Both the position numbers and the translations under genes were made by a program. Shown here one piece after another: positions 1 through 64,000 of a stretch of 64,000 nucleotides of DNA (positions are counted from its first letter, which is position 1; each line of letters begins with the position of its first letter). The notes under the pieces were generated by a model, which saw nothing but the letters and a program-made list of their open reading frames with translations, was not told where the DNA came from and searched no databases. This stretch comes from Prevotella sp. E9-3 (GTDB lineage Bacteria; Bacteroidota; Bacteroidia; Bacteroidales; Bacteroidaceae), in assembly GCF_022024015.1 (NCBI RefSeq), contig NZ_CP091786.1:310001-374000 (forward strand). The letters are read 5' to 3'.

Positions 1-1346
1 AATTCCGTGACGAACTGGTAGGAAAGAATAAGAAAGGAAAATATATCATTGTGAAATCCAATGAGACCACTCCTGGCATCACGCTATGCTTTAAGGTCTT
101 GTCTGTTTTAGAGAATGGTATTACTCTACAGGAACGGAAACTTGACAATGAATATGACAGAATGGTTCTCACCAAGAATAACAGTGAGAAATATGACACA
201 CTGCGCCTTTCTTGTTCCTACAAGGAATTGGCGTATAAGCACGACAAGCAGAGCCAACAAGCATTTTTTAATGCGTTCCCGTCAACATGGTATGATTTTG
301 AACGTACTTTTAACGGAGCCTTTTTTACAAACGATATGAGTGCCGAATATAAACAGGACCTATCTCATGACTTTGAAAAATATCTTGATGCTTTCGATAA
401 TCTCTCGGTCATCAATACTAAAGACTACTACAGCAAGCTCATTGACGTCACTATTGGTATGCCGCAATGCAGTACACCTGCTTCTGACAAATGGCAGGGA
501 ATAGTAGCTGCTAAGATTGCAACTAATAAGAAACTGGTTTCTAAGTTGCTGGATAAAAAAAGCAAATTCCATCAGACTCGATTTTGGCAGTTTGTACAGA
601 GAAAAGATAAATGCTGTCAGAAAGGCGTTACTGCCAGAGGGGGACAAAATCGTATCAAGGAAATATGGAGACGTGGAATAATAGGTTATGATACTGAACG
701 ACTTTATCTTACAGACTCTGTATGCTATTATGTAACAGATTGCTCACTTGGTAGCTCAAAACTTAGATCGGCTGCTCCTTATCGGGTAACTGAAGAAGGT
801 GACCTTGGCAATGATAATGCGATAGTCATGACTCGAGTTCAGAATGAAAAGTACGGAACACTACTCCAGTTAGAACAAATTCCAGGAGAGAAACTGGAAG
901 GAAATGGTGAGGAGCTACCCGTATTCCAAAAGCGACAGTCTTCACTTGTTACAGACACTGCGCTCATGGTGGCATCCTACAGAGCGATGGTTCTGGGAAA
1001 TATAGATCAGCGCGAGGCGCAACGTCTGTTCTTTGAGTCGTTCCCGTCAACATGGAGTGACTTTTATGCAGTAATGATATCAGATGAGGACGGCAATAAG
1101 GGTATGTATCGTCATGCCCCTGAATACATTGCTGCTTTTGAAAAGCTGGACTGTATTCATGCTCAAGACCTATTGAAGAAGATGGTCACAATCTCCATTA
1201 ATGCCATTCCCCAGGACCCTATTTCCAAACAATGGCGTACGGTAGTAAGCAATCTCTCTGCTCGGTATCAGGATGAGTTGAATCGTGTGCTTCAGGAATT
1301 TGAGCCTTGGCAGCAAACCTCTTTCCGACAGTTCATAGAGAATTAA
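1..1346 (+). CDS. Unknown protein with internal duplication, 5' end outside window
   Basis: The reading frame is open from the window edge and runs through a possible GTG at 51 without a break, so the true start probably lies upstream and this is a 3' partial gene. I do not recognise the family. Counting from the GTG, the protein holds two diverged copies of one unit: MVLTKNNSEKYDTL near residue 38 matches IVMTRVQNEKYGTL near 258, FPSTWYDF at 76 matches FPSTWSDF at 331, and FWQFVQ at 178 matches FRQFIEN at the C-terminus. No signal peptide or membrane segment is visible in the part seen. A 16-bp hairpin follows the stop. It converges on hemL and shares no obvious function with it. Confidence 0.6.
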   Translation, partial: FRDELVGKNKKGKYIIVKSNETTPGITLCFKVLSVLENGITLQERKLDNEYDRMVLTKNNSEKYDTLRLSCSYKELAYKHDKQSQQAFFNAFPSTWYDFERTFNGAFFTNDMSAEYKQDLSHDFEKYLDAFDNLSVINTKDYYSKLIDVTIGMPQCSTPASDKWQGIVAAKIATNKKLVSKLLDKKSKFHQTRFWQFVQRKDKCCQKGVTARGGQNRIKEIWRRGIIGYDTERLYLTDSVCYYVTDCSLGSSKLRSAAPYRVTEEGDLGNDNAIVMTRVQNEKYGTLLQLEQIPGEKLEGNGEELPVFQKRQSSLVTDTALMVASYRAMVLGNIDQREAQRLFFESFPSTWSDFYAVMISDEDGNKGMYRHAPEYIAAFEKLDCIHAQDLLKKMVTISINAIPQDPISKQWRTVVSNLSARYQDELNRVLQEFEPWQQTSFRQFIEN

Positions 1347-1351
1347 AACAA

Positions 1352-1388
1352 CATGCATCGCAAGTCGGTCAACGACTTGCGATGCATG
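1352..1388. terminator. Perfect 16-bp hairpin between convergent genes
   Basis: Arms 1352-1367 and 1373-1388 are perfect reverse complements around a 5-nt GTCAA loop. The hairpin sits 5 nt after the stop of the first gene and 41 nt before the end of hemL, so it probably ends transcription from both sides. No U-run follows on either strand, so factor-independent termination is an inference. Confidence 0.6.
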
Positions 1389-1429
1389 GTTTAAGAGACT
1401 TCCACTCAAAAAATGAGTGATTCCATCGG

Positions 1430-2716
1430 CTAAATACTTTCGGCAATGCTCTTCAGAACATAGTCAAGAATCTCTGGCGTGTGACAGGCACTGATGAAGT
1501 TGCCCTCAAACTGTGAGGGGCTAACATAGATGCCACAGCTGAGCATGTTGCGGAAGTAACGGGCAAAACGCTCTTGGTCGCTGCGCTTGGTGTCCTGGAA
1601 ATTCTTCACAGAACAGTCCTCCTCAGATGAGCGGAAGAACAGGGTGAACATGGAACCGCAGTGGTTCAATGTGATGTTCTTACCGGCAATAATCTTCTCT
1701 AATTTCTCGATGAAATCATTGCTTTTCTTCTCTAAGTCCTCGTAGAAACCAGGCTGAGACAGTTGCGTGAGTGTTTCGATACCAGCTGCCATGGCAACAG
1801 GATTTCCGCTGAGTGTTCCTGCCTGATAAACGGGACCGTCGGGAGCCAGACATTTCATGATGTCTGCTCTTCCGCCAAAGGCTGCTGCAGGGAAACCGCC
1901 ACCGGCAATCTTTCCTACGGTAGTCATGTCGGGCTTGATACCGAAACGCTGTTGGGCACCGCCACGAGAAAGACGGAAACCTGTGATCACCTCGTCAAAG
2001 ATAAGGATGGCTCCATTCTGCTCTGTCACCTCTCTGGTAGCCTTGATAAATTCTTCCGTAGGTACTACCACACCCATATTGCAGGCCACGGGCTCAACAA
2101 TCAGTGCTGCTACTTTCTGGCCGTTTTCATCGAAATATTTGCGCAGTGCAGCGGTATCGTTATAAGGTAATACCACCGTGTGCTTCACAAAGTCCTGAGG
2201 TACGCCCGCACTTGATGCATTCGAGATGTTGGCCACTCCCGAACCGGCTGCCACCAGCAGATGGTCGGCATGACCGTGATAGTTGCCTTCAAACTTCACT
2301 AAGATGTCACGACCGGTGAAGCCGCGAGCCACACGGATAGCTGACATTGTGGCCTCGGTGCCACTGTTCACAAAGCGCAGACGCTCCATGGAAGGGATGG
2401 CCTCGCGCACTTTCTCTGCCAGTGTGGTCTCTGCCAGTGTGGGGATTCCGTAACTGCTGCCACGGCCCACAGCTTCGATAGCGGCCTGACTTACACGCTC
2501 GTTGTTGTGACCCAGTATGAACACACCCCATGACATGCAGAAGTCAATGAACTTGTTGTCATCAATATCTGTGAAATAGGCTCCTTTGGCTTCTTTTACA
2601 AAGAGTGGAGTAGTGCCTACGCTCTTCAAAGCTCTCACGGGACTGTTCACTCCACCGGGTATCACTTTCTGCGCTTGCTCAAAGGCCTTGGCAGACAAAA
2701 CTCTTTCGTTGATCAT
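1430..2716 (-). CDS. hemL: Glutamate-1-semialdehyde 2,1-aminomutase
   Basis: PLP enzyme that converts glutamate-1-semialdehyde to 5-aminolevulinate, the second step of the C5 tetrapyrrole route. The 428-residue length is normal. Visible marks are the PLP-pocket sequence FVNSGTEATMSAIRVAR, the aspartate of IFDEVITGFR and the Schiff-base lysine in TVGKIAGGGFP (about residue 269). The ATG at 2716 is preferred: a TTG nine bases upstream would extend the frame, but that extension lies inside an AATTGTC repeat tract. Last gene of the heme operon, 61 nt after hemB, with the repeat tract filling the gap. Confidence 0.96.
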   Translation of the reverse strand: MINERVLSAKAFEQAQKVIPGGVNSPVRALKSVGTTPLFVKEAKGAYFTDIDDNKFIDFCMSWGVFILGHNNERVSQAAIEAVGRGSSYGIPTLAETTLAEKVREAIPSMERLRFVNSGTEATMSAIRVARGFTGRDILVKFEGNYHGHADHLLVAAGSGVANISNASSAGVPQDFVKHTVVLPYNDTAALRKYFDENGQKVAALIVEPVACNMGVVVPTEEFIKATREVTEQNGAILIFDEVITGFRLSRGGAQQRFGIKPDMTTVGKIAGGGFPAAAFGGRADIMKCLAPDGPVYQAGTLSGNPVAMAAGIETLTQLSQPGFYEDLEKKSNDFIEKLEKIIAGKNITLNHCGSMFTLFFRSSEEDCSVKNFQDTKRSDQERFARYFRNMLSCGIYVSPSQFEGNFISACHTPEILDYVLKSIAESI

Positions 2717-2783
2717 AATTGTCAATTCTCAATTCCCAATTCTCAATTGTCAATTGTCAATTCTCAATTGTCAATTCTCAATT
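2717..2783. repeat. Heptanucleotide repeat tract AATTGTC/AATTCTC
   Basis: Nine consecutive 7-bp units of the form AATTNNC (AATTGTC, AATTCTC, one AATTCCC) start at 2717 and run into the hemB stop codon. The tract fills the hemB-hemL gap. Similar tracts lie at 33659-33700 and 51151-51195, and a degenerate one lies inside a gene at 35609-35643. Confidence 0.9.
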
Positions 2784-3755
2784 ATTTCCCCATTTCTGCA
2801 TGTACTCCTTGGCATAGTACGAGATGATGTACTGTGCACCGGCACGCTTGATGGCGATGAGGCTTTCAAATACAACACGCTGCTCGTCGAGATAGCCCAG
2901 TTTGGCTGCTGCTTTCAGCATTGAGTACTCACCGCTCACCTGATAGGCCACCATGGGGATGTTGGGGAATTTCTCCACGCCACGGGCAATCATATCCAGA
3001 TAGGGCATAGCAGGCTTCACCATGGTCCAGTCGGCACCCTCTTCAATATCAGCGGCAATCTCTTCTAGTCCCTGGTCGTGTGTGCGATAGTCCATCTGGT
3101 AGGTCTTGCGGTCGCCAAACGAAGGAGCTGAGTCGGCTGCATCGCGGAAAGGACCGTAGAAGGCAGAAGCATATTTTGCACTGTAGGCCAGAATCTTACA
3201 CTTGTCGCGCAGTCCAGCTTCACGCAGACGCTTGTCGAGTGCTTCAATCTGTCCGTCCATCATGGCTGAAGGAGCCACAAAGTCGGCACCGGCCTTGGCA
3301 TGAACGTATGCCATTTCGGCCAGCAGGGGCAGGGTAGAGTCGTTCTCTACATCGTGGTCGTGCAGCAAACCGCAGTGGCCATGACTGGTATATTCGCACA
3401 GACATACATCGGTGATAACGCAAACCTCGGGCTGAGCAGCCTTGATGGCCTTCACGGCACGACAAACAAGTGCGTCCTCAGCGTAGGCCAGTGAGCCACG
3501 CTCGTCTTTCTGACTGTCCTCAATCACACCGAAGAGCAGTACCTTGTCGATGCCCAGTGCATAGCACTCTTTCACATCTTCTACCAGTGTGTCGATAGAG
3601 AAACGGTAGATGCCGGGCATGGTGCTGATCTCGTCTTTCACGCCCTCACCCTCTACTACGAAGTAAGGATAGATAAAGTCCTTTACATTGACCGATACGT
3701 CGGCATATTTGTCGCGTGTGGCCTGATCCTTGCGGAATTCTCTGAAACGTTTCAT
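2778..3755 (-). CDS. hemB: Delta-aminolevulinic acid dehydratase (porphobilinogen synthase)
   Basis: Condenses two 5-aminolevulinate molecules to porphobilinogen. The 325-residue length is typical. The two active-site lysines are seen in YSAKYAS (Lys194) and MVKPAMPYLD (Lys247). The cysteine cluster DVCLCEYTSHGHCG (Cys118, 120, 128) is that of a zinc-type enzyme. It lies 12 nt after hemD and belongs to the same transcript. Its stop codon falls within the first unit of the heptamer tract. Confidence 0.97.
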   Translation of the reverse strand: MKRFREFRKDQATRDKYADVSVNVKDFIYPYFVVEGEGVKDEISTMPGIYRFSIDTLVEDVKECYALGIDKVLLFGVIEDSQKDERGSLAYAEDALVCRAVKAIKAAQPEVCVITDVCLCEYTSHGHCGLLHDHDVENDSTLPLLAEMAYVHAKAGADFVAPSAMMDGQIEALDKRLREAGLRDKCKILAYSAKYASAFYGPFRDAADSAPSFGDRKTYQMDYRTHDQGLEEIAADIEEGADWTMVKPAMPYLDMIARGVEKFPNIPMVAYQVSGEYSMLKAAAKLGYLDEQRVVFESLIAIKRAGAQYIISYYAKEYMQKWGNN

Positions 3756-3767
3756 AGTTGTTGATAT

Positions 3768-4376
3768 TTAAATTTGTTGTTGTAAATGCTGTTGGGTAAT
3801 AGGTCCTCTGCAGGTAAGTTTCTTATTGGTAGGAATGGCCCCGTACAGACGAATGAAATTGTCGATGGTGGAAGGCGAAGTGAATATAATTTCGTCGATT
3901 TCATCGAGATTTACCTTCTTTGGCTGCTCGGGCATTCTGTTCTCGTATGCAGTTACGCAAGTCACTTCAAATCCCGATTTCTGTAGTCCTTCCGGTATGA
4001 TGCCCAGGGCGAGGTTGGAACGGGGAATGAGCACTCTTCCTTTCTGTTGGCGGGCAAACCAGTCTATCACACCATAACTGTTGTCTTGCTCCACCTGTTG
4101 TATAGTCTCAACTCCGGCTTTCTTCAGTGCTGTTGTGGTGGTTGATCCAATGGACACAACCTTCAGATGTTCGATGTGCTTCAGCTCCGTTGTCAGATAT
4201 GGAAGAAAGTATTTCACTGCAAAACGACTGGTGAACAGCAGGTAGTCGAACTGCTCTATACTGCCAGCAGCCTGTTTCAAAGAACTGTCATCCTGAACAG
4301 GCTGAATCTCAATCAGTGGCGTGTGAACGTATGCTGGATTGGGACAGATGAGGCCGGTGTAGAGAGAGGGTTTCAA
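3768..4376 (-). CDS. hemD: Uroporphyrinogen-III synthase, short form
   Basis: Expected to cyclise and invert ring D of hydroxymethylbilane. The family is poorly conserved; the call rests on position directly after hemAC and on segments typical of the fold: FDYLLFTSRFAVKYF, VVSIGSTTTTALKKAG, RVLIPRSNLA and EIIFTSPSTIDNF. At 202 residues it is shorter than the usual 240-260, mostly at the N-terminus. No suitable ATG exists at the front; the frame opens with TTG overlapping the hemAC stop (TTGA), which suggests translational coupling. Confidence 0.82.
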   Translation of the reverse strand: MKPSLYTGLICPNPAYVHTPLIEIQPVQDDSSLKQAAGSIEQFDYLLFTSRFAVKYFLPYLTTELKHIEHLKVVSIGSTTTTALKKAGVETIQQVEQDNSYGVIDWFARQQKGRVLIPRSNLALGIIPEGLQKSGFEVTCVTAYENRMPEQPKKVNLDEIDEIIFTSPSTIDNFIRLYGAIPTNKKLTCRGPITQQHLQQQI

Positions 4377-5884
4377 GTGAATATCTTCTTTAGGTCTTCC
4401 CTTCCTTTCCTTGCGGTGATGGCCAGACGGCCCTGCATGGGATGTGTCTCGAAAGGCAGCACTTCGGCAATCTCGTTCTCCATCCCTAAGCGCTTCAGGG
4501 CACAGGTAGCTACAATGGCGGCGTCGATACTTCCGTTGCGAACCTGCTGAACACGCTCTTCAATGCAGCCGCGGATGCCAACGATTTCCAAGTCGGGGCG
4601 TAGAGCCAGCAGTTCCTTACGTCGGAGTGGCGAACTGGTACCTATCTTGCTGCCTGCCGGCAGTTCTGCGAGTTTCATATTGTTGCGGCTCACCAGTGAG
4701 TCCGTCTTGTCAAAAGCCTCAAACATGGCAATCACCTCCAGTCCGCCGTTTAAATGCTCGGGAAGGTCTTTTGCTGAATGAATGGCTATGTCGGCATCGC
4801 CTTTCAGCAGTGCCAGATCAAGTTCGCGGGTGAACATATCGTCGGGAGCCTCGCCCTGCAGGAGTGAGATATCCATGTTCTTGTCGCCATACGATTTCAC
4901 CACTTTTAATTTATAGGGAACCTCCGGGAATTTGCTCATTACCTCGTTGACCTGAATCTGTGAAAGACGGCTTCCGCGTGCTATGATGCGCAAGGTGTTA
5001 TGACTACGGCGGCGCTCCATGATTTCACGAAGCAGTCCTATTTCCTCCTCAATCATCAGCTCAGCTTTCTCTACTTCCTCCTGTCGTACGGCAATATTGT
5101 CCTGTACCTTCTGTTCTACATCGTGAAGATTGTAGAGCTTGACGTTTTTCAACTCGTTCACCTCGGGGTCGATGTCTCGTGGGAAGGCCAGGTCGATGGC
5201 CAACAGCGGACGGGTTGGGTTCAGATCTTCTTTGAATACGATGGCATGAGGAGCCGATGTAGCACTAATCAGGATATCAGCTTCACGCAGGAAATCGCGC
5301 TTTTCATCGAGACGGAACACTTCTATTCCGTAAGGATCGGCCAGTTTGTGGGCTTTCTCTTCCGTACGGTTGGCCAGGAACACCACTTCGGCACCCTTGT
5401 TTTTCAGGAATTTGATGATGTCCTCCGTTAGCTTGTTCACACCGATAATGGCGATGTGCGCATTCTTCAGGTCGATGTTCTCACGCTCAATCATCTCGAT
5501 GGCTGCCAGACTGTGACTGACGGCTCCTTGCGAGATCTGTGTCTCGGTGCGAACTCGCTTACCTATCTGAAGTGCACACTCAAAAAGCTTGTGCAGTCCG
5601 GCCGACAGTTTCTCACCACTGTTACGGGCTGCCATATAGGCCTCTTTCACCTGTCCTTGTACGGCACGCTCGCCTACGATGGCACTCTCCAGTCCGCAGA
5701 CCACACGGAACAGATGGCGTGCCACTGAGTCGGGAATATCACCATCGCCGTAGTACAGCTCCACACGGTTGCAGGTCTGAAGGAATACCGACGGACCAAC
5801 CTCACTGCGGTTCAGCTGTTTGAAATAGTCCTCGCGTTCGGTGAGCGATGTGTTCAGATGATTGATGGATTTATACTGTATCAT
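4373..5884 (-). CDS. Fused glutamyl-tRNA reductase / hydroxymethylbilane synthase, both halves shortened
   Basis: Residues 1 to about 295 are glutamyl-tRNA reductase (HemA): catalytic Cys38 in FLQTCNRVELY, the GLESAIVGE-GQVKEAY segment, a Rossmann region (HIAIIGVNKLTEDI) and the start of the long spinal helix. The C-terminal dimerisation domain of normal HemA is missing. Residues 298-503 are hydroxymethylbilane synthase (HemC): LRIIARGSRLSQIQ, FTRELDLALLKG, IHSAKDLP (Asp373 matching E. coli Asp84), GTSSPLRR and IRGCIEERV. The protein stops just after LAITARKGRED, where E. coli HemC domain 3 begins, so the domain carrying the dipyrromethane-cofactor cysteine is absent. It overlaps hemE by ATGA and hemD by TTGA. 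The domain calls are strong; whether the HemC half is active is open. Confidence 0.92.
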   Translation of the reverse strand: MIQYKSINHLNTSLTEREDYFKQLNRSEVGPSVFLQTCNRVELYYGDGDIPDSVARHLFRVVCGLESAIVGERAVQGQVKEAYMAARNSGEKLSAGLHKLFECALQIGKRVRTETQISQGAVSHSLAAIEMIERENIDLKNAHIAIIGVNKLTEDIIKFLKNKGAEVVFLANRTEEKAHKLADPYGIEVFRLDEKRDFLREADILISATSAPHAIVFKEDLNPTRPLLAIDLAFPRDIDPEVNELKNVKLYNLHDVEQKVQDNIAVRQEEVEKAELMIEEEIGLLREIMERRRSHNTLRIIARGSRLSQIQVNEVMSKFPEVPYKLKVVKSYGDKNMDISLLQGEAPDDMFTRELDLALLKGDADIAIHSAKDLPEHLNGGLEVIAMFEAFDKTDSLVSRNNMKLAELPAGSKIGTSSPLRRKELLALRPDLEIVGIRGCIEERVQQVRNGSIDAAIVATCALKRLGMENEIAEVLPFETHPMQGRLAITARKGREDLKKIFT

Positions 5885-6903
5885 TTTGTCCAGTTCGTTT
5901 CTTTTATCCTGTTTACAAAGTACTTTACGTTTTCAAAGGGAGTGTCGGCCAGTACGCCGTGTCCCAGGTTCACTATCCAATGACTATGCTGTTGGAAGAA
6001 AGGTTTGTAGCTTTCAATGGCCTGTTCTATCTCTTCCTTAGAGGCAAAAAGCAGATGAGGGTCGAAATTGCCTTGCAGTCCTACCTCGGGGTGAACCATC
6101 TTTCTGGCTTCAACAAGTGGTGTCTGCCAGTCAATGCTCACAAAGTCGCATACATCGGGCGTGATCAGTTGCAGTCCGCTGCCCAGTCCCTTTGGAAAGA
6201 ATATCAATGGAATACCTGCTGAACGCACAGCATCGGTGATGCGGCATACGGCAGGCAGGAACACCTCTTTATATAGTTCTGTGGGAATCAGTCCGGCATG
6301 ACTCTCAAACAATTGGAACGCATCGATGCCATGCTCAATCTGTTGAGTGGCATATTCTATGGACAGTTCCGTCACGGCATCTATCAGCTTCTCTGTCTCG
6401 GCACGGTGCTCATAGAAAAACTTCTTTGCCTCGGGGAAGGTGGCCTTCGAGCTGATGCCTTGTAGCATGTAGCAGAGGGTGGTGAGCGGTGCGCCGCAGA
6501 ATCCGATCAAAGGCACATGACTCTGTTCTACGATGCAGTCGATGGCTTTATACACATGGTCCAACTTGTCGGCCTGAATGTTTAGGCGGTTCAGCGGCTG
6601 ACTCGATTTTGCCAGTGGGTGAGGGAAGCGAGGACCTCTTTCGGTCCACTCCAACTGCATACCCATTGATACGGGAATGGTCAGGATATCGCTGAACAGA
6701 ATGGCAGCATCTACTCCTAAGTCTTCTACCGGCAGTAAGGTTACCTTAGCAGCCAGTTCGGGCGTTGCCATCAGTTCGCTGAACGAATATTGTGCGCGCA
6801 GCTCCTGATAGCGTGGCAGCACACGGCCGGCTTGTCTCATCAGCCATACAGGAGGCCGTTGACAGGTTTTTCCCAACAGGGTATTCAAGAAAATATTCTC
6901 CAT
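5881..6903 (-). CDS. hemE: Uroporphyrinogen decarboxylase
   Basis: Removes four carboxylates from uroporphyrinogen III to give coproporphyrinogen III. The hallmark RPPVWLMRQAGR is at the N-terminus, followed by the conserved aspartate region AAILFSDIL and the C-terminal LGHGVLADTPFENV. I place the start at ATG 6903 (340 residues): the in-frame TTG at 6930 would lie inside hemG, while the ATG is 10 nt after the hemG stop with AAAGAAAC before it. The 3' end overlaps the hemAC start by four bases. Confidence 0.96.
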   Translation of the reverse strand: MENIFLNTLLGKTCQRPPVWLMRQAGRVLPRYQELRAQYSFSELMATPELAAKVTLLPVEDLGVDAAILFSDILTIPVSMGMQLEWTERGPRFPHPLAKSSQPLNRLNIQADKLDHVYKAIDCIVEQSHVPLIGFCGAPLTTLCYMLQGISSKATFPEAKKFFYEHRAETEKLIDAVTELSIEYATQQIEHGIDAFQLFESHAGLIPTELYKEVFLPAVCRITDAVRSAGIPLIFFPKGLGSGLQLITPDVCDFVSIDWQTPLVEARKMVHPEVGLQGNFDPHLLFASKEEIEQAIESYKPFFQQHSHWIVNLGHGVLADTPFENVKYFVNRIKETNWTK

Positions 6904-6913
6904 AGACGTTTCT

Positions 6914-8287
6914 TTATAAGCTGTTGGCAATCACTGTGGCTTGTTTGATGCGGTGGGCCATACCGATACCATCGCGCAGGTTTCCTGCAATAATCAGTCC
7001 TGGATAGTCTTTCTGAAGGCGTTCCACTTCGGCAAAACGCTCGCCTGATGAGAGTTCGTATTGTGGAATAGCATGTTCGTGACGGAAGATCTTGACTATG
7101 TCAGGTTTCGATGAAATGGGGAATTTCAGCATTTCGTGGAACTCCTTCACTGCCAGTTCTGTCAGTTCCTCGTCGCTCTTCTGTACCAGTTCGGCATTCT
7201 TTACGCCACCGATGAAATAGGTGAATAGCGCACCGCCTTCAGGTGCACGACCTGTAAAACAGGCCGATGGATACAGAATACCAAGTACCTTGCGCCGCTC
7301 GACCGTAGGAACCAGTCCGCCGAAAGCCTTGTAGTCGCCACCGAGCGCATCTTTCACGCCCAAGGCTATTTCCACTACAGGTGCATAGACCAGTGATGAC
7401 AGTTTCTGCATGCGTTCCTTGGCAATAAACGGTAGCATATTAGGTAATGCATAAGCACCGCAGGTGGTCACCACTTTCGATGCCTCTAACGAAACCTTAT
7501 CTCCGTTCTTGTCGGTATATGATACCTGCCATCTGCTTGCTAATGGTGTTACTACCACGTCCTTGGCATTAAGGATGATGTTCTCCTGTCCGATGTATTC
7601 AGTTTCTGCCTCTGTGATGCGACTCAGTCCACCAATGGCCGAGAATACTTTCTTGGTGGCCAGTCGGTCACGGTCGCTCTTTGGTAGCTTTGCTTTTGCG
7701 ATGGAACCGCGAATAAAGCTGCCGTAGTTCTGCTCCAGATTGTAGAGCTTGGGTAGTGCAAAACGAGTAACCAGCGTATGAGGATTACCGGCATAGACAC
7801 CCGAGAGGAACGGATCTACCGCATAGTCAACGAACGACTTTCCCAAACGGCGGGTGGCCAGTGAGGCTATCGACTCATTGGGGTCGGTGCCTTTCTTGCG
7901 CCAGGGCTCTCCCAGTATGCGTAGCTTGTCGCTGAATTTGAAAAGGGGAGTGGTGATGGCACTGATAAGTCCTGAAGGCAGTTCATGAAAGCGGTTGCCC
8001 TTCCATATCAGCCGGCGCTTAGAAGCATCTGGAGCCGTTTCCAGTTTGCATTTCCCGTTGGAAGTCTTCTCCAGTTCGGCCATCAGTTCGGCCACTTCAG
8101 GTTCAGAGACAACGCCCGTGTTGGGTCCGCTTTCAAAAGTGAACCCCTTTTCAGTGAAAGTCTTTATTTGTCCGCCTGTCTCACCTCGTTCTTCCACTAC
8201 AGTCACCTTCAGTCCTTTGTGTTTCAGCCAGAAAGCAGTAGTCAAACCAGTGAGTCCGGCGCCAATGATTATTACGTCTGTTTTCAT
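6914..8287 (-). CDS. hemG: Protoporphyrinogen/coproporphyrinogen oxidase, FAD type (HemY-like)
   Basis: A 457-residue FAD enzyme. The N-terminus carries the dinucleotide-binding fold VIIIGAGLTGLTTAFWL with VVEERGETGGQI, and the C-terminus has the second FAD motif GLIIAGNLRDGIGMAHRI. Family members oxidise protoporphyrinogen IX or coproporphyrinogen III. The family enzymes characterised so far usually use oxygen, so its electron acceptor in an anaerobe is an open question. Its ATG overlaps the hemN stop (ATGA). The symbol follows common Bacteroidetes naming; the protein is HemY-like, not the flavodoxin-type HemG of E. coli. Confidence 0.92.
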   Translation of the reverse strand: MKTDVIIIGAGLTGLTTAFWLKHKGLKVTVVEERGETGGQIKTFTEKGFTFESGPNTGVVSEPEVAELMAELEKTSNGKCKLETAPDASKRRLIWKGNRFHELPSGLISAITTPLFKFSDKLRILGEPWRKKGTDPNESIASLATRRLGKSFVDYAVDPFLSGVYAGNPHTLVTRFALPKLYNLEQNYGSFIRGSIAKAKLPKSDRDRLATKKVFSAIGGLSRITEAETEYIGQENIILNAKDVVVTPLASRWQVSYTDKNGDKVSLEASKVVTTCGAYALPNMLPFIAKERMQKLSSLVYAPVVEIALGVKDALGGDYKAFGGLVPTVERRKVLGILYPSACFTGRAPEGGALFTYFIGGVKNAELVQKSDEELTELAVKEFHEMLKFPISSKPDIVKIFRHEHAIPQYELSSGERFAEVERLQKDYPGLIIAGNLRDGIGMAHRIKQATVIANSL

Positions 8288-9609
8288 ATTGGTTTTGAGA
8301 ATGATTTCGTTGTATGTTCCATTAGCGGGTCTATGGCCGCCGCCACGTTCCTGACAAAAGGCATGCCTTCTGTTGTCATGGCGACGGATTGACCGTTGAG
8401 GCTGATGATGCCGTCAGCCTCGATATGAAGAAGTTTTGTGCGGTAGCGTTCCAGTGTATCCTCATCGAGCGTGACGTGGTAGTTACACATCAGCTGTTCG
8501 ATGAAATCGCGTGTTTTTTGTTCTTCTGCCGTCAGCGTATATCCTTTCTTTACCGGCAGAACGCCGTTGTTGACCATGCTGATATATTCGTCTATGTCTT
8601 TCGTGTTCTGGGCATAGGCAGTTTCCAACTGACTGATGCCTGTTACGCCGAAGGCATATACTTGAGCAGTGGTTCGGCGGGTGCAATAGCCCTGGAAGTT
8701 ACGGTGCAACTGTTTAGTGGTGACGGCCTGGTACAGTTCGTCGTCAGGACGAACAAAGTGGTCCATGCCGATACGCACATAGCCAGCATCGGTCAGCATC
8801 TGCTCGGCAGTGGTGAAGATGCGCTCTTTCTCTTCAGGAGTGGGCAGTCCTGCTTTTTCCAGTATCAACTGCTGCTTCTTCAGCCAGGGCACGTGGGCAT
8901 AGCTGAACAGTACCAGTCGCTCGGGCTGGAGTGCAATGGCCCTTTCTATGTTATAGGCAAATTTCTCAGCCGTTTGTCCTGGCAAACCGTAAAGGAAGTC
9001 AAGATTGATTTTTATGCCACCGTTGCGCAGCAATGCGAAAATATCTTCAATAGGCTCCTGTGTGGGGCGACGGTTCACCGTATGCAGAACCTGCTCGTCG
9101 AAGTCCTGTATGCCGATGCTCATACGAGTGAAGCCGGCATCTACCAGTGCCTGCCAGTCGGCCAACGACAAATAGCCGGGATGGCATTCAATAGCTATCT
9201 CCGGACGCTCTATAGTCTGAAAATTGGAAAGAATATGGTCGTTGAACTCCTTGATGACGGCTGGTCGCATGGCTGTGGGACTACCACCTCCGAAATGAAT
9301 CTGCGACACTTTGCGGTCTTTCTCCAACAGCGGAAAGACCAAGTCAATCTCTTGGTGTACTGCCTTCAGGTAATTGTCAACAACCTCTGTCGAGCGCATG
9401 GCATAGCTGTTGCAAGCACAGTAATGACACAGATGGCGACAGAAAGGCAAGTGAAAATAGAACGATAGATTGCGGTCGTTGGCAGCATTCGACTGTCGAA
9501 TGGCATTCACCAGTTCCTCTTCCCCCATCTCGCGGAAATAATTTGCCGGGGGATAGCTGGTATAACGTGGAACGGGCACGTTGTATTTCTCAATAACTGA
9601 CTGTTTCAA
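8284..9609 (-). CDS. hemN: Oxygen-independent coproporphyrinogen III dehydrogenase
   Basis: Radical SAM enzyme that decarboxylates coproporphyrinogen III to protoporphyrinogen IX without oxygen. The cluster motif is CRHLCHYCAC, i.e. CX3CX2CXC with the extra cysteine of genuine HemN rather than HemW/HutW relatives. GGGSPT follows in place of the usual GGGTPT. The early segment VPRYTSYPPANYF is typical of HemN, and the 441-residue length fits. First gene of the operon, with its own promoter upstream at 9655-9685. Confidence 0.95.
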   Translation of the reverse strand: MKQSVIEKYNVPVPRYTSYPPANYFREMGEEELVNAIRQSNAANDRNLSFYFHLPFCRHLCHYCACNSYAMRSTEVVDNYLKAVHQEIDLVFPLLEKDRKVSQIHFGGGSPTAMRPAVIKEFNDHILSNFQTIERPEIAIECHPGYLSLADWQALVDAGFTRMSIGIQDFDEQVLHTVNRRPTQEPIEDIFALLRNGGIKINLDFLYGLPGQTAEKFAYNIERAIALQPERLVLFSYAHVPWLKKQQLILEKAGLPTPEEKERIFTTAEQMLTDAGYVRIGMDHFVRPDDELYQAVTTKQLHRNFQGYCTRRTTAQVYAFGVTGISQLETAYAQNTKDIDEYISMVNNGVLPVKKGYTLTAEEQKTRDFIEQLMCNYHVTLDEDTLERYRTKLLHIEADGIISLNGQSVAMTTEGMPFVRNVAAAIDPLMEHTTKSFSKPI

Positions 9610-9654
9610 AATACCGGAATGTTTTAATTAAGTCCAATGTTTGGTTTACGTGTG

Positions 9655-9685
9655 CAAAGGTACTGTGATTCTCCTGTTCATACAA
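9655..9685 (-). promoter_or_regulatory. Promoter of the heme operon
   Basis: On the minus strand TACCTTTG (9662-9655) matches the Bacteroidetes -7 element TAnnTTTG, with TTG at 9685-9683 and a 20-nt spacer as -33 element. It lies about 45 nt upstream of the hemN ATG. Confidence 0.7.
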
Positions 9686-9726
9686 TCCTCATTTATGTGG
9701 ATTTTGTTTTAAAAGCGAGCTTTTCT

Positions 9727-9757
9727 TTTGTATTTCACTCGACTTTTCGTAACTTTG
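9727..9757 (+). promoter_or_regulatory. Distal sufS promoter, duplicated element
   Basis: TTTG (9727-9730), a 19-nt spacer and TAACTTTG (9750-9757). The 20 bases 9738-9757 recur exactly at 9816-9835, so the promoter core is a direct duplication about 78 bp apart. Confidence 0.6.
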
Positions 9758-9803
9758 GCTATCGCCGAAGGTACCGTGTCTCGGCAAAAAAAGAAACGAG
9801 TTT

Positions 9804-9835
9804 CTTGTTTTTGCGCTCGACTTTTCGTAACTTTG
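9804..9835 (+). promoter_or_regulatory. Proximal sufS promoter
   Basis: CTTG (9804-9807), a 20-nt spacer and TAACTTTG (9828-9835), 31 nt before the sufS ATG. The -7 region is the second copy of the 20-bp direct repeat described for the distal promoter. Confidence 0.65.
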
Positions 9836-9866
9836 CCCCCGATTATCTATTTAGGTTATAATAGTA

Positions 9867-11078
9867 ATGTACGACGTAAAGAAAATTCGTGAAGACTTCC
9901 CCATTCTTTCTCGGGAAGTATATGGAAAGCCCTTGGTTTATTTGGATAATGCTGCCACCACACAGAAACCGCTCTGTGTGCTCGATGCTATGCGCGATGA
10001 ATACCTGAATGTGAATGCCAATGTGCACCGTGGTGTTCATTACCTCTCACAGCAGGCCACTGATCTGCATGAGGCTGCACGTGAAAAGGTACGTGCTTTT
10101 ATCAATGCCGAAAAAACGAGTGAGGTGATTTTCACCCGTGGCACCACCGAGAGCATCAACCTTGTGGCACAGTCGTTTTGCGAAGCCTTTATGAAGGAGG
10201 GTGACGAGGTGGTGGTCACCGATATGGAACACCATTCGAATATTGTTCCCTGGCAACTGCAGGCACAGAAACGCGGTATCGTAGTGCGTCATATGGCCAT
10301 TAACGACCGCGGCGAACTGGCCGACTCCGTCGCAAGCTATCTGACCGAGCGTACCCGACTGGTGAGCATTGCCCATGTGAGCAATGTGCTGGGAACCGTC
10401 AATCCCGTGAAGGACATCATTGCTTTAGCTCACGAACGTGGTATCCCCGTTCTTGTGGATGGTGCTCAGAGTGCGCCCCACATGAAAATCGATGTGCAGG
10501 ATCTTGACTGCGATTTCTTTGCTTTCAGTGGTCATAAGATGTATGGCCCCACCGGCATCGGGGTGCTCTATGGTAAGGAAAAATGGCTGGAGAAGATGCC
10601 TCCCTATCAGGGTGGTGGTGAGATGATTGACCAAGTGTCGTGGGAGAAGACCACCTTCGAGCAACTTCCGTTGAAGTTTGAAGCCGGAACACCCGACTAT
10701 GTGGCTACTCACGGACTGGCCACTGCCATCGACTATCTGCAGTCAATAGGCATGGACCAGATACAGACCCACGAGCAGGAACTTACCCGTTACTGTATGG
10801 AACAGCTTCGCACCATCGAGGGTATGCGCTTCTTTGGCGAGGCCGAACAGAAAGATGCCGTTGTGTCGTTCCAAGTAGGCGATATCCACCATCTGGATAT
10901 GGGTACCTTGCTCGACCGTCTTGGCATTGCCGTCCGTACCGGTCATCACTGTGCCCATCCGCTGATGACCCGCCTGGGTGTCACCGGTACCGTCAGAGCT
11001 TCCTTCGCCCTATATAATAATAAGGAGGAGATAGACATCCTTACGGAAGGTATTCGCAGGGTGAGCCGTATGTTCTGA
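9867..11078 (+). CDS. sufS: Cysteine desulfurase, SufS type
   Basis: PLP enzyme that takes sulfur from cysteine for Fe-S cluster assembly. The N-terminus IREDFPILSREVYGKPLVYLDNAATTQKP is characteristic of group II (SufS/CsdA). The PLP lysine is in FSGHKMYGPTGIGVLYG and the persulfide cysteine in RTGHHCAHPLM. The 403-residue length is standard. No sufBCD genes lie next to it here; a suf operon without sufS would be expected elsewhere, or sufS may be separate in this lineage. argB follows after 60 nt with no obvious promoter, so the two may share a transcript. Confidence 0.95.
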   Translation: MYDVKKIREDFPILSREVYGKPLVYLDNAATTQKPLCVLDAMRDEYLNVNANVHRGVHYLSQQATDLHEAAREKVRAFINAEKTSEVIFTRGTTESINLVAQSFCEAFMKEGDEVVVTDMEHHSNIVPWQLQAQKRGIVVRHMAINDRGELADSVASYLTERTRLVSIAHVSNVLGTVNPVKDIIALAHERGIPVLVDGAQSAPHMKIDVQDLDCDFFAFSGHKMYGPTGIGVLYGKEKWLEKMPPYQGGGEMIDQVSWEKTTFEQLPLKFEAGTPDYVATHGLATAIDYLQSIGMDQIQTHEQELTRYCMEQLRTIEGMRFFGEAEQKDAVVSFQVGDIHHLDMGTLLDRLGIAVRTGHHCAHPLMTRLGVTGTVRASFALYNNKEEIDILTEGIRRVSRMF

Positions 11079-11138
11079 ACGGATTTCCGATATTCTGTAT
11101 AGAGTAATCATTCTGTAGCCACTATAAATAGTATAATA

Positions 11139-11912
11139 ATGAAAGAGAAACTGACTATTGTGAAAGTGGGTGGTGCCGTTGTTGAAGACGAGGCACAGCT
11201 CAAACAGTTGTTGACCGATTTTGCTGCCATCCAGGGCCGTAAGGTGCTGGTACATGGCGGAGGCCGAAGAGCCACACAGGTGGCTGCCCGTCTGGGTATT
11301 GAGTCACAGATGGTGGGCGGACGCCGCATCACCGACGAGCAGATGCTTGAAGTGGTGACGATGGTCTATGGCGGACTGGTAAACAAACATGTGGTGGCTA
11401 TGCTACAGGCAGCTGGCGTGAGTGCCATCGGACTGACTGGTGCCGATGGTGATGTGATCCGTTCGCACCGCCGTCCTATTAAGGATGGGATAGACTACGG
11501 TTTTGTGGGCGATGTTGATAAGGTAGAGAACAAAACCCTTCAGCGACTCGTTGAAGGTGGTATGGTGCCGGTGCTGGCTCCACTCACCCACGACGGACAG
11601 GGAAATATGCTGAACACCAATGCCGATACCATTGCCAGCGAGGCTGCCAAGGCACTGGCCGAACTCTACGATGTGACCCTTATCTATTCGTTCGAGAAGA
11701 AAGGCGTGCTCAGTAATCCCGACGATGACGAGTCGGTAATCCCTACTATCACCCGTACTGATTTCGAACGCTACAAGGCCGATGGCACCATTTCGGGCGG
11801 TATGCTTCCGAAGATAGAGAATGCCCTTGCTGCAATAGAATCGGGAGTGAGTCGCGTTATAATAACTCTTGCCACTCAGATTGATGGCAATCACGGAACA
11901 GTGATTCATTAA
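11139..11912 (+). CDS. argB: N-acetylglutamate kinase family protein (possibly N-succinylglutamate kinase)
   Basis: Amino acid kinase of arginine synthesis that phosphorylates the gamma carboxyl of an N-acylated glutamate. Seen are the N-terminal KVGGAVVEDE, the phosphate-binding VLVHGGGRRATQVAARLG, LTGADGDVIRS, the LNTNADTIASEAAKAL substrate region and GGMLPKIENALAAIESG. In Bacteroides fragilis the arginine pathway uses succinylated intermediates, so the true substrate here may be N-succinylglutamate; that is an inference from relatives. A triple palindromic element begins 9 nt after the stop. Confidence 0.93.
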   Translation: MKEKLTIVKVGGAVVEDEAQLKQLLTDFAAIQGRKVLVHGGGRRATQVAARLGIESQMVGGRRITDEQMLEVVTMVYGGLVNKHVVAMLQAAGVSAIGLTGADGDVIRSHRRPIKDGIDYGFVGDVDKVENKTLQRLVEGGMVPVLAPLTHDGQGNMLNTNADTIASEAAKALAELYDVTLIYSFEKKGVLSNPDDDESVIPTITRTDFERYKADGTISGGMLPKIENALAAIESGVSRVIITLATQIDGNHGTVIH

Positions 11913-11920
11913 CTAAAATA

Positions 11921-11978
11921 AATTATAGCTATAATTCTCGCAATTATAGCTATAATTTTGTGGATTATAGCTATAATT
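11921..11978. repeat. Triple 16-bp palindrome element, copy 1 (TATAGCTA core)
   Basis: Three palindromes AATTATAGCTATAATT start at 11921, 11942 and 11963 (the last begins with G), an exact 21-bp period, with 5-nt spacers CTCGC and TTGTG. A closely similar element lies at 54187-54244 and one with a different core at 24107-24176. It lies after argB and 46 nt before the -33 of the thiamine promoter. Function is unknown. Confidence 0.9.
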
Positions 11979-12024
11979 TTATCAAGGCATTGAGCGGTTG
12001 TGTGCAAAAAAAACGTTCAATGTC

Positions 12025-12054
12025 TTGTTGTTTAATAAAAATTGCTTACCTTTG
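12025..12054 (+). promoter_or_regulatory. Promoter of the thiamine uptake operon
   Basis: TTG at 12025-12027, a 19-nt spacer and TACCTTTG at 12047-12054. Transcription would begin near 12060, about 20 nt before the riboswitch. Confidence 0.75.
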
Positions 12055-12078
12055 CACGCGATTTGCCAAAGTGGCTTA

Positions 12079-12160
12079 TTAAGGGGTGCTGGTTCCGTTG
12101 AACTGGCTGAGATCATACCCTTCTAACCTGTTCGGGTAATGCCGGCGTAGGGATGGATAG
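12079..12160 (+). ncRNA. TPP riboswitch (THI element)
   Basis: The sequence carries the conserved TPP-aptamer blocks in order: GGGGTGCT, CTGAGATCATACCC, AACCTGTTCGGGTAATGCC and GCGTAGGGA. It lies between the promoter and the receptor start at 12232, and so should reduce expression when TPP is abundant. About 40 nt later CCCCCTTTTT (12194-12203) could pair with AAGGGG at the start of the aptamer and may belong to the expression platform; that pairing is a guess. Confidence 0.96.
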
Positions 12161-12231
12161 TAAGGTCAAATCACAATTCTTTCGAATTAGTAGCCCCCTT
12201 TTTATATAGTTTAATTCTTTTATTAAAAGGG

Positions 12232-14541
12232 ATGAAAAGATTGTTTTTTCTCTGTGCGCTGTTGAGCGCAATGACAGCCGAGGCTGTTGAAAATCATGAT
12301 GCGAAGCTGACCGCAGCTCAGCCCGTTGACTCATTGCAATTGGTAGAACTTCAGGATGTTCAGGTACGTTCCACACGTGCTTCAAAGAAGACGCCAATGG
12401 CATTCTCCAATATGAACCGTGATCAGATTAAGCAGGTGAACTACGGTCAGGATATACCTTTTATCCTGTCAATGACCCCCAGCGTCATCACTACCAGCGA
12501 TGCCGGCAACGGTATTGGCTATACCACCATGCGTGTGCGTGGTACCGCTCCCGAGCGTATGAACATCACCGCCAATGGCATTCCTATGAACGATGCCGAA
12601 AGCAATCAGGTGTTCTGGGTGAACATGGGCGATTTCGCCTCCAGCTTGCAGTCCTTGCAGCTTCAGCGTGGTGTAGGCTCTTCAACCAATGGTGCCGGTG
12701 CCTTCGGTGCCACCCTGAACATGCAGACTGAGAGTATCGGTCAGCCCTATGCTGCCGTCGATTTCAGCGGTGGCTCCTATTATACGAATAAGGAGACTGT
12801 GCGATTCTCAACCGGACTGCCCGATGAGGGGCACTGGGGCTTGCAGGGCCGCTTGTCGCACATTGGCTCTAAAGGCTATATAGACCGTGCCGAGACCCAG
12901 CTCTACAGCTATTTCCTGCAGTATGGCTATTTCGATGATGACCGTGCCGTGAAATTCATTACCTGGAACGGCGAAGAGCAGACCTATCATGCCTGGGACT
13001 TTGCCTCTCACTATGCACAGGATACTTATGGCCGCACCTACAATCCCTGTGGCTATATGTATGATGATGCCAACGGCAATCCCGTTTACTATAAGGACCA
13101 GACCGATAATTACCACCAGCAGAACTACCAGATTCTTTGGAACGAGCGCCTCTCGAATGTGCTCTCGCTCAATGCTGCCCTCCACTATACCCGTGGCGAC
13201 GGCTATTATGAGCAGTTCAAAGGCAACAAGAAACTGGGCGACTACATGCCCCTTACCGCTGCCGAAAAAGGAATGAAGAGCGACCTGGTGCGCCAGAAGA
13301 AGATGGCCAATGATTTCTATGGTGCTATTGCCTCACTGGTCTATGACAACCGTAAGGGCCTCGACCTCACAGTGGGTGGCGGCTGGAACAAGTACGACGG
13401 CGACCACTTTGGCCGTGTCACCTATCTCTCCAATGCACCGGCCAGCTATTACGACGGTTTCGAATACTACCGTAACAACGCTCAGAAAACCGATGCCAAC
13501 GTATATGGAAAGGTGAACTACGAGTTCCTTCGTGGCTTGAGCGCTTATGTTGACCTTCAGTACCGTCATGTAGGTCTGAAGATGCAGGAGCCAGGCGACT
13601 GGTACGGACTGAATGTTGATGGCAAGTATATCATCGACGAGAAATATGATTTCCTCAATCCAAAGTTCGGACTGAACTATCAGCTGTCGCCCGCTCATCG
13701 TCTCTATGCTTCTTATGCCATTGCTCATAAGGAGCCCGTGCGCAACAATTTCGAAAACAACTACAATGCCGGTTTGGAGAATCCCCGTGCCGAACGTCTC
13801 AACGACCTCGAAGTGGGCTATCAGCTCACCCTTCCCCGTTTCAGCGCTGGCGTGAATGCCTATTGGATGGACTATAAAGACCAGTTTGTACTCACCGGTG
13901 AGATTGATGCCATCGGCGAAGCCATCACCCGTAACCTGCCCAAGAGCTATCGCATGGGCGTAGAGGTGGAAGCCGCCTGGCAGCCTGTCGATTGGTTCCG
14001 TTGGGATGCCAATGCCACCTTCTCAAAGAACCGTGTGAAAGAGATTGCCGTTCTGCTCGACGACTATACCACCACGGTGACCCTCGACAGTGAAAAGCCA
14101 TTGGCCTTCTCGCCCGATCTGATCTTCAACAATATCTTCACCCTCTCTTACAACGGATTCCGTGCTGCCCTGCAGAGTCAGTATGTGAGCGATCAGTACC
14201 TCACCAACACTGGCTTCAAGGAAATGCTCTGTCAGGATGCCGACGGCAATGACTGCTATGAGACCCTTTTGCTGAAGAAACATTTCACCACCAACATCGA
14301 CCTCAGCTATACCTTTGCCCTGAAGGCACTGGCCCTGAAAGAGGCAACGGTGGGTGTGACTCTCTACAACGTGACCAGCGCCAAGTTTGACAACAACGGC
14401 TGGGCTGCTCCACAGTATCAGCAGGCTGCCGACGGAAGCGTGAAGGCTGTCAACACCTGGGGCGTGCGTGACGATGAGGCCGTAGGCTTTGCACCTTCAG
14501 CACCCTTCCACTTCCTTGCACATCTCTCTCTTAATTTTTAA
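12232..14541 (+). CDS. TonB-dependent outer membrane receptor of the thiamine regulon
   Basis: A 769-residue outer membrane receptor with a signal peptide (about residues 1-19), a plug domain (QDIPFILSMTPSV, MRVRGTAPERMNITANGIPMND, GVGSSTNGAGAFGATLNM) and a long beta-barrel ending in aromatic FHFLAHLSLNF. The TPP riboswitch in its leader and the following pnuT and thiamine pyrophosphokinase genes mark it as the thiamine receptor described for Bacteroidetes by comparative genomics (omr1). No starch-type SusD partner is present. The ligand could be thiamine, TPP or a precursor; the sequence cannot separate these. Confidence 0.92.
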   Translation: MKRLFFLCALLSAMTAEAVENHDAKLTAAQPVDSLQLVELQDVQVRSTRASKKTPMAFSNMNRDQIKQVNYGQDIPFILSMTPSVITTSDAGNGIGYTTMRVRGTAPERMNITANGIPMNDAESNQVFWVNMGDFASSLQSLQLQRGVGSSTNGAGAFGATLNMQTESIGQPYAAVDFSGGSYYTNKETVRFSTGLPDEGHWGLQGRLSHIGSKGYIDRAETQLYSYFLQYGYFDDDRAVKFITWNGEEQTYHAWDFASHYAQDTYGRTYNPCGYMYDDANGNPVYYKDQTDNYHQQNYQILWNERLSNVLSLNAALHYTRGDGYYEQFKGNKKLGDYMPLTAAEKGMKSDLVRQKKMANDFYGAIASLVYDNRKGLDLTVGGGWNKYDGDHFGRVTYLSNAPASYYDGFEYYRNNAQKTDANVYGKVNYEFLRGLSAYVDLQYRHVGLKMQEPGDWYGLNVDGKYIIDEKYDFLNPKFGLNYQLSPAHRLYASYAIAHKEPVRNNFENNYNAGLENPRAERLNDLEVGYQLTLPRFSAGVNAYWMDYKDQFVLTGEIDAIGEAITRNLPKSYRMGVEVEAAWQPVDWFRWDANATFSKNRVKEIAVLLDDYTTTVTLDSEKPLAFSPDLIFNNIFTLSYNGFRAALQSQYVSDQYLTNTGFKEMLCQDADGNDCYETLLLKKHFTTNIDLSYTFALKALALKEATVGVTLYNVTSAKFDNNGWAAPQYQQAADGSVKAVNTWGVRDDEAVGFAPSAPFHFLAHLSLNF

Positions 14542-14594
14542 ATAGTGTGGGAGCGCCCTGATGATAGGGTGCCGCCCGCACCTCAGACTGCTTA

Positions 14595-15185
14595 ATGAAT
14601 ATAGATTGGCTTGATTTGACGACCACGATACTCGGCCTGATTTACATCTGGCTCGAGTATCGTGCTCACATTGCACTCTGGGTGGTAGGCATAGTGATGC
14701 CGGCACTCGATGTTATTCTCTACTGGCAACACGGTCTCTATGGCGATGCCGGTATGGCCGTTTACTACACTCTGGCAGCCGTCTATGGACTGCTGTTCTG
14801 GAAATTCAAGAAAACAAAAAAACTGAAGCGTGAGCTTCCTATTATCTATATGCCGAAGAAATACTACCTGCGAGTGGCTGTATTCTTCTTCGTGGCTTGG
14901 GCGGCCACCTATTATATATTAATAAAGTGGACCAACTCAACGGTGCCCGTGCTCGATTCTTTTACCAATGCCCTCTCGTTTGTGGGACTATGGGCTTTGG
15001 CGCGTAAGTTCATCGAGCAGTGGTTCTTCTGGATGATTGTCGATGCCGTGTGCACCGTACTCTATATCCAGAAGGGCATTCCCTTCAAAGCAGGCCTCTA
15101 CGGCCTTTATGTAGTCATAGCCGTGATGGGCTATTTAAAATGGAAAAGTATAATGATTAATCAGCCAAGAAATGAAATTTCCTGA
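14595..15185 (+). CDS. pnuT: PnuC-family thiamine transporter (PnuT)
   Basis: A 196-residue inner membrane protein of the PnuC family, with several hydrophobic helices and the family pattern IYIWLEYRAHIALWVVGIV near the N-terminus and FIEQWFFWMIVDAV late in the protein. PnuC proteins move nicotinamide riboside; the PnuT subgroup, found under THI elements in Bacteroidetes, moves thiamine, which is then trapped by phosphorylation. Here it stands between the receptor and the kinase. It overlaps the kinase gene by 14 bp. Confidence 0.92.
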   Translation: MNIDWLDLTTTILGLIYIWLEYRAHIALWVVGIVMPALDVILYWQHGLYGDAGMAVYYTLAAVYGLLFWKFKKTKKLKRELPIIYMPKKYYLRVAVFFFVAWAATYYILIKWTNSTVPVLDSFTNALSFVGLWALARKFIEQWFFWMIVDAVCTVLYIQKGIPFKAGLYGLYVVIAVMGYLKWKSIMINQPRNEIS

Positions 15186-15855
15186 CATTCGTGAACAGTT
15201 TCCCTTTGATGCAGTGGTGTTGGCCAATGGCGAGCAGCCTGCACATGATGTACCTCTGAACATATTGCGCGAAGCCCCTTATGTGGTCTGTTGCGATGGT
15301 GCCATTCAGCACTGCGACTGGGCCGATGCCGTGGTGGGCGACTGCGACAGCATACCCTCGTGGGCGCGCGAGGAGTACGATATTATCTACCATGAAGAAG
15401 ACGATCAGGAAGAGAACGACCTGACCAAGGCCACCCGCTTCTGCCTCTCCGAGGGATTCACCCGTTTGGTGTTCCTTGGCGCCACCGGAATGCGCGAAGA
15501 CCATGCCATGGGCAACATATCGTTGCTCATGCGCTATGCACGCGAGCTGCAGGTGCAGGGCCTGATGGCCACCAACTACGGTTGGTTTGTGCCCGTGATT
15601 CACAGCGGCAGTGCCGATGATTCTTCAAAGGATGCACGGCCTGTCCCTGTGACTCATGAGTTTGCTTCTTTCCCTGGTCAGCAAGTCAGCATTTTCAATT
15701 TCGGTTGCACTCAGCTAAACACTGATGGCCTGCGCTATGATGGCTATCCCTTCGTCTCGCTGTGGCAGGGCACGCTCAACGAAGCCACCGCCGACAGTTT
15801 CCGCATCACGGCCGACGGCGATTTCCTCGTTTTCCGTACCTACGAAGGGAAATAG
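15172..15855 (+). CDS. Thiamine pyrophosphokinase
   Basis: Transfers pyrophosphate from ATP to thiamine, giving TPP directly. The 227-residue protein shows the family blocks VVCCDGAIQHC, DAVVGDCDSIP, EENDLTKATRFC and LGATGMREDHAMGNISLL, all metal and nucleotide binding. It starts inside the pnuT 3' end, so uptake and trapping are translationally linked. Its product TPP would bind the riboswitch upstream, closing a feedback loop. No U-rich terminator was seen after it. Confidence 0.93.
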   Translation: MKFPDIREQFPFDAVVLANGEQPAHDVPLNILREAPYVVCCDGAIQHCDWADAVVGDCDSIPSWAREEYDIIYHEEDDQEENDLTKATRFCLSEGFTRLVFLGATGMREDHAMGNISLLMRYARELQVQGLMATNYGWFVPVIHSGSADDSSKDARPVPVTHEFASFPGQQVSIFNFGCTQLNTDGLRYDGYPFVSLWQGTLNEATADSFRITADGDFLVFRTYEGK

Positions 15856-15970
15856 GAAAGTTACTTCGTTCCTTACTTTTAAATCAATAATTACACTCTT
15901 GCCTGATTACTTCAAATAAAACTTACTTCAATTTTCAGATAGTTTTAAGCAAAAAAAAGAGGTTGTGCAT

Positions 15971-16002
15971 TTTGGAAATATTGGGAATAGTCGTTATCTT
16001 TG
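15971..16002 (+). promoter_or_regulatory. Promoter of the TPR/HTH regulator
   Basis: TTTG (15971-15974), a 20-nt spacer and TATCTTTG (15995-16002), about 60 nt before the ATG. The rest of the 207-nt gap after the kinase gene is AT-rich and shows nothing else. Confidence 0.7.
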
Positions 16003-16062
16003 CAGAATCAATGTACGGCAGCATTAGTTTTACTGCTCTACTTTCTGTAATTATCGAATTAA

Positions 16063-17784
16063 ATGAAGCCAACCATTGTCCTACTCCTTACCATGCTTCT
16101 GCTATTCTCTTGCAGAAATAGCAGCGACGACCAGCGAATGGAGCAGATTATCAACCAAGCCGACTCATTAAACAAGAACGGCCACCCCATGACCAGCGAC
16201 TCACTGCTTGTCATGGCTTGTGAGTATTACGACCGTTTTGGCACCCCCAACGAACAACTGCGTGCCCACTATCTTTTAGGCTGCGTCTATCGTGACCGAG
16301 GCGAGGCTCCTCATGCAATAGACTGCTTCAAGGAGGCCATCAACAAGGCCGACACCACAGCAAGCGACTGCGATTTCCATATCATGGGCTGCGTGTATGG
16401 CCAAATGGCATACGTCTATCATCAACAGTTATTACTTTCCTATGAAATTGAAGCATACAAGTGTGCAGCACATTGTTTCATTCTTGCTAACGACCCAATA
16501 CAATATGCTATCAGAAGCAAAGTTTTGATGGGTGATGCATACATCTTGCTGAACAAAAATGATAGTGCTGAAATGATAATCACAGATGCTGTCCGCCAGT
16601 TAGATGAGTCTGACGACCCGCAAGAAGCACTTATCGCATCAATGTCGTTAATGCATCTCTATTCAGATATCCCCGACAAAACAAATAAACTTAATGACTT
16701 AATTCATCAGTTTGACACTAAGAGCTCTCTATTTGACATTCATCATGACCTTCCTTCCGGACGGCGTCAGTTTTTCTATTATAAAGGAAAGTTTTTTGAA
16801 GCCGTACATGAATTGGACTCAGCAGAGTATTATTATCGGAAAGTATATTATTCAGGCATGCCTGAGGTAGCTAAAGTACCTATGTATCGAGGCCTCTTAA
16901 GTATTTCCCAAAAGCGTCATAATGCAGATTCCATTGCCAAATATGCTAAACTATATTGTCTTGCCAACGATTCTACATTAAACATTAAAGATAGAGAGAC
17001 AACGGCTCGTATGGCAGCTTCTTACAACTATAGAGAGTATCAACGTCAGGCGCTCATCAATGAAGAAAAGGCCAGTAGGGCACAGCTACAGCTATTTGTG
17101 ATTGTTATCGCTATTATTGTAGTAGCTGTAGTTGCTATATCATTATTACGCCGACAGAAAAGAAAAATTGAAAACCTCAGATATGAATATGCCAGTGTAT
17201 CGGACGAGTATAGCCGGAACGTGCATAGACTTAAAAATCTGGAAGTAGCTCACAAAGCTGTCATTAAACAGCTACAAGGGGAATTTAATGCAGCTACGTC
17301 TGAACTCAATAAGCAAATTGAGGTTGAAAAAAGAGAACTAACAGAAGAAAATAATTTACTGAAGATAAGAATAAAGGAGTTAGGACATCTTCTGTCCCTG
17401 TCTTCAATTGTTAAGAATCGCCAGCAACTGTCAGAGACTCCAATAGTCAAAAGACTTACTGAACTTTGCGATGCACCATTACAATCATTAACTGAAAACG
17501 AGAAGAGCACCCTTCTGGCAACGATGAGCGACTATTATCCATCTCTCATTCATGATCTCCAGCAACCCGCAAATTCTGTTACATCCTTAGGCGTTTTTGT
17601 TTGCATTCTCGTGGCTTTGAACTATCGTTCTGGCGAAATTTCAAATATGCTTGGGGTGTCACCTCAACAAGTTGCAAATACCAAACAAGACTTAAATAAG
17701 TCACTTTTTCAAGTATCCACAGCGAGATCTCTCTATAAAAACCTAATACAGCGCTATGGCATAAATACTGGCATAAATGATTGA
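16063..17784 (+). CDS. Membrane-spanning TPR protein with C-terminal HTH, putative regulator
   Basis: A 573-residue protein beginning with a lipoprotein-type signal (LLLFSC, Cys17). Residues about 25-330 look like tetratricopeptide repeats (AHYLLGCVYRDRGEAPHAIDCFKEAI). A strong membrane helix covers about 343-364, followed by a coiled coil (about 370-450) and a C-terminal region with a LuxR-like helix-turn-helix (RSGEISNMLGVSPQQVANTKQDL, about 522-544). The layout suggests periplasmic sensing with a cytoplasmic DNA-binding end, as in other Bacteroidetes TPR-HTH proteins. It lies just before the peptide/TlpA/barrel unit, which it may control; that is inference from position. Base composition becomes visibly AT-richer after the first 370 bases. 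Confidence 0.75.
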   Translation: MKPTIVLLLTMLLLFSCRNSSDDQRMEQIINQADSLNKNGHPMTSDSLLVMACEYYDRFGTPNEQLRAHYLLGCVYRDRGEAPHAIDCFKEAINKADTTASDCDFHIMGCVYGQMAYVYHQQLLLSYEIEAYKCAAHCFILANDPIQYAIRSKVLMGDAYILLNKNDSAEMIITDAVRQLDESDDPQEALIASMSLMHLYSDIPDKTNKLNDLIHQFDTKSSLFDIHHDLPSGRRQFFYYKGKFFEAVHELDSAEYYYRKVYYSGMPEVAKVPMYRGLLSISQKRHNADSIAKYAKLYCLANDSTLNIKDRETTARMAASYNYREYQRQALINEEKASRAQLQLFVIVIAIIVVAVVAISLLRRQKRKIENLRYEYASVSDEYSRNVHRLKNLEVAHKAVIKQLQGEFNAATSELNKQIEVEKRELTEENNLLKIRIKELGHLLSLSSIVKNRQQLSETPIVKRLTELCDAPLQSLTENEKSTLLATMSDYYPSLIHDLQQPANSVTSLGVFVCILVALNYRSGEISNMLGVSPQQVANTKQDLNKSLFQVSTARSLYKNLIQRYGINTGIND

Positions 17785-17863
17785 TTTACAAAACGGTAAC
17801 GTGATTATTAACATTGTTTTGTACTCAAAAGTGAAATCCAGTGAATTATTATTCACCTAATAA

Positions 17864-17895
17864 TTTGGAGCGTATCTGTCATCGTCATATATTTG
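17864..17895 (+). promoter_or_regulatory. Promoter of the peptide/TlpA/barrel unit
   Basis: TTTG (17864-17867), a 20-nt spacer and TATATTTG (17888-17895), 53 nt before the peptide start. Its presence shows the peptide unit can be transcribed apart from the regulator gene. Confidence 0.7.
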
Positions 17896-17948
17896 CAGTC
17901 GATAATTAATCATAAAACAGTAATCATATCATTAGTGTCCCGTTAAAA

Positions 17949-18173
17949 TTGAAAAGACTCTCTGAGGTGGGAAATGTTCTGACAAGCAATGAACTCAAGC
18001 ACATTTATGGAGGTACGACAGGAAGCTCTGAAGGATCAAAAGAATGTCGCTGCGAATGGAATGATGAAAAGAAAAAATGCGAGCCAAACAAGTCTTGTCC
18101 GTCTGGAGTTGAATGTTGGCATACAATGGAAGGAAGTCACAATATTTGCGCTACAAAATTTCCTTATAAATAA
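17949..18173 (+). CDS. Small Cys-rich peptide with double-glycine leader
   Basis: A 74-residue peptide starting at TTG; no ATG fits. The N-terminus begins with KRLSEVGNVLTSNELKHIYGG, a double-glycine leader like those of Bacteroidales ribosomal peptide precursors, in which leucine and glutamate positions precede GG. Cleavage after Gly22 would release a 52-residue core with six cysteines (33, 35, 44, 50, 56, 67), an even number compatible with three disulfides. A TlpA-like thioredoxin protein follows after 11 nt and an outer membrane barrel after that. Could be a secreted bacteriocin, a signal or a redox-folded surface peptide. No peptidase-ABC exporter or radical SAM enzyme is beside it. The gene is real on frame and promoter grounds; its function is unknown. 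Confidence 0.72.
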   Translation: MKRLSEVGNVLTSNELKHIYGGTTGSSEGSKECRCEWNDEKKKCEPNKSCPSGVECWHTMEGSHNICATKFPYK

Positions 18174-18184
18174 AGAATTATCAT

Positions 18185-19315
18185 ATGAGAAAGTTTCTAA
18201 TACTTTTTTGTTTTATCTGTAATTATTCCATTGCCCAGGATGTTCACATCTTAGGCAATGGAATGAATCTGAAGAATGGAGAAAAAATAGTCTTGAAGCA
18301 ATGGACTAAGGATGGTTGGAGTATAAAGGATAGTACAATCGTATTAAACTCGACGTTTCAATTTACCATTGCCGAACAATCATCGTTTGCTCTTATATCA
18401 AGTGAGAAATATGAGAGTGAAGTGTTCTTGCACGGAGACACAATCCGTCTATCCCTGGATTCTATACCTACAGTGAATGGAGACGAATTAGTACTTAATT
18501 ACGCTACTATTTATCGTAATCTGCTCAAAAAAGAGCGCATAAAGAATATCGTTATCGATCGGTGCCATGATGTACTGGACTGTGAAGATCTTGAAAATCA
18601 GGTTTTCTGGGATACACAGCAAATGATTTGCTCTGAAATAAAAGATGAAATAAAGAACGACCTTGGACTTTCTTTGTTAAAGAGACACATAGAATGGATA
18701 GAAGCGGAAGACTTGATTGCTATATTGGAACATGCAGATTCTACGCGAAGTAGTTTTCCTCCCATTCCGCTTGACTATGATTTAGATTTTCATCTTTCGC
18801 AAACAGTAGCATCTATCAGAACAGATTCGGCGATATGTAATACTATAAGAAAGAAAATCATCCCATATCAAGAATTCCTTCAGTTCTTCGAGCAGCGACC
18901 ATGGAAGCAATTGGAAGGAGCTGAACCTGTAGATCTACAGTTAGTAGATATGAACGGTGGCAAGCTAACCCTTTTGGACGTTTTAAGAAGAAGTGGAAAA
19001 TCAACCTTTCTTTTAGAATTTTGGGCCTCATGGTGTGGGCCATGCCACCTGCAATTCGATATAATAGAAAAAGTACGCCAACAACATCCAGAAATCGAAG
19101 TTATAGGCATTTCACTTGACGACTATCAGCAAGTATGGATTGATGATATCAAGGAAAACGACCTGAAATGGTCGCAGTATCGTCTTCAGAATAAGGCTGA
19201 TGTAAATAGTTCGTACAAAGTCTTTGGAATCCCCCATATTGTAATGATAGAAAACAATACCATTACATTTTCCGGACATGGCGAAATTCATTCAGAGATT
19301 TTGAAGAAAAAATGA
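18185..19315 (+). CDS. TlpA-like thioredoxin-fold protein, exported
   Basis: A 376-residue protein with a signal peptide (MRKFLILFCFICNYSIAQ). The first part is a beta-rich domain resembling the DUF4369-type N-terminus common in Bacteroidetes TlpA proteins. The C-terminal thioredoxin domain (about residues 240-376) has FLLEFWASWCGPC with the CXXC active site and the cis-proline region FGIPHIVMI. Such proteins act as periplasmic disulfide reductases or isomerases. Between the six-cysteine peptide (11 nt before) and the barrel (9 nt after), a role in folding or reducing the peptide is a reasonable inference. Confidence 0.85.
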   Translation: MRKFLILFCFICNYSIAQDVHILGNGMNLKNGEKIVLKQWTKDGWSIKDSTIVLNSTFQFTIAEQSSFALISSEKYESEVFLHGDTIRLSLDSIPTVNGDELVLNYATIYRNLLKKERIKNIVIDRCHDVLDCEDLENQVFWDTQQMICSEIKDEIKNDLGLSLLKRHIEWIEAEDLIAILEHADSTRSSFPPIPLDYDLDFHLSQTVASIRTDSAICNTIRKKIIPYQEFLQFFEQRPWKQLEGAEPVDLQLVDMNGGKLTLLDVLRRSGKSTFLLEFWASWCGPCHLQFDIIEKVRQQHPEIEVIGISLDDYQQVWIDDIKENDLKWSQYRLQNKADVNSSYKVFGIPHIVMIENNTITFSGHGEIHSEILKKK

Positions 19316-19324
19316 AAACCGTTT

Positions 19325-22081
19325 ATGCGTAATCTTGTGTTGGTCATAGTCCTCGTCTGTAACATTCTAAGTGTCTTTGCTCAAGGAAAAGAACATCCTG
19401 TACAGGGCTACGTGATAGACAACTTCACAGGTGAGAATATTCCTGATGTTACAGTAACATTGCTGACGGCCGACAGTACGGTCGTCAGCAATACAACCAT
19501 ATATAATGTTCCTGAAATGCCCGAATTCACAGGACGCTACAGCCTGAACATACCAGCAGTTGGAAAGTATATTTTGAAGGCAAGCTGTATAGGATACAAA
19601 ACGACCTATATGAACATTGCTTTGCGCTCCAATCGTGAACATGCTATTCTTCCTAAACCCATCCGCATGGTGAAAGTTGTGACTGATTTGCCGGAAGTCG
19701 TTGTCAGACCAACAAAAATTAAAATGATATATAGCGGTGATACTATCATTTATAATGCTGATGCCTTCAAGGTTGCGGAAGGATCGATGTTAGATGCACT
19801 GATTGGACAATTGCCAGGAACACGTATTACAAAAGATGGACAAATAACTGTCAATGGCCAGTTTGTGGAAAGTTTACTGCTAAATGGACGGGATTTCTTT
19901 AATGGCAATCCGCGAATAGCCTTAGACAATTTGCCAGCTTATACCATAGGCAAGATAAAGGTGTATCACCAACGCGACGAGAAATCGCTCAACAGCAACA
20001 ATGGAAAATCTCCTATGGTAATGGACGTACATCTGAAAAAAGAATATGCTACAGGATATCTGGGCAATGCAGAGGTTGGCACTGGAACGGAAAAGCGATA
20101 TCAAGTGCGGGGCATTGGCATGAAGTTCAGCGATCTTTCACGCACGGTAGCTTTCACCAACATGAATAACCTTAATGATAACCGCCGTGCTGGATATGGC
20201 GGCGAATGGAATCCGTCAGATATGCCTGCAGGACAACAGACAGAGAAATCGGCAGGTATTAACTACATGTATTATCTTGACCGTGAATCGTCATTCCTTA
20301 CAGAGAATACTTTCTCCCATAGCAATCACGACCTGCAGACTGAAAAATACATACAGACATTTCTGCCACAGCAGGAATCCGAAAACCGGAACAAGGATTT
20401 CGCCCTCAGCAAATACAACAATTGGAAAACCCACAACCAACTACGGTTGCGGAAAGAGTACTATTGGAGTGACAGTTATATAGATGCCTCCTATCAAGAA
20501 AAGCATGTCAATAATAATAACCAGACAGAGACTTGGTTTGACTCGTCTTTATTGAATCATCTGTATAATCTGCATAAAGCAGACAGCAAGACATTCTCAT
20601 TGAACGGTAGCACCGGACATTATTTCCGTATCATTGCTGATATGTTGCGTTTAAATGCCACCATCGACTATCAACGCTCCCAGGACACGGCTTTCTCACT
20701 TTATGACTTGAGATATACCGAAGGAAATGCCCGCAGTGATTTTCGCAACACGTATCTTTCTACTCCCAATCATCGTTTCAATATGAGCCTGAAAGCCGGT
20801 TATGACTATTGCTGGGGAAAACAATCGATAACTCCGTCGTATCAATATGATTTTCAGTACGAAAAGACGGATAACAAGCAATACCGATTAGACAGGCTGC
20901 CTGTAGCGGATAGTACTGCATGGGACTTTCTTCCTTCTAACCTTGACGATCTGCAATCAGTAATTGATGATCACAATAGCTATCTTTACCGTGAGAAAAC
21001 GGATAATCATACATTCGAACTGGGATATACAAACGTTATTGGCGGCTCAGGCCATCTGGTAATAAGCATCCCATTCAGATATGCTACGAAGGAGTTAAAT
21101 GCATATCGTGTAAATGACTATCATGTAAACAGGAGAGCATTATTCACAGAACCAATGTTATCATTAAATCTGTATCCTCAAAACTTTTCTGCATCATTAT
21201 GTCTCAAATATAGGCAGGAGATGCCGCGATTGACCGACATGTTCGATTATAAGGACGACAGCAACCCTTTAAGAATCAGATTGGGCAATCCGGACTTGCG
21301 CAATATTGGGCATTTCGATGCTGATGTCAGCGCTAAATATAATTGGGCAGACACACGGTATCTTTATGCAAAAGCGAATTATCACATCATCCGAAATGCT
21401 ATTGCATATGGTGTTGAGCTCGACCCAAAAACAGGCGTTACCACAACTACTCCTGAGAATATAAATGGAAACTGGCATGTCAGTGGCGAGATGGGCTATT
21501 TCACAGAAATGGGTAAACGAAAACAGTTTACATTAGAGGAAGTCTTTAGACCTTCATTCAGGCATTGTGCCGATTTTACGGGCATCAACGGGGTTACAGG
21601 AAAAACGGAAAGAAAAGTAAGAATCTTGGCACTTAACAATGAATTAAAGCTGACTTATCATCCCAGCAAATCCCTTTCTATAGGAGCGAATACGAGAATT
21701 GACTGGAACCTGATTAACGACGACCAGACTACTCCTCAAAATATTAGTATTTTCGACTATAATTGTGGGATGAAAGCCACACTTGATCTGCCTTGGAAGA
21801 TGCAACTCACCACCGACGTTAATGAATACCTGCACCGCGGCTATCAAACTTCGAGTATGAACACGAGTGAACTGATCTGGAATGCGAGTCTGACTAAAAG
21901 TGTGGCTAAAGGCAAACTCCTCTTTGCTTTCAAGGCTTTCGATATTCTCAAACAGCAGAGCATCCGTTCCTACGTGTTAAACGCAAAAGGACGCACGGAA
22001 ACCTGGACCAATACAATTCCAAGATATTTCATGCTCAGTGCCTCATGGCGGTTCAACAAAAATCCGAAGAAAACAAGATGA
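19325..22081 (+). CDS. Outer membrane beta-barrel protein, TonB-receptor-like
   Basis: A 918-residue protein with a signal peptide (about 1-19), a carboxypeptidase-regulatory-like beta-sandwich (HPVQGYVIDNFTGENIPDVTV to ILKASCIGYKTTYMNI), a plug-like region with SGDTIIYNADAFKVAEGSMLDALIGQLPG and ITVNGQFVESLLLNGRDFF, and a long barrel. This is the Bacteroidetes outer membrane beta-barrel family related to TonB-dependent receptors; no SusD partner is present. Third gene of the peptide unit. It may export, bind or import the peptide, or be its immunity or surface partner; none of these is shown by sequence. Confidence 0.82.
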   Translation: MRNLVLVIVLVCNILSVFAQGKEHPVQGYVIDNFTGENIPDVTVTLLTADSTVVSNTTIYNVPEMPEFTGRYSLNIPAVGKYILKASCIGYKTTYMNIALRSNREHAILPKPIRMVKVVTDLPEVVVRPTKIKMIYSGDTIIYNADAFKVAEGSMLDALIGQLPGTRITKDGQITVNGQFVESLLLNGRDFFNGNPRIALDNLPAYTIGKIKVYHQRDEKSLNSNNGKSPMVMDVHLKKEYATGYLGNAEVGTGTEKRYQVRGIGMKFSDLSRTVAFTNMNNLNDNRRAGYGGEWNPSDMPAGQQTEKSAGINYMYYLDRESSFLTENTFSHSNHDLQTEKYIQTFLPQQESENRNKDFALSKYNNWKTHNQLRLRKEYYWSDSYIDASYQEKHVNNNNQTETWFDSSLLNHLYNLHKADSKTFSLNGSTGHYFRIIADMLRLNATIDYQRSQDTAFSLYDLRYTEGNARSDFRNTYLSTPNHRFNMSLKAGYDYCWGKQSITPSYQYDFQYEKTDNKQYRLDRLPVADSTAWDFLPSNLDDLQSVIDDHNSYLYREKTDNHTFELGYTNVIGGSGHLVISIPFRYATKELNAYRVNDYHVNRRALFTEPMLSLNLYPQNFSASLCLKYRQEMPRLTDMFDYKDDSNPLRIRLGNPDLRNIGHFDADVSAKYNWADTRYLYAKANYHIIRNAIAYGVELDPKTGVTTTTPENINGNWHVSGEMGYFTEMGKRKQFTLEEVFRPSFRHCADFTGINGVTGKTERKVRILALNNELKLTYHPSKSLSIGANTRIDWNLINDDQTTPQNISIFDYNCGMKATLDLPWKMQLTTDVNEYLHRGYQTSSMNTSELIWNASLTKSVAKGKLLFAFKAFDILKQQSIRSYVLNAKGRTETWTNTIPRYFMLSASWRFNKNPKKTR

Positions 22082-22118
22082 ATGCAGTCTGAAAGCAAAT
22101 TATAACGTCCATCCTGTT

Positions 22119-23057
22119 CTATTTTCTAATGAGGTATTTGTAAGTGGTGTTCAGCGTGAAATACATGATGAGGCCGATGAAAACGCCGGCTATGGCATCG
22201 ATGGCATAGTGGGCCTGAATATAGAAAGTGGCGAAGAACATCAGCACGCCGAAGGGTACGAGCGACCAGAAGAACAGACGGTTCTTGGTGGCCCACGCCT
22301 GACAGAGCAATACTACCATGATGCCTACATGACTGCTGGGGAAAGCGGCTGTGGGACGCTCGCCGGCCTCATGGGCAACAACCAATAGTTTATAAAAGAT
22401 ACCATCGGTGTAGCCCGGACTTGGCATGGCCTCGCTATGGGTTTCGAAATAGTGACCAATGTTAGGAAATATGCCTTGCGATATCTGGTCAACTCCGGCT
22501 GCCAGATAGTAGTATTGCGGTCCGGCAACGGGTAGGAAGATGAATATCACATAGAACAGGAAGAATGATGTGAGCATGACAAACGATGCTCGGGTGAAAT
22601 CTTTGTAGCGCCAGAAGAAATAAAACAGCGGCACTATGATCATCAGCGGATAATAGCTCACATAGCCCAGCGTGAGCAGTTCGCTCACCACGGGACTGCT
22701 GAACTTCTGACTGAATAGCAGGGCGGGCTGAAAACCGAAGAACTGCTGTTCCCAAGTGGCAAACACATGGTCCAGATTGGGCAGCATGCGGTTGAACTCG
22801 TAGGTGTCGGGGTACCATGAGCCTAACAAGGCTACCTGACCCAGTACACGGAAAAGGATGGTGAGCCGGCAGGGCAGCATGCGGTAAACGCCCCACAGAC
22901 CCAAGGTGATGGCAATGGACTGCACGCGCATCCATATCATGGACTCGGGATTCTGCAGTCGGGTATAGGTGAACAGCATCAGCACACCCGTGAGCAAGGC
23001 ATACCCGATCATGACCCATTCAAAGGGGTACAGTCCTTTTTTTGTAGTTAAAGCCAT
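22119..23057 (-). CDS. PAP2-superfamily membrane phosphatase/transferase
   Basis: A polytopic membrane protein of about 312 residues. The PAP2 active-site motifs are present: RPTAAFPSSHVG (His near 243) and QAHYAIDAIAG (His near 283, Asp near 287). The segment LPNLDHVFATWEQQFFGFQPAL resembles inositol-phosphorylceramide-synthase-like PAP2 proteins, so it could act in phospholipid or sphingolipid head-group chemistry rather than as a simple phosphatase; this is uncertain. ATG 23057 is chosen over ATG 23075 because it shortens the overlap with the preceding epimerase gene from 28 to 10 bp. It faces the barrel gene tail to tail. Confidence 0.82.
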   Translation of the reverse strand: MALTTKKGLYPFEWVMIGYALLTGVLMLFTYTRLQNPESMIWMRVQSIAITLGLWGVYRMLPCRLTILFRVLGQVALLGSWYPDTYEFNRMLPNLDHVFATWEQQFFGFQPALLFSQKFSSPVVSELLTLGYVSYYPLMIIVPLFYFFWRYKDFTRASFVMLTSFFLFYVIFIFLPVAGPQYYYLAAGVDQISQGIFPNIGHYFETHSEAMPSPGYTDGIFYKLLVVAHEAGERPTAAFPSSHVGIMVVLLCQAWATKNRLFFWSLVPFGVLMFFATFYIQAHYAIDAIAGVFIGLIMYFTLNTTYKYLIRK

Positions 23058-24061
23058 CCGTTTTCTTTGTACCATTTAATAGTGAGGGGAACGCCCCTTT
23101 TAAGATTATATTCGGGATTGTAGCCCAGTTCTTGGCGGGCCGGTTCAATGTCGCAACGCCAGTTGCGCTGTTTCAGGATGTGATATTTGTCGTTGTTCAG
23201 GGCTGAGATCTTACCCGTTATGTGCCCAATCTTGTCGCCCACCCATGTCACGATGCGCAGTACCCAGATAGGTGCCGTGATGCGAATCCACCAGGGATTG
23301 CCCAACTCCTTACGAATCAGATTGCTGAATGTGGCCGACTGATAGACCTCGCCGTCGCTGAGGAAATAGCAGCGCCCGGTCTTTCCGTGGTCGCAGGCCA
23401 GGAATACCGCCTGTACCACATCCTGTACATAGACAAAGGTGATGTCCTGTTGGCGGTAGCCCACGGCAAAGTCGCTGTGCTGCTTGATACTCTTGGCCAT
23501 CAGGAAATAGTCGCGCTCGCGAGGGCCATAGACTCCCGTGGGGCGTAGTATGACGTAAGGAAACACGTTATCGTTCATTCTCAGTTCCAACGACTCGTTC
23601 ATCCAGCGCTCGGTTTCCAACTTACTCTTTCCGTAGTCGGTGTTGGGGTGTGGAGTGTCGGTTTCGCGTATCTCTTCATAGGGCTGCTTTTCACGGATGG
23701 CACCGAAAATGCTTAGCGAACTGAGATATACAAAACGTTTCAAAGGCATGTTCAGGGCTATCAGTGCACGCACCAGGTTTTTGGTTCCTTCGGTATTGAT
23801 ACGGTAGAAGTCGGCGGAGTTAAGGCATTTCGTTACGCCGGCAGCATGAACCACATAGTCGAACGTGTGGCCTTGCAACTGTTGTTCCAACTGCTGCTGA
23901 CTGTCAAGGTTCAGTTCAATGAAATGGATGCGCTCGTCTTGCAGAAACTGTTTTGAACTGCTTCCACGCACGGCAGCCCATGTGTCCATACCCTGTCGAA
24001 GAGCTTCTTCAACAATGAACGAACCAATAAAACCGCTAGCTCCGGTGATTAATATTCTCAT
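23048..24061 (-). CDS. NAD(P)-dependent epimerase/dehydratase (extended SDR)
   Basis: A 337-residue extended short-chain dehydrogenase. It begins MRILITGASGFIGSFIVEEAL (TGXXGXXG nucleotide site) and has the catalytic YXXXK in DYGKSKLETERW plus the downstream RPTGVYGPRERDYFLM. Related proteins work on nucleotide sugars or on sterol or terpenoid alcohols; the substrate cannot be told here. ATG 24061 is used because the in-frame extension upstream contains the promoter element and does not look like coding sequence. Overlap with the PAP2 gene implies one transcript. Confidence 0.85.
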   Translation of the reverse strand: MRILITGASGFIGSFIVEEALRQGMDTWAAVRGSSSKQFLQDERIHFIELNLDSQQQLEQQLQGHTFDYVVHAAGVTKCLNSADFYRINTEGTKNLVRALIALNMPLKRFVYLSSLSIFGAIREKQPYEEIRETDTPHPNTDYGKSKLETERWMNESLELRMNDNVFPYVILRPTGVYGPRERDYFLMAKSIKQHSDFAVGYRQQDITFVYVQDVVQAVFLACDHGKTGRCYFLSDGEVYQSATFSNLIRKELGNPWWIRITAPIWVLRIVTWVGDKIGHITGKISALNNDKYHILKQRNWRCDIEPARQELGYNPEYNLKRGVPLTIKWYKENGWL

Positions 24062-24090
24062 TGTCCAATAATGATAATAAAATTGCACTG

Positions 24091-24098
24091 CAAAGGTA
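24091..24098 (-). promoter_or_regulatory. -7 promoter element for the epimerase-PAP2 operon
   Basis: Minus-strand TACCTTTG, about 30 nt before the ATG. No clear TTTG at -33; that position is occupied by the triple palindrome element, which could influence this promoter. Confidence 0.55.
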
Positions 24099-24106
24099 CA
24101 AATAGT

Positions 24107-24176
24107 CAAATAAATTTTGGCCATTATTTTTCAAATTTTGGCCAAAATTCAATGAATAATGGCCAAAATTTATTTG
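24107..24176. repeat. Triple palindrome element, variant with TTGGCCAA core
   Basis: Three palindrome units, AATTTTGGCCATTATT, AATTTTGGCCAAAATT and AATAATGGCCAAAATT, start at 24113, 24134 and 24155, again exactly 21 bp apart. Unit 3 is the reverse complement of unit 1, so the whole element is an inverted repeat with perfect 22-bp outer arms (24107-24128 and 24155-24176). It lies between the divergent promoters of the epimerase operon and rnr, and its right edge covers the rnr -33 TTTG. Confidence 0.88.
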
Positions 24177-24202
24177 AGTGATATGATTTTTTGCTATCTT
24201 TG
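24173..24202 (+). promoter_or_regulatory. rnr promoter
   Basis: TTTG (24173-24176), an 18-nt spacer and TATCTTTG (24195-24202), 33 nt before the ATG. The -33 element overlaps the end of the triple palindrome element. Confidence 0.65.
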
Positions 24203-24235
24203 CAGCAATAACAACTCTTTAAATGAATAAATACT

Positions 24236-26464
24236 ATGGGACGAAAAGGTGGAAAACGATTGAATAAAGCAATGGTTGCTGATGCCCTTCAGGCATTTTT
24301 TCAGGCTCACCCCAACGAGACATTCGCACTGAAACAGATCTTCAAAGCCCTCAGACTGGACACCCATCCAGCCAAGATGCTGGCCGTCGATGTGCTGGAA
24401 GAGATGACCTGGGACGACTACCTTATACAACCTGAGAGCAATGCCTACCGTCTGAACCTGAAGACACAGGTGCAGGAGGGCACTTTCGTGCGCAAAGCCA
24501 ACGGCAAAAACTCGTTCCTGCCCGATGATGGTGGCAAGCCTATCTTTGTCAGCGAGCGCAACTCGATGTTTGCCATGGGTGGCGACCGTGTGCGTGTGGC
24601 CATGATGGCCCGTAGGCAGAACCATATCAGGGAGGCCATGGTCACGGAGATTTTGGAGCGCAAGCACGACCAGGCCGTGGGCATCCTGCAGGTAGAGAAA
24701 GATTTCGCCTTCCTTGTTACCGAAGGCAATATCTTTAATCACGATATACTCATTCCGAAAAAGAAACTGAAGGGCGGAAAGACCGGTCAGAAGGCGGTGG
24801 TGAAAATCACCCAGTGGCCCTCGAAAGACTCGAAGAACCTCATGGGCGAAGTGATCGATGTGTTGGGCAATCAGGGTGATAATAATGTTGAGATGCATGC
24901 CATCCTGGCCCAGTACGGACTGCCCTACAAGTATCCGAAGCGTGTGGAGGAGGCCGCCAACAAGCTTTCTGCCGAGATAACTCCCGAGGAGATAGCCCGT
25001 CGTGAGGATTTCCGTGATGTGCTCACCTTCACCATCGACCCGAAGGATGCCAAGGATTTCGACGATGCATTGTCGATAAGGGTAGCCCCGGCCTCCCATA
25101 CTGCCTCCGAGGGGGCTCGCTATTACGAAGTTGGCGTTCACATTGCCGATGTGTCTCATTATGTGACAGAGGGAAGCATCATTGACCGTGAGGCTGAGCA
25201 GCGCGCCACGAGCGTCTATCTCGTTGACCGCACCATCCCCATGTTGCCCGAGCGGCTTTGCAACTTCATCTGCTCGTTGCGCCCCGATGAAGAGAAACTC
25301 GCCTATAGCGTCATCTTCATCATGGACGAAGAAGCCAATATCAAAGACTGGCACTTGGCTCATACCGTGATCAAGAGCGACAGAAGATTCTGCTATGAAG
25401 AGGTGCAGGAGATATTGACGGCCCCCGAAGTGGCTGCTAAAGATAGTCCAACTAAAGAAGCCCCCTCGGGGGCAGTAGAGGGGGCTCTTAGAGTTCTCGA
25501 CCACATGGCGAAAGCCTTGCGCGAACGCCGTTTCAAGGGAGGTGCCGTGAAGTTTGACCGCGAGGAACTGCATTTCGATGTCGATGAGAGCGGAAAGCCC
25601 ATACGCTGCTATTTCAAGAAATCGAACGATGCCACCCAGCTGGTGGAGGAATTCATGCTGCTGGCCAACCGTACCGTGGCAGAATTTATCGGAAAAGCTC
25701 AGAAAACTCCGAAATCTCAGAATAATCAGAAGTCTTCGCCAAAGGCCAAGACCTTCGTGTATCGTATTCACGACCAGCCCGACCCACAGAAACTGGAGTC
25801 GCTGCGGGCCGCTGTTGCACCATTCGGCTATAAGGTGAAAACCAGTGGCACGAAAGGCGCTATCTCGAAAAACCTGAACAAACTGATGGACGATGTGCAG
25901 GGACAGCGTGAGCAGAAACTGGTGGAGACTCTCGCCCTGCGTGCTATGATGAAGGCAAAATATTCTACCCATAATATCGGTCACTACGGACTGGCCTTCG
26001 ACTATTACACCCACTTCACCTCACCCATCCGCCGCTATCCCGACACGATGGTGCACCGACTGCTCACCCGCTATCAGGAAGGCGGTCGATCGGTGAATCA
26101 GGAACACTACGAGGAACTGTGCGAACACTCCAGTCAGATGGAACAGACGGCTGCCAATGCCGAGCGCGACTCTATAAAATATAAAATGGTGGAGTTCATG
26201 GCCGACAAGGTGGGAGAGGAGTTTGATGCTCATATCTCAGGCATCCAGTCGTACGGCATCTACTGTGAAATAGACGAGAACCACTGCGAGGGACTGGTGG
26301 GCATGCACGACCTTGACGGCGACTACTATGACTTTGACGAGCGCAACTATTGCCTGGTGGGTCGTCGCCATCATCAGAAATATCAGTTGGGCGATGCCGT
26401 GCGCATCAAAGTGGCTCGCGCCAATATCGAGAAGCGCCAGCTCGACTTCGTACTGGCTGACTGA
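24236..26464 (+). CDS. rnr: Ribonuclease R
   Basis: A 3'-5' processive exoribonuclease of 742 residues. In order: an N-terminal winged-helix-like region (about 10-75), cold-shock-type beta barrels, the RNB catalytic domain with the metal-binding aspartates of TIDPKDAKDFDDALS and HIADVSHYV, the HYGLAFDYYTHFTSPIRRYPD block and a C-terminal S1 domain. The usual long lysine-rich tail is missing. Three extra segments interrupt the RNB domain: near residues 283-294 and 402-418, each made by a G/C-rich palindromic insert, and a KTPKSQNNQKSSPKAK linker near 490. The frame is intact, so the protein should be made. Confidence 0.94.
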   Translation: MGRKGGKRLNKAMVADALQAFFQAHPNETFALKQIFKALRLDTHPAKMLAVDVLEEMTWDDYLIQPESNAYRLNLKTQVQEGTFVRKANGKNSFLPDDGGKPIFVSERNSMFAMGGDRVRVAMMARRQNHIREAMVTEILERKHDQAVGILQVEKDFAFLVTEGNIFNHDILIPKKKLKGGKTGQKAVVKITQWPSKDSKNLMGEVIDVLGNQGDNNVEMHAILAQYGLPYKYPKRVEEAANKLSAEITPEEIARREDFRDVLTFTIDPKDAKDFDDALSIRVAPASHTASEGARYYEVGVHIADVSHYVTEGSIIDREAEQRATSVYLVDRTIPMLPERLCNFICSLRPDEEKLAYSVIFIMDEEANIKDWHLAHTVIKSDRRFCYEEVQEILTAPEVAAKDSPTKEAPSGAVEGALRVLDHMAKALRERRFKGGAVKFDREELHFDVDESGKPIRCYFKKSNDATQLVEEFMLLANRTVAEFIGKAQKTPKSQNNQKSSPKAKTFVYRIHDQPDPQKLESLRAAVAPFGYKVKTSGTKGAISKNLNKLMDDVQGQREQKLVETLALRAMMKAKYSTHNIGHYGLAFDYYTHFTSPIRRYPDTMVHRLLTRYQEGGRSVNQEHYEELCEHSSQMEQTAANAERDSIKYKMVEFMADKVGEEFDAHISGIQSYGIYCEIDENHCEGLVGMHDLDGDYYDFDERNYCLVGRRHHQKYQLGDAVRIKVARANIEKRQLDFVLAD
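25084..25117 (-). repeat. Palindromic insert 1 inside rnr
   Basis: A hairpin-forming segment bounded by AGCCCC and GGGGCT. Read on the minus strand it begins AGCCCCCTCGGAGGCAGTA, nearly the same as AGCCCCCTCGGGGGCAGTA in insert 2 on the plus strand. It adds residues such as PASHTASEGA where other RNase R proteins have a short turn. Confidence 0.6.
25459..25486 (+). repeat. Palindromic insert 2 inside rnr
   Basis: AGCCCCCTC and GAGGGGGCT arms flank GGGGGCAGTA-type sequence. It is related to insert 1 but in the opposite orientation and stays in frame, adding the EAPSGAVEGAL stretch to the RNB domain. Confidence 0.6.
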
Positions 26465-26539
26465 GAGCTGCTGACGGACAGCAACAGTATTCATCAGTTA
26501 AATATTAATTGAATATAGACAATTGTCGGAAAAAAGTAG

Positions 26540-26547
26540 TAACTTTG
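26540..26547 (+). promoter_or_regulatory. miaB -7 promoter element
   Basis: TAACTTTG 42 nt before the miaB ATG. No -33 TTTG at the usual distance, so only the -7 half is supported. Confidence 0.5.
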
Positions 26548-26589
26548 CACGCTCATTTTAAAAATAGGTAATTAGGAAAAAATTGTTGG

Positions 26590-27909
26590 ATGAAGAAACT
26601 CTATATTGAAACCTACGGGTGCCAGATGAATGTGGCCGACTCGGAAGTGGTGGCATCAGTGATGCAGATGGCAGGCTATGAGACTTGTGAAAAGGCAGAA
26701 GAGGCCGATGCTGTGTTTTTGAATACCTGTTCGGTGCGCGATAATGCCGAACAGAAAATCTATCATCGTCTGGAAGCACTCAACGCCATGAGAAAGTCTA
26801 AGAAGCAGTTGATTGTCGGAGTACTTGGCTGTATGGCTGAGCGCGTGAAGGACGACCTGTTGGAAAATCATGGTGTTGACCTTGTGGCAGGCCCAGATGC
26901 CTACCTGTCGTTGCCCGATCTGACCGCTCAGGCCGAAATGGGGCATAAAGCCATCAATATCGAGCTTTCTACCAGCGAGACCTATAAGGATGTGGTGCCC
27001 CAGCGTATTGGCTTGGGCCATAAGATAGGTGGTTTCGTGAGCATCATGCGTGGCTGTAACAACTTCTGCCACTATTGCATTGTTCCTTATACCCGTGGTC
27101 GTGAGCGCAGTCGTGATGTGGAAAGCATCCTGCGTGAAGTGCGCGACTTGCGCGACCGTGGTTTCAAGGAGGTGACACTGCTGGGACAGAATGTAAATTC
27201 ATATAAAGCCTCCTCCGAGGAAGGGGATATCCTATTCCATGAATTGTTGAGGAAAGTGGCCCGTGAGGCTCCAGAGATGCGCATCCGTTTCACCACCTCG
27301 CATCCGAAGGATATGAGCGATGATACCCTGCGTGTGATTGCCGAAGAGCCTAATGTGTGCAAACATATCCACCTGCCTGTGCAGAGCGGTAGCGACAGGA
27401 TTTTGAAACTGATGAACCGTAAATATACCCGTGAGTGGTATATGGATCGTGTGGCTGCTATTCGTAGGATAATCCCCGACTGCGGTCTTTCTACCGATAT
27501 CTTCGTGGGCTATCATGACGAGACGGAAGAGGACCATCAGTTGTCACTCTCGCTGATGCGTGAGGTGGGCTACGATTCGGCCTTCATGTTCAAATACTCT
27601 GAGCGTCCGGGAACCTATGCTTCGAAACATCTGCCTGATAATGTGGCTGAGGAAGAAAAGATTCGCCGACTGAACGAGCTTATTGCCCTGCAGACAGAAA
27701 TCTCTGCCCAGCAGAACAAAAAGGATGAGGGCAAGGAGTTTGACGTACTGGTGGAGGGTTTCTCAAAGCGCAGTCGCAGTCAGCTTTGCGGTCGCACTGA
27801 ACAGAACAAGATGGTGGTGTTCGACAAGGGCAACCATCATATTGGAGAGACCGTGCGCGTGCGCATTACGGGGAGCACGAGCGCGACGCTGTTTGGTGAG
27901 GAGGCTTGA
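26590..27909 (+). CDS. miaB: tRNA-2-methylthio-N6-dimethylallyladenosine synthase
   Basis: Radical SAM methylthiotransferase that adds a methylthio group at tRNA A37. The 439-residue protein has the N-terminal cluster domain (TYGCQMNVADSE, LNTCSVRDNAEQK, LGCMAERVKDDLL: three cysteines), the radical SAM motif CNNFCHYCIVPYTRGRERSR and a C-terminal TRAM domain (LVEGFSKRSRSQLCGRTEQNKMVVF). GRERSR supports MiaB rather than MtaB or RimO. A short G/C-rich palindrome near 27207-27224 encodes KASSEEGD within a variable loop. The stop runs directly into a GATGGG repeat tract. Confidence 0.96.
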   Translation: MKKLYIETYGCQMNVADSEVVASVMQMAGYETCEKAEEADAVFLNTCSVRDNAEQKIYHRLEALNAMRKSKKQLIVGVLGCMAERVKDDLLENHGVDLVAGPDAYLSLPDLTAQAEMGHKAINIELSTSETYKDVVPQRIGLGHKIGGFVSIMRGCNNFCHYCIVPYTRGRERSRDVESILREVRDLRDRGFKEVTLLGQNVNSYKASSEEGDILFHELLRKVAREAPEMRIRFTTSHPKDMSDDTLRVIAEEPNVCKHIHLPVQSGSDRILKLMNRKYTREWYMDRVAAIRRIIPDCGLSTDIFVGYHDETEEDHQLSLSLMREVGYDSAFMFKYSERPGTYASKHLPDNVAEEEKIRRLNELIALQTEISAQQNKKDEGKEFDVLVEGFSKRSRSQLCGRTEQNKMVVFDKGNHHIGETVRVRITGSTSATLFGEEA

Positions 27910-27936
27910 TGGGTTTTGATGGGCTTAGTGGGCTTT

Positions 27937-28046
27937 GATGGGTTTTGATGGGTCTGATGGGCTTAATGGGTTTAATAGGCTTTGGGGTGAGGAGCCTATT
28001 AGACCCATTAAGCCCATCAGACCCATCAGACCCATCAAAACCCATC
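27937..28046. repeat. GATGGG-rich inverted repeat, probable bidirectional terminator
   Basis: The left arm 27937-27981 and right arm 27993-28046 are near-perfect reverse complements apart from one extra TGATGGGTC-like unit on the right, with an 11-nt loop. Each arm is built of degenerate GATGGG(N3-4) units, which continue left to 27908. It lies between the convergent miaB and EptA-like genes, and the latter's stop codon (28035-28037) is inside the right arm. Confidence 0.85.
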
Positions 28047-29801
28047 TTCTATTAACTCATCGTAATTGACATCATTGCGGATTATTCTTTTGCGGTTCAA
28101 ATCGTATTTGGGCGAAAGAATATTCCGCTTTTCTATATATTCGGGAGTACTGATTCCTCCTAAGTAAATGAGCAGGTGGGGCAGGTCGCAACTGAAGAAA
28201 CGGCGGTCGGCACTGGTCTTTACGGCTTCTGCCACATCGGGATGATTCACACGGAACGAGTCGGTCATGAAAAACATAAACGGAATCTCATACTGATAGT
28301 GGGCCACTTCAGGATAGAGAGTACCCTCGTTGGTGCGCTCATACTGGTTGCGCCAGTCGTAGGCCTCTTCGCCATGATCGGAGAGATAGATGGCAATGGC
28401 ATCTTTCTCACGCACCATATTGAACACAGAATCAACGATATAGTCGTTATAGTATGTGGCATTATCGTAGTGGGCAGCCGTCTGCTTGCCCAGTTCTCCT
28501 CCGTAGGGCGTCTTCTCATCCTCTGGATTGAAACGGGCAAACTCTGCAGGATATTTTTTGTCGTACTTCACATGCTGGCCCTCAAGGTGGACAATGAGCA
28601 GGGTAGGCTTAGCCGCGAGTTCGTCGGCAGAAGGAATCTGATCGATGAGCATGCCGTCATAGGTGAACACCGATGAGTTGCGACGCGAGAACTGCAGGTC
28701 TGACAGTTGGGCATGATTGAAAATAGTGCCTCCGGTGTAGTCCCACACGTTGGTCTGTTCCATCGCAAACTGATTGGTGTAGAAGTCAACCTCGTAGCCG
28801 GCTTTCTTGAAGATAGCGGGAAACAGCGTGTGCTGGGTCCAGTCGTCATTGCCTTCGTCATCCCAGGTGGAGAACATGTATTTGAAGGCGTTTGAAGTGA
28901 AATTGTAAGGAGTCACTGCATTGTTGTAAACAATCAGACTTCCCTCGTTGCGTTTCTTCAATAAACGTGGGGTAGTAGGCAGTTCGTAGCCATAGAGCTG
29001 AGAGTGATGCTTGTTGTAGGACTCGCCGATGACCAGTACGATGAGCGGACAGCGATAGCTGCAACTATCTACCTGAGTTGCTTCAACCGATTCGGCAAGC
29101 ACGTCGAGTTCGGCCGATGAGGCCATGTTGTATGCCACTCCGTAGGCCAGACGCACGAAAGGAGTGTTGAGGTGTGGACGGTAGTGAGGGTCGTTGCAAA
29201 CAGTGGTGCTGGCACTACTGAAACATTTGGTCAGTTTGTAATAGGCCGAAATCTGACGTATTCCTGACCACAGAATGAGAGCTGTTCCCAAACAGATAAT
29301 GGCTCGCCTGCCAGTAAACTGACGTCGTGAAAGTTTTGAAAAGAGAAAAGATAGGGCGGCCATACCCATTGTGAGCATCACGGCATACCAGGTGCTCCAC
29401 TGTGTGAGAGCGGCGTTGATGAACTCTGAACTCTCCTTGTTGTTGGTTTCGAACAACAGCAGAATGACGTAGATCGTGAAATTGGAGTGATAAAAGAAAA
29501 TGGTGAAGAGTTCACTGAACAGAATCGTCGTAGCAACGATGGGAATGACAAATCCAAGCCGGACTTTCTTCAATGCGTAAGAAATCAGACATAACAGATA
29601 GCAGTCGAAGATGGGCAATAGGGTTGAAAGAAAAGCATCAGTACCTGTTCCCGTCAGATTGTCGGCAATCTTGATGGTATAGACCATCAGCAACAGGAAA
29701 AAGAATAAGGTGCGGCAGTGTGAGATGGGCTGAAAAACTAAAGATACAAATCGGTTGGCTCCCTTTAGAATTGCCGACCATCTATTATTTGTCATTTTCA
29801 T
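28035..29801 (-). CDS. EptA-like phosphoethanolamine transferase, copy A
   Basis: An inner membrane enzyme of the alkaline phosphatase fold: about five N-terminal membrane helices, then a periplasmic catalytic domain. Visible motifs are VLVIGESYNKHHSQLYGY, the probable nucleophile Thr302 in PYNFTSNAFKYMFSTW and the metal site YLSDHGEEAYDWRNQ. EptA-type enzymes put phosphoethanolamine on lipid A or other envelope sugars. ATG 29801 (588 residues) is preferred: the frame extends 70 codons further, but that part covers the promoter element and is not membrane-protein-like. It is a clear paralogue of the product at 44601-46373. The last residues DGF are encoded by the flanking repeat. Confidence 0.88.
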   Translation of the reverse strand: MKMTNNRWSAILKGANRFVSLVFQPISHCRTLFFFLLLMVYTIKIADNLTGTGTDAFLSTLLPIFDCYLLCLISYALKKVRLGFVIPIVATTILFSELFTIFFYHSNFTIYVILLLFETNNKESSEFINAALTQWSTWYAVMLTMGMAALSFLFSKLSRRQFTGRRAIICLGTALILWSGIRQISAYYKLTKCFSSASTTVCNDPHYRPHLNTPFVRLAYGVAYNMASSAELDVLAESVEATQVDSCSYRCPLIVLVIGESYNKHHSQLYGYELPTTPRLLKKRNEGSLIVYNNAVTPYNFTSNAFKYMFSTWDDEGNDDWTQHTLFPAIFKKAGYEVDFYTNQFAMEQTNVWDYTGGTIFNHAQLSDLQFSRRNSSVFTYDGMLIDQIPSADELAAKPTLLIVHLEGQHVKYDKKYPAEFARFNPEDEKTPYGGELGKQTAAHYDNATYYNDYIVDSVFNMVREKDAIAIYLSDHGEEAYDWRNQYERTNEGTLYPEVAHYQYEIPFMFFMTDSFRVNHPDVAEAVKTSADRRFFSCDLPHLLIYLGGISTPEYIEKRNILSPKYDLNRKRIIRNDVNYDELIEDGF

Positions 29802-29836
29802 GTTCAATGGAAAAAATAATTGTCTGTATTTGACGA

Positions 29837-29844
29837 CAAAGTTA
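29837..29844 (-). promoter_or_regulatory. -7 element for the EptA-like gene
   Basis: Minus-strand TAACTTTG, about 36 nt before ATG 29801. This places transcription start downstream of the longer possible start codons and supports the shorter protein. Confidence 0.6.
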
Positions 29845-29887
29845 TTAAAAAAATGTAACATGGGCGCAATGATTATACAATTTTTCC

Positions 29888-29895
29888 TATCTTTG
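29888..29895 (+). promoter_or_regulatory. -7 element for the LtaS-like gene
   Basis: TATCTTTG, 27 nt before ATG 29923 and downstream of the more distal in-frame starts. Divergent from the EptA-like promoter 44 bp away. Confidence 0.6.
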
Positions 29896-29922
29896 CGGCC
29901 AAAAGGTACATTTTTGAACGAG

Positions 29923-31758
29923 ATGAAGAGACACCTGTTGTTTTTACTGGGTATATTCGTGATGACGATGCTCGTTTTTGCGCTAGCAAAAGTGATATTC
30001 ATGCTTTGCAACTTAGGAAGTCAGGATTTTGTTTTTGGCGATATGGTAAATGTTCTGACTCATGGGTTCTCGCTCGATTTTTCCACTTCTTTATATGTAC
30101 TCTCCTTTCCACTGTTGGCTGTCATGGCATCGGTTTGGGTGAAACTGCCTAAGTGGGTGTGGAACATTTATTTCCTACTGATAGCCATCGCCATGTCGTT
30201 GGCTTTCGTGGCCGATGTGAGTCTGTACGAGTTCTGGCATTTCAAACTCGATGCATTCTGTTTGCAATATTTAGAGACGCCCACCGAAGCAATGGCCAGC
30301 GTGACCTGGAGCTATCTTATGGTAAGAGTGTTGGCGTTTCTGGTGGTGACAGGACTGATATTTGTTGCCTATCGCAGCGTAGTAAAAACATTTTTGACGG
30401 CAGACTCTCATCCAGTTTCTTCTCGTCCCTCTCTTACCGCACGAAGCATCGAATTCCTCCTATACTTTGTTCTTATCCCCTTCATTGTGATTGGTATTCG
30501 TGGCGGTCTTGGAGAATCGACCACTAACATAGGACAGGTCTATTACTCGGGAAATCAGTTTCTGAACCATGCAGCTGTGAACCCCGTGTTCAGTTTTCTG
30601 TCGTCGATAGGAAAGTCGGGTGACTATATCGTCAGTTATGAATATTTTGAGGTAGGGGAATGTCAGAAATTTACAGAAGGACTATACAATACGGAAAGTG
30701 TTGACCCCGATACACTTCTGAATACGAACCGGCCAAACATCGTTCTGATCGTGATGGAAAGCTGTGGCAGTCAGTTTACGAAGGTTGGCGGTCATCCTGA
30801 GATTATGCCCCGTCTGGATCAGTTGGCCGACGAAAGCGTGAACTTCACCGAGTGTTATGCCAATTCATGGCGCACCGACAAGGGGGTGGTGAGCATACTC
30901 AGCGGCTATCCGGCATTCCCTGTTACATCGGTTATGAAGATTCCAGAGAAAAGTCGTAAGTTGGCATCGATTGCCGCCTCGCTGAAAGATGAGGGCTATT
31001 CAACCAGTTTCTTGTATGGTGGCGATATTAACTTCACCAATATGCGAAGCTATGTGATAGGAACGGGATTCGACCAACTGACGTGGAAAGCTGACTATAC
31101 CCGTGAAGAGCAGCAAACAGCCCAGTGGGGCGTGCGCGACGATCTGGTGTTTGCTTCACTGCTCAGTGAGATTAAGCAGGAACAGTCTTCTCACTGGATG
31201 AAAACCATGCTCACACTGAGTAGTCATGAGCCTTGGGATGTGCCGACAAAGGTGTTGGATGATGAGGTGTATAATGCCTTCAACTACCTGGATCAATGTA
31301 TCGGTAGCTTTATAGACAGTCTGAAGCAGTTGCCCGTGTGGGATAATCTGCTTGTTGTCATTATGCCCGACCACGGTTTCCGCTATAAAGGAATTGATGA
31401 GACGACTCGGCTCTATAATCATATCCCAATGATATGGACAGGTGGCGCAATCCGTGAGCCACGAAAGATAGAAGCCGTTTGTAATCAGAGCGATTTGGCG
31501 GCAACCCTTTTTGGACAGCTTCAGATAGACCACAGCGCTTTCACCTTCAGTCGCGATGTGATGGGTAAACAATATCAACAGCCGTTTGCCTATCATACCT
31601 ATAACAATGGTGTGACTATTATCGATTCATTCGGCTTTATGGCCTATGACCTCGATGTGAATCAAATCATTGCACAGGAAGGAGATAGCGTGGAAAACAA
31701 GTTGAAAAGGGCACGTGCCTTACTGCAAATAACCTCTGCTGATTTGATTGAGAAGTAA
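29923..31758 (+). CDS. LtaS-like sulfatase-fold membrane phosphotransferase
   Basis: A 611-residue protein with about five N-terminal membrane helices and a periplasmic sulfatase-fold domain. PNIVLIVMESCGSQF gives the metal-binding Glu, SWRTDKGVVSIL the nucleophile (Thr318) and VVIMPDHGFRYKG the late Asp-His metal ligands. Family members transfer phosphoglycerol or phosphoethanolamine from lipid to glycans; Bacteroidetes make no lipoteichoic acid, so the acceptor is probably an envelope glycan. ATG 29923 is used because the promoter element lies between it and the earlier in-frame start at 29755. Confidence 0.85.
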   Translation: MKRHLLFLLGIFVMTMLVFALAKVIFMLCNLGSQDFVFGDMVNVLTHGFSLDFSTSLYVLSFPLLAVMASVWVKLPKWVWNIYFLLIAIAMSLAFVADVSLYEFWHFKLDAFCLQYLETPTEAMASVTWSYLMVRVLAFLVVTGLIFVAYRSVVKTFLTADSHPVSSRPSLTARSIEFLLYFVLIPFIVIGIRGGLGESTTNIGQVYYSGNQFLNHAAVNPVFSFLSSIGKSGDYIVSYEYFEVGECQKFTEGLYNTESVDPDTLLNTNRPNIVLIVMESCGSQFTKVGGHPEIMPRLDQLADESVNFTECYANSWRTDKGVVSILSGYPAFPVTSVMKIPEKSRKLASIAASLKDEGYSTSFLYGGDINFTNMRSYVIGTGFDQLTWKADYTREEQQTAQWGVRDDLVFASLLSEIKQEQSSHWMKTMLTLSSHEPWDVPTKVLDDEVYNAFNYLDQCIGSFIDSLKQLPVWDNLLVVIMPDHGFRYKGIDETTRLYNHIPMIWTGGAIREPRKIEAVCNQSDLAATLFGQLQIDHSAFTFSRDVMGKQYQQPFAYHTYNNGVTIIDSFGFMAYDLDVNQIIAQEGDSVENKLKRARALLQITSADLIEK

Positions 31759-31812
31759 GCCTATGTAGTCTTGATGATGGCTGCCTTCACTTTCGGTAGA
31801 ATCGGAAGAACC

Positions 31813-33645
31813 TCACCTAAAGAACCTGTTCAGTTCCCTGATGGCTTTATCAAAGTCTTTGGGCTTGATGTGATAGTTCTCAACTGGATTCAGTTGGGCA
31901 TCGGTAACCTCTATGTAGCCGGCACCTTCTTTGGTGAGAATTGTATCGCCCTCTACAAGGAAAGCATAGCGCAGCTCATTGCCCACGAAGTGCCACAGAC
32001 GGTTTGTGGAGTCGTTGAGCAAAAGCCCCGCAGAATAATCATCCAAAGGATTGGTAACCCCCAGGTAGTCGTGCATCAGCGTAGGCACAAAATCGTAGTG
32101 TGTGGTGCGGTGGGTATAGCGGTGAGCTATCGAATCGCCGGGAATATGTGCGATGAGCGGAACACCAATCTGATAGGTAGAGAAGTTGGAGTTATGCCCC
32201 CAGTAGTTCTTGTGGTTCTCATTATATTCCTGTGCATGGTCGCCGGTGATATAGATAAGCGTATTCTCATACATACCCTGCTGTTTGAGTTGACCAATCA
32301 GTTCGCCCACCATCTTGTCGGTCTGATAGGCGGAGTTGCGATACAGATTCCAGAATGGGGTAGGGTCCATATCGTTGTTTAGCACATCGAACTTTCCGTA
32401 CTCCCATGAAGGTTGGAAACGAGTCAGTAATTCCTTTGGCAGACTATAGGCATGAAGCAAATCAAAGAAAATGAAGGCGAAGAATGGTTTCTCACCAGCT
32501 TTCAGATTTGGCAGGTCGGCAATCAAATCGTCTTTGATGCGCTGGTCACGTTCGTAGGCTGTATTTCCCTCAGTATCGGTGCGTAGGTTGGGAACGTGGC
32601 TGAACAGAATACGACGGAAGTCGGGCGCTTTCAGCGTGGCACTGGGATATGCCCGGAAATCGTAGCCGGCATCCAGTAGCTGATCGATGAGCACAGGGCT
32701 GGTGCGGTTGGCCTCAAACACACTATAGTAATAAGGCTGCACGCCCGTAAAGAGTCCGAACACTCCGTAGCGCGTACCGTTGCTGCAACTCACGTGGTTG
32801 TCAAACCATTGTTCTTCGTGTGCCAGTTGGTAGAGGTTGGGCATGCACTCAGGGGTGAGAGCTTGCTTGCTCCAGGAGTCAATCAGAATGAAGACAATGT
32901 TGGGCCGCTTGGCTAAAGCACTGTCAACAGTCAACTCATGAATAGGATAGCACAGATCGCCATCGCCAGCCAGATCTCCATCCACTTCGAGAACCGTTCG
33001 TGTAAAACCGAGGTCTTTCAGAAATCCAGTGGCAGACAGTGGGAAGTAGTAAGGCACCAAGCGAGCACTCTTCACGATAGTGGGCTTCAGAACAAAGGAA
33101 CCATAAATATGAATGCCGTTGGCGGTGAACAGCATGGCCAGCAGCAGACAGGTACTCTTGATGAGTTGGGAGTTGACAATTTTTGAAGATAACTTTAAAG
33201 AAACGAACCAAAGAGCAATACTGATGGCTACGATACCTAAGAGCATGATTCCTTCGGTGAAATACAGCTTTGCATCGAAATCAAAAATATCGCCTGCACC
33301 GGGACCGGTCAGCAGGTTCATAATAAAACCGTTGATATGAAAACGATAGATGCGATATACCTGCATGTTGATAAACGCTGCTACTGCCAGCAAACTGACC
33401 GAGCCTACAAACAATGAGGCGGCAGTGCGGTGCAGGCGTAATAGGTGGAACGGCAGGTAGAACACCAACATGAACGCCAGTATGAAGAGTGCTGCATGCG
33501 AAAAGCACGATGTGACGAAGAATACCCAACCGATGAAATCCATCGACTGCACAATAGAATCGCCCCAGGCATAGCAGAGGAGGATAATGCCCAAAAAGAG
33601 GGTTGAAAAGAAGTGATAAAGAATAGCTGTTTTAAAACTTTTCAT
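31813..33645 (-). CDS. YejM/PbgA/LapC-like membrane protein (DUF3413 + sulfatase fold)
   Basis: A 610-residue protein with five membrane helices, the DUF3413-like segment IYRFHINGFIMNLL and a periplasmic sulfatase-like domain. The region SCSNGTRYGVFGLFTGVQPYY aligns with SSGNTTDNGIFGLFYGISPSY of E. coli YejM, the regulator that links LPS supply to LpxC stability. PNIVFILIDSW and YITGDHAQEYNENH are the metal-site regions. Whether it signals, as in Enterobacteria, or is an active transferase is not known for Bacteroidetes. ATG 33645 is only 4 nt after a promoter element. Confidence 0.8.
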   Translation of the reverse strand: MKSFKTAILYHFFSTLFLGIILLCYAWGDSIVQSMDFIGWVFFVTSCFSHAALFILAFMLVFYLPFHLLRLHRTAASLFVGSVSLLAVAAFINMQVYRIYRFHINGFIMNLLTGPGAGDIFDFDAKLYFTEGIMLLGIVAISIALWFVSLKLSSKIVNSQLIKSTCLLLAMLFTANGIHIYGSFVLKPTIVKSARLVPYYFPLSATGFLKDLGFTRTVLEVDGDLAGDGDLCYPIHELTVDSALAKRPNIVFILIDSWSKQALTPECMPNLYQLAHEEQWFDNHVSCSNGTRYGVFGLFTGVQPYYYSVFEANRTSPVLIDQLLDAGYDFRAYPSATLKAPDFRRILFSHVPNLRTDTEGNTAYERDQRIKDDLIADLPNLKAGEKPFFAFIFFDLLHAYSLPKELLTRFQPSWEYGKFDVLNNDMDPTPFWNLYRNSAYQTDKMVGELIGQLKQQGMYENTLIYITGDHAQEYNENHKNYWGHNSNFSTYQIGVPLIAHIPGDSIAHRYTHRTTHYDFVPTLMHDYLGVTNPLDDYSAGLLLNDSTNRLWHFVGNELRYAFLVEGDTILTKEGAGYIEVTDAQLNPVENYHIKPKDFDKAIRELNRFFR

Positions 33646-33649
33646 ATTG

Positions 33650-33657
33650 CAAAGGTA
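33650..33657 (-). promoter_or_regulatory. -7 element immediately before the YejM-like gene
   Basis: Minus-strand TACCTTTG followed by CAAT and then the ATG at 33645. With the usual start site 4-6 nt after this element, the mRNA would be leaderless or nearly so. Confidence 0.6.
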
Positions 33658-33658
33658 C

Positions 33659-33700
33659 GAATAATTCATAATTCATAATTCATAATTCATAATTATTTTT
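33659..33700. repeat. ATAATTC heptamer tract between divergent genes
   Basis: Four to five copies of ATAATTC end in ATAATTATT and fill the space between the two divergent -7 elements. The whole gap between the two start codons is only 67 bp, so both -33 regions lie in the repeat. Confidence 0.85.
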
Positions 33701-33708
33701 TACCTTTG
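33701..33708 (+). promoter_or_regulatory. -7 element immediately before the LtaS-like gene at 33713
   Basis: TACCTTTG, then CGGC, then ATG at 33713: a 4-nt gap identical in layout to the divergent gene and to those at 49597 and 53031. This predicts a leaderless transcript. Confidence 0.6.
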
Positions 33709-33712
33709 CGGC

Positions 33713-35740
33713 ATGAAAACGAAGATTCTGAACTATCTTAGACCCATTGGTTCGGTACTTTTCAACCTATTGCTGGCCTACGTTGTTTATTTTATAGCCC
33801 GTGTGGCTTTTTTGTTGGAGAACTGGAACCTTTTTGCTGAGAGTATAACCGCCAGCCACTTGTTAGAATTGTTTTCGGGTGGTGTGATGTTCGATACTAC
33901 TGCTATCCTTTATACAAATGCACTTTGGATAGTGATGATACTCTTCCCCTTGCATCTGAAAGAGCGTCGCGCTTATCATACTGTTTGCCGATGGGTTTTT
34001 GTGGTTGTCAATGTATTGACGTTTGCACTCAACCTAGGCGATTCCGTCTATTTCCGCTACTCAATGCGCCGCACCACAACGACTATTTTCCAAGAGTTTG
34101 AAAACGAGAATAACCTGGGTGGTATCTTCTTGACTGAAGCCCTCTCACATTGGTATTTCTTCCTGTTGGCAGGACTGATAGGATGGGGACTGTGGAAGTT
34201 GTATGCGATGCCTATCACCGGTGCATCTGAAAAGAAAGGTGCCAGAACCGTTTATTCAGCATCTGTCAAGTACTATCTGACGATGACCGTTTCGCTGCTG
34301 GGTTTCGTTCCATTCTGCGTGGCCGGTATGCGTGGCGGTTGGACGCGCGATATTCGTCCCATTACCGTGTCGAATGCCAATAACTATTGTGACCGTCCTA
34401 CAGAGACAGGCATCGTGCTGAACACACCGTTTGCATTGATTCGTACTATAGGAAAGAATCTTTACGTGGTGCCCGACTATTTCCAGACGGAAGAAGAAAT
34501 GGTCAGCGTGTTCAATCCTATTCACCAGCCAATAGTTTCCGATTCTGTCAAAACTTTCAAAAACAAAAATGTAGTGGTGATTATCATAGAAAGTTTTGGC
34601 CGAGAGTATATTGGAGCCTACAATAAGCATATTCCCGGATACAAGGGCTATACACCGTTTACCGATTCGCTGATAGCCAATGGGGCCCTGACCTATCGCT
34701 ATAGCTATTGCAATGGCAGAAAGTCTATCGATGGTATGCCTTCTATCCTGTCGTCTATTCCAATGTTTGTCGAGCCTTTCTTCTTATCACCCTATTCTGT
34801 GAATCATGTGTCTGGAATAGCCGATTGTTTGAATGGAAAAGGCTATGAGACAGCTTTCTTCCATGGCGCTGAGCGTGGCTCGATGGGCTTCTTAGCCTTT
34901 GCCCGTGCTACGAAATTTAAGGACTATTATGGTCGTGAAGACTATGTGGCTGATGGTCGTACGGGAGGCGATAAGGACTTTGACGGATGGTGGGGCATCT
35001 CGGATGAACCCTTTATGCAATACTACTGCATGAAGATGTCGGAGATGAAACAGCCTTTCATGACAGCACTCTTCACCCTGTCGAGCCATCATCCGTTCCG
35101 TGTGCCCGAGCCCTATAAGGATGTGTTCAAGGAAGAGAATCCTGATATGCCTGTCTATAAGGTGATTCGCTATACCGATATGGCACTGCAGCACTTCTTT
35201 GAGAGTGCAAAGAAACAACCTTGGTTCAAGAATACCATTTTTGCCATAACCAGCGATCATACCAATCAGACGTATTTCGAGGAGTATCGTACCGATCTTG
35301 GAGGCTTCTGCTCACCTGTGATATTCTATGATCCCAGTGGTGAGATGGGAAGTGGAATGGTGGACGCCATTGCTCAGCAGACCGATATTATGCCCACTAT
35401 TCTCGAATATCTGGGCTATGACCAGCCTTATCTGACCTTTGGCATCGACTTGCTTCATACGCCTGCCGATGAAACATGGGCAGTAAACTATCTGAATGGT
35501 ATCTATCAATATGTAAAATACGGGCATGTAATGCAATTTGATGGTGAGAAAGTGACGGGTCTCTATTCATTGGACGACCGTTTGATGAAGCATAACCTGA
35601 TAGAAAATAATTCTCAACTCTCAACTCTCAATTTTCAATTGCAAGAAATGGAACTCGAGTTGAAAGCCATTATCCAGCAATACATGGAAAGAATTACCGA
35701 AAACAGGCTGATTCCAGATACCTCTGCTGAGAAAAAATGA
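33713..35740 (+). CDS. LtaS-like sulfatase-fold membrane protein, second copy
   Basis: A 675-residue protein with about five membrane helices and a periplasmic sulfatase-fold domain. VVVIIIESFGREYIG holds the metal-binding Glu, and CNGRKSIDGMPSILSSIP places a serine (Ser338) where LtaS has its catalytic threonine. FAITSDHTNQTYF gives the late metal ligands. Its acceptor is unknown. Near the C-terminus, residues about 633-644 (NSQLSTLNFQLQ) are encoded by a degenerate AATTCTC heptamer tract, suggesting a repeat has been absorbed into the gene. It lies divergent from the YejM-like gene and ahead of the LpxL-like gene. Confidence 0.85.
   Translation: MKTKILNYLRPIGSVLFNLLLAYVVYFIARVAFLLENWNLFAESITASHLLELFSGGVMFDTTAILYTNALWIVMILFPLHLKERRAYHTVCRWVFVVVNVLTFALNLGDSVYFRYSMRRTTTTIFQEFENENNLGGIFLTEALSHWYFFLLAGLIGWGLWKLYAMPITGASEKKGARTVYSASVKYYLTMTVSLLGFVPFCVAGMRGGWTRDIRPITVSNANNYCDRPTETGIVLNTPFALIRTIGKNLYVVPDYFQTEEEMVSVFNPIHQPIVSDSVKTFKNKNVVVIIIESFGREYIGAYNKHIPGYKGYTPFTDSLIANGALTYRYSYCNGRKSIDGMPSILSSIPMFVEPFFLSPYSVNHVSGIADCLNGKGYETAFFHGAERGSMGFLAFARATKFKDYYGREDYVADGRTGGDKDFDGWWGISDEPFMQYYCMKMSEMKQPFMTALFTLSSHHPFRVPEPYKDVFKEENPDMPVYKVIRYTDMALQHFFESAKKQPWFKNTIFAITSDHTNQTYFEEYRTDLGGFCSPVIFYDPSGEMGSGMVDAIAQQTDIMPTILEYLGYDQPYLTFGIDLLHTPADETWAVNYLNGIYQYVKYGHVMQFDGEKVTGLYSLDDRLMKHNLIENNSQLSTLNFQLQEMELELKAIIQQYMERITENRLIPDTSAEKK
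35609..35643 (+). repeat. Degenerate heptamer tract within a coding sequence
   Basis: Units AATTCTC, AACTCTC, AACTCTC, AATTTTC and AATTGCA, with the same 7-bp period as the intergenic tracts but read in frame near the C-terminus of the LtaS-like protein. Confidence 0.7.
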
Positions 35741-35770
35741 AGAAAAGAAATGCCTCTAAGTTTTTTTTTA

Positions 35771-35778
35771 TATCTTTG
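35771..35778 (+). promoter_or_regulatory. -7 element for the LpxL-like gene
   Basis: TATCTTTG, 45 nt before the ATG at 35824 and preceded by a T-run. No clear -33 element. Confidence 0.55.
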
Positions 35779-35823
35779 CAGGCAAATCCACAGACCTGAA
35801 TTTGAAATAATCTGCATGATGTT

Positions 35824-36816
35824 ATGAAAAAAGATGTTTTGAGTAAAGTTATACAACTAGGCTTCTTTATGGTAAAAGTATTGTCTTTACTGCCATTGAG
35901 AGTGCATTATCTTATTTCAGACATGATGTATTTTATCATTTATTATGGAGCGCATTATAGGCGCAAAGTGGTCCGTAATAACCTTACCTCAGCTTTCCCG
36001 GAAAAAGATATCAAGGAAATCAAAAAAATAGAGCGTCAGTTCTACCGTTGGTTCTGTGACTATATTGTTGAGACCTTCAAGATGGCTTCTATCAGCCGAG
36101 AGGAAATGGCTCGAAGAATGGTTTTCAAAGGAACAGAAGAAATTGAGAAATGCTGGGCAGAAGGACAGTCGTGTGGAGTGATGCTTGGTCACTATTGTAA
36201 TTGGGAGTGGGTGAGTACCTTGCCCCTTGCCTTGTCGGAAAAAGGAATATGTGCCGAACTTTATCATCCGATAGAAAATCCTGAGACCAACCAGTTCTTC
36301 ATTGAACTTCGCCAGCGTTTTGGCAGTGTATGTATTCCTATGGAGCGAGCTTTGCGCGATATAGTGAAATACAGACGGGAAGGGCGCCCCTTAGTAATTG
36401 GTTATATTGCCGACCAAAAGCCCAACTGGCGCAATATTCACCTGTGGATGAACTTCTTGAATCATAATACCCCAATGTTTACAGGTTCTGAGCGCATCAT
36501 TAAGCGTACAGGACAGGCCTTCTTCTATGGAGATGTGCGTAGAGTAAAACGTGGTTATTATGAGTGCGAATTCAAACTGATTGATCGCCATCCGGATAAT
36601 GTCCCCGACTATCAGCTTACCGAACGCTATATGCATGAACTGGAACAGACCATTCGTCGCGATCCTGCCCTTTGGCTGTGGAGTCACGACCGCTGGTCGC
36701 GTACCAAAGAAGAGTTTGACTACCGCTTCCGCGTGGAAGGGGAAAAGGTGTTTGAGAAAGTCACGGAGGAAGAGTATGCCCAGCATATGGGGTGGAGAAG
36801 CTATTGGAAACATTAA
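35824..36816 (+). CDS. Lipid A biosynthesis acyltransferase, LpxL/HtrB-like
   Basis: A 330-residue protein of the lysophospholipid acyltransferase fold. A hydrophobic N-terminus precedes the HX4(D/E) catalytic motif in GVMLGHYCNWEW; VIGYIADQKPNW and ALWLWSHDRWSR match later blocks of the LpxL/LpxM family. It should add a secondary acyl chain to lipid A at the inner face of the inner membrane. It sits among envelope-modifying genes and starts a row with the glycosyltransferases that follow at 15 and -4 nt spacing. Confidence 0.9.
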   Translation: MKKDVLSKVIQLGFFMVKVLSLLPLRVHYLISDMMYFIIYYGAHYRRKVVRNNLTSAFPEKDIKEIKKIERQFYRWFCDYIVETFKMASISREEMARRMVFKGTEEIEKCWAEGQSCGVMLGHYCNWEWVSTLPLALSEKGICAELYHPIENPETNQFFIELRQRFGSVCIPMERALRDIVKYRREGRPLVIGYIADQKPNWRNIHLWMNFLNHNTPMFTGSERIIKRTGQAFFYGDVRRVKRGYYECEFKLIDRHPDNVPDYQLTERYMHELEQTIRRDPALWLWSHDRWSRTKEEFDYRFRVEGEKVFEKVTEEEYAQHMGWRSYWKH

Positions 36817-36831
36817 TATCTGTTGAGAGAA

Positions 36832-39192
36832 ATGGAAGAGCCCCGTCGCGTATTGTTCACAATGAGCCGCTTTCTAGATGGTGGTATTGATACAATCCTG
36901 ATAGAGTATCTGCGGTGGTTTGCCGCTAATGAACAATATGAAGTAACCTTAGGCATCGCTATCTGTTTGGATGAATTGGAGGTTTACCGTAGTCAGTTGC
37001 CCGCTAATCTTAAAGTGGAATACTATGTTAAGAACCAGTGGTTGACCTACCTGTATAAAAAGCGAGTCAAGAAAACCATTTCTCCACTTGCCAAGGCTGT
37101 TGATGAGGTGTTCTTGGTACCCATACGCAAAAGGATGCTGAGCAAAAGACTCAAACAGAGTGCTCAAGAGCATGATGTACTTATCGACTTCGATTGCTGC
37201 TGCTATTCGCTGCTGAAGTCGGTGAAAATCAAGAAACTCGCTTTTTTCCATTTCAGTTTTGAGCATTTCGCTAAGCAAGACCGTCGGCGAATGAAACGCA
37301 TTGGTAAGTATCTGGAAAACTATGACCATGTGGTACTGATTGCTAAAGGCATGAAGAAAGAAGCCGACAGAATGTTTCCTGCACAGACCAATAGATTTAA
37401 GGTTATCTACAATCCGAAGGATGAAGATACCGTTCTGCGCCTTGCTGCCGATACCCCCTCTGACGAAGCAATCAAACAGCCTTTTATTCTTGCCATTGAG
37501 CGCTTGACCACTCCAAAGGATATACCGACACTCTTGAAAGCGTTTCAGATACTCCGTGATAAGTATAATCATCAGGAGAAACTGTATATTATAGGAAAGG
37601 GAGAAGAGGAAAAAGCTCTTCGTAAAATGGCCGAAGAACTATGCATTGCCGATGATGTGTTGTTTCTCGGTTTCCAAGCCAATCCGTTACCGTGGCTGAA
37701 GGCCAGCAAGATGCTGGTGCATAGTTCGCGATTTGAAGGACTGCCTACAGTACTGCTTGAAGGTCTGTTCTTGAAAAAGCTGATGGTTGCGACAAATTGC
37801 CCGATAGGAACTGCTGAGGTTTTAGCCGATGGAAAGGCCGGATTGTTAGCTCCGGTAGGCAATGCTCGGGAATTGGCTGTTGCCATGCATCGAACCCTTT
37901 CTGATGCTGCATTGCAGAAAGAATTACTTGACTATGGACAGAGACAGAGAAAGTCGTTCTCTATGGATACCGCAGGGCACCAGTTGGAACAGCTTATAAA
38001 GGATGAGCCCTGTCCACGAATACTCTTTGTCATCAGTCGTTTTCTTGATGGAGGCATTGATTCCGTGTTAATAGACTATCTTCAGGCGTTGTCGGCCAGT
38101 GGAAAGTATCAGATTACACTGGCTATCGAGCAGGATATGGACAAACTTGAGGTGTTTTATGCTAATATTCCTAAGGAGATAGTTGTGTACCACATTGTGG
38201 AGAATAATTTCCTAATGAAATGGAGACGGCGTAAGATAACTCAGACAATACCATTGTCGAGGAAAATCTATGATGAGAGCGTGCTGGCTCCTATCCGACG
38301 TTTTATTATAAAGAGAAACTTAAAACGTCTGGCTGCCAAGAATGATGTGGTTATCGACTTTGACTGCTGTTCCTATTCATTGCTGGCTGGAACACATACG
38401 CCAAAGTTGGCCTGGTTCCATTTCAGTTTTGAAGAGATGATGCATACCAACAAACGGCGCATGATGAGAATAAGTCGCTATCTTTGTAATTACGAGAAAG
38501 TGGTGACTATCAGTAAGGCCATGTATGATGAAGGCAGAAGGTTGCTTCCGCATCTGACCAGTAAGTTATGTCTTATCTATAATGCCAAGGACCGAGAAGA
38601 ACTCCTTGCACGTGCTGACGAGATTGTTGACAACGATCTGCTCAACCATCCATATATTCTGGCTGTAGAACGACTGGAAGAGAGTCAGAAAGACCTCTCT
38701 ACATTGCTGCGCGCTTATCAGATTCTAAGACAACAATATCACCATACGGAACTTCTTTATCTGCTCGGAAAAGGACAGTCCGAACAGGAACTGAAAGAAC
38801 TCGCCGAATCACTGGGCATAGCCAATGATGTAGTGTTCCTGGGATTCCATGAAAATCCATATCCGTGGATGAAGAATGCCCGTTTGTTAGCCCATAGTGC
38901 CAAGATGGAAGGTCTGCCCACGGTATTGTTGGAAGGACTTATGCTCAACAAGCTGATAGTCTCTACTGATTGCCCTACGGGACCAAGTGAGATTCTCAAT
39001 AAGGGCAGGGCAGGGCTTCTTGTGCCTGTTGGCGATGCACAGGCAATGGCAGATGCTATTCATAGACTGTTGACAGATGAGGCTTTGCAGGAAAAGATCT
39101 TAGCGCAACTGAAGCAACACAGACGCCATTTTATGTACGAAGAAACCGAACGGTTGTTTGATGAATTGATATTTGAAGTATTGAAGAAATGA
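36832..39192 (+). CDS. Tandem duplicated GT4 glycosyltransferase in one polypeptide
   Basis: A 786-residue protein made of two complete, similar GT4 halves joined head to tail. Copy 1 (about 1-389) has VLFTMSRFLDGGIDTILIEYL, VLIDFDCCCYSLL, FHFSFEHF and the C-terminal SSRFEGLPTVLLEGLFLKKLMVATNCP. Copy 2 (about 391-786) repeats them as ILFVISRFLDGGIDSVLIDYL, VVIDFDCCSYSLL, FHFSFEEM and SAKMEGLPTVLLEGLMLNKLIVSTDCP. Both halves keep the donor-binding EGLPTVLLEG region, so both may be active, perhaps adding two sugars in turn. ATG 36832 is preferred to TTG 36823 because GAGAGA precedes it. Confidence 0.88.
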   Translation: MEEPRRVLFTMSRFLDGGIDTILIEYLRWFAANEQYEVTLGIAICLDELEVYRSQLPANLKVEYYVKNQWLTYLYKKRVKKTISPLAKAVDEVFLVPIRKRMLSKRLKQSAQEHDVLIDFDCCCYSLLKSVKIKKLAFFHFSFEHFAKQDRRRMKRIGKYLENYDHVVLIAKGMKKEADRMFPAQTNRFKVIYNPKDEDTVLRLAADTPSDEAIKQPFILAIERLTTPKDIPTLLKAFQILRDKYNHQEKLYIIGKGEEEKALRKMAEELCIADDVLFLGFQANPLPWLKASKMLVHSSRFEGLPTVLLEGLFLKKLMVATNCPIGTAEVLADGKAGLLAPVGNARELAVAMHRTLSDAALQKELLDYGQRQRKSFSMDTAGHQLEQLIKDEPCPRILFVISRFLDGGIDSVLIDYLQALSASGKYQITLAIEQDMDKLEVFYANIPKEIVVYHIVENNFLMKWRRRKITQTIPLSRKIYDESVLAPIRRFIIKRNLKRLAAKNDVVIDFDCCSYSLLAGTHTPKLAWFHFSFEEMMHTNKRRMMRISRYLCNYEKVVTISKAMYDEGRRLLPHLTSKLCLIYNAKDREELLARADEIVDNDLLNHPYILAVERLEESQKDLSTLLRAYQILRQQYHHTELLYLLGKGQSEQELKELAESLGIANDVVFLGFHENPYPWMKNARLLAHSAKMEGLPTVLLEGLMLNKLIVSTDCPTGPSEILNKGRAGLLVPVGDAQAMADAIHRLLTDEALQEKILAQLKQHRRHFMYEETERLFDELIFEVLKK

Positions 39193-40115
39193 ACGAACCC
39201 TTAGTCAGTGTCATAGTACCCAACTACAGCCATGCTCCCTATTTGCGTGAGCGTATAGACAGCATTCTGAATCAGACGTTTCAGGACTTTGAGTTGATAT
39301 TGCTTGATGACTGTTCGCCCGACAATAGTCGTGAGATTATCAACAGCTACAAGGATAATCCCCACGTGAGTCATATTGTACTGAACGAGGAGAACACTGG
39401 TAATACTTTTGTCCAATGGGAAAGAGGAATTAAGCTGGCGCAGGGTAAGTATATCTGGATCGCTGAGAGCGACGATGTGGCAAAGCCTAATTTGTTGGAG
39501 ACTCTTATAAATGAATTGCGAGCTACTCCTGGAGCTGTAGTTGCTTTCACCCATTCTCAGATGATTGATAGTAATAGTCAGCCAATGACTCTTACCTGGC
39601 ATCCTAAGGGAAGCTCAGGTAAAGTAGAGGTGTATGGCGGACAATGGTTCTTGAGACATAAAATGCTTGTAAAAAACCATATTTATAATGCCAGTATGGT
39701 TGTATTCAAGAAATCTGCTTATTCTAAGATGCCGAATAAGTATCAGCAATATCGGTACTGTGGGGATTGGATGTTTTGGAACTATTTGTGTGCTCAAGGA
39801 CAAGTGATTGAAGTTTGCAGACAGTTGAATTTATATCGTCAGCATGAGCGTAAGGTAACAGTGGATTCTCAAAAAGATGGCCGTAAGTGGCGTGATATTG
39901 CTGGTGTCCTTTTAGACCTGTCGGAAATGATGAAATTGAATAAATTCCAACGTCGCTGTTTACGAGGTAGATGGACCAAGCGTCTGAATAAGGAGGACAA
40001 TAATCATGAATTAGATTGTCTGAGAACGGAATTTCGATTCCTTTTTGGTGGCACTGCTGTTGACATGACGCTATATGAAATAGGAAAGCTATTGGGATTC
40101 CTTAAAGCTATGTAA
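39189..40115 (+). CDS. GT2 family glycosyltransferase
   Basis: A 308-residue inverting GT-A enzyme. It opens with LVSVIVPNYSHAPYLRERIDSIL, then LILLDDCSPDNS, and carries the ESDD metal motif in IWIAESDDVAKPN. The start ATG overlaps the preceding stop (ATGA), so it is coupled to the double GT4 gene and presumably acts on the same glycan. The N-terminal half resembles the GT2 domain of the fusion protein at 40228-42543. Confidence 0.9.
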   Translation: MNEPLVSVIVPNYSHAPYLRERIDSILNQTFQDFELILLDDCSPDNSREIINSYKDNPHVSHIVLNEENTGNTFVQWERGIKLAQGKYIWIAESDDVAKPNLLETLINELRATPGAVVAFTHSQMIDSNSQPMTLTWHPKGSSGKVEVYGGQWFLRHKMLVKNHIYNASMVVFKKSAYSKMPNKYQQYRYCGDWMFWNYLCAQGQVIEVCRQLNLYRQHERKVTVDSQKDGRKWRDIAGVLLDLSEMMKLNKFQRRCLRGRWTKRLNKEDNNHELDCLRTEFRFLFGGTAVDMTLYEIGKLLGFLKAM

Positions 40116-40157
40116 AACTCTTTCAAATTGTGCGCAGATACTATTTTTACTAAACGA

Positions 40158-40206
40158 TATCACCATTTCAGAGGCATTGAGTCAATACTCTACTGAAATG
40201 GTGATA
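40158..40206. terminator. 14-bp hairpin between convergent glycosyltransferase genes
   Basis: Arms TATCACCATTTCAG (40158-40171) and CTGAAATGGTGATA (40193-40206) are perfect reverse complements around a 21-nt loop. Placed midway between two convergent gene ends, it probably stops transcription from both. Confidence 0.6.
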
Positions 40207-40227
40207 ATGTTATATAGAACGAGCTGA

Positions 40228-42543
40228 TTATTCTTTATAATACTTTATAAGAAGATTTGTTAAGTTATGCATTGAATATTTTTCTGCTGCTATGGTTGCA
40301 CAGTGACATGCATCTTTATATATAGTATTCTTTTCAGAGTATTCTTTGATAGCCGAATCCAATGATTCAGGATCAGCTTCATTATTATTAATTGGAATAA
40401 TAATACCAGCATTTCCGTCAGTGGTCTCTACCATATTTGGTATTTCGCCAATATTTGTGGCAATTACTGGCTTTCCAACTTGAAAGGCCTCAAGGATGCA
40501 TAATGGAAAACTTTCTCCTGAGTAGGTGGATGGTAATAGGACAAAGTCGGCTGCGTTAAAGAATGATGTAACATCATTAGAATAACCAGCGAAATAAGCC
40601 CATTCATTTTTGTCTTTTTTCATAGATTCATATAGAGGACCATCGCCGATGAAAATGACACATATATCTTTGCCTGTAGCTTTTCGTGTCCTTTGAATAG
40701 ACTCATAAGCTGATTTCCATCCTTTTTCTGGTAACGCACGACTAGCAATCGCTGCTATAATAGAATCATCCCTGAAACCACATTCCTTGATGATTTCCTT
40801 GCGTGTCTTCTCTATAGGAGTGCTTGGAACGGCATTGAATACCTTTTTGAACATATCTCTGTTAGCACCATATTCAACCATAATGGATAGATTCTTTTCA
40901 GCAATGTAAAGCCATTGGTGCACTTTTTTCAATAGCATAGGAATTTGCACCTTAAGATAGCGTTCAGGTATAGTTTCATACATGCCGTGTAAGGTAACGA
41001 TTTGTTTGACATGGTCGGGCTTGTTCTCAGCAATTCCGCAATCGACACTTGCATGGTGGGTGTGTGCATATTCAATACCAAGCTCCTTGAAAAGATGCTT
41101 TATAATACTGAAATCCCATCCGATAGAAATAACAGGAATATCATTTCTCAGTTTCTTTCGGATAGCTTCATTGCGGGTAGTTCCACTACAGTCAATAAAA
41201 GTGATTGCTAAACCAGCTTCTTTCAAAGCATTGGCTTGGTCGATGGGCACTTTTTCTCCACCACCTGTTGAGAATGCATAACAACAGATGGCAAGATTTG
41301 GTAAGCGATTACTTTTTTCTTCGATTATTTCTTCATTACAAAATATTTGATTAAATATTTCATCGGAATAATCATTACGATTCTGTTTCCAAAAATTCCG
41401 TAGATGAGATACCATCCAATTGAGTCCTTCAGAATCGATATTATATAATTTTGCAAGGTATTTCCTAACAATCTGGTGCTCTTGATAGTACAAGTCTTTA
41501 GAATGTAATCCGACAGAAGTGTTCGACTGATGCTGACGATAATAGTTGGTGGTTTTTGTCGTATAATAGATATAACCGCCACGGATAAGATATAAATAGA
41601 ATATCCAGTCGCCACATACCTTCATGTGGTTCCATTGATTATCGTTGAAAAGGGGAAAGTCTAAAGGACGACGGAAAATACAACTGCTGACATTTGGAAT
41701 GATGTTCTTCTTCGAAAAGTAATTCTTTACGCATTCATGCGCGGAAATCTTATGAGAATGATCATATTTCTTGCCTCCAATGTCGTGAAGGTATTCTTCT
41801 ATTGTCCATGTTTTAGTGTCATTCGTCATAAAATCAGTTCGCGAGAAAGAAAGCATCACTGATTCATCACTGAATTTAGGAAGCAATTTTTCTGTAAAAT
41901 CCAAATCGCACCAATCGTCACTTTCGGCTATCCAAATGAAATCTCCTTTTGCTTCGCTAATACCTTTTTTCCATTGAGCAAAGGGAGAACCAGAGTTGGT
42001 CTCGTTTAGTATGAGTTTTGTTCTATCTGAATATTTTTCTGCATATTCTCTTAAGATAGTTACGCTATCATCGGTCGAAAGGTCATCAAGTAGGATAACT
42101 TCATAGTTTTTATAATTCTGATTGTAAATAGTGTCTAGTCTCTTCTGAAGGAAAGCTTGGTGGTTATAATTGGGGACGATGATGCTTAAGAATGGTTTCT
42201 TTTCTTCAAGCCATTTACTGTCCTTTTCTTCTTCAGTAATATGCGCAAAGATTTGATATCCCATTTTCTTTCCTTTTTTCAAATAGTGCACCAATGGGTT
42301 TATCATCTCTTCTTTAACTTCCGGATAAGTTTCTAAATATCGAGATGTCGAAAATTTCTCCGAAGGATCGTATCCTAATCTGTATCCATGTTTCAGGTAG
42401 TGGTTAATGGGCGATTTTACCTTCATGTCGTAAAGATATTTATCGGAGTACCATTTTTTGTCAAAAAGATGTGATGACTTTATTAAGAAGATTGTATGAA
42501 CCTTCTCAACGGCATGTGATATGAATTTGGGTATAATTGTCAT
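40228..42543 (-). CDS. GT2-GT4 fusion glycosyltransferase with N-terminal repeat region
   Basis: A 771-residue protein. Residues about 25-105 hold two copies of a short unit (FDKKWYSDKYLYDM..NHYLKHGYRLGYDPSEKF and STSRYLETYPEVKEEMINPLVHYLKKGKKMGY) also found ahead of other polysaccharide glycosyltransferases. A GT2 domain follows (about 115-400: FLSIIVPNYNHQAFL, ILLDDLSTDDS, IAESDDW), then a GT4 domain (about 430-771: STGGGEKVPIDQANAL, ASRALPEKGWKSAYE, PSTYSGESFPLCILEAFQVGKPVIA). It probably adds two sugars in one pathway. The gene is visibly AT-rich, as are the next three on this strand, in keeping with transfer of a polysaccharide block. Confidence 0.88.
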   Translation of the reverse strand: MTIIPKFISHAVEKVHTIFLIKSSHLFDKKWYSDKYLYDMKVKSPINHYLKHGYRLGYDPSEKFSTSRYLETYPEVKEEMINPLVHYLKKGKKMGYQIFAHITEEEKDSKWLEEKKPFLSIIVPNYNHQAFLQKRLDTIYNQNYKNYEVILLDDLSTDDSVTILREYAEKYSDRTKLILNETNSGSPFAQWKKGISEAKGDFIWIAESDDWCDLDFTEKLLPKFSDESVMLSFSRTDFMTNDTKTWTIEEYLHDIGGKKYDHSHKISAHECVKNYFSKKNIIPNVSSCIFRRPLDFPLFNDNQWNHMKVCGDWIFYLYLIRGGYIYYTTKTTNYYRQHQSNTSVGLHSKDLYYQEHQIVRKYLAKLYNIDSEGLNWMVSHLRNFWKQNRNDYSDEIFNQIFCNEEIIEEKSNRLPNLAICCYAFSTGGGEKVPIDQANALKEAGLAITFIDCSGTTRNEAIRKKLRNDIPVISIGWDFSIIKHLFKELGIEYAHTHHASVDCGIAENKPDHVKQIVTLHGMYETIPERYLKVQIPMLLKKVHQWLYIAEKNLSIMVEYGANRDMFKKVFNAVPSTPIEKTRKEIIKECGFRDDSIIAAIASRALPEKGWKSAYESIQRTRKATGKDICVIFIGDGPLYESMKKDKNEWAYFAGYSNDVTSFFNAADFVLLPSTYSGESFPLCILEAFQVGKPVIATNIGEIPNMVETTDGNAGIIIPINNNEADPESLDSAIKEYSEKNTIYKDACHCATIAAEKYSMHNLTNLLIKYYKE

Positions 42544-42564
42544 TTTTTTCTCGTTATTATATTA

Positions 42565-43563
42565 TCAGAAATGTTTCTTTAATTTCTTGATTTTTTTACA
42601 AATGCTTAAAATTGGCTTGATTATAGCAATATCCTTTATTTCTTTTAGCTGCTGTTCTTGGTTAGCGCAGACTCTTAGGAGATGTTCAATGTCTAATTGG
42701 TGTAGTTGTACACAGTCAAAAAAGATATCACCTCTTATAGAGTATTTTCTATTGGAAGGATCTGTTCGCAAGAGATGAACAAGAGTGTAAAGTTCTTGTT
42801 TGTATTGAAGATATAGAATGTCATGCAGTCCGCTATTGTCATGGAGACTTTCATTCATTAGTAACTGCAAATTATCAATAATGGATAATTGGAAAAAACT
42901 CTCATCGTTTCGGCAAATACTATTGTTGCGTATTCTGTAATATAGCAGATATTTTGGAATAATGAATTCGTTTAATTGTTTAGATTTCATGATTTTTGCA
43001 AGATCGTACATGAACAGCATATCCTCGTTCACTCTTCCAACACGAAATCGCACGCTTTGGAATAAATCAGCTCGGTATAGTTTATTCCAAACTGGGTGTG
43101 GCGTTTCTTGAAGAATTTTATTCCTTCCAAAATCATCACCTTTGACAATGACATTGTTCGTAAAATCCCATTTCTTGTCCATGATATCAATTTTTCCATC
43201 GGTATCAGTATAAAAGAGACAGGAAGCGATACCAAGAGTGTCATCTTGTTTGATGATATCGTATAAAGTATGATACATCTCAGGTTCAATGTAGTCATCA
43301 CTGTCTAAAAAAGCAAAATACTCTCCAGTTGCAACCTCCAATCCTGCATTTCTCGCATCACTTAAGCCTCCATTCTTTTTATGGATTACTTTAATCCTTG
43401 AGTCTTTTGTAGCCCATTCGTCACACATTTTTGGACAATGATCAGGAGAGCCATCATCTACAAGAATGACTTCAAGATCAGTATAGGTCTGATTAATAAC
43501 AGAGGAAACGCACTGATCTAAGTACTCTTCAACTTTGTAAATTGGTATAATGACAGAAATCAT
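42565..43563 (-). CDS. GT2 family glycosyltransferase
   Basis: A 332-residue GT-A enzyme beginning MISVIIPIYKVEEYLDQCVSSV, with VILVDDGSPDHCPKMCDEW, NGGLSDARNAGLEVATGEY and the FLDSDDYIEPEMY metal motif, the pattern of enzymes adding hexoses in capsule and O-antigen loci. ATG 43563 is used: it overlaps the preceding stop (ATGA), while earlier in-frame starts lie inside the pyruvyl transferase gene. AT-rich like its neighbours. Confidence 0.9.
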   Translation of the reverse strand: MISVIIPIYKVEEYLDQCVSSVINQTYTDLEVILVDDGSPDHCPKMCDEWATKDSRIKVIHKKNGGLSDARNAGLEVATGEYFAFLDSDDYIEPEMYHTLYDIIKQDDTLGIASCLFYTDTDGKIDIMDKKWDFTNNVIVKGDDFGRNKILQETPHPVWNKLYRADLFQSVRFRVGRVNEDMLFMYDLAKIMKSKQLNEFIIPKYLLYYRIRNNSICRNDESFFQLSIIDNLQLLMNESLHDNSGLHDILYLQYKQELYTLVHLLRTDPSNRKYSIRGDIFFDCVQLHQLDIEHLLRVCANQEQQLKEIKDIAIIKPILSICKKIKKLKKHF

Positions 43564-44585
43564 GCTATATTTAATCTTAATATGGTTTGAATGAAGCCAA
43601 ACTGTAGCGTTCTTTTCCAATCATGGTATATCTTTTCTTTGATACAGGTTATATCGCAAGTGTCTTGCAGCCATGTGTCATAAAAATGAGAATTCTTACC
43701 ATAGCTATTGTCGAGAATAGTTATTTTCTTTCCTAATAATAGAGCTAAAATGGCGGCATGAAGTCTTGTTGTTATTATTTCGTTGTAAGAACTGATTTGC
43801 TTGATTCCTGTCTCAATCATGTATGGCAACAAAGTGTCTAAGGCATACTCATTAATTGAACTGTGAGGTGAGTTTCCCAAAATCATCTCGCGCAATCGCT
43901 CGGTAGTATCGTTTGGGTGTTCTATGATTTCCCAGTCTGAGATATCAGTGGAGACGGGCGTTGATTGGTTAATAATTGTATCTAATGTCTGTGATTGTTT
44001 GTATTCATCGTCAATCCTCTTGAAGATGAGCCTCTCTTTTGCTATTCCTACGCTCAATGAGTGTATGAAATCAAGGTCGCAATAGAATGCCATATCGGGA
44101 ACAAGCATAATATTTCCCGAAAAGCGAAAACGTCGAAGGAAATCGTAGCTATAATAATCTCTGGCGCAAATGATTAAATGCTTATGCTTGCGCATAGATA
44201 ATACATCCTTTCGAAGTAATGATGTATCCTTATAGAAGACAGTTTGAGGAAGGATAATGATTTTGTTGTCAGGATATTTTTCTATCACAGCAAGACGGAA
44301 GTCTTGGTTTGATCTGTATAGATTTCCAAAATTGCCTCCACCTTGCATGACAATAATAGTATCCTTTGGTATATCAATGAAATCGAATGTGGAGAAAGCT
44401 GCTCTGTGAAGACATTTGTATGGAAGTTCACTTAAAAAAGTTTCTGTTCCTTTCCAAATGAGTGCATCGCCAGGATTGATGTAAAATGGAAGCTCAATGA
44501 AAATATAGTCATTGTCAATGAGCGGTGAGATGCTTTCCTTTATTTTGTCTCGTAGCTCCTTTATTCTCACAATTTGTTCTGTCAT
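43560..44585 (-). CDS. Polysaccharide pyruvyl transferase family protein
   Basis: A 341-residue protein of the CsaB/GumL family, which adds ketal pyruvate to sugars from PEP. Seen are ELPFYINPGDALIWKGTETFL, VMQGGGNFGNLYR, ICARDYYSYDFLRRF and the C-terminal TRLHAAILALLLGKKITILDN with YGKNSHFYDTW. Pyruvylation adds negative charge to surface glycans. It lies between the EptA-like gene (15 nt upstream) and a GT2 gene (4-nt overlap), so one operon builds and decorates a glycan. Confidence 0.9.
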   Translation of the reverse strand: MTEQIVRIKELRDKIKESISPLIDNDYIFIELPFYINPGDALIWKGTETFLSELPYKCLHRAAFSTFDFIDIPKDTIIVMQGGGNFGNLYRSNQDFRLAVIEKYPDNKIIILPQTVFYKDTSLLRKDVLSMRKHKHLIICARDYYSYDFLRRFRFSGNIMLVPDMAFYCDLDFIHSLSVGIAKERLIFKRIDDEYKQSQTLDTIINQSTPVSTDISDWEIIEHPNDTTERLREMILGNSPHSSINEYALDTLLPYMIETGIKQISSYNEIITTRLHAAILALLLGKKITILDNSYGKNSHFYDTWLQDTCDITCIKEKIYHDWKRTLQFGFIQTILRLNIA

Positions 44586-44600
44586 GAATCTATCTGTATT

Positions 44601-46373
44601 TTAATTCTTTACTTTTATTAGCTGGTCGTAGTCAACTCCTTTATGTATTAAACGCTTACGTGAGCAATTATAATGGGGAGATAACAAGTCCTTGTCTTCA
44701 TGATAATCTTTTATTCGGATACCGCCTAAATGAAAGAGTAGATTTGGTAGGTCGGTAAGTGTGAATGGTTTTGTTGATGAGGATTTTATTTCTTCAGCTA
44801 TATCCTTATGCTTATCCTTGAAAGTATCAGTCATATAAAACATGAATGGGACTTCATATTGATAACGTGCAATTTCTGGCAGTATCTTTTCCTCGTCTGT
44901 TCGCATATATTTGTTTCGCCAATCAAAAAGCTCTTCTCCATGGTCGGAGAAATAAAGTGCTACCATGTCCAGCTTATTGAACATAGAGAAAAGAGAATCT
45001 ACGACAAAATCATTATAGTATGTTGCATTCATGTAGTCTGCAGCTATTTTTCGTTCTTTAGGCCCTCCATATTTTGTATGTACCTGTTCTGGTTTAAAAT
45101 GTTCGAAATCTTTTGGGTATCGCTCTGAATAGGGAACATGTTGTCCAAGTAAATGGACTAGTAACAAAGTCGGTTTTGAAATCAGAAGATCCATAGAGGG
45201 AATGTCACCTAATAATTCCAGATCATACTGATGCTCATGTTCGTTTCTTGAAGTGAATTGCAATTCTGAGAGCCGAAAATGATTGAATAACGTTCCTGCA
45301 AGAATGTTGTATTTATCTGTTGATTTAGATGTAAACTGATTTGTAATGAAGAATACATTATATCCAGCTTTTTTAAATACAGCACTGAAAAGTGTGTGAT
45401 TAAACCAATAATCATTACAGGTATCATCCCAAGTGGAAAACATATGTCTAAATACAATATGTGTATGATTGAAGGGAGAAATGACATTATTGTATAGAAT
45501 CAAGTTCTTGCTGTCAACTCTTTCTTGCAACCGTGGCGTGTTCATTACTTCACTTTTATTATAGAGGTAACTGTGATGCTTGCTATAGGATTCTCCAATA
45601 ACAACTACAATGAGAGGGCACTTAAAAGAACAACTATCGACAACAGAGTTTTCGACCGATATATTTAATGTCTTTAATTCAGCTCCTGAAAGAACGCTAT
45701 TATAAGCAATGCCATACAATATTCGATTTAAAGGGGTTGTAAGTTCTGGCATGTTTTCTTCTTCTTCACATTCTATACTATATTTGGCCTGAAAACAATT
45801 ACTTACTTTTTTGTATGAATCATATTGTCTGATTCCTGACCACACTAAAAAAGGAAGAAAAACAAAAGCCCATAAAGACTTGTAAGGAAAACTTTTTTGG
45901 GAAGCTCTTGTAATTAGTAAAGAAAGAAATATGATGAAGAAAAAAATGGAGAAAGTTATAACAGATTCTGACGATAATAAGACAGATTGGATGAATTGTG
46001 GTCCCTCTCTTGTGTCTGTTTCCAAAATCAGTTGGATTGTATATCGATTGAATAGTGAATGATTAAAAAAGACGACAAAAGACTCAGAATAAAGTAATAA
46101 GGAAATAATTAAAATGGAAAGCCATCTCAATTTGAGAAAGCTTAATAGAAAAGCGCACAAACAGAATAGATAACAGTCAAAAATGGAAAGTAAGCATGTT
46201 GAAAAAATGCTGTTATCTATCCCATTTAAGTTGGCGATAATAGATATCGTTATACTCATCAGCCAAGAAAAAACAAATAGGAATTTATTTCTCTTGATAG
46301 GATATAAAATAACATTGACACCTTTGCCAATATAAGCCGTCATAAAGTCTATTGAAGTGAAGGCTTGTTTCAT
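44601..46373 (-). CDS. EptA-like phosphoethanolamine transferase, copy B
   Basis: A 590-residue paralogue of the product at 28035-29801, with the same layout of about five membrane helices and a periplasmic catalytic domain. VVVIGESYSKHHSYLYN, the probable nucleophile Thr304 in PFNHTHIVFRHMFSTWDD and LYFSDHGEELFDWRNKY are conserved between them. Unlike copy A it is strongly AT-rich, so it more likely arrived with the polysaccharide block than by recent local duplication. First gene of the minus-strand operon down to 40228. It probably decorates the glycan with phosphoethanolamine. Confidence 0.87.
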   Translation of the reverse strand: MKQAFTSIDFMTAYIGKGVNVILYPIKRNKFLFVFSWLMSITISIIANLNGIDNSIFSTCLLSIFDCYLFCLCAFLLSFLKLRWLSILIISLLLYSESFVVFFNHSLFNRYTIQLILETDTREGPQFIQSVLLSSESVITFSIFFFIIFLSLLITRASQKSFPYKSLWAFVFLPFLVWSGIRQYDSYKKVSNCFQAKYSIECEEEENMPELTTPLNRILYGIAYNSVLSGAELKTLNISVENSVVDSCSFKCPLIVVVIGESYSKHHSYLYNKSEVMNTPRLQERVDSKNLILYNNVISPFNHTHIVFRHMFSTWDDTCNDYWFNHTLFSAVFKKAGYNVFFITNQFTSKSTDKYNILAGTLFNHFRLSELQFTSRNEHEHQYDLELLGDIPSMDLLISKPTLLLVHLLGQHVPYSERYPKDFEHFKPEQVHTKYGGPKERKIAADYMNATYYNDFVVDSLFSMFNKLDMVALYFSDHGEELFDWRNKYMRTDEEKILPEIARYQYEVPFMFYMTDTFKDKHKDIAEEIKSSSTKPFTLTDLPNLLFHLGGIRIKDYHEDKDLLSPHYNCSRKRLIHKGVDYDQLIKVKN

Positions 46374-46440
46374 ACTTTCTCTATTAATACTGCATGTCTT
46401 ACAGTCTTTTGTAATAGTTGTTTCTTATTATGAGCTATGC

Positions 46441-46811
46441 TTATAATAACTTCCATTCATCTATACACCTTTTTTCAAGGTTGAAGTTGGCGCCAATCTT
46501 GAAGAGTTTACGTGAGTCTGCTGCGAAGGGAAGGGCGTATTCTTTCTCTTCGATCTGTTGAAGGGCAATGTCTGCAGACTGGTTGAGTTTGAACTCAAGA
46601 ATGTAAATGTAGTCTTGGGTCTTGGTGACCATGTGGAAAGCAAGAGTGACTTGCCGAAGTGTCGGGGACGACTCAGAAAATAGTAGCGGCCCGTTGACGC
46701 CAACTTGTAAACCAGCGCAGTCTTGTCCACGTAGGCATAGCCGTCCATCCGCAGACTTTCGAAGTTTTGGATTCCGATAGGATATTTTACCAACTTCTGT
46801 TCCATAGGCAA
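46441..46811 (-). pseudogene. Remnant of an AAA-ATPase-like / PD-(D/E)XK family gene
   Basis: The first about 60 codons from 46811 read KYPIGIQNFESLRMDGYAYVDKTALVY and FLSRPRHFGKSLLLST, the start of the widespread Bacteroidetes AAA-ATPase-like protein with a C-terminal PD-(D/E)XK nuclease domain. The large middle is missing, and the remaining 3' part lies in another frame, where 46632-46441 reads YIYILEFKLNQSADIALQQIEEKEYALPFAAD and KLFKIGANFN, the end of the same family. Deletion plus frameshift has destroyed the gene. Full-length members are about 500 residues. Confidence 0.85.
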
Positions 46812-46850
46812 AGAAAGATGGATAATGTAGGGCCTTTTTATATAGCAGTC

Positions 46851-48686
46851 TTATAACTGCTGCATGTCGTAGAGGCGCTTGTAGTAGCCGTTCTTCTCAA
46901 TGAGTTCCTCGTGCTGACCGCGCTCCACAATCTCGCCTTCATAGAGTACGCAAATCTCATCGGCATTCTTGATGGTGGACAGACGGTGGGCAATAGCGAT
47001 GGTGGTGCGGCTCTTCATCAGTCGCTCCAGGGCTTCCTGCACCAAGCGCTCACTCTCGGTATCAAGGGCTGAGGTGGCCTCGTCAAGAATAAGGATTGGG
47101 GGATTCTTCAAGATGGCGCGGGCTATTGAAACGCGCTGGCGCTGTCCGCCTGAGAGACGTCCACCACGGTCGCCAATCATTGTATCGTAGCCGTGCTCGC
47201 TCTCCATGATGAAATCGTGGGCATTGGCTATCTTGGCAGCCTCTATCACCTGCTCCTTCGTGGCATTGTCAACGCCGAAAGTAATGTTGTTATAGAAAGT
47301 GTCATTGAACAGAATAGCCTCCTGGTTCACATTGCCGATGAGTGAGCGTAGTTCTGAGATGCGCAGTCCCTTGATGTTATGGCCGTCAATGAGCACCTCG
47401 CCTTCCTTCACATCGTGATAACGGGGAATAAGGTCAACCAATGTGGATTTACCTGAGCCCGATTGACCCACCAGAGCGATGGTCTTGCCTTTAGGAACGG
47501 TGAGATTGATATGCTTCAATACGGGGCGCTCGTCAATATAGCTGAATGAGACGTTGCGCAGTTCTATTTCTTTTTCAAAAGCGGGTAGGGGTTGTGGATT
47601 CTCTGGTTCCTTGATGGGGTTGTCTGCTTTCAGGATAAAGTCGATACGGTCCATAGAAGCCAGGCCAAGGGGTATCTGATAAGTTGCCTTTGAGAGTTCT
47701 TTCAATGGGTTGATGACACTATAGAGAATCACCATGTAGAAAATAAAGGTAGAGGCGTCAATGAGGTTTGATTCGCTCAAGATGAGTGAACCGCCGAACC
47801 ACAATACAATCACGATGATGATAGTGCCCAGGAACTCCGACATGGGGTGAGCAGCGTTCTGGCGGATAATCATGGAGTTCATTCCCTTGCGGAATTCGTT
47901 GTTGACAAATTCAAATCGCTTCTCCATCTTCTTCTCGGCTATGAAAGCCTTGATGATGCGTAGTCCGCCTAAGGTCTCGTCGAGCTGTGCGATGATGTCG
48001 CCCCACTGGCCTTGAACGGCAGCCGACTGGCTCTTCAATTTACGACTAACGATGCCCATAATCCATCCGGCAATAGGAGCAACGACCAGTACGAAGAGTG
48101 TCATCTGCCAACTGACGGTGAACAGGGTGAAGAAACATACCAGGATGGCTATTGGCTGGCGGATCAGCATGTCAATACTGCTTGTGATAGAACCTTCCAC
48201 CACCTGTACATCGGCCGACATACGGGCTATGATGTCGCCCTTGCGCTCTTCTGAGAAGAAGCTAAGGGGAAGTCTAAGCACTTTCTCGTAAACCTGAATA
48301 CGGATGTCGCGAACCACACCTGTACGCAGTGGTACCATCACCGATGATGAGGCGAAATAGCCGGCTGTTTTCAGGGCTGTCATCACAATCAGTGCCACAC
48401 CCATGAACACCAGCGTGAGGAAAGCTCCATGATTGGCAATCAGCTCTTGAACGTATGCATAGCCGTTGTTAACAAGTACATCCTTGTTGATGTGGTGCCA
48501 ATCCACAGGCTGATAGGTATATACAGCCTGGTCTATTTTGAAAAGAATGTTCAGAATAGGTATCAGGACAACAAACGAGAATACGTTAAGCCATTGCGAT
48601 ACAAAGTTCAGCACTACCGACCATACGAGAAACTTTCTGTAAGGCTTCAGGTAGCGCGACATTATGGAGAAAAACTGTTTCAGCAT
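46851..48686 (-). CDS. MsbA-like ABC exporter (fused permease and ATPase)
   Basis: A 611-residue half-transporter. An N-terminal six-helix membrane domain (about 1-330) is followed by an ATPase with Walker A GQSGSGKST, Q-loop NVNQEAILF, signature LSGGQRQRVSIARA, Walker B ILILDEATSALD and the switch histidine in IAIAHRLSTI. MsbA-type proteins flip lipid A-core or lipid-linked glycans across the inner membrane as homodimers; its place among glycosyltransferase genes supports that role. The next gene on this strand lies upstream with its own promoter. Confidence 0.9.
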   Translation of the reverse strand: MLKQFFSIMSRYLKPYRKFLVWSVVLNFVSQWLNVFSFVVLIPILNILFKIDQAVYTYQPVDWHHINKDVLVNNGYAYVQELIANHGAFLTLVFMGVALIVMTALKTAGYFASSSVMVPLRTGVVRDIRIQVYEKVLRLPLSFFSEERKGDIIARMSADVQVVEGSITSSIDMLIRQPIAILVCFFTLFTVSWQMTLFVLVVAPIAGWIMGIVSRKLKSQSAAVQGQWGDIIAQLDETLGGLRIIKAFIAEKKMEKRFEFVNNEFRKGMNSMIIRQNAAHPMSEFLGTIIIVIVLWFGGSLILSESNLIDASTFIFYMVILYSVINPLKELSKATYQIPLGLASMDRIDFILKADNPIKEPENPQPLPAFEKEIELRNVSFSYIDERPVLKHINLTVPKGKTIALVGQSGSGKSTLVDLIPRYHDVKEGEVLIDGHNIKGLRISELRSLIGNVNQEAILFNDTFYNNITFGVDNATKEQVIEAAKIANAHDFIMESEHGYDTMIGDRGGRLSGGQRQRVSIARAILKNPPILILDEATSALDTESERLVQEALERLMKSRTTIAIAHRLSTIKNADEICVLYEGEIVERGQHEELIEKNGYYKRLYDMQQL

Positions 48687-48711
48687 TATTGATATGTATT
48701 GATAATAGGTG

Positions 48712-48719
48712 CAAAGTTA
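48712..48719 (-). promoter_or_regulatory. -7 element for the ABC exporter gene
   Basis: Minus-strand TAACTTTG about 26 nt before the ATG at 48686, giving a short normal leader. Confidence 0.6.
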
Positions 48720-48737
48720 CGAATAATAATTGAATAT

Positions 48738-49517
48738 TCAGTATTCAATAGTCTTTTTTGTCCTTTCTTCTAACAATTTGGCAACGATGACAAACTGGTA
48801 AACGGCATCGAGCAGGGCATGGATGAGACCTGCCTTTCCATCAAGAAAACCTCGTTTGATGAAATAAGACTTAACGAAACGGAATATCGGTCTTGCAAAG
48901 AGTTTCCCCACACCATAGTTCTTGTGCCTGCGGCGGGGCAACTCGTAATTAGAGTATGTGTCAGACTTCCTGATGATGTCGCTTACGGAGTCGTTGGCTA
49001 AATGGATGAAGGCCAGTTCTTTCTGATTCTTGGGTATGCGTACCACCCGGCCGTCAACCACTGGCGAGCAATGTATAACGGGCGGCCAATGGGTCTTTTC
49101 CTTTCGGAAGAAACGAAGTATGTAGTCGGGGTAGGCCGAGTGCAGGAACTGTCCCATGAAATAGTTCTTGCGTGGAATGGCAATACCGTCTGGGCAATCA
49201 GGTTTTGCTATTTCGCTATACAGATAGTCTTTCAGCTGAGGAGTAACCACTTCGTCGGCATCTACCACGAGCACCCATTCGCAACCTGCTTCATGAATGG
49301 CAAACTCGCGTGCCGGTTCTACAATGCTGTGCTGACCTTTTGGGAATGTGACAATACGACAGCCGTATTGCTGGGCGATGGCCCGTGTGTTGTCGGTACT
49401 CTCCATGTCGCAAACAAGAATCTCATCGAATTCCTTGACTGAATCGAGTACCTCTTTCAGGTGTTGTTCTGCATTGTAGGTGTTGATAACAACGGCAATC
49501 TGTCTGTCTTTATTCAT
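48738..49517 (-). CDS. GT2 glycosyltransferase, WaaE/KdtX-like
   Basis: A 259-residue GT-A enzyme: AVVINTYNAEQHLKEVLDSV, EILVCDMESTDNT, WVLVVDADEVVTPQL, and the RFFRKEKTHW and IHLANDSVSDIIRKS segments typical of the LPS core beta-glucosyltransferase WaaE/KdtX group. A hydrophobic stretch lies near the C-terminus (ALLDAVYQFVIVAKLL). ATG 49517 is chosen: the promoter element is 5 nt upstream, and earlier in-frame starts would extend across it. Confidence 0.87.
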   Translation of the reverse strand: MNKDRQIAVVINTYNAEQHLKEVLDSVKEFDEILVCDMESTDNTRAIAQQYGCRIVTFPKGQHSIVEPAREFAIHEAGCEWVLVVDADEVVTPQLKDYLYSEIAKPDCPDGIAIPRKNYFMGQFLHSAYPDYILRFFRKEKTHWPPVIHCSPVVDGRVVRIPKNQKELAFIHLANDSVSDIIRKSDTYSNYELPRRRHKNYGVGKLFARPIFRFVKSYFIKRGFLDGKAGLIHALLDAVYQFVIVAKLLEERTKKTIEY

Positions 49518-49522
49518 AGGCG

Positions 49523-49530
49523 CAAAGATA
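49523..49530 (-). promoter_or_regulatory. -7 element immediately before the WaaE-like gene
   Basis: Minus-strand TATCTTTG, then five bases, then the ATG at 49517. A leaderless or near-leaderless mRNA is predicted. The divergent gene at 49597 has the same arrangement. Confidence 0.58.
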
Positions 49531-49584
49531 GTAACTTTTTTCGATGAATTGTTATTTTTTGATAAGTATTTGGAAAAAACATCG

Positions 49585-49592
49585 TATCTTTG
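49585..49592 (+). promoter_or_regulatory. -7 element immediately before the GT87-like gene
   Basis: TATCTTTG, then CGGC, then ATG 49597, the same 4-nt layout as at 33713. Confidence 0.58.
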
Positions 49593-49596
49593 CGGC

Positions 49597-50799
49597 ATGA
49601 AAGATAAAATCCAGTCTTTTTTTGCACGTCCGTTTTTTCGGGACTATCGTACTTTGCTCGGCCTTTGGCTTCTTCTGGCTGTGATTGCAGCCGTGATGAA
49701 GATGCATAGTCACAACAACTTCCTTATTTTTCGTGGCGTTTTCTGGCATACATGGCAACAGGTGTCGCTGTTTGCCGAATATCCGGCTGAGTATTGGGAT
49801 GTCAATCACTATGGGCCATTGTTCTCTTTGGTTATTGCTCCTTTTGCTGTAGTTCCTGAGTGGCTAGGGCTGTTGCTGTGGTGCTTGATGTTGAGCCTGT
49901 TTCTCTATGTTGCCATTCGGCGTTCTTTACTGACCGACCATCAACAATTGTTTGTGCTTTGGTTTTGTGCTCATGAGCTGCTGACGGCTCTTTATATGCA
50001 ACAGTTTAACATAGCTATCGCTGCTATCATCCTGTTGGCTTTCTTCTTGATAGAGAAAGAACGTGATGCCTCGGCAGCCTTTTTCATTGTACTTGGTACG
50101 CTGGTCAAACTCTATGGCGTTGTGGGCCTGGCCTTTTTCTTCTTCTCCAAGCACAAATTGCGTTTTGTCTTGTCACTGATAGGGTGGTCTGTGGTGCTGT
50201 TTGCTTTGCCGATGATCATAAGTGGCCCTGAGTATATTGTAGGACAGTATGCTGAGTGGATAGACTGTCTGGCAGGTAAGAATACTGAGAATCTTTTTGC
50301 TGACCATCAGAATATCTCACTCTTGGGAATGGTGCGCAAGATTTCGGGTGTGGCCACCTATAGCGACCTTTGGCTGATTGTGCCTGGCCTGTTGTTGTTT
50401 GGCTTGCCCTACCTTCGCTTCTCTCAGTATAAGTATATGGCCTTCCGTCAAACACTATTGGCTTCGGTGCTGATGTTTGTGCTGTTGTTCTCTACCGGTA
50501 GCGAGTCGAGCGGATATATCATTGCTCTGATAGGCGTAGTGGTCTGGTACACTTGTGTGCCTTGGAAACGAACGGGGTGGGATGTTGCTTTGCTGGTGTT
50601 TGCCTTTGTGCTGACCAGTCTTTCGCCCAGCGATCTCTTTCCGGCTTACCTGCGAAAGACCTTCGTTCAGCCCTATGCATTAAAGGCACTGCCCGTGGCC
50701 ATTATCTGGTTCAAGCTGTGCTATGAGATGCTGCTGAACGACTATGCTCCAGCATCTACTGCTTGCGCACAAAAACAAACCGAAGAATCAGGAAATTGA
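49597..50799 (+). CDS. GT87-type (DUF2029) membrane glycosyltransferase
   Basis: A 400-residue polytopic membrane protein with about ten hydrophobic helices. The periplasmic-loop segment EYPAEYWDVNHYGPLFSLVIAPFAVVP, the helix MQQFNIAIAAIILLAFFLIE and TLVKLYGVVGLAFFFFSKH resemble DUF2029/GT87 enzymes that use polyprenyl-phosphate sugars. ATG 49597 is used rather than an earlier frame opening at 49480, because the promoter element lies between. Its last 44 bases overlap the 3' end of gtrA on the other strand. Confidence 0.83.
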   Translation: MKDKIQSFFARPFFRDYRTLLGLWLLLAVIAAVMKMHSHNNFLIFRGVFWHTWQQVSLFAEYPAEYWDVNHYGPLFSLVIAPFAVVPEWLGLLLWCLMLSLFLYVAIRRSLLTDHQQLFVLWFCAHELLTALYMQQFNIAIAAIILLAFFLIEKERDASAAFFIVLGTLVKLYGVVGLAFFFFSKHKLRFVLSLIGWSVVLFALPMIISGPEYIVGQYAEWIDCLAGKNTENLFADHQNISLLGMVRKISGVATYSDLWLIVPGLLLFGLPYLRFSQYKYMAFRQTLLASVLMFVLLFSTGSESSGYIIALIGVVVWYTCVPWKRTGWDVALLVFAFVLTSLSPSDLFPAYLRKTFVQPYALKALPVAIIWFKLCYEMLLNDYAPASTACAQKQTEESGN

Positions 50800-51139
50800 T
50801 GGGTACCACTACGATGAGTACCAATATACCGGCCAGTCGCTTTTCCATGCCGTAATAAAGGAAAAGATTCAGAATGCCGATTTCCAACAGATAGTTTACA
50901 ATGTGGCTGGCCACAAAGCCAGCCGCATTCTTTTTTGACGGATGTTCTTTGAAAGTAAAGAATGTGGTCATGACATAGTTGACGCATAGCCCAACGCCAT
51001 AGCCAACGGTGTAGGCAATCGTGGGCACCATCCATATCAGCGCTATCAGATAGGCGCCGTAGTGAATGAGCGTCGATAGCGATCCTGTGATGCCAAAGCG
51101 CACAATACGTCCCAGTTCTTTACTCCAGTTCTCTCTCAT
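50756..51139 (-). CDS. GtrA-family membrane protein
   Basis: A 127-residue protein with four predicted membrane helices (FGITGSLSTLIHYGAYLIAL, TVGYGVGLCVNYVMTTFFTF, IVNYLLEIGILNLFLYYGM and ILVLIVVVPINFLILRFVFV). GtrA proteins are thought to help flip polyprenyl-phosphate sugars, working with a GtrB glycosyltransferase such as the product at 51192-52130 just upstream. Its 3' end overlaps the end of the GT87-like gene by 44 bp. Confidence 0.88.
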   Translation of the reverse strand: MRENWSKELGRIVRFGITGSLSTLIHYGAYLIALIWMVPTIAYTVGYGVGLCVNYVMTTFFTFKEHPSKKNAAGFVASHIVNYLLEIGILNLFLYYGMEKRLAGILVLIVVVPINFLILRFVFVRKQ

Positions 51140-51150
51140 CTCTCATCTCT

Positions 51151-51195
51151 CAATTGTCAATTCTCAATTGTCAATTGTCAATTCTCAATTCTCAA
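51151..51195. repeat. Heptanucleotide repeat tract between the GtrB-like and GtrA genes
   Basis: About six AATTGTC/AATTCTC units, same family as 2717-2783, fill the gap and run through the GtrB-like stop codon. CTCTCAT units continue the period to the gtrA start. Confidence 0.88.
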
Positions 51196-52130
51196 ATCAC
51201 CTCCTTGATATTGTATAGCGGACGTCCTTTTACCTCAGAGTAGATTCTGCCTATATACACACCAACGGTGCCGATGCTGATGAGTATAAAACCGCCTACC
51301 AGCCAGATACTTAGAATGAGAGATGCCCATCCTGGTACTGCCGTTCCGGCAACGAGAGCATGAATTACGTAGATGCCTATGCAGAAGCTGATGAAGAGAA
51401 AGAACATGCCCATGTACACAATGAAATACAAGGGCTTGGTGGAGAACGATGTGATGCCGTTCAGTGCCAGTGTCAGCATCTTGCTGAGGGTGTATTTGCT
51501 CACTCCGGCTGTTCGCTCGCTGATCACGTCATCTACCTGTGCCGTCTGAAGTCCCAATAGTGGAATCAGTCCGCGAAGATAGAGGTTGCGTTCTCCGTAT
51601 TGCGACAACAGGTCGAGAGCCCGTCGGCTCATCAGTCGGAAGTCGGCATGGTTCATGATGCTTTCCACGCCCATTGATGCCTGAAGCTTGTAGAAAGCTT
51701 CTGCCGATACACGCTTCAGCAGTGGGTCGGCCTTTCGTTGTACCTTCACGCCATACACTATCTCGCTACCCTCATCGAAGGCGTCAATCATTTTCTCGAT
51801 AGCGTTTAGATCGTCCTGAAGGTCGGCATCGATGGTGATGACGGCATCGGCCCATTGGCGTGCAGTCATCATACCGGCCATGATGGCATTCTGATGGCCC
51901 ACGTTGCGAGTGAGGTTGATGCCTCTCACAAATTTGTTCTTTGTATGTTGCTCCTCAATAATTTGCCAGGTGCGGTCGCGACTGCCGTCGTTGACGAACA
52001 CCATCATCGAGTCGGCGCTGATTTTTCCTTTGGCTATCAGCTCGTTGAAAAGACTTGTCAGTCGGCCTACTGAGCTTTCTAAAACCAGTTCCTCGTTGTA
52101 GCAGGGTGAAACAGTGGCTAAACGTATCAT
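51192..52130 (-). CDS. GtrB/ArnC-like polyprenyl-phosphate glycosyltransferase
   Basis: A 312-residue GT2 enzyme: LATVSPCYNEELVLESSV, VFVNDGSRDRTWQIIEE, VGHQNAIMAGMMTARQWADAVITIDADLQDD, then two C-terminal membrane helices (PLYFIVYMGMFFLFISFCIGIYVI and ILSIWLVGGFILISIGTVGVYIG). It should transfer a sugar from a nucleotide donor to polyprenyl phosphate, giving a lipid-linked donor for enzymes such as the nearby GT87-like protein. It lies between the deacetylase (12 nt) and gtrA (52 nt of repeats). Confidence 0.92.
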   Translation of the reverse strand: MIRLATVSPCYNEELVLESSVGRLTSLFNELIAKGKISADSMMVFVNDGSRDRTWQIIEEQHTKNKFVRGINLTRNVGHQNAIMAGMMTARQWADAVITIDADLQDDLNAIEKMIDAFDEGSEIVYGVKVQRKADPLLKRVSAEAFYKLQASMGVESIMNHADFRLMSRRALDLLSQYGERNLYLRGLIPLLGLQTAQVDDVISERTAGVSKYTLSKMLTLALNGITSFSTKPLYFIVYMGMFFLFISFCIGIYVIHALVAGTAVPGWASLILSIWLVGGFILISIGTVGVYIGRIYSEVKGRPLYNIKEVI

Positions 52131-52142
52131 GTAGTTGAATGT

Positions 52143-52922
52143 TTATGAATTGAACCGATTAGTATAGTCTGTATAGGTGATAAACTCATGTCCGCCTCGT
52201 TTCAGCATTTTGATGAGGCTGTCCAGTCGCTCCATCATCTGCCGTCCGCTGTGGTTCTTGATGATGAATGGCATCTTGAACTCAGGATGCTCCTTCAGGT
52301 CGTAGAACTCCCATGGGTGGAAGTAGGTGACGAAGTGACCGTCGTGGTTCAGTGTACGCTTCACCAGCATGTGGTAGAGCCACTGTGGCAGGTTGTGCAG
52401 GGCCAGCCAGAACAATGGGAAACGCACCCAAGGGGTTACCGAGGCGGGAATCTGCAGCACGCCGTCTTTCATGAACGGGCGTCGCGGACTCGTCAGGTGC
52501 ATGTATCGGCCGGGGATGAAGGCGGGGTTCAGGGACGAGTTGTAGCGATAGCCGGCTTTGCGTATTTCCTCTTCTATGACGGGAAACATGCGTGGCTGCC
52601 GGTATCCATAGACGGTGATGCCTGTCACCTCCTCAACAATTTTCTTTGATTCAACGAAGTCGGTGCCCTTTGGCTGCCAGTGGTCAACGCCGTGACAGGC
52701 CACCTCGTGTCCTTCACGCATAATGCGCTGCATCACGTCTGGCGCCAGTCGGGCAAAGTTGCCTGTGCAGAAAAATGTGGCTTTCACGTTGTTTGCCTTC
52801 AGAACATCGAGAATACGGTTGGTGCCTTCACGCGATACGGCCATTCCTTCCTCAAGTGAGAAATCAACGCCATGTTCACGGGGCACGTCAAACTCTTCTG
52901 TGTCAAAACTCAGTAGAATCAT
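52143..52922 (-). CDS. Polysaccharide deacetylase family protein
   Basis: A 259-residue NodB-fold deacetylase: ILLSFDTEEFDVP (motif 1 aspartates), ATFFCTGNFA, GHEVACHGVDHWQP (motif 2 histidines) and YGYRQPRMFPV (motif 3 Arg). The layout resembles the PuuE/DUF3473-like subgroup often found in polysaccharide loci. There is no signal peptide, so it may act on a cytoplasmic lipid-linked sugar. ATG 52922 is used because the promoter element at 52947-52954 lies within the longer possible frame. Confidence 0.88.
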   Translation of the reverse strand: MILLSFDTEEFDVPREHGVDFSLEEGMAVSREGTNRILDVLKANNVKATFFCTGNFARLAPDVMQRIMREGHEVACHGVDHWQPKGTDFVESKKIVEEVTGITVYGYRQPRMFPVIEEEIRKAGYRYNSSLNPAFIPGRYMHLTSPRRPFMKDGVLQIPASVTPWVRFPLFWLALHNLPQWLYHMLVKRTLNHDGHFVTYFHPWEFYDLKEHPEFKMPFIIKNHSGRQMMERLDSLIKMLKRGGHEFITYTDYTNRFNS

Positions 52923-52946
52923 CTTTTTTATTGTATTAACTGTGCG

Positions 52947-52954
52947 CAAAATTA
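52947..52954 (-). promoter_or_regulatory. -7 element of the deacetylase-GtrB-GtrA operon
   Basis: Minus-strand TAATTTTG, 24 nt before ATG 52922. Confidence 0.55.
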
Positions 52955-53018
52955 CTAATTTTTTCACAATAAGGAATCAATTCATCATTGATTATTGAAG
53001 ATGAATGATATTTTTTTG

Positions 53019-53026
53019 TAACTTTG
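53019..53026 (+). promoter_or_regulatory. -7 element immediately before the GT4 gene at 53031
   Basis: TAACTTTG, then TGCC, then ATG 53031. Fifth case in the window of a promoter element 4-5 nt before the start codon. Confidence 0.58.
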
Positions 53027-53030
53027 TGCC

Positions 53031-54194
53031 ATGAAACAACCGATTATTGTTGGTTTGGATGCTAAACGCATTGTGCGCAACGGCACTGGATTGGGCAGTT
53101 ACGGACGAACGTTGGTTACCGATTTGTCTGCTTTTGAACAACTCGACCTTCGCCTCTATGCGCCCGACAAGGGGCGTGACGACCTCCGTCTTCAGGTGCC
53201 TGAAAGTAACCGCCTGCATTTTGTCTATCCCGACAATAGCTGCATGCCCCAGGCTTTGAGTCTGGTGCCCTTGGCTGCTGTACGCAAGGCTTATTGGCGT
53301 TCGCGGGGCATCGTCAATCAATTGAAAGCCGATGGTATTCAAGTGTTTCATGGCCTTTCGGGTGAATTGCCCGTTGGTATTCGAAAGGCTGGTGTCAAGA
53401 CCGTTGTCACTATTCACGATCTCATCTTTATGCGACATCCTGAATATTACAACTGGATTGATGTGCAAATCTACAAGCAGAAGTTTTTTCAGGCCCTTCG
53501 CGAGGCCGACCGTATCGTAGCCATCAGTGAATGCACCCGTCGCGATATCAGCGAGTTGGGCGGAATACCTACTGAACGTATCGACCTGATCTATCAGAGT
53601 TGTGCCACTCGTTTCAGTCGGGTTGACGATGCTGCTGAACTGGAGCGTGTGCGCAACAAGTATGAGCTGCCCGAGCGCTATGTGCTCAGTGTGGGCTCTA
53701 TTGAAGAGCGTAAGAATACGATGCTGGCTGCGAAAGCCCTTCACTGGTTGCCCAGCGATGTGAGTCTGATACTGGTGGGGCGTCCCACCGACTATGCCCG
53801 TCAGATAGTCCGTCTGGCCCAGCGCGAGCACCTCACCCATCGTGTGACATTCCTTCATGGTGTGCCCGATGCCGATCTTCCAGCCATTTATTCTCAGGCC
53901 GAGGCTTTTGTCTATCCTTCCCGTTACGAGGGTTTTGGCATACCCATTATCGAAGCCATCCGCATGGGATTGCCCGTTGTGGCCTGCACTGGCTCGTGTC
54001 TGGAAGAGGCCGGCGGTCCGCATAGCCAGTATGTAGATCCCGACGATGCGGAAGGACTGGCCAACAGTCTTCTTCGTGTTCTTCGAGGAGCTGAGGAGCG
54101 AGAGATGCGTATTCAGCAGAGTTTTGAATATATATTGCGCTTCAAAAACACTAATGCTGCCTCTCAGTTTGCTGACCTCTACGCAGAATTATAG
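53031..54194 (+). CDS. GT4 family glycosyltransferase, mannosyltransferase-like
   Basis: A 387-residue GT-B enzyme: GLDAKRIVRNGTGLGSYGRTL, VTIHDLIFMRHPEYYNWID, RIVAISECTRRDI, YVLSVGSIEERKNTMLAAKAL and the donor-site block VYPSRYEGFGIPIIEAIRMGLPVVA. This pattern is common in O-antigen and exopolysaccharide mannosyltransferases, but the donor sugar is not certain. Its stop codon TAG is formed by the first palindrome of the triple element at 54187. Confidence 0.9.
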   Translation: MKQPIIVGLDAKRIVRNGTGLGSYGRTLVTDLSAFEQLDLRLYAPDKGRDDLRLQVPESNRLHFVYPDNSCMPQALSLVPLAAVRKAYWRSRGIVNQLKADGIQVFHGLSGELPVGIRKAGVKTVVTIHDLIFMRHPEYYNWIDVQIYKQKFFQALREADRIVAISECTRRDISELGGIPTERIDLIYQSCATRFSRVDDAAELERVRNKYELPERYVLSVGSIEERKNTMLAAKALHWLPSDVSLILVGRPTDYARQIVRLAQREHLTHRVTFLHGVPDADLPAIYSQAEAFVYPSRYEGFGIPIIEAIRMGLPVVACTGSCLEEAGGPHSQYVDPDDAEGLANSLLRVLRGAEEREMRIQQSFEYILRFKNTNAASQFADLYAEL

Positions 54195-54244
54195 CTATAA
54201 TTTTCGCAATTATAGCTAAAATTTTGGAAATTATAGCTATAATT
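54187..54244. repeat. Triple 16-bp palindrome element, copy 2 (TATAGCTA core)
   Basis: Palindromes start at 54187, 54208 and 54229, exactly 21 bp apart: AATTATAGCTATAATT, AATTATAGCTAAAATT and AATTATAGCTATAATT, with spacers TTCGC and TTGGA. Nearly identical to 11921-11978 including spacer sequence. The first unit supplies the stop codon of the GT4 gene. The rest of the gap up to 54318 is AT-rich without other recognisable features. Confidence 0.9.
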
Positions 54245-54318
54245 CATAATAATGTTATTGCAGTAATAAAGTAATTTAATTTTTCTTGCAATATAATAAT
54301 TATTCAATTAATTATCAG

Positions 54319-54326
54319 TACTTTTG
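54319..54326 (+). promoter_or_regulatory. -7 element for the DUF3737-PatB pair
   Basis: TACTTTTG, 32 nt before ATG 54359. Confidence 0.5.
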
Positions 54327-54358
54327 TATCCGAAAACTAATAATGGATAATAAGTTTA

Positions 54359-55204
54359 ATGGATGTAATTGTTAAGCAACATTTCGAAGGGGAGCGCCCC
54401 CTCTTCGAAAGTCACAATTTGAGATTGGAAGAAGTTACTATTGGTGAGGGCGAAAGTGCTATTAAAGAGTGTTCTAATATCGAAGCCGAGAACTGTCATC
54501 TGTGGGGAAAATATCCTTTCTGGCATGTTCATGGCTTTAAAATCAATAACTGTCAGTTTGATGCTGGTGCCCGTTCGGCTTTGTGGTACAGCGACAATAT
54601 GGTGATGACCAACACCCGTATTGACGGACCGAAGATGTTCCGCGAGATGCACGACATGAAACTGGAGAACGTGGTTATCAACGATGCCGATGAAACCTTC
54701 TGGCGCTGCAGCAATATCGAGGCTAAGAATCTTGAGCTGCACGATGGAACCTATCCCTTTATGTTCTGTGAGAACGTGAAGATTGACGGCTTGAAGGCCG
54801 ATTCAAAGTATGTGTTCCAGTACTGTAAGAATGTTGAGATTCGCAATGCCCATATCGTGACAAAGGACTCTTTCTGGGAGTGCGAGAATATTACCATCTA
54901 CGATTCCTATCTGGATGGCGAGTATCTGGCCTGGCACTCAAAGAACGTGCGTCTGGTGAACTGCCGTCTGGCTGGCGAACAGTTGCTCTGCTATGCCGAC
55001 AAGCTGGTGTTGGAGAACTGTACTTTCGATGAGGCTTGCGACCGTGTGTTCGAATATAGCGATGTGCAGGCCGACATCACTGGTCATATTGAGAATATCA
55101 AGAATCCTACCAGTGGTCATATTGTGGCCGACTCTATCGGTTCTGTCACCATCGACGAGAACATCAAGCAGCCTGCCAACTGCGTGATTGAAACAAGAAA
55201 TTAA
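54359..55204 (+). CDS. DUF3737 family right-handed beta-helix protein
   Basis: A 281-residue protein without a signal peptide, made of short beta-helix rungs spaced about 20 residues, each with aromatic and Asn/Cys patterns such as ECSNIEAENCHLWGKYPFW, YSDNMVMTNTRIDG, RCSNIEAKNLELHDGTYPFM and YCKNVEIRNAHI. The pattern matches the DUF3737 family, whose function is unknown to me. A gap of two bases to the PatB-like gene indicates one transcript and perhaps a shared role in sulfur amino acid chemistry, but no catalytic residues are evident. Confidence 0.85.
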   Translation: MDVIVKQHFEGERPLFESHNLRLEEVTIGEGESAIKECSNIEAENCHLWGKYPFWHVHGFKINNCQFDAGARSALWYSDNMVMTNTRIDGPKMFREMHDMKLENVVINDADETFWRCSNIEAKNLELHDGTYPFMFCENVKIDGLKADSKYVFQYCKNVEIRNAHIVTKDSFWECENITIYDSYLDGEYLAWHSKNVRLVNCRLAGEQLLCYADKLVLENCTFDEACDRVFEYSDVQADITGHIENIKNPTSGHIVADSIGSVTIDENIKQPANCVIETRN

Positions 55205-55206
55205 GG

Positions 55207-56364
55207 ATGAAGTACGATTTTGACAGCTTAATAAACCGACGCGGCACAGGCTGCGTGAAGTGGGATGAAACAGACAAAGAGGATGTTATTCCCCTTTGGG
55301 TGGCCGATATGGACTTTTCCGTGGCTCCTGCCATTCAGAAGGCCGTGCAGCAGCGTGCTGCCCATCCGGTGTTTGGCTATACCCATGTACAGGACGATTA
55401 CTACGAAGCCGTCATCTCATGGTTCAAACGGCGCCATCAGTGGGCCATCGAGCGCTCGTGGATCCTCTATACCACAGGTGTGGTGCCGGCCATGTCGGTA
55501 GCCGTGAAGGCTTTCACTATGCCTGGCGAAAAAGTGCTCATCCTGTCGCCCGACTACAACTGTTTCTTCTCCTCTATCCGCAACAACGGTTGTCAGGTGG
55601 CAGAGACTACACTATTGTGGAACGAAGGCCATCGTCGTTTCGAGGTGAACTGGGACGAGTTCGAGACCATCTGTTCCGACGAGAAAACCACCATGTTCCT
55701 GCTCTGTAATCCTCACAACCCGACAGGACGTGTGTGGACTCGTGAAGAGTTGCAGCGCATGTCTGATATCTGCAAGAAGCATCAGGTGACGTTGGTGAGC
55801 GATGAGATTCACTGCGAACTGGTGATGCCTGGTTTCACCTTCGTGCCTATGGGAACAGTCGATACCGATGCCGTGGTGCTGAACTCACCTTCTAAGTCGT
55901 TTAACATTGCCGGACTGATGATGGCCAACATCATCTGCCCCGACCCTGTAAAGCGCCGCCGCTTGGATCGTGCCATCAATATCAACGAGGTGTGCGATGT
56001 CAACGTGTTCGGTCCGGTGGCCGTAAAGGCAGCCTACAACGAGGGCGAACAGTGGCTCGACGAGCTGAACCAGTATCTGTCAAGAAACTATCACGCTCTC
56101 TGCAATTTTGTTGCAGAGCATATGCCTGCCCTTCGGGTGATGCCCCTTGAGGGAACCTATCTGGTGTGGGTTGACTGTCGTGCGCTCAACGAAGATGTTG
56201 ACGCGCTCTGCGAGCGGCTGTTGCAGGAGGGCCGCGTGTGGGTAAATCCCGGCACGATGTATGGGTCCCGGTCGGGTCAGGGATACATTCGCATCAACAT
56301 TGCCTGTCCGCGCGCCCAGCTTATGGAGGGACTGCGACGGATGGCCGGAGTCGTTTCTAAGTAA
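55207..56364 (+). CDS. PatB/MalY-type C-S lyase (cystathionine beta-lyase-like aminotransferase)
   Basis: A 385-residue fold-type I PLP enzyme of the PatB/MalY group: CVKWDETDKEDVIPLWVADMDF near the start, LLCNPHNPTGRVWTREEL, the PLP aspartate region VSDEIHCELVMPG and the Schiff-base lysine in NSPSKSFNIAGLMMAN. C-terminal RINIACPRAQLMEGLRRM provides the carboxylate-binding Arg. Family members cleave C-S bonds of cystathionine or cysteine conjugates. A strong bidirectional terminator follows. Confidence 0.92.
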   Translation: MKYDFDSLINRRGTGCVKWDETDKEDVIPLWVADMDFSVAPAIQKAVQQRAAHPVFGYTHVQDDYYEAVISWFKRRHQWAIERSWILYTTGVVPAMSVAVKAFTMPGEKVLILSPDYNCFFSSIRNNGCQVAETTLLWNEGHRRFEVNWDEFETICSDEKTTMFLLCNPHNPTGRVWTREELQRMSDICKKHQVTLVSDEIHCELVMPGFTFVPMGTVDTDAVVLNSPSKSFNIAGLMMANIICPDPVKRRRLDRAININEVCDVNVFGPVAVKAAYNEGEQWLDELNQYLSRNYHALCNFVAEHMPALRVMPLEGTYLVWVDCRALNEDVDALCERLLQEGRVWVNPGTMYGSRSGQGYIRINIACPRAQLMEGLRRMAGVVSK

Positions 56365-56374
56365 AGCTTCCAGG

Positions 56375-56420
56375 AAAAAAAAGTGATGTTGCCCAAGCAC
56401 TGAGCAACATCACTTTTTTT
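56375..56420. terminator. Bidirectional intrinsic terminator
   Basis: A run of A, arm GTGATGTTGC (56383-56392), 11-nt loop, arm GCAACATCAC (56404-56413) and seven T. On both strands the stem is followed by a T-run, so it should serve both the PatB-like gene and the giant convergent gene. Confidence 0.9.
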
Positions 56421-56444
56421 GTATGTACTTATCGTACCGTTATG

Positions 56445-59400
56445 TCATCGTCTCCTGTTCATCACCTTGCGTCCGCCGATGATGTAGAGACCCTCGGGCA
56501 GTGAGCGCAGCTCTTCGCTGATGTTGGTCACACCGCGGCGCAACAGCTGTCCGCTGAGACTGAAGATAGCCGTGGACGGGGCGTGTTCCATTCGCAAGTC
56601 GCTGATGGCTGTCTCCACCTTACGGAACATGGCGGTATAGGTGCAGTCGGCTGTCACCACGACATCTATCTGCTGTGAGGTCACCGAATCGGCGTTCCAT
56701 TTCCACTGCACGAACTCATAGCCGTCGTTGGCAATGGCCGTCAGACGCAGCGGTTTGCGATATTCATAGAAACCGGCGGCAGCTCCGCTGACGATGCCCT
56801 GCTCTTCGTCGTACACGATGTTCACCTCGTAGAGGCGCTTTGTGAAGTAGGCCCTCAGCGTCACGGCACGCTGCACGTCGTAGGCCAGCTCTTCGCCGGC
56901 TTCCTCTATGCGCTGTCCGTCGGCCTCCCAGTGGTCGAACTGATAGCCCTCGGCAGCGGCAGCCTTCAGCGTGAGCACACCGTAGGCATAGTCGCCGCTC
57001 TTATGGCTGACAGAGCCGGTGGAGTCGCCGGTGGCTACTTCAATCACCACGGGCAGCTGGGCGGTGATGTCCTCAGTCCATTCTATGTTGAGCGTGCCTT
57101 CGCCATAGCGTTTGTTGTTGGGCTTGGGCTCTTTGAACGATGCCCCGTCGATGAAGATGCTGTGCAGGCCGGGAATAGGCTCGAGCCGCGACATGTTGAT
57201 GGTCCACACATTGGCAGGACCGCTGGCCGGCTCGATGTCGATCAGTTCGGCACTCTGCTGCTGGCCGCCCGCAAAGACAGGCACGCGGTTCACGTAGAGA
57301 TACTGTATGTTGCGTGTGAACTCCACGACAGCCTTCACCACACGCTCGGTGGTTGTCTCTCCGGCATGCACCTCAGCACCGCTGGCCGTGTAGAGACGGC
57401 AGTTCATGGGATGCACAGCCTCACCGGGACGCTCAGCATAGACGATCGTATAGGTGGTCTGTCCGGCAGGCACCGAGTCGGCCAGGTGCAGGGTGTACTC
57501 ACTGACGGAGGTGTAGTCGTTGAGCACCGTGTGGTCGGTCACCCACACGTTGGCACGGCTCATTACGGTATTTCCGCGCTTTGCCTCATGCAAGTTCATA
57601 AAACCATTTGTGAGGTCGCCCACCCGCAGATAAATCCAGCCGGCCTCCTCGCTGTTGACGGTCAGGGTGAACGTGCCGCCGGCTCCGCCCACAGACACAT
57701 TCTCGCTGCCTATGACATGTAACGAGGTCTCTTCGCCATTGCCGAACAGCACGTTGTCGGGCAGCCGGTCTTCGTCTTCCTCGTCGTCGAGCAGGAACAC
57801 CTCGGCCTGGCTCAGGTCTGAGAGTAACACCTCTTGGTCGGTAGCTTCGTCGTCGGCCTGTGTGCCGTCGGTTTCATACATGTTCTTCACGGCGCGATAC
57901 AGCTTGTGAATGCCGGTCACGGTGTATTTCAGTTCGCCATCGGCCTGGGCCACTACCGATTGCGCGAGACTGTCGCTCTGTGCAAGATGACTGTCGCTCT
58001 GGCTTTGCATCACCCACCGGCCAATGGCCAATGCACCGGCTTTCAGAGTGTCGCTGCGAAGGCTGAGCAACTGCTCGTTGGTGCGCTGGCGGTCGATAGA
58101 GGCATGCAACATCTTCAGGGTGGCTGCCTCGCCACTCTTGTTGGTCACGACGGTAGGCTCGTCGCTGCTGATTTGCAGACTGCTGATATCGGTCTGCCCC
58201 TCATTGCGCACCAGCATCACGTGCTGTGCCGGAACGGCTGTCATGTGCTGTTCGGCTGTGGTGTCGTTGCCCAGGAAGTCGGACTGCAGCAGGTAGACGA
58301 TGCTGGCTTCGCCTTTCTGGCTGACGGTAAGCGCAATCTGCGGCAGCATCACCGACAGCCCGAAGTTCTGGGCTGCGTCGGTATAGTTGAGGCGTCCGCC
58401 TATGTAATAGAGGTGCTTTCCGTCGGCAGTGACATGGTTGGTGGGGGTGAACATCAGACGTAGGAAGCCTTCGCTGCGGCCGGCCAGCGTGAACTGTCCG
58501 CTCTGACTGCCGAAGCCCTCAGCCTCTGTCTGCTCACAGCCGAAGAGGACGGTCATGTCTGTCTCGTAGTCGTCGCTTTCGTCACTCACCGTGTGGCTGA
58601 AGACGATGTTGCGCAAGGCTGCATCCTGGCCGTTGATGATGTGCAGGGTAGCGTAGAAGGGCTCACCTATGTTCACGCGGCTGATGTCGTCGAACTGCAA
58701 CGTGACGCTCGAGTTCATCGTGGGCAGGGCCGTGCTGGCCGACGGACCTTCAGGCTCGGCCTCGTTCCGGCTGCCGTCATCAGTATTGTCTGGTGTGTCG
58801 TCGTCAGGTAACGTTGGCTGTCCGGGCTCCACCACCGGCGGCTGCGGCTGCTCGCTCGTCAGACATCCCACCAGCGACTGATAGTAGTCGCTCTCGGAGT
58901 AGTAGCTGCCACCGATACTGAAGCCATAGTACATCAGGATGGTAGCAATGGCGCGGCGTCTGCCCTGTTCGGGACCTTCGTAGTGTACGGGGACAACTAC
59001 TTCTCCACCAGGAGCTATTGAGCCGATTGTGCCGACGGTAAACTTGGCGTTGGCCATCGGGGGGAACACGAGCGACACGTTCTCGGCTGTGAACGAGCCG
59101 AGGTTGGTGAGCACGAGGTCGAAGTCCTGTGTGCCGCACTCGAAACCGTTTTCAGGCAGTGTGGGAACGACGATGGCCTGCGGTGCCGTGCGGTCAATGT
59201 CGATCGTCGAAGTCATGGTGTATGTACCGTCGTTGGCCTGATTGGTCACAAAGTCGGTAACAACGGCCTGATAGGGCAGGAAGAACGACATGTGCTGTTC
59301 GTCGCCCGGTCCGATAACGAGGGTCTGACGGATGGTCTTGTGGCGCAGGGCAGAGACGGTGACATTATAGGTACCCTGCGTTATGCGGTCTGTCATCCAA

Positions 59401-62400
59401 TGTCCGGTGCCGTCGGTAAGCCCCGTCATCACTTGTCGCCCGGTGCGCGTTTCGGTCACCGTGACCTGTGCTGCACTGACATGCTTGTACTCGCGGCGGG
59501 CTTTCACGAAGATGTCCTCTACGTTGACATCGAGTTTGGAATACTCGGTTCCCACAATCTTCACTTCAAGTTGTCCGCCTATGGCCTGTCCTGTTGCAGG
59601 ATTCAGCGAGACATTGGCTTTGAAGGTCTCTCCGCTATGCATGCCAGGCTTGTGCTTCAGCTTGAAGTAGATATAGGCATAACCGCCGCCAGGAGCTATC
59701 GAAGCCATCGGTGAGGCCGTCTGACACTCCAGCCAGTCAAGGTCGGAAGGTACGATGAGGCTGATGTCGCCAGAGGCTTTCAGACCGTGGTTGGTCACCT
59801 TCACGGCAATGGAGCGCTCAGAGTCGAGCAACAGGGTCTGCTTCAGGTCGGAAGCAGTGAATGAGAGCTTGCTGTCGGTGGCACGGCAATAGTAGCGAAC
59901 AGGCAGTTCGGCCACGGCACCCTCGGCACTGGTCACGGTGATGGTGATGGGGGCATACTGTCCGCTGGTCATGCTCTTCGTGCCGTTCACATGGTAGGAG
60001 AGCGTGGTGAATGCTCCCGGCTCCAGCGTTGTCTTTGAGAGCTGCAGCGTGTTCAGTTCGCAACCGAAAGGCAGGGCACTGTTGCTGATGGCCAGTCCAG
60101 TGACCGTCTTGCCGGAATGGTTGCGCAGGGTGATGACACCATCTTGCGGATAATTCTCGTCAATCGTCCACGTGGTCTTGTCGGCGGTGAGAGCCATGCT
60201 CCATACGTTCAGCTGCGCTGTCTTGTCGGCTTCGGTCTGGCCCAAGGCACGGGCTTTGACATTCACTATTCCACTGGCCGAGGAGCTGAGCACGGGATAC
60301 ACCGTGAAGTCGCCCGTCTGCTCGTCAACGAGGGCTGTAGCCGACTTGCTGCTCTGTCCGTTACCGCTCAGCGTGACACTCACATACTGGTTCTTGAGTC
60401 CGTTGGCCTGCTTCGTCGTCACACGTCCGCTCACCTTCACAGCCTCGCCGGGCAGGTACGACTCGCGTTCCACCTTCAGTTCAGCAACACTGAAAGGTGC
60501 GGCTATCGTCATTTTCGCTGGCGAAGTGCTCACGTTGTTGGCCGTGCTGTACTCATTCACTTTGTTGTCGCTGTTCACCCGGGCATAGAGCCAATAGGTG
60601 CCTACGACAGCGGGCATCGTGCCGGTGAACTGGAACGTCTTGCTCTCAGCAATGCCGAGAGGAGCGTTGGTATGCACCGAGAATAGCGGTGTGGTGCGGG
60701 TGTAGCTGTACAGCTGGTCGCTGGGTGCCAGGAAGAAGTCTATCTGCACGCCAGCCGGCAGTTCGGCAGTACCCACGTTCAGAATTTCAGGAGAGAAGGT
60801 TGCTTCCATGCCCGAATAGAGCTGCGTGCCGTCGTAGCCGGGAGCAGAGCAGGCAACATCGGGCAGTGTGCGGTCGGTGATGCGCACGCCCAGCTGTCCG
60901 GAGGCCAGTCCGGAGGCACTGGCATTGATGAAGAGCATGCGCTCATCGTCTTGCTGCTCATTGCGGTTCACCTGGACAGTGAAGTTGACCGAACGGCTGC
61001 CGGCAGGAATGGTTACTGTAGACGGAATCACCACGTCGGCGGCATTATCGGCTCTGAGGTTCACCGTCACGGCATTATTTGCCGTAGCCACATAACGGGT
61101 GAGGGTAGCGGTGAACGAGCTTCCCTCGGCGACGAGACTGCTGCGTGAGGTCACGGTGAGGTATGGCGACTCGTCGTCGGTCACCGTTAGCTGTGTCGTG
61201 GCAAAGGCACGGTCGCTGCCGGCGGCATGGGTGTTGGCCGAAGGCAGGTATAGGGCAGCAGACAGGCTATACTGTCGCTGGCCGTCGACGGCGCTGTTGT
61301 CAGTGACACCCACCTTTACCTCTTTCTCTGTTTCACCCTTTCTGAACTCCACCACTTTGTCGGCAAAATAGACATTCGACTCGCTGGCTGAACTGAGACG
61401 TACGCTGAGCATGCCGTCTTTGTCGGCACCGCGGTCGCGGCGGACGATGGCTGTGGCAGCCTGAGAACCGGCATTCTCGCAAACAATAGCAGGCGAGAGT
61501 GTCAGTGTGAGTGCGGGACGGTCATCGTCGTTGATGGAAACAGATGTCGAGGCCGACTGATAGTCGGTGGCCCAGGTGCTGAAACGGGCCGTCATGTCAG
61601 GCTGTGGCGTGTCGTCGTCGATAAGCGTCAGTGTAGCTGTTGCAGAGGCTTTCCCCTTCTCTATCGTCATCTTGATGGGGGCGGGCGTGAAGCGGGCGGC
61701 CTGCGAGCAGTTGATGTTCAGTTCCAGCGCTTCTGCCATTTCGCCGCCACGGGTAGCAGTGAGCACTAGTTGACGGTCCTTGCCTTCTGTCATCTGCTGC
61801 AGCGATGTCTTCAGCGTCAGCGGGTCGGTGTCGTTATCGGTACGTGTGACATGGATGGTCTGTGCGTTATAGCCGTTACTCTCGCCGATGATGAGATCGG
61901 CTTCGCGTGCTCTGACTATCTGGTCGTCGACGGCATAGATGCGCACGGTGGTGCCGGCAGCCTTTGCCGGTATGACGATCCATTGTGGTGTGGCAGGAGA
62001 GAGGATGGCATTGTTCATGGAGAGCAGTCCGCTGACAGAGCAGGTCAGGGGAAACTGTTCTTCGGTAGACCAGTCGCCTGAGCGCGACACCGTGAGCGTG
62101 ATATAGTCACGGCTGGAATAATAGTAGCTATAGTAAGTGTATCCTTCGGTCACGTTCTGCTTGTTGACCGATGCGAAGAGTTTCTTTCCCACACTGACGG
62201 TCTGTTCAGAACGACGGCTGTTGTTGCCTTGGTCTACAAGCAGTTCGCCAGCCAGCGGGTCTGGAGTGACTTCTACATATACATACTGCTGTCCGTCGGC
62301 ATGGGGCAATGTGGGGAGATAAGTAGTGAACTTACGCGTCACTTCGGCTCCGGCCTTCAGCGAGTCGCTGTGATAGGCGTTGCCAACAAAAGTGCGCACG

Positions 62401-63080
62401 CCTGTCAGTGCCGATTCCAGATAGACTTTCTCACTCCATCCGGCACGGGTGTTGCCGGTTCCGTCGTTTTTCACCGTGTAGATGCAGTTGAATGTACCGC
62501 CGGGCTGTACCTCGGTGACAGTGGGTGTCACTGATGACACGATGAGGTCGGGCAGGTCGGCACGGCTCACCACGAAGTGTCCCGTGGCTTTACCGCCGCC
62601 GGTGACAATGTTGTTGCCCTGACGGTCGGAAAGTACGATGTTGCTGAGATTGACGGCGTATGGTGTGGCCGTATTACCGTCGTCGTAGGTCTGCATGGGT
62701 ATGCGGAGCAACAGTCCCGAGTTGCCGCGCAGACCATTGTTCTGCATAGACATGATGACGACCGTGAACTTTCGTCCCCCCTTGGCATTGACGGTCACTG
62801 AATGCTGGTTAGCGCGGTTGGTGAGAGTGGCCACACCATCGGCCGGCACGTTGAAAGGCAGCTCGATGTCGAACTGTGCTGCCACCACTTCCTGTGTGTT
62901 GTTCAGGTAGATGGGTACGCTCACCGTCTTGTTGATGCGGCCCTCGAAGTCGGGAATCGAGAGTTCGTTCACAGGCTCCTGTGCCTGCATGCTGCTTGTG
63001 AATACGGCAGCCACGGCGAAGAGCAGCAGCCGAAGGGCGTGCTGTCTCGCGCGTGTATATATATTATAATGTGTATTCAT
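56445..63080 (-). CDS. Giant multidomain secreted protein with cohesin-like N-terminus
   Basis: A 2211-residue exported protein with signal peptide ending MQAQ. In order: a cohesin-like domain (about 40-170, KTVSVPIYLNNTQEVVAAQFDIELP), a CARDB-like domain (LPDLIVSSVTPTVTEVQPGG), several Calx-beta-like repeats (LVAEGSSFTATLTR, FRKGETEKEVKVGVTDNS), another CARDB-like domain, Ig-like segments, a carboxypeptidase-regulatory-like domain (VTVTETRTGRQVMTGLTDGTG), an acidic Pro/Asp linker near 1412-1450, two InlB-type repeats (GYQFDHWEADG, GYEFVQWKWN) and a C-terminal sorting-like end (IFSLSGQLLRRGV..LPEGLYIIGGRKV) resembling type IX substrates. Probably a surface adhesin or scaffold. The dockerin-like gene upstream is separated by 12 nt. 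Confidence 0.85.
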   Translation of the reverse strand: MNTHYNIYTRARQHALRLLLFAVAAVFTSSMQAQEPVNELSIPDFEGRINKTVSVPIYLNNTQEVVAAQFDIELPFNVPADGVATLTNRANQHSVTVNAKGGRKFTVVIMSMQNNGLRGNSGLLLRIPMQTYDDGNTATPYAVNLSNIVLSDRQGNNIVTGGGKATGHFVVSRADLPDLIVSSVTPTVTEVQPGGTFNCIYTVKNDGTGNTRAGWSEKVYLESALTGVRTFVGNAYHSDSLKAGAEVTRKFTTYLPTLPHADGQQYVYVEVTPDPLAGELLVDQGNNSRRSEQTVSVGKKLFASVNKQNVTEGYTYYSYYYSSRDYITLTVSRSGDWSTEEQFPLTCSVSGLLSMNNAILSPATPQWIVIPAKAAGTTVRIYAVDDQIVRAREADLIIGESNGYNAQTIHVTRTDNDTDPLTLKTSLQQMTEGKDRQLVLTATRGGEMAEALELNINCSQAARFTPAPIKMTIEKGKASATATLTLIDDDTPQPDMTARFSTWATDYQSASTSVSINDDDRPALTLTLSPAIVCENAGSQAATAIVRRDRGADKDGMLSVRLSSASESNVYFADKVVEFRKGETEKEVKVGVTDNSAVDGQRQYSLSAALYLPSANTHAAGSDRAFATTQLTVTDDESPYLTVTSRSSLVAEGSSFTATLTRYVATANNAVTVNLRADNAADVVIPSTVTIPAGSRSVNFTVQVNRNEQQDDERMLFINASASGLASGQLGVRITDRTLPDVACSAPGYDGTQLYSGMEATFSPEILNVGTAELPAGVQIDFFLAPSDQLYSYTRTTPLFSVHTNAPLGIAESKTFQFTGTMPAVVGTYWLYARVNSDNKVNEYSTANNVSTSPAKMTIAAPFSVAELKVERESYLPGEAVKVSGRVTTKQANGLKNQYVSVTLSGNGQSSKSATALVDEQTGDFTVYPVLSSSASGIVNVKARALGQTEADKTAQLNVWSMALTADKTTWTIDENYPQDGVITLRNHSGKTVTGLAISNSALPFGCELNTLQLSKTTLEPGAFTTLSYHVNGTKSMTSGQYAPITITVTSAEGAVAELPVRYYCRATDSKLSFTASDLKQTLLLDSERSIAVKVTNHGLKASGDISLIVPSDLDWLECQTASPMASIAPGGGYAYIYFKLKHKPGMHSGETFKANVSLNPATGQAIGGQLEVKIVGTEYSKLDVNVEDIFVKARREYKHVSAAQVTVTETRTGRQVMTGLTDGTGHWMTDRITQGTYNVTVSALRHKTIRQTLVIGPGDEQHMSFFLPYQAVVTDFVTNQANDGTYTMTSTIDIDRTAPQAIVVPTLPENGFECGTQDFDLVLTNLGSFTAENVSLVFPPMANAKFTVGTIGSIAPGGEVVVPVHYEGPEQGRRRAIATILMYYGFSIGGSYYSESDYYQSLVGCLTSEQPQPPVVEPGQPTLPDDDTPDNTDDGSRNEAEPEGPSASTALPTMNSSVTLQFDDISRVNIGEPFYATLHIINGQDAALRNIVFSHTVSDESDDYETDMTVLFGCEQTEAEGFGSQSGQFTLAGRSEGFLRLMFTPTNHVTADGKHLYYIGGRLNYTDAAQNFGLSVMLPQIALTVSQKGEASIVYLLQSDFLGNDTTAEQHMTAVPAQHVMLVRNEGQTDISSLQISSDEPTVVTNKSGEAATLKMLHASIDRQRTNEQLLSLRSDTLKAGALAIGRWVMQSQSDSHLAQSDSLAQSVVAQADGELKYTVTGIHKLYRAVKNMYETDGTQADDEATDQEVLLSDLSQAEVFLLDDEEDEDRLPDNVLFGNGEETSLHVIGSENVSVGGAGGTFTLTVNSEEAGWIYLRVGDLTNGFMNLHEAKRGNTVMSRANVWVTDHTVLNDYTSVSEYTLHLADSVPAGQTTYTIVYAERPGEAVHPMNCRLYTASGAEVHAGETTTERVVKAVVEFTRNIQYLYVNRVPVFAGGQQQSAELIDIEPASGPANVWTINMSRLEPIPGLHSIFIDGASFKEPKPNNKRYGEGTLNIEWTEDITAQLPVVIEVATGDSTGSVSHKSGDYAYGVLTLKAAAAEGYQFDHWEADGQRIEEAGEELAYDVQRAVTLRAYFTKRLYEVNIVYDEEQGIVSGAAAGFYEYRKPLRLTAIANDGYEFVQWKWNADSVTSQQIDVVVTADCTYTAMFRKVETAISDLRMEHAPSTAIFSLSGQLLRRGVTNISEELRSLPEGLYIIGGRKVMNRRR

Positions 63081-63092
63081 AACTGTCTGAGA

Positions 63093-64000
63093 TTATCTTT
63101 TCATCAGTTTTACAATCTTACGAGCACCGTCGGCAGTGGTCATCTCAAGGAGATAGACACCGGGTGCTATGTTCACCGTGAGGGCAGTCTCTCCGCGAAG
63201 GGGCTGAGTGAGGACTGTGCTGTAGACCACTGCTCCGCCTGTCGAGGTGAGGCGTAGTGTCAGCCCTTCTGTCTGTCGGTTCGCTTTCACTATGAGTCGG
63301 TTGCCCTGGAAGCGTGCTGCCAGCGTGCCGTCCATGAGTTGTGCTATGCCTGTGGGCTCCTGTCCCACGGTGATGCTCATCTCTTCGGCAAGGCTGTCGG
63401 CAGCCTGCACGGCAACTACCTCTGCCTGTGCCGACAGTTTCAGCAGAGCGGTCACCTCTCCGGCAGGAATCATCTCTCCCGTGGGCGAGAAGATGACGTA
63501 GCGCGAGCCCTCCGCCGTGTTGCGGCCTATCATCTGGAACCGGCTGTGGTTGAGCAGCAGGCTTACTTGCGAGGTGTTCACCCCGCGCAGCTCCACGTCG
63601 ATGGCACCCACCTCCACTGTCGATGCCAGCCTGAGCTGTCCGTCGGCAGCATAGAGCCATGCCTGCGTATCAGTGGCCTGTGCACGGTTCAGACTTCTGG
63701 CCCGGGTGTTCTGCTGATTGAGCACGATGTTCACCGTACAGACGATGTCCTGCACATTGATAACCTCGTCTGCGTAGGTGTTGGCAGCCGAGCGGTTGAA
63801 GGGCGATGCTGTTCCGAGAATACGATTCAGCGTGTGCTGCACGTCGAGCACGTCGGTGGCACCCGTCATATTGGCATCGCCTTCTACGTAGCGCACGTAC
63901 ATAGGTATGACACTGCCGTTGATGTTGAGAGAGCCACCGCTGATTTCAGCCAGATAGCGGGCATCCTGCACGTCGGTGTATTCGCTGCCGGACTTCCATG
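63093..64000 (-). CDS. Secreted protein with dockerin-like domain and T9SS-type C-terminal domain, 5' end outside window
   Basis: The frame is open to the window end (upstream residues WKSGSEYTDVQDARYLAE), so the N-terminus is missing. A dockerin type I-like pair of calcium-binding loops is visible in EGDANMTGATDVLDVQHTLNRILG and ANTYADEVINVQDIVCTVNIVL. A beta-sandwich follows (VGAIDVELRGVNTSQVSLLLN to ALLKLSAQAEVV), and the C-terminus, with APGVYLLEMTTADGARKIVKLMKR, matches type A sorting domains of the type IX secretion system. Same strand as the giant cohesin-like gene and 12 nt before it, so the two are probably co-made and may bind each other. Confidence 0.82.
   Translation of the reverse strand, partial: WKSGSEYTDVQDARYLAEISGGSLNINGSVIPMYVRYVEGDANMTGATDVLDVQHTLNRILGTASPFNRSAANTYADEVINVQDIVCTVNIVLNQQNTRARSLNRAQATDTQAWLYAADGQLRLASTVEVGAIDVELRGVNTSQVSLLLNHSRFQMIGRNTAEGSRYVIFSPTGEMIPAGEVTALLKLSAQAEVVAVQAADSLAEEMSITVGQEPTGIAQLMDGTLAARFQGNRLIVKANRQTEGLTLRLTSTGGAVVYSTVLTQPLRGETALTVNIAPGVYLLEMTTADGARKIVKLMKR

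Follow-up and report, generated by a model that had tools for sequence, protein, structure and literature searches.

What role could a short peptide, rich in cysteines and with a double-glycine (GG) leader, have when its gene lies just ahead of those for a TlpA-like thiol oxidoreductase and an outer membrane barrel, and by which route would it leave the cell? The question is raised by a locus of Prevotella sp. E9-3, which lies in the 64,000-nucleotide stretch of DNA analysed here (the window) within a 3.73 Mb single-contig genome. A sequence-only reading had proposed that peptide, TlpA and barrel form a dedicated system. Their frames and the gaps between them (11 nt from peptide to TlpA and 9 nt from TlpA to barrel) are exactly as that reading gave them and the trio is present; however, a fourth part, an upstream gene here named TPRreg, had been missed. 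We give about an even chance to the interpretation that the locus is a reduced form of the bacteroidetocin/TIGR04149-leader kind, serving a secreted, disulfide-bonded GG peptide.

The locus and its surroundings

All four genes read in the + direction (Table 1), and the next two genes downstream, from 22119, are oppositely oriented. Inspection by eye upstream of the peptide finds a candidate promoter, TTTG (17864-17867) followed after 20 nt by TATATTTG (17888-17895), which fits the Bacteroides -33/-7 consensus. A scan of 17700-22200 for E. coli-type promoters gave 11 sites against 14.3 in shuffled sequence (sd 4.0), which is no excess.

Table 1. Features of the locus, in window coordinates
Feature	Position	Strand	Basis
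TPRreg (name used here), 573 aa	16063..17784	+	weak TPR and weak BT3442-family matches, all below cut-offs
Predicted Bacteroidetes-type promoter, TTTG-N20-TATATTTG	17864..17895	+	by eye, fit to consensus
GG-leader peptide, 74 aa from TTG	17949..18173	+	frame and TIGR04149 leader match
TlpA/ResA-like thiol oxidoreductase, 376 aa	18185..19315	+	PF13905, PF14289
TonB-dependent-receptor-like outer membrane barrel, 918 aa	19325..22081	+	PF14905, fold comparison

The locus genes have a GC content of 0.375-0.421, against about 0.50 in the flanking 3-kb blocks (12001-15000 and 24001-27000), and in this they resemble acquired DNA. Such a composition would also suit a different history, in which a once-complete GG-peptide locus has been stripped of exporter, oxidase and the original start of its peptide, with the TlpA and barrel genes retained for other reasons; the peptide would then no longer be made or exported. 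We regard this as the main rival reading, though less likely than the one we favour. The four frames are all open and the promoter consensus stands at a fitting distance, both of which argue against decay; the other evidence on it is given below. Elsewhere in the window, a segment at 39001-45000 is similarly low in GC (0.35-0.39 versus about 0.50 across much of the window). A mobile-element end at the start of the peptide (TAGTGTCCCGTTAAA) was considered and rejected: the genome holds only this sequence and one copy with 1 mismatch, beside which no transposase was recognised by eye. A defence system was likewise discarded, as PADLOC gave no match.

The peptide frame

The predicted precursor consists of a 22-residue leader (MKRLSEVGNVLTSNELKHIYGG) and a 52-residue core with six cysteines. 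A GG-leader pattern, drawn up post hoc, fits 1 of the 334 window ORFs of 40-130 aa, 25 of which have six or more cysteines; it fits none of 4417 small ORFs from 80 control TlpA loci, so that no control stretch contains such an ORF. In a six-frame search of the genome with TIGR04149, the peptide frame matches with an E value of 1.2e-4 and 24.2 bits (curated cut-off 25), and the sole other match (E 0.14) has an internal stop. The profile matches from two codons above the TTG; when the peptide is taken from the TTG only, it scores 18.1 bits, and thus falls below the curated 25 bits with or without the upstream codons.

One relative, P0001, was found among 5.8 billion proteins. It is 89% identical and keeps the GG and all six cysteines; its seven differences from the window peptide spare eight key residues, which by estimate would happen by chance with a probability of about 0.4 and is not significant. 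P0001 begins five residues further upstream, with a Met, and its first five residues are without a counterpart here. Because that Met start is absent, translation of the window peptide would need the TTG. The start of the peptide is doubtful, since the Met of P0001 lies upstream and the leader profile also matches above the TTG. These features of the start are what one would expect if the original start had been lost from a remnant locus, and so is the weak codon bias of the frame (-0.036, with the next best frame at -0.063, a marginal preference only), which is lower than that of the neighbouring genes (0.102 and 0.064).

Within a set of 199 genomes the peptide is present in one, its own, and viral contigs gave no confirmed occurrence. 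An AF2 model built from two sequences has a mean pLDDT of 66.5, with a block of four predicted strands at residues 31-70 (pLDDT 83-87); comparison of the model with the PDB gave no usable match, none reaching E <= 0.001.

Taken together, the TIGR04149 match, the conservation in P0001 and the absence of the pattern from all 4417 control ORFs counter a chance ORF as the main reading, and the frame probably represents a genuine gene. An ordinary TlpA-barrel uptake or stress operon preceded by a chance ORF would accord with the peptide-free barrel relatives and the separate TlpA-barrel pair described below. It is nevertheless very improbable, given the distance between the leader match and the next best one genome-wide, the control ORFs, the frame, GG and cysteines retained in P0001, and the recurrence of the order TPRreg, small protein, peptide, TlpA in two genomes of another genus (G415 and G428).

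Partner proteins and known systems

The TlpA-like protein has a DUF4369-like N-terminus and a thioredoxin domain with the motif WASWCGPC (PF13905, 40.7 bits; PF14289, 25.5 bits with a cut-off of 25). The presence of a thioredoxin-like domain with CxxC behind a signal peptide, the latter read by eye, places it among TlpA/ResA-like proteins, and its best solved relative is 2lja, a putative thiol-disulfide oxidoreductase, over residues 252-358. None of 300 other genomes in the family has a match to it at E <= 1e-20; in a protein database, where scoring covered the 7993 candidates with the most shared words, the same threshold returned its own cluster and two proteins matching in the thioredoxin part. 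A species-wide scan, from which 80 of 496 relatives were kept, recovered mostly the thioredoxin part and a few full-length relatives at 23-26% identity (L018, L040, L049 and L072), whose fetched stretches contain no GG-pattern peptide, window-type barrel or TPRreg. A 19-nt inverted repeat with a 2-nt loop and 89% complementarity lies just inside the TlpA gene (18225-18264).

The barrel has a CarboxypepD_reg-like N-terminus and a plug-like region at about residues 120-241, and matches PF14905 with 51.3 bits (cut-off 27). Its AF2 model has a mean pLDDT of 78.8, with residues 120-241 below 50. In a Foldseek search, each of the 50 best rows listed is a TonB-dependent transporter or receptor, with E values down to 5e-12, although the TM-scores are low (query-based 0.27-0.37, target-based 0.36-0.49); a search of PDB sequences with the barrel profile found no match. 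The PF14905 match and the transporter-like predicted fold, with these low TM-scores, point to a TonB-dependent receptor-like protein. Relatives of the barrel are widespread: matches at E <= 1e-60 occur in 213 of 301 genomes, its own included, when two candidates per genome are scored, and the named relatives among 120 listed are Prevotella intermedia, nigrescens, pallens and falsenii (38-40%).

The surroundings were inspected first for 18 of the 23 highest-ranking barrel matches outside the window. A GG peptide lies directly upstream in three of these (L126, L131 and L134, the last called by eye, TIGR04149 giving nothing there at E <= 0.001), and the other 15 have no peptide; in addition, a TlpA-barrel neighbour pair in L137 lacks one. 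Both observations are what an ordinary uptake operon would predict. Among the remaining five matches, G367 (L180) and the second locus of G280 (L192) do have a GG peptide. In a quick tree of 63 barrels, with long branches flagged, the peptide-associated barrels are scattered and do not form one clade, and the barrel of the window falls among rows of unknown gene context.

The closest worked-out system is that of the bacteroidetocins, which is likened to the locus here by description. According to PMC6671954, bacteroidetocin loci have four genes, encoding a five-TM protein, the peptide itself, a thiol oxidoreductase and an ABC transporter with GG-peptidase. Deletion of any one of the first three attenuates activity, so full activity requires the oxidoreductase gene adjoining that of the GG peptide; the authors consider that such oxidoreductases likely form the bonds, and note that Bacteroides lacks general disulfide machinery. 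The window locus shares with these Bacteroidales loci a GG leader on a small peptide with pairable cysteines and an adjacent thiol oxidoreductase, here a thioredoxin domain with CGPC encoded at a distance of 11 nt. It differs in the peptide itself, which has six cysteines and a leader of 22 residues (27 in P0001), where PMC6671954 gives four cysteines, a leader of 15-16 residues and a 42-residue product. It also differs in having a barrel and a TPR regulator, in having no gene for a five-TM protein between its parts, and in the peptidase-ABC transporter, since PF03412 has 0 matches genome-wide.

Other systems share single features with the locus. The leader type is that of the TIGR04149 GG peptides, which in NCBIfam go with the TIGR04148 radical SAM enzyme and TIGR04150; unlike the TIGR04149 radical SAM systems, however, the window peptide stays under the curated cut-off and its core does not start with CxCxC. 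Graspetide loci share the PF14905-type barrel and the TPR protein: PMC8939145 describes PF14905/TonB-linked barrels and TPR proteins associated with Bacteroidetes ATP-grasp loci, and predicts that the receptor-like barrels mediate graspetide export. In contrast to those loci, the four genes scanned here gave no ATP-grasp match.

If the locus is a reduced bacteroidetocin-like one, as we favour, TPRreg would control the promoter ahead of the peptide, and the GG leader, which the sequence of the precursor shows, would be removed during passage through the inner membrane, in a genome where no exporter was found. The TlpA-like protein, judging from its pairing with the peptide and from the bacteroidetocins, could then make or correct up to three disulfides in the core within the periplasm. 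The barrel, on the strength of gene pairing, might carry the peptide across the outer membrane or bind it there, and the released peptide would most likely act on related bacteria. The role of the barrel is the weakest step, since its modelled fold is that of importers and PMC8939145 predicts export for graspetides.

Neither Peptidase_C39 (PF03412) nor VKOR has a match at E <= 1 in the whole genome; consequently, the step of leader removal and export has no known agent. The peptidase-ABC exporter of a relative has 25 matches in the genome, only two of which cover the membrane part (611 and 574 aa), and neither of these has a C39 part. The earlier statement that such an exporter is absent nearby therefore holds in a stronger form, and no radical SAM enzyme was found with a home-made profile in the 19-kb stretch L200, again in agreement with the sequence-only reading. 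A radical-SAM RiPP was rejected because that stretch lacks the markers of the class, a TIGR04148-like maturase among them, which likewise occur at none of the 11 spaced-cysteine loci introduced below.

The absence of C39 and VKOR also fits a remnant. Other genomes speak against that reading: 7 of 25 peptide-bearing genomes (G000, G375, G200, G367, G415, G454 and G474, several of them incomplete drafts) have no C39 above the cut-off. One of these, G415, is complete in one contig, with a best C39 match of E 0.18, and it keeps regulator, peptide and TlpA. Its peptide differs from that of G428 at 27 third positions versus 15 first or second positions (dN/dS 0.08, dS 1.5), which argues for selection on the peptide; because this selection may predate the loss of the exporter, it does not prove an exporter-free route. 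A broader idea, that GG cysteine-rich peptides of Bacteroidales work without the C39 peptidase-ABC and that a periplasmic TPR regulator senses the peptide, would imply a novel route for leader removal and export, because two complete genomes without C39 above the cut-off keep regulator, peptide and TlpA. We consider it unlikely.

Double-glycine peptide loci across the family

Across 301 genomes of the family, TIGR04149 matches occur in 25, with 40 matches in total, all covered by the fetched stretches. These were grouped into 30 loci, of which three were dropped (a 194-aa protein in G399, a frame with a stop in G454 and a 33-aa frame in G231), leaving 27 including the window. With a core rule (CxCx(1-2)C or WCGC) that was set after the peptides had been seen, 15 loci have a CxCxC-class core; spaced cysteines are found in the window and 11 others. 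The partner genes, identified with home-made profiles, differ between the classes. A radical SAM enzyme occurs at 10 of the 15 CxCxC-class loci (at only 44 bits in G289) versus 0 of the 11 spaced-cysteine loci, and a GLPGLI protein shows the same counts. Conversely, a window-type barrel above 800 bits is present at 6/11 spaced-cysteine versus 0/15 CxCxC-class loci, and a fusion of a C39-like domain with VKOR at 6/11 versus 1/15, which points to disulfide chemistry. A TlpA-like protein is found at 3/11 versus 1/15, a difference that is not significant, and a peptidase-ABC exporter at 6/11 versus 6/15, three of the latter being partial. Taken by itself, the presence of TlpA at three of 11 has a P of only 0.004-0.015 if 3-5% per locus is assumed. 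TPRreg, the barrel superfamily and the C39-ABC occur in both classes. One spaced-cysteine locus (G383) has none of radical SAM, GLPGLI, fusion, barrel, TlpA, TPRreg or peptidase-ABC; absences in this census are uncertain, because several stretches are cut by contig ends.

A thioredoxin-like (TlpA-type) protein adjoins the GG peptide in G415, G428 and G201 (L183, L184 and L190), and a window-type barrel does so at six other loci, two in G280 and one each in G237, G442, G377 and G367. (At the second G280 locus a stop interrupts the matched leader frame close to its beginning, and the counted ORF starts further downstream.) The TlpA proteins of other peptide loci score 28-70 bits, against 242-312 for own-genome paralogues with the same profile, and so are not clear orthologues of the window TlpA. 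No other locus of the 27 combines TlpA with a window-type barrel. A dedicated system of exactly peptide, TlpA and barrel is thus not upheld, as no second trio was found and most barrel relatives are without a peptide. The lack of conservation beside TlpA and barrel genes that the sequence-only reading had named as evidence against itself is found for the exact trio, but not for the peptide-TlpA and peptide-barrel pairs, which recur in other genomes.

TPRreg is a TPR-like protein with a membrane stretch, a coiled coil and an HTH-like C-terminus (by eye from the alignment), behind a start that also looks lipobox-like by eye. A profile search covering 17 of the 25 genomes with peptides places the family no more than 8 kb from the peptide at 12 of 22 GG-peptide loci (11 of 21 if the window is set aside), where copy number would predict 0.46. 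Relatedness of the genomes overstates the significance of this, and the profile rows were drawn from the same loci. Among the 80 TlpA control loci, which come mainly from other families, 2 have it. Gram-positive bacteria have TPR pheromone receptors, and the window locus could be conceived as a topologically inverted analogue, with the peptide as signal, TPRreg as periplasmic sensor, TlpA keeping the peptide folded and the barrel importing it. The proximity of TPRreg to so many peptide loci, its apparent lipobox, single membrane stretch and HTH-like end, and the importer-like modelled fold of the barrel are consistent with such signalling. We think it improbable nonetheless: the family rows are only 15-23% identical to the window TPRreg, and the family is found as often beside CxCxC-class peptides (7/15) as beside the spaced-cysteine class (5/11), so that it could be a regulator serving these loci in general. 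Literature matches listed for a TPR regulator include one on a MACPF structure and, judged by title, none on GG peptides of Bacteroidota.

Should the locus be functional as a reduced bacteroidetocin-like system, double-glycine peptides of Bacteroidales would have interchangeable partners (TlpA, C39-like-VKOR fusion, TonB-type barrel and TPR regulator), and some genomes would keep such peptides without a known exporter. The loci found allow tests of which partner makes the disulfides and of whether peptides are moved or received by TonB-type barrels, a role that PMC8939145 already predicts for graspetides.

The C39-like-VKOR fusions near GG peptides are L126:1626-3185, L131:3491-5041, L184:4719-6320, L187:8237-9787, L188:1187-2746, L190:10152-11717 and L195:6286-7854. 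Six of these seven contain a thioredoxin domain, for which the one in L184 has no Pfam match. They have no cysteine aligned with the catalytic one of C39 exporters, so the C39-like domain could bind leaders but probably does not cut them; perhaps the fusions are leader-guided disulfide oxidases. Among the literature matches listed for such fusions with GG peptides, none was relevant by title and start of abstract.

A small protein is encoded near the GG peptide at L183:8169-8702, L184 about 8176-8576 and L126:879-1292. It sits between the TPR regulator and the peptide in L183 and L184, and that of L183 (51.3 bits) and that of L126 match DUF3244. Arrays of peptides were also seen. In G280, on one contig, L198:1352-11073 encodes four different six-cysteine GG peptides among barrels, one of which is split across two frames, followed by a peptidase-ABC exporter; in L174 (G336:C34:9304-18175), six CxCxC-class GG peptides form an array with GLPGLI-like proteins interspersed.
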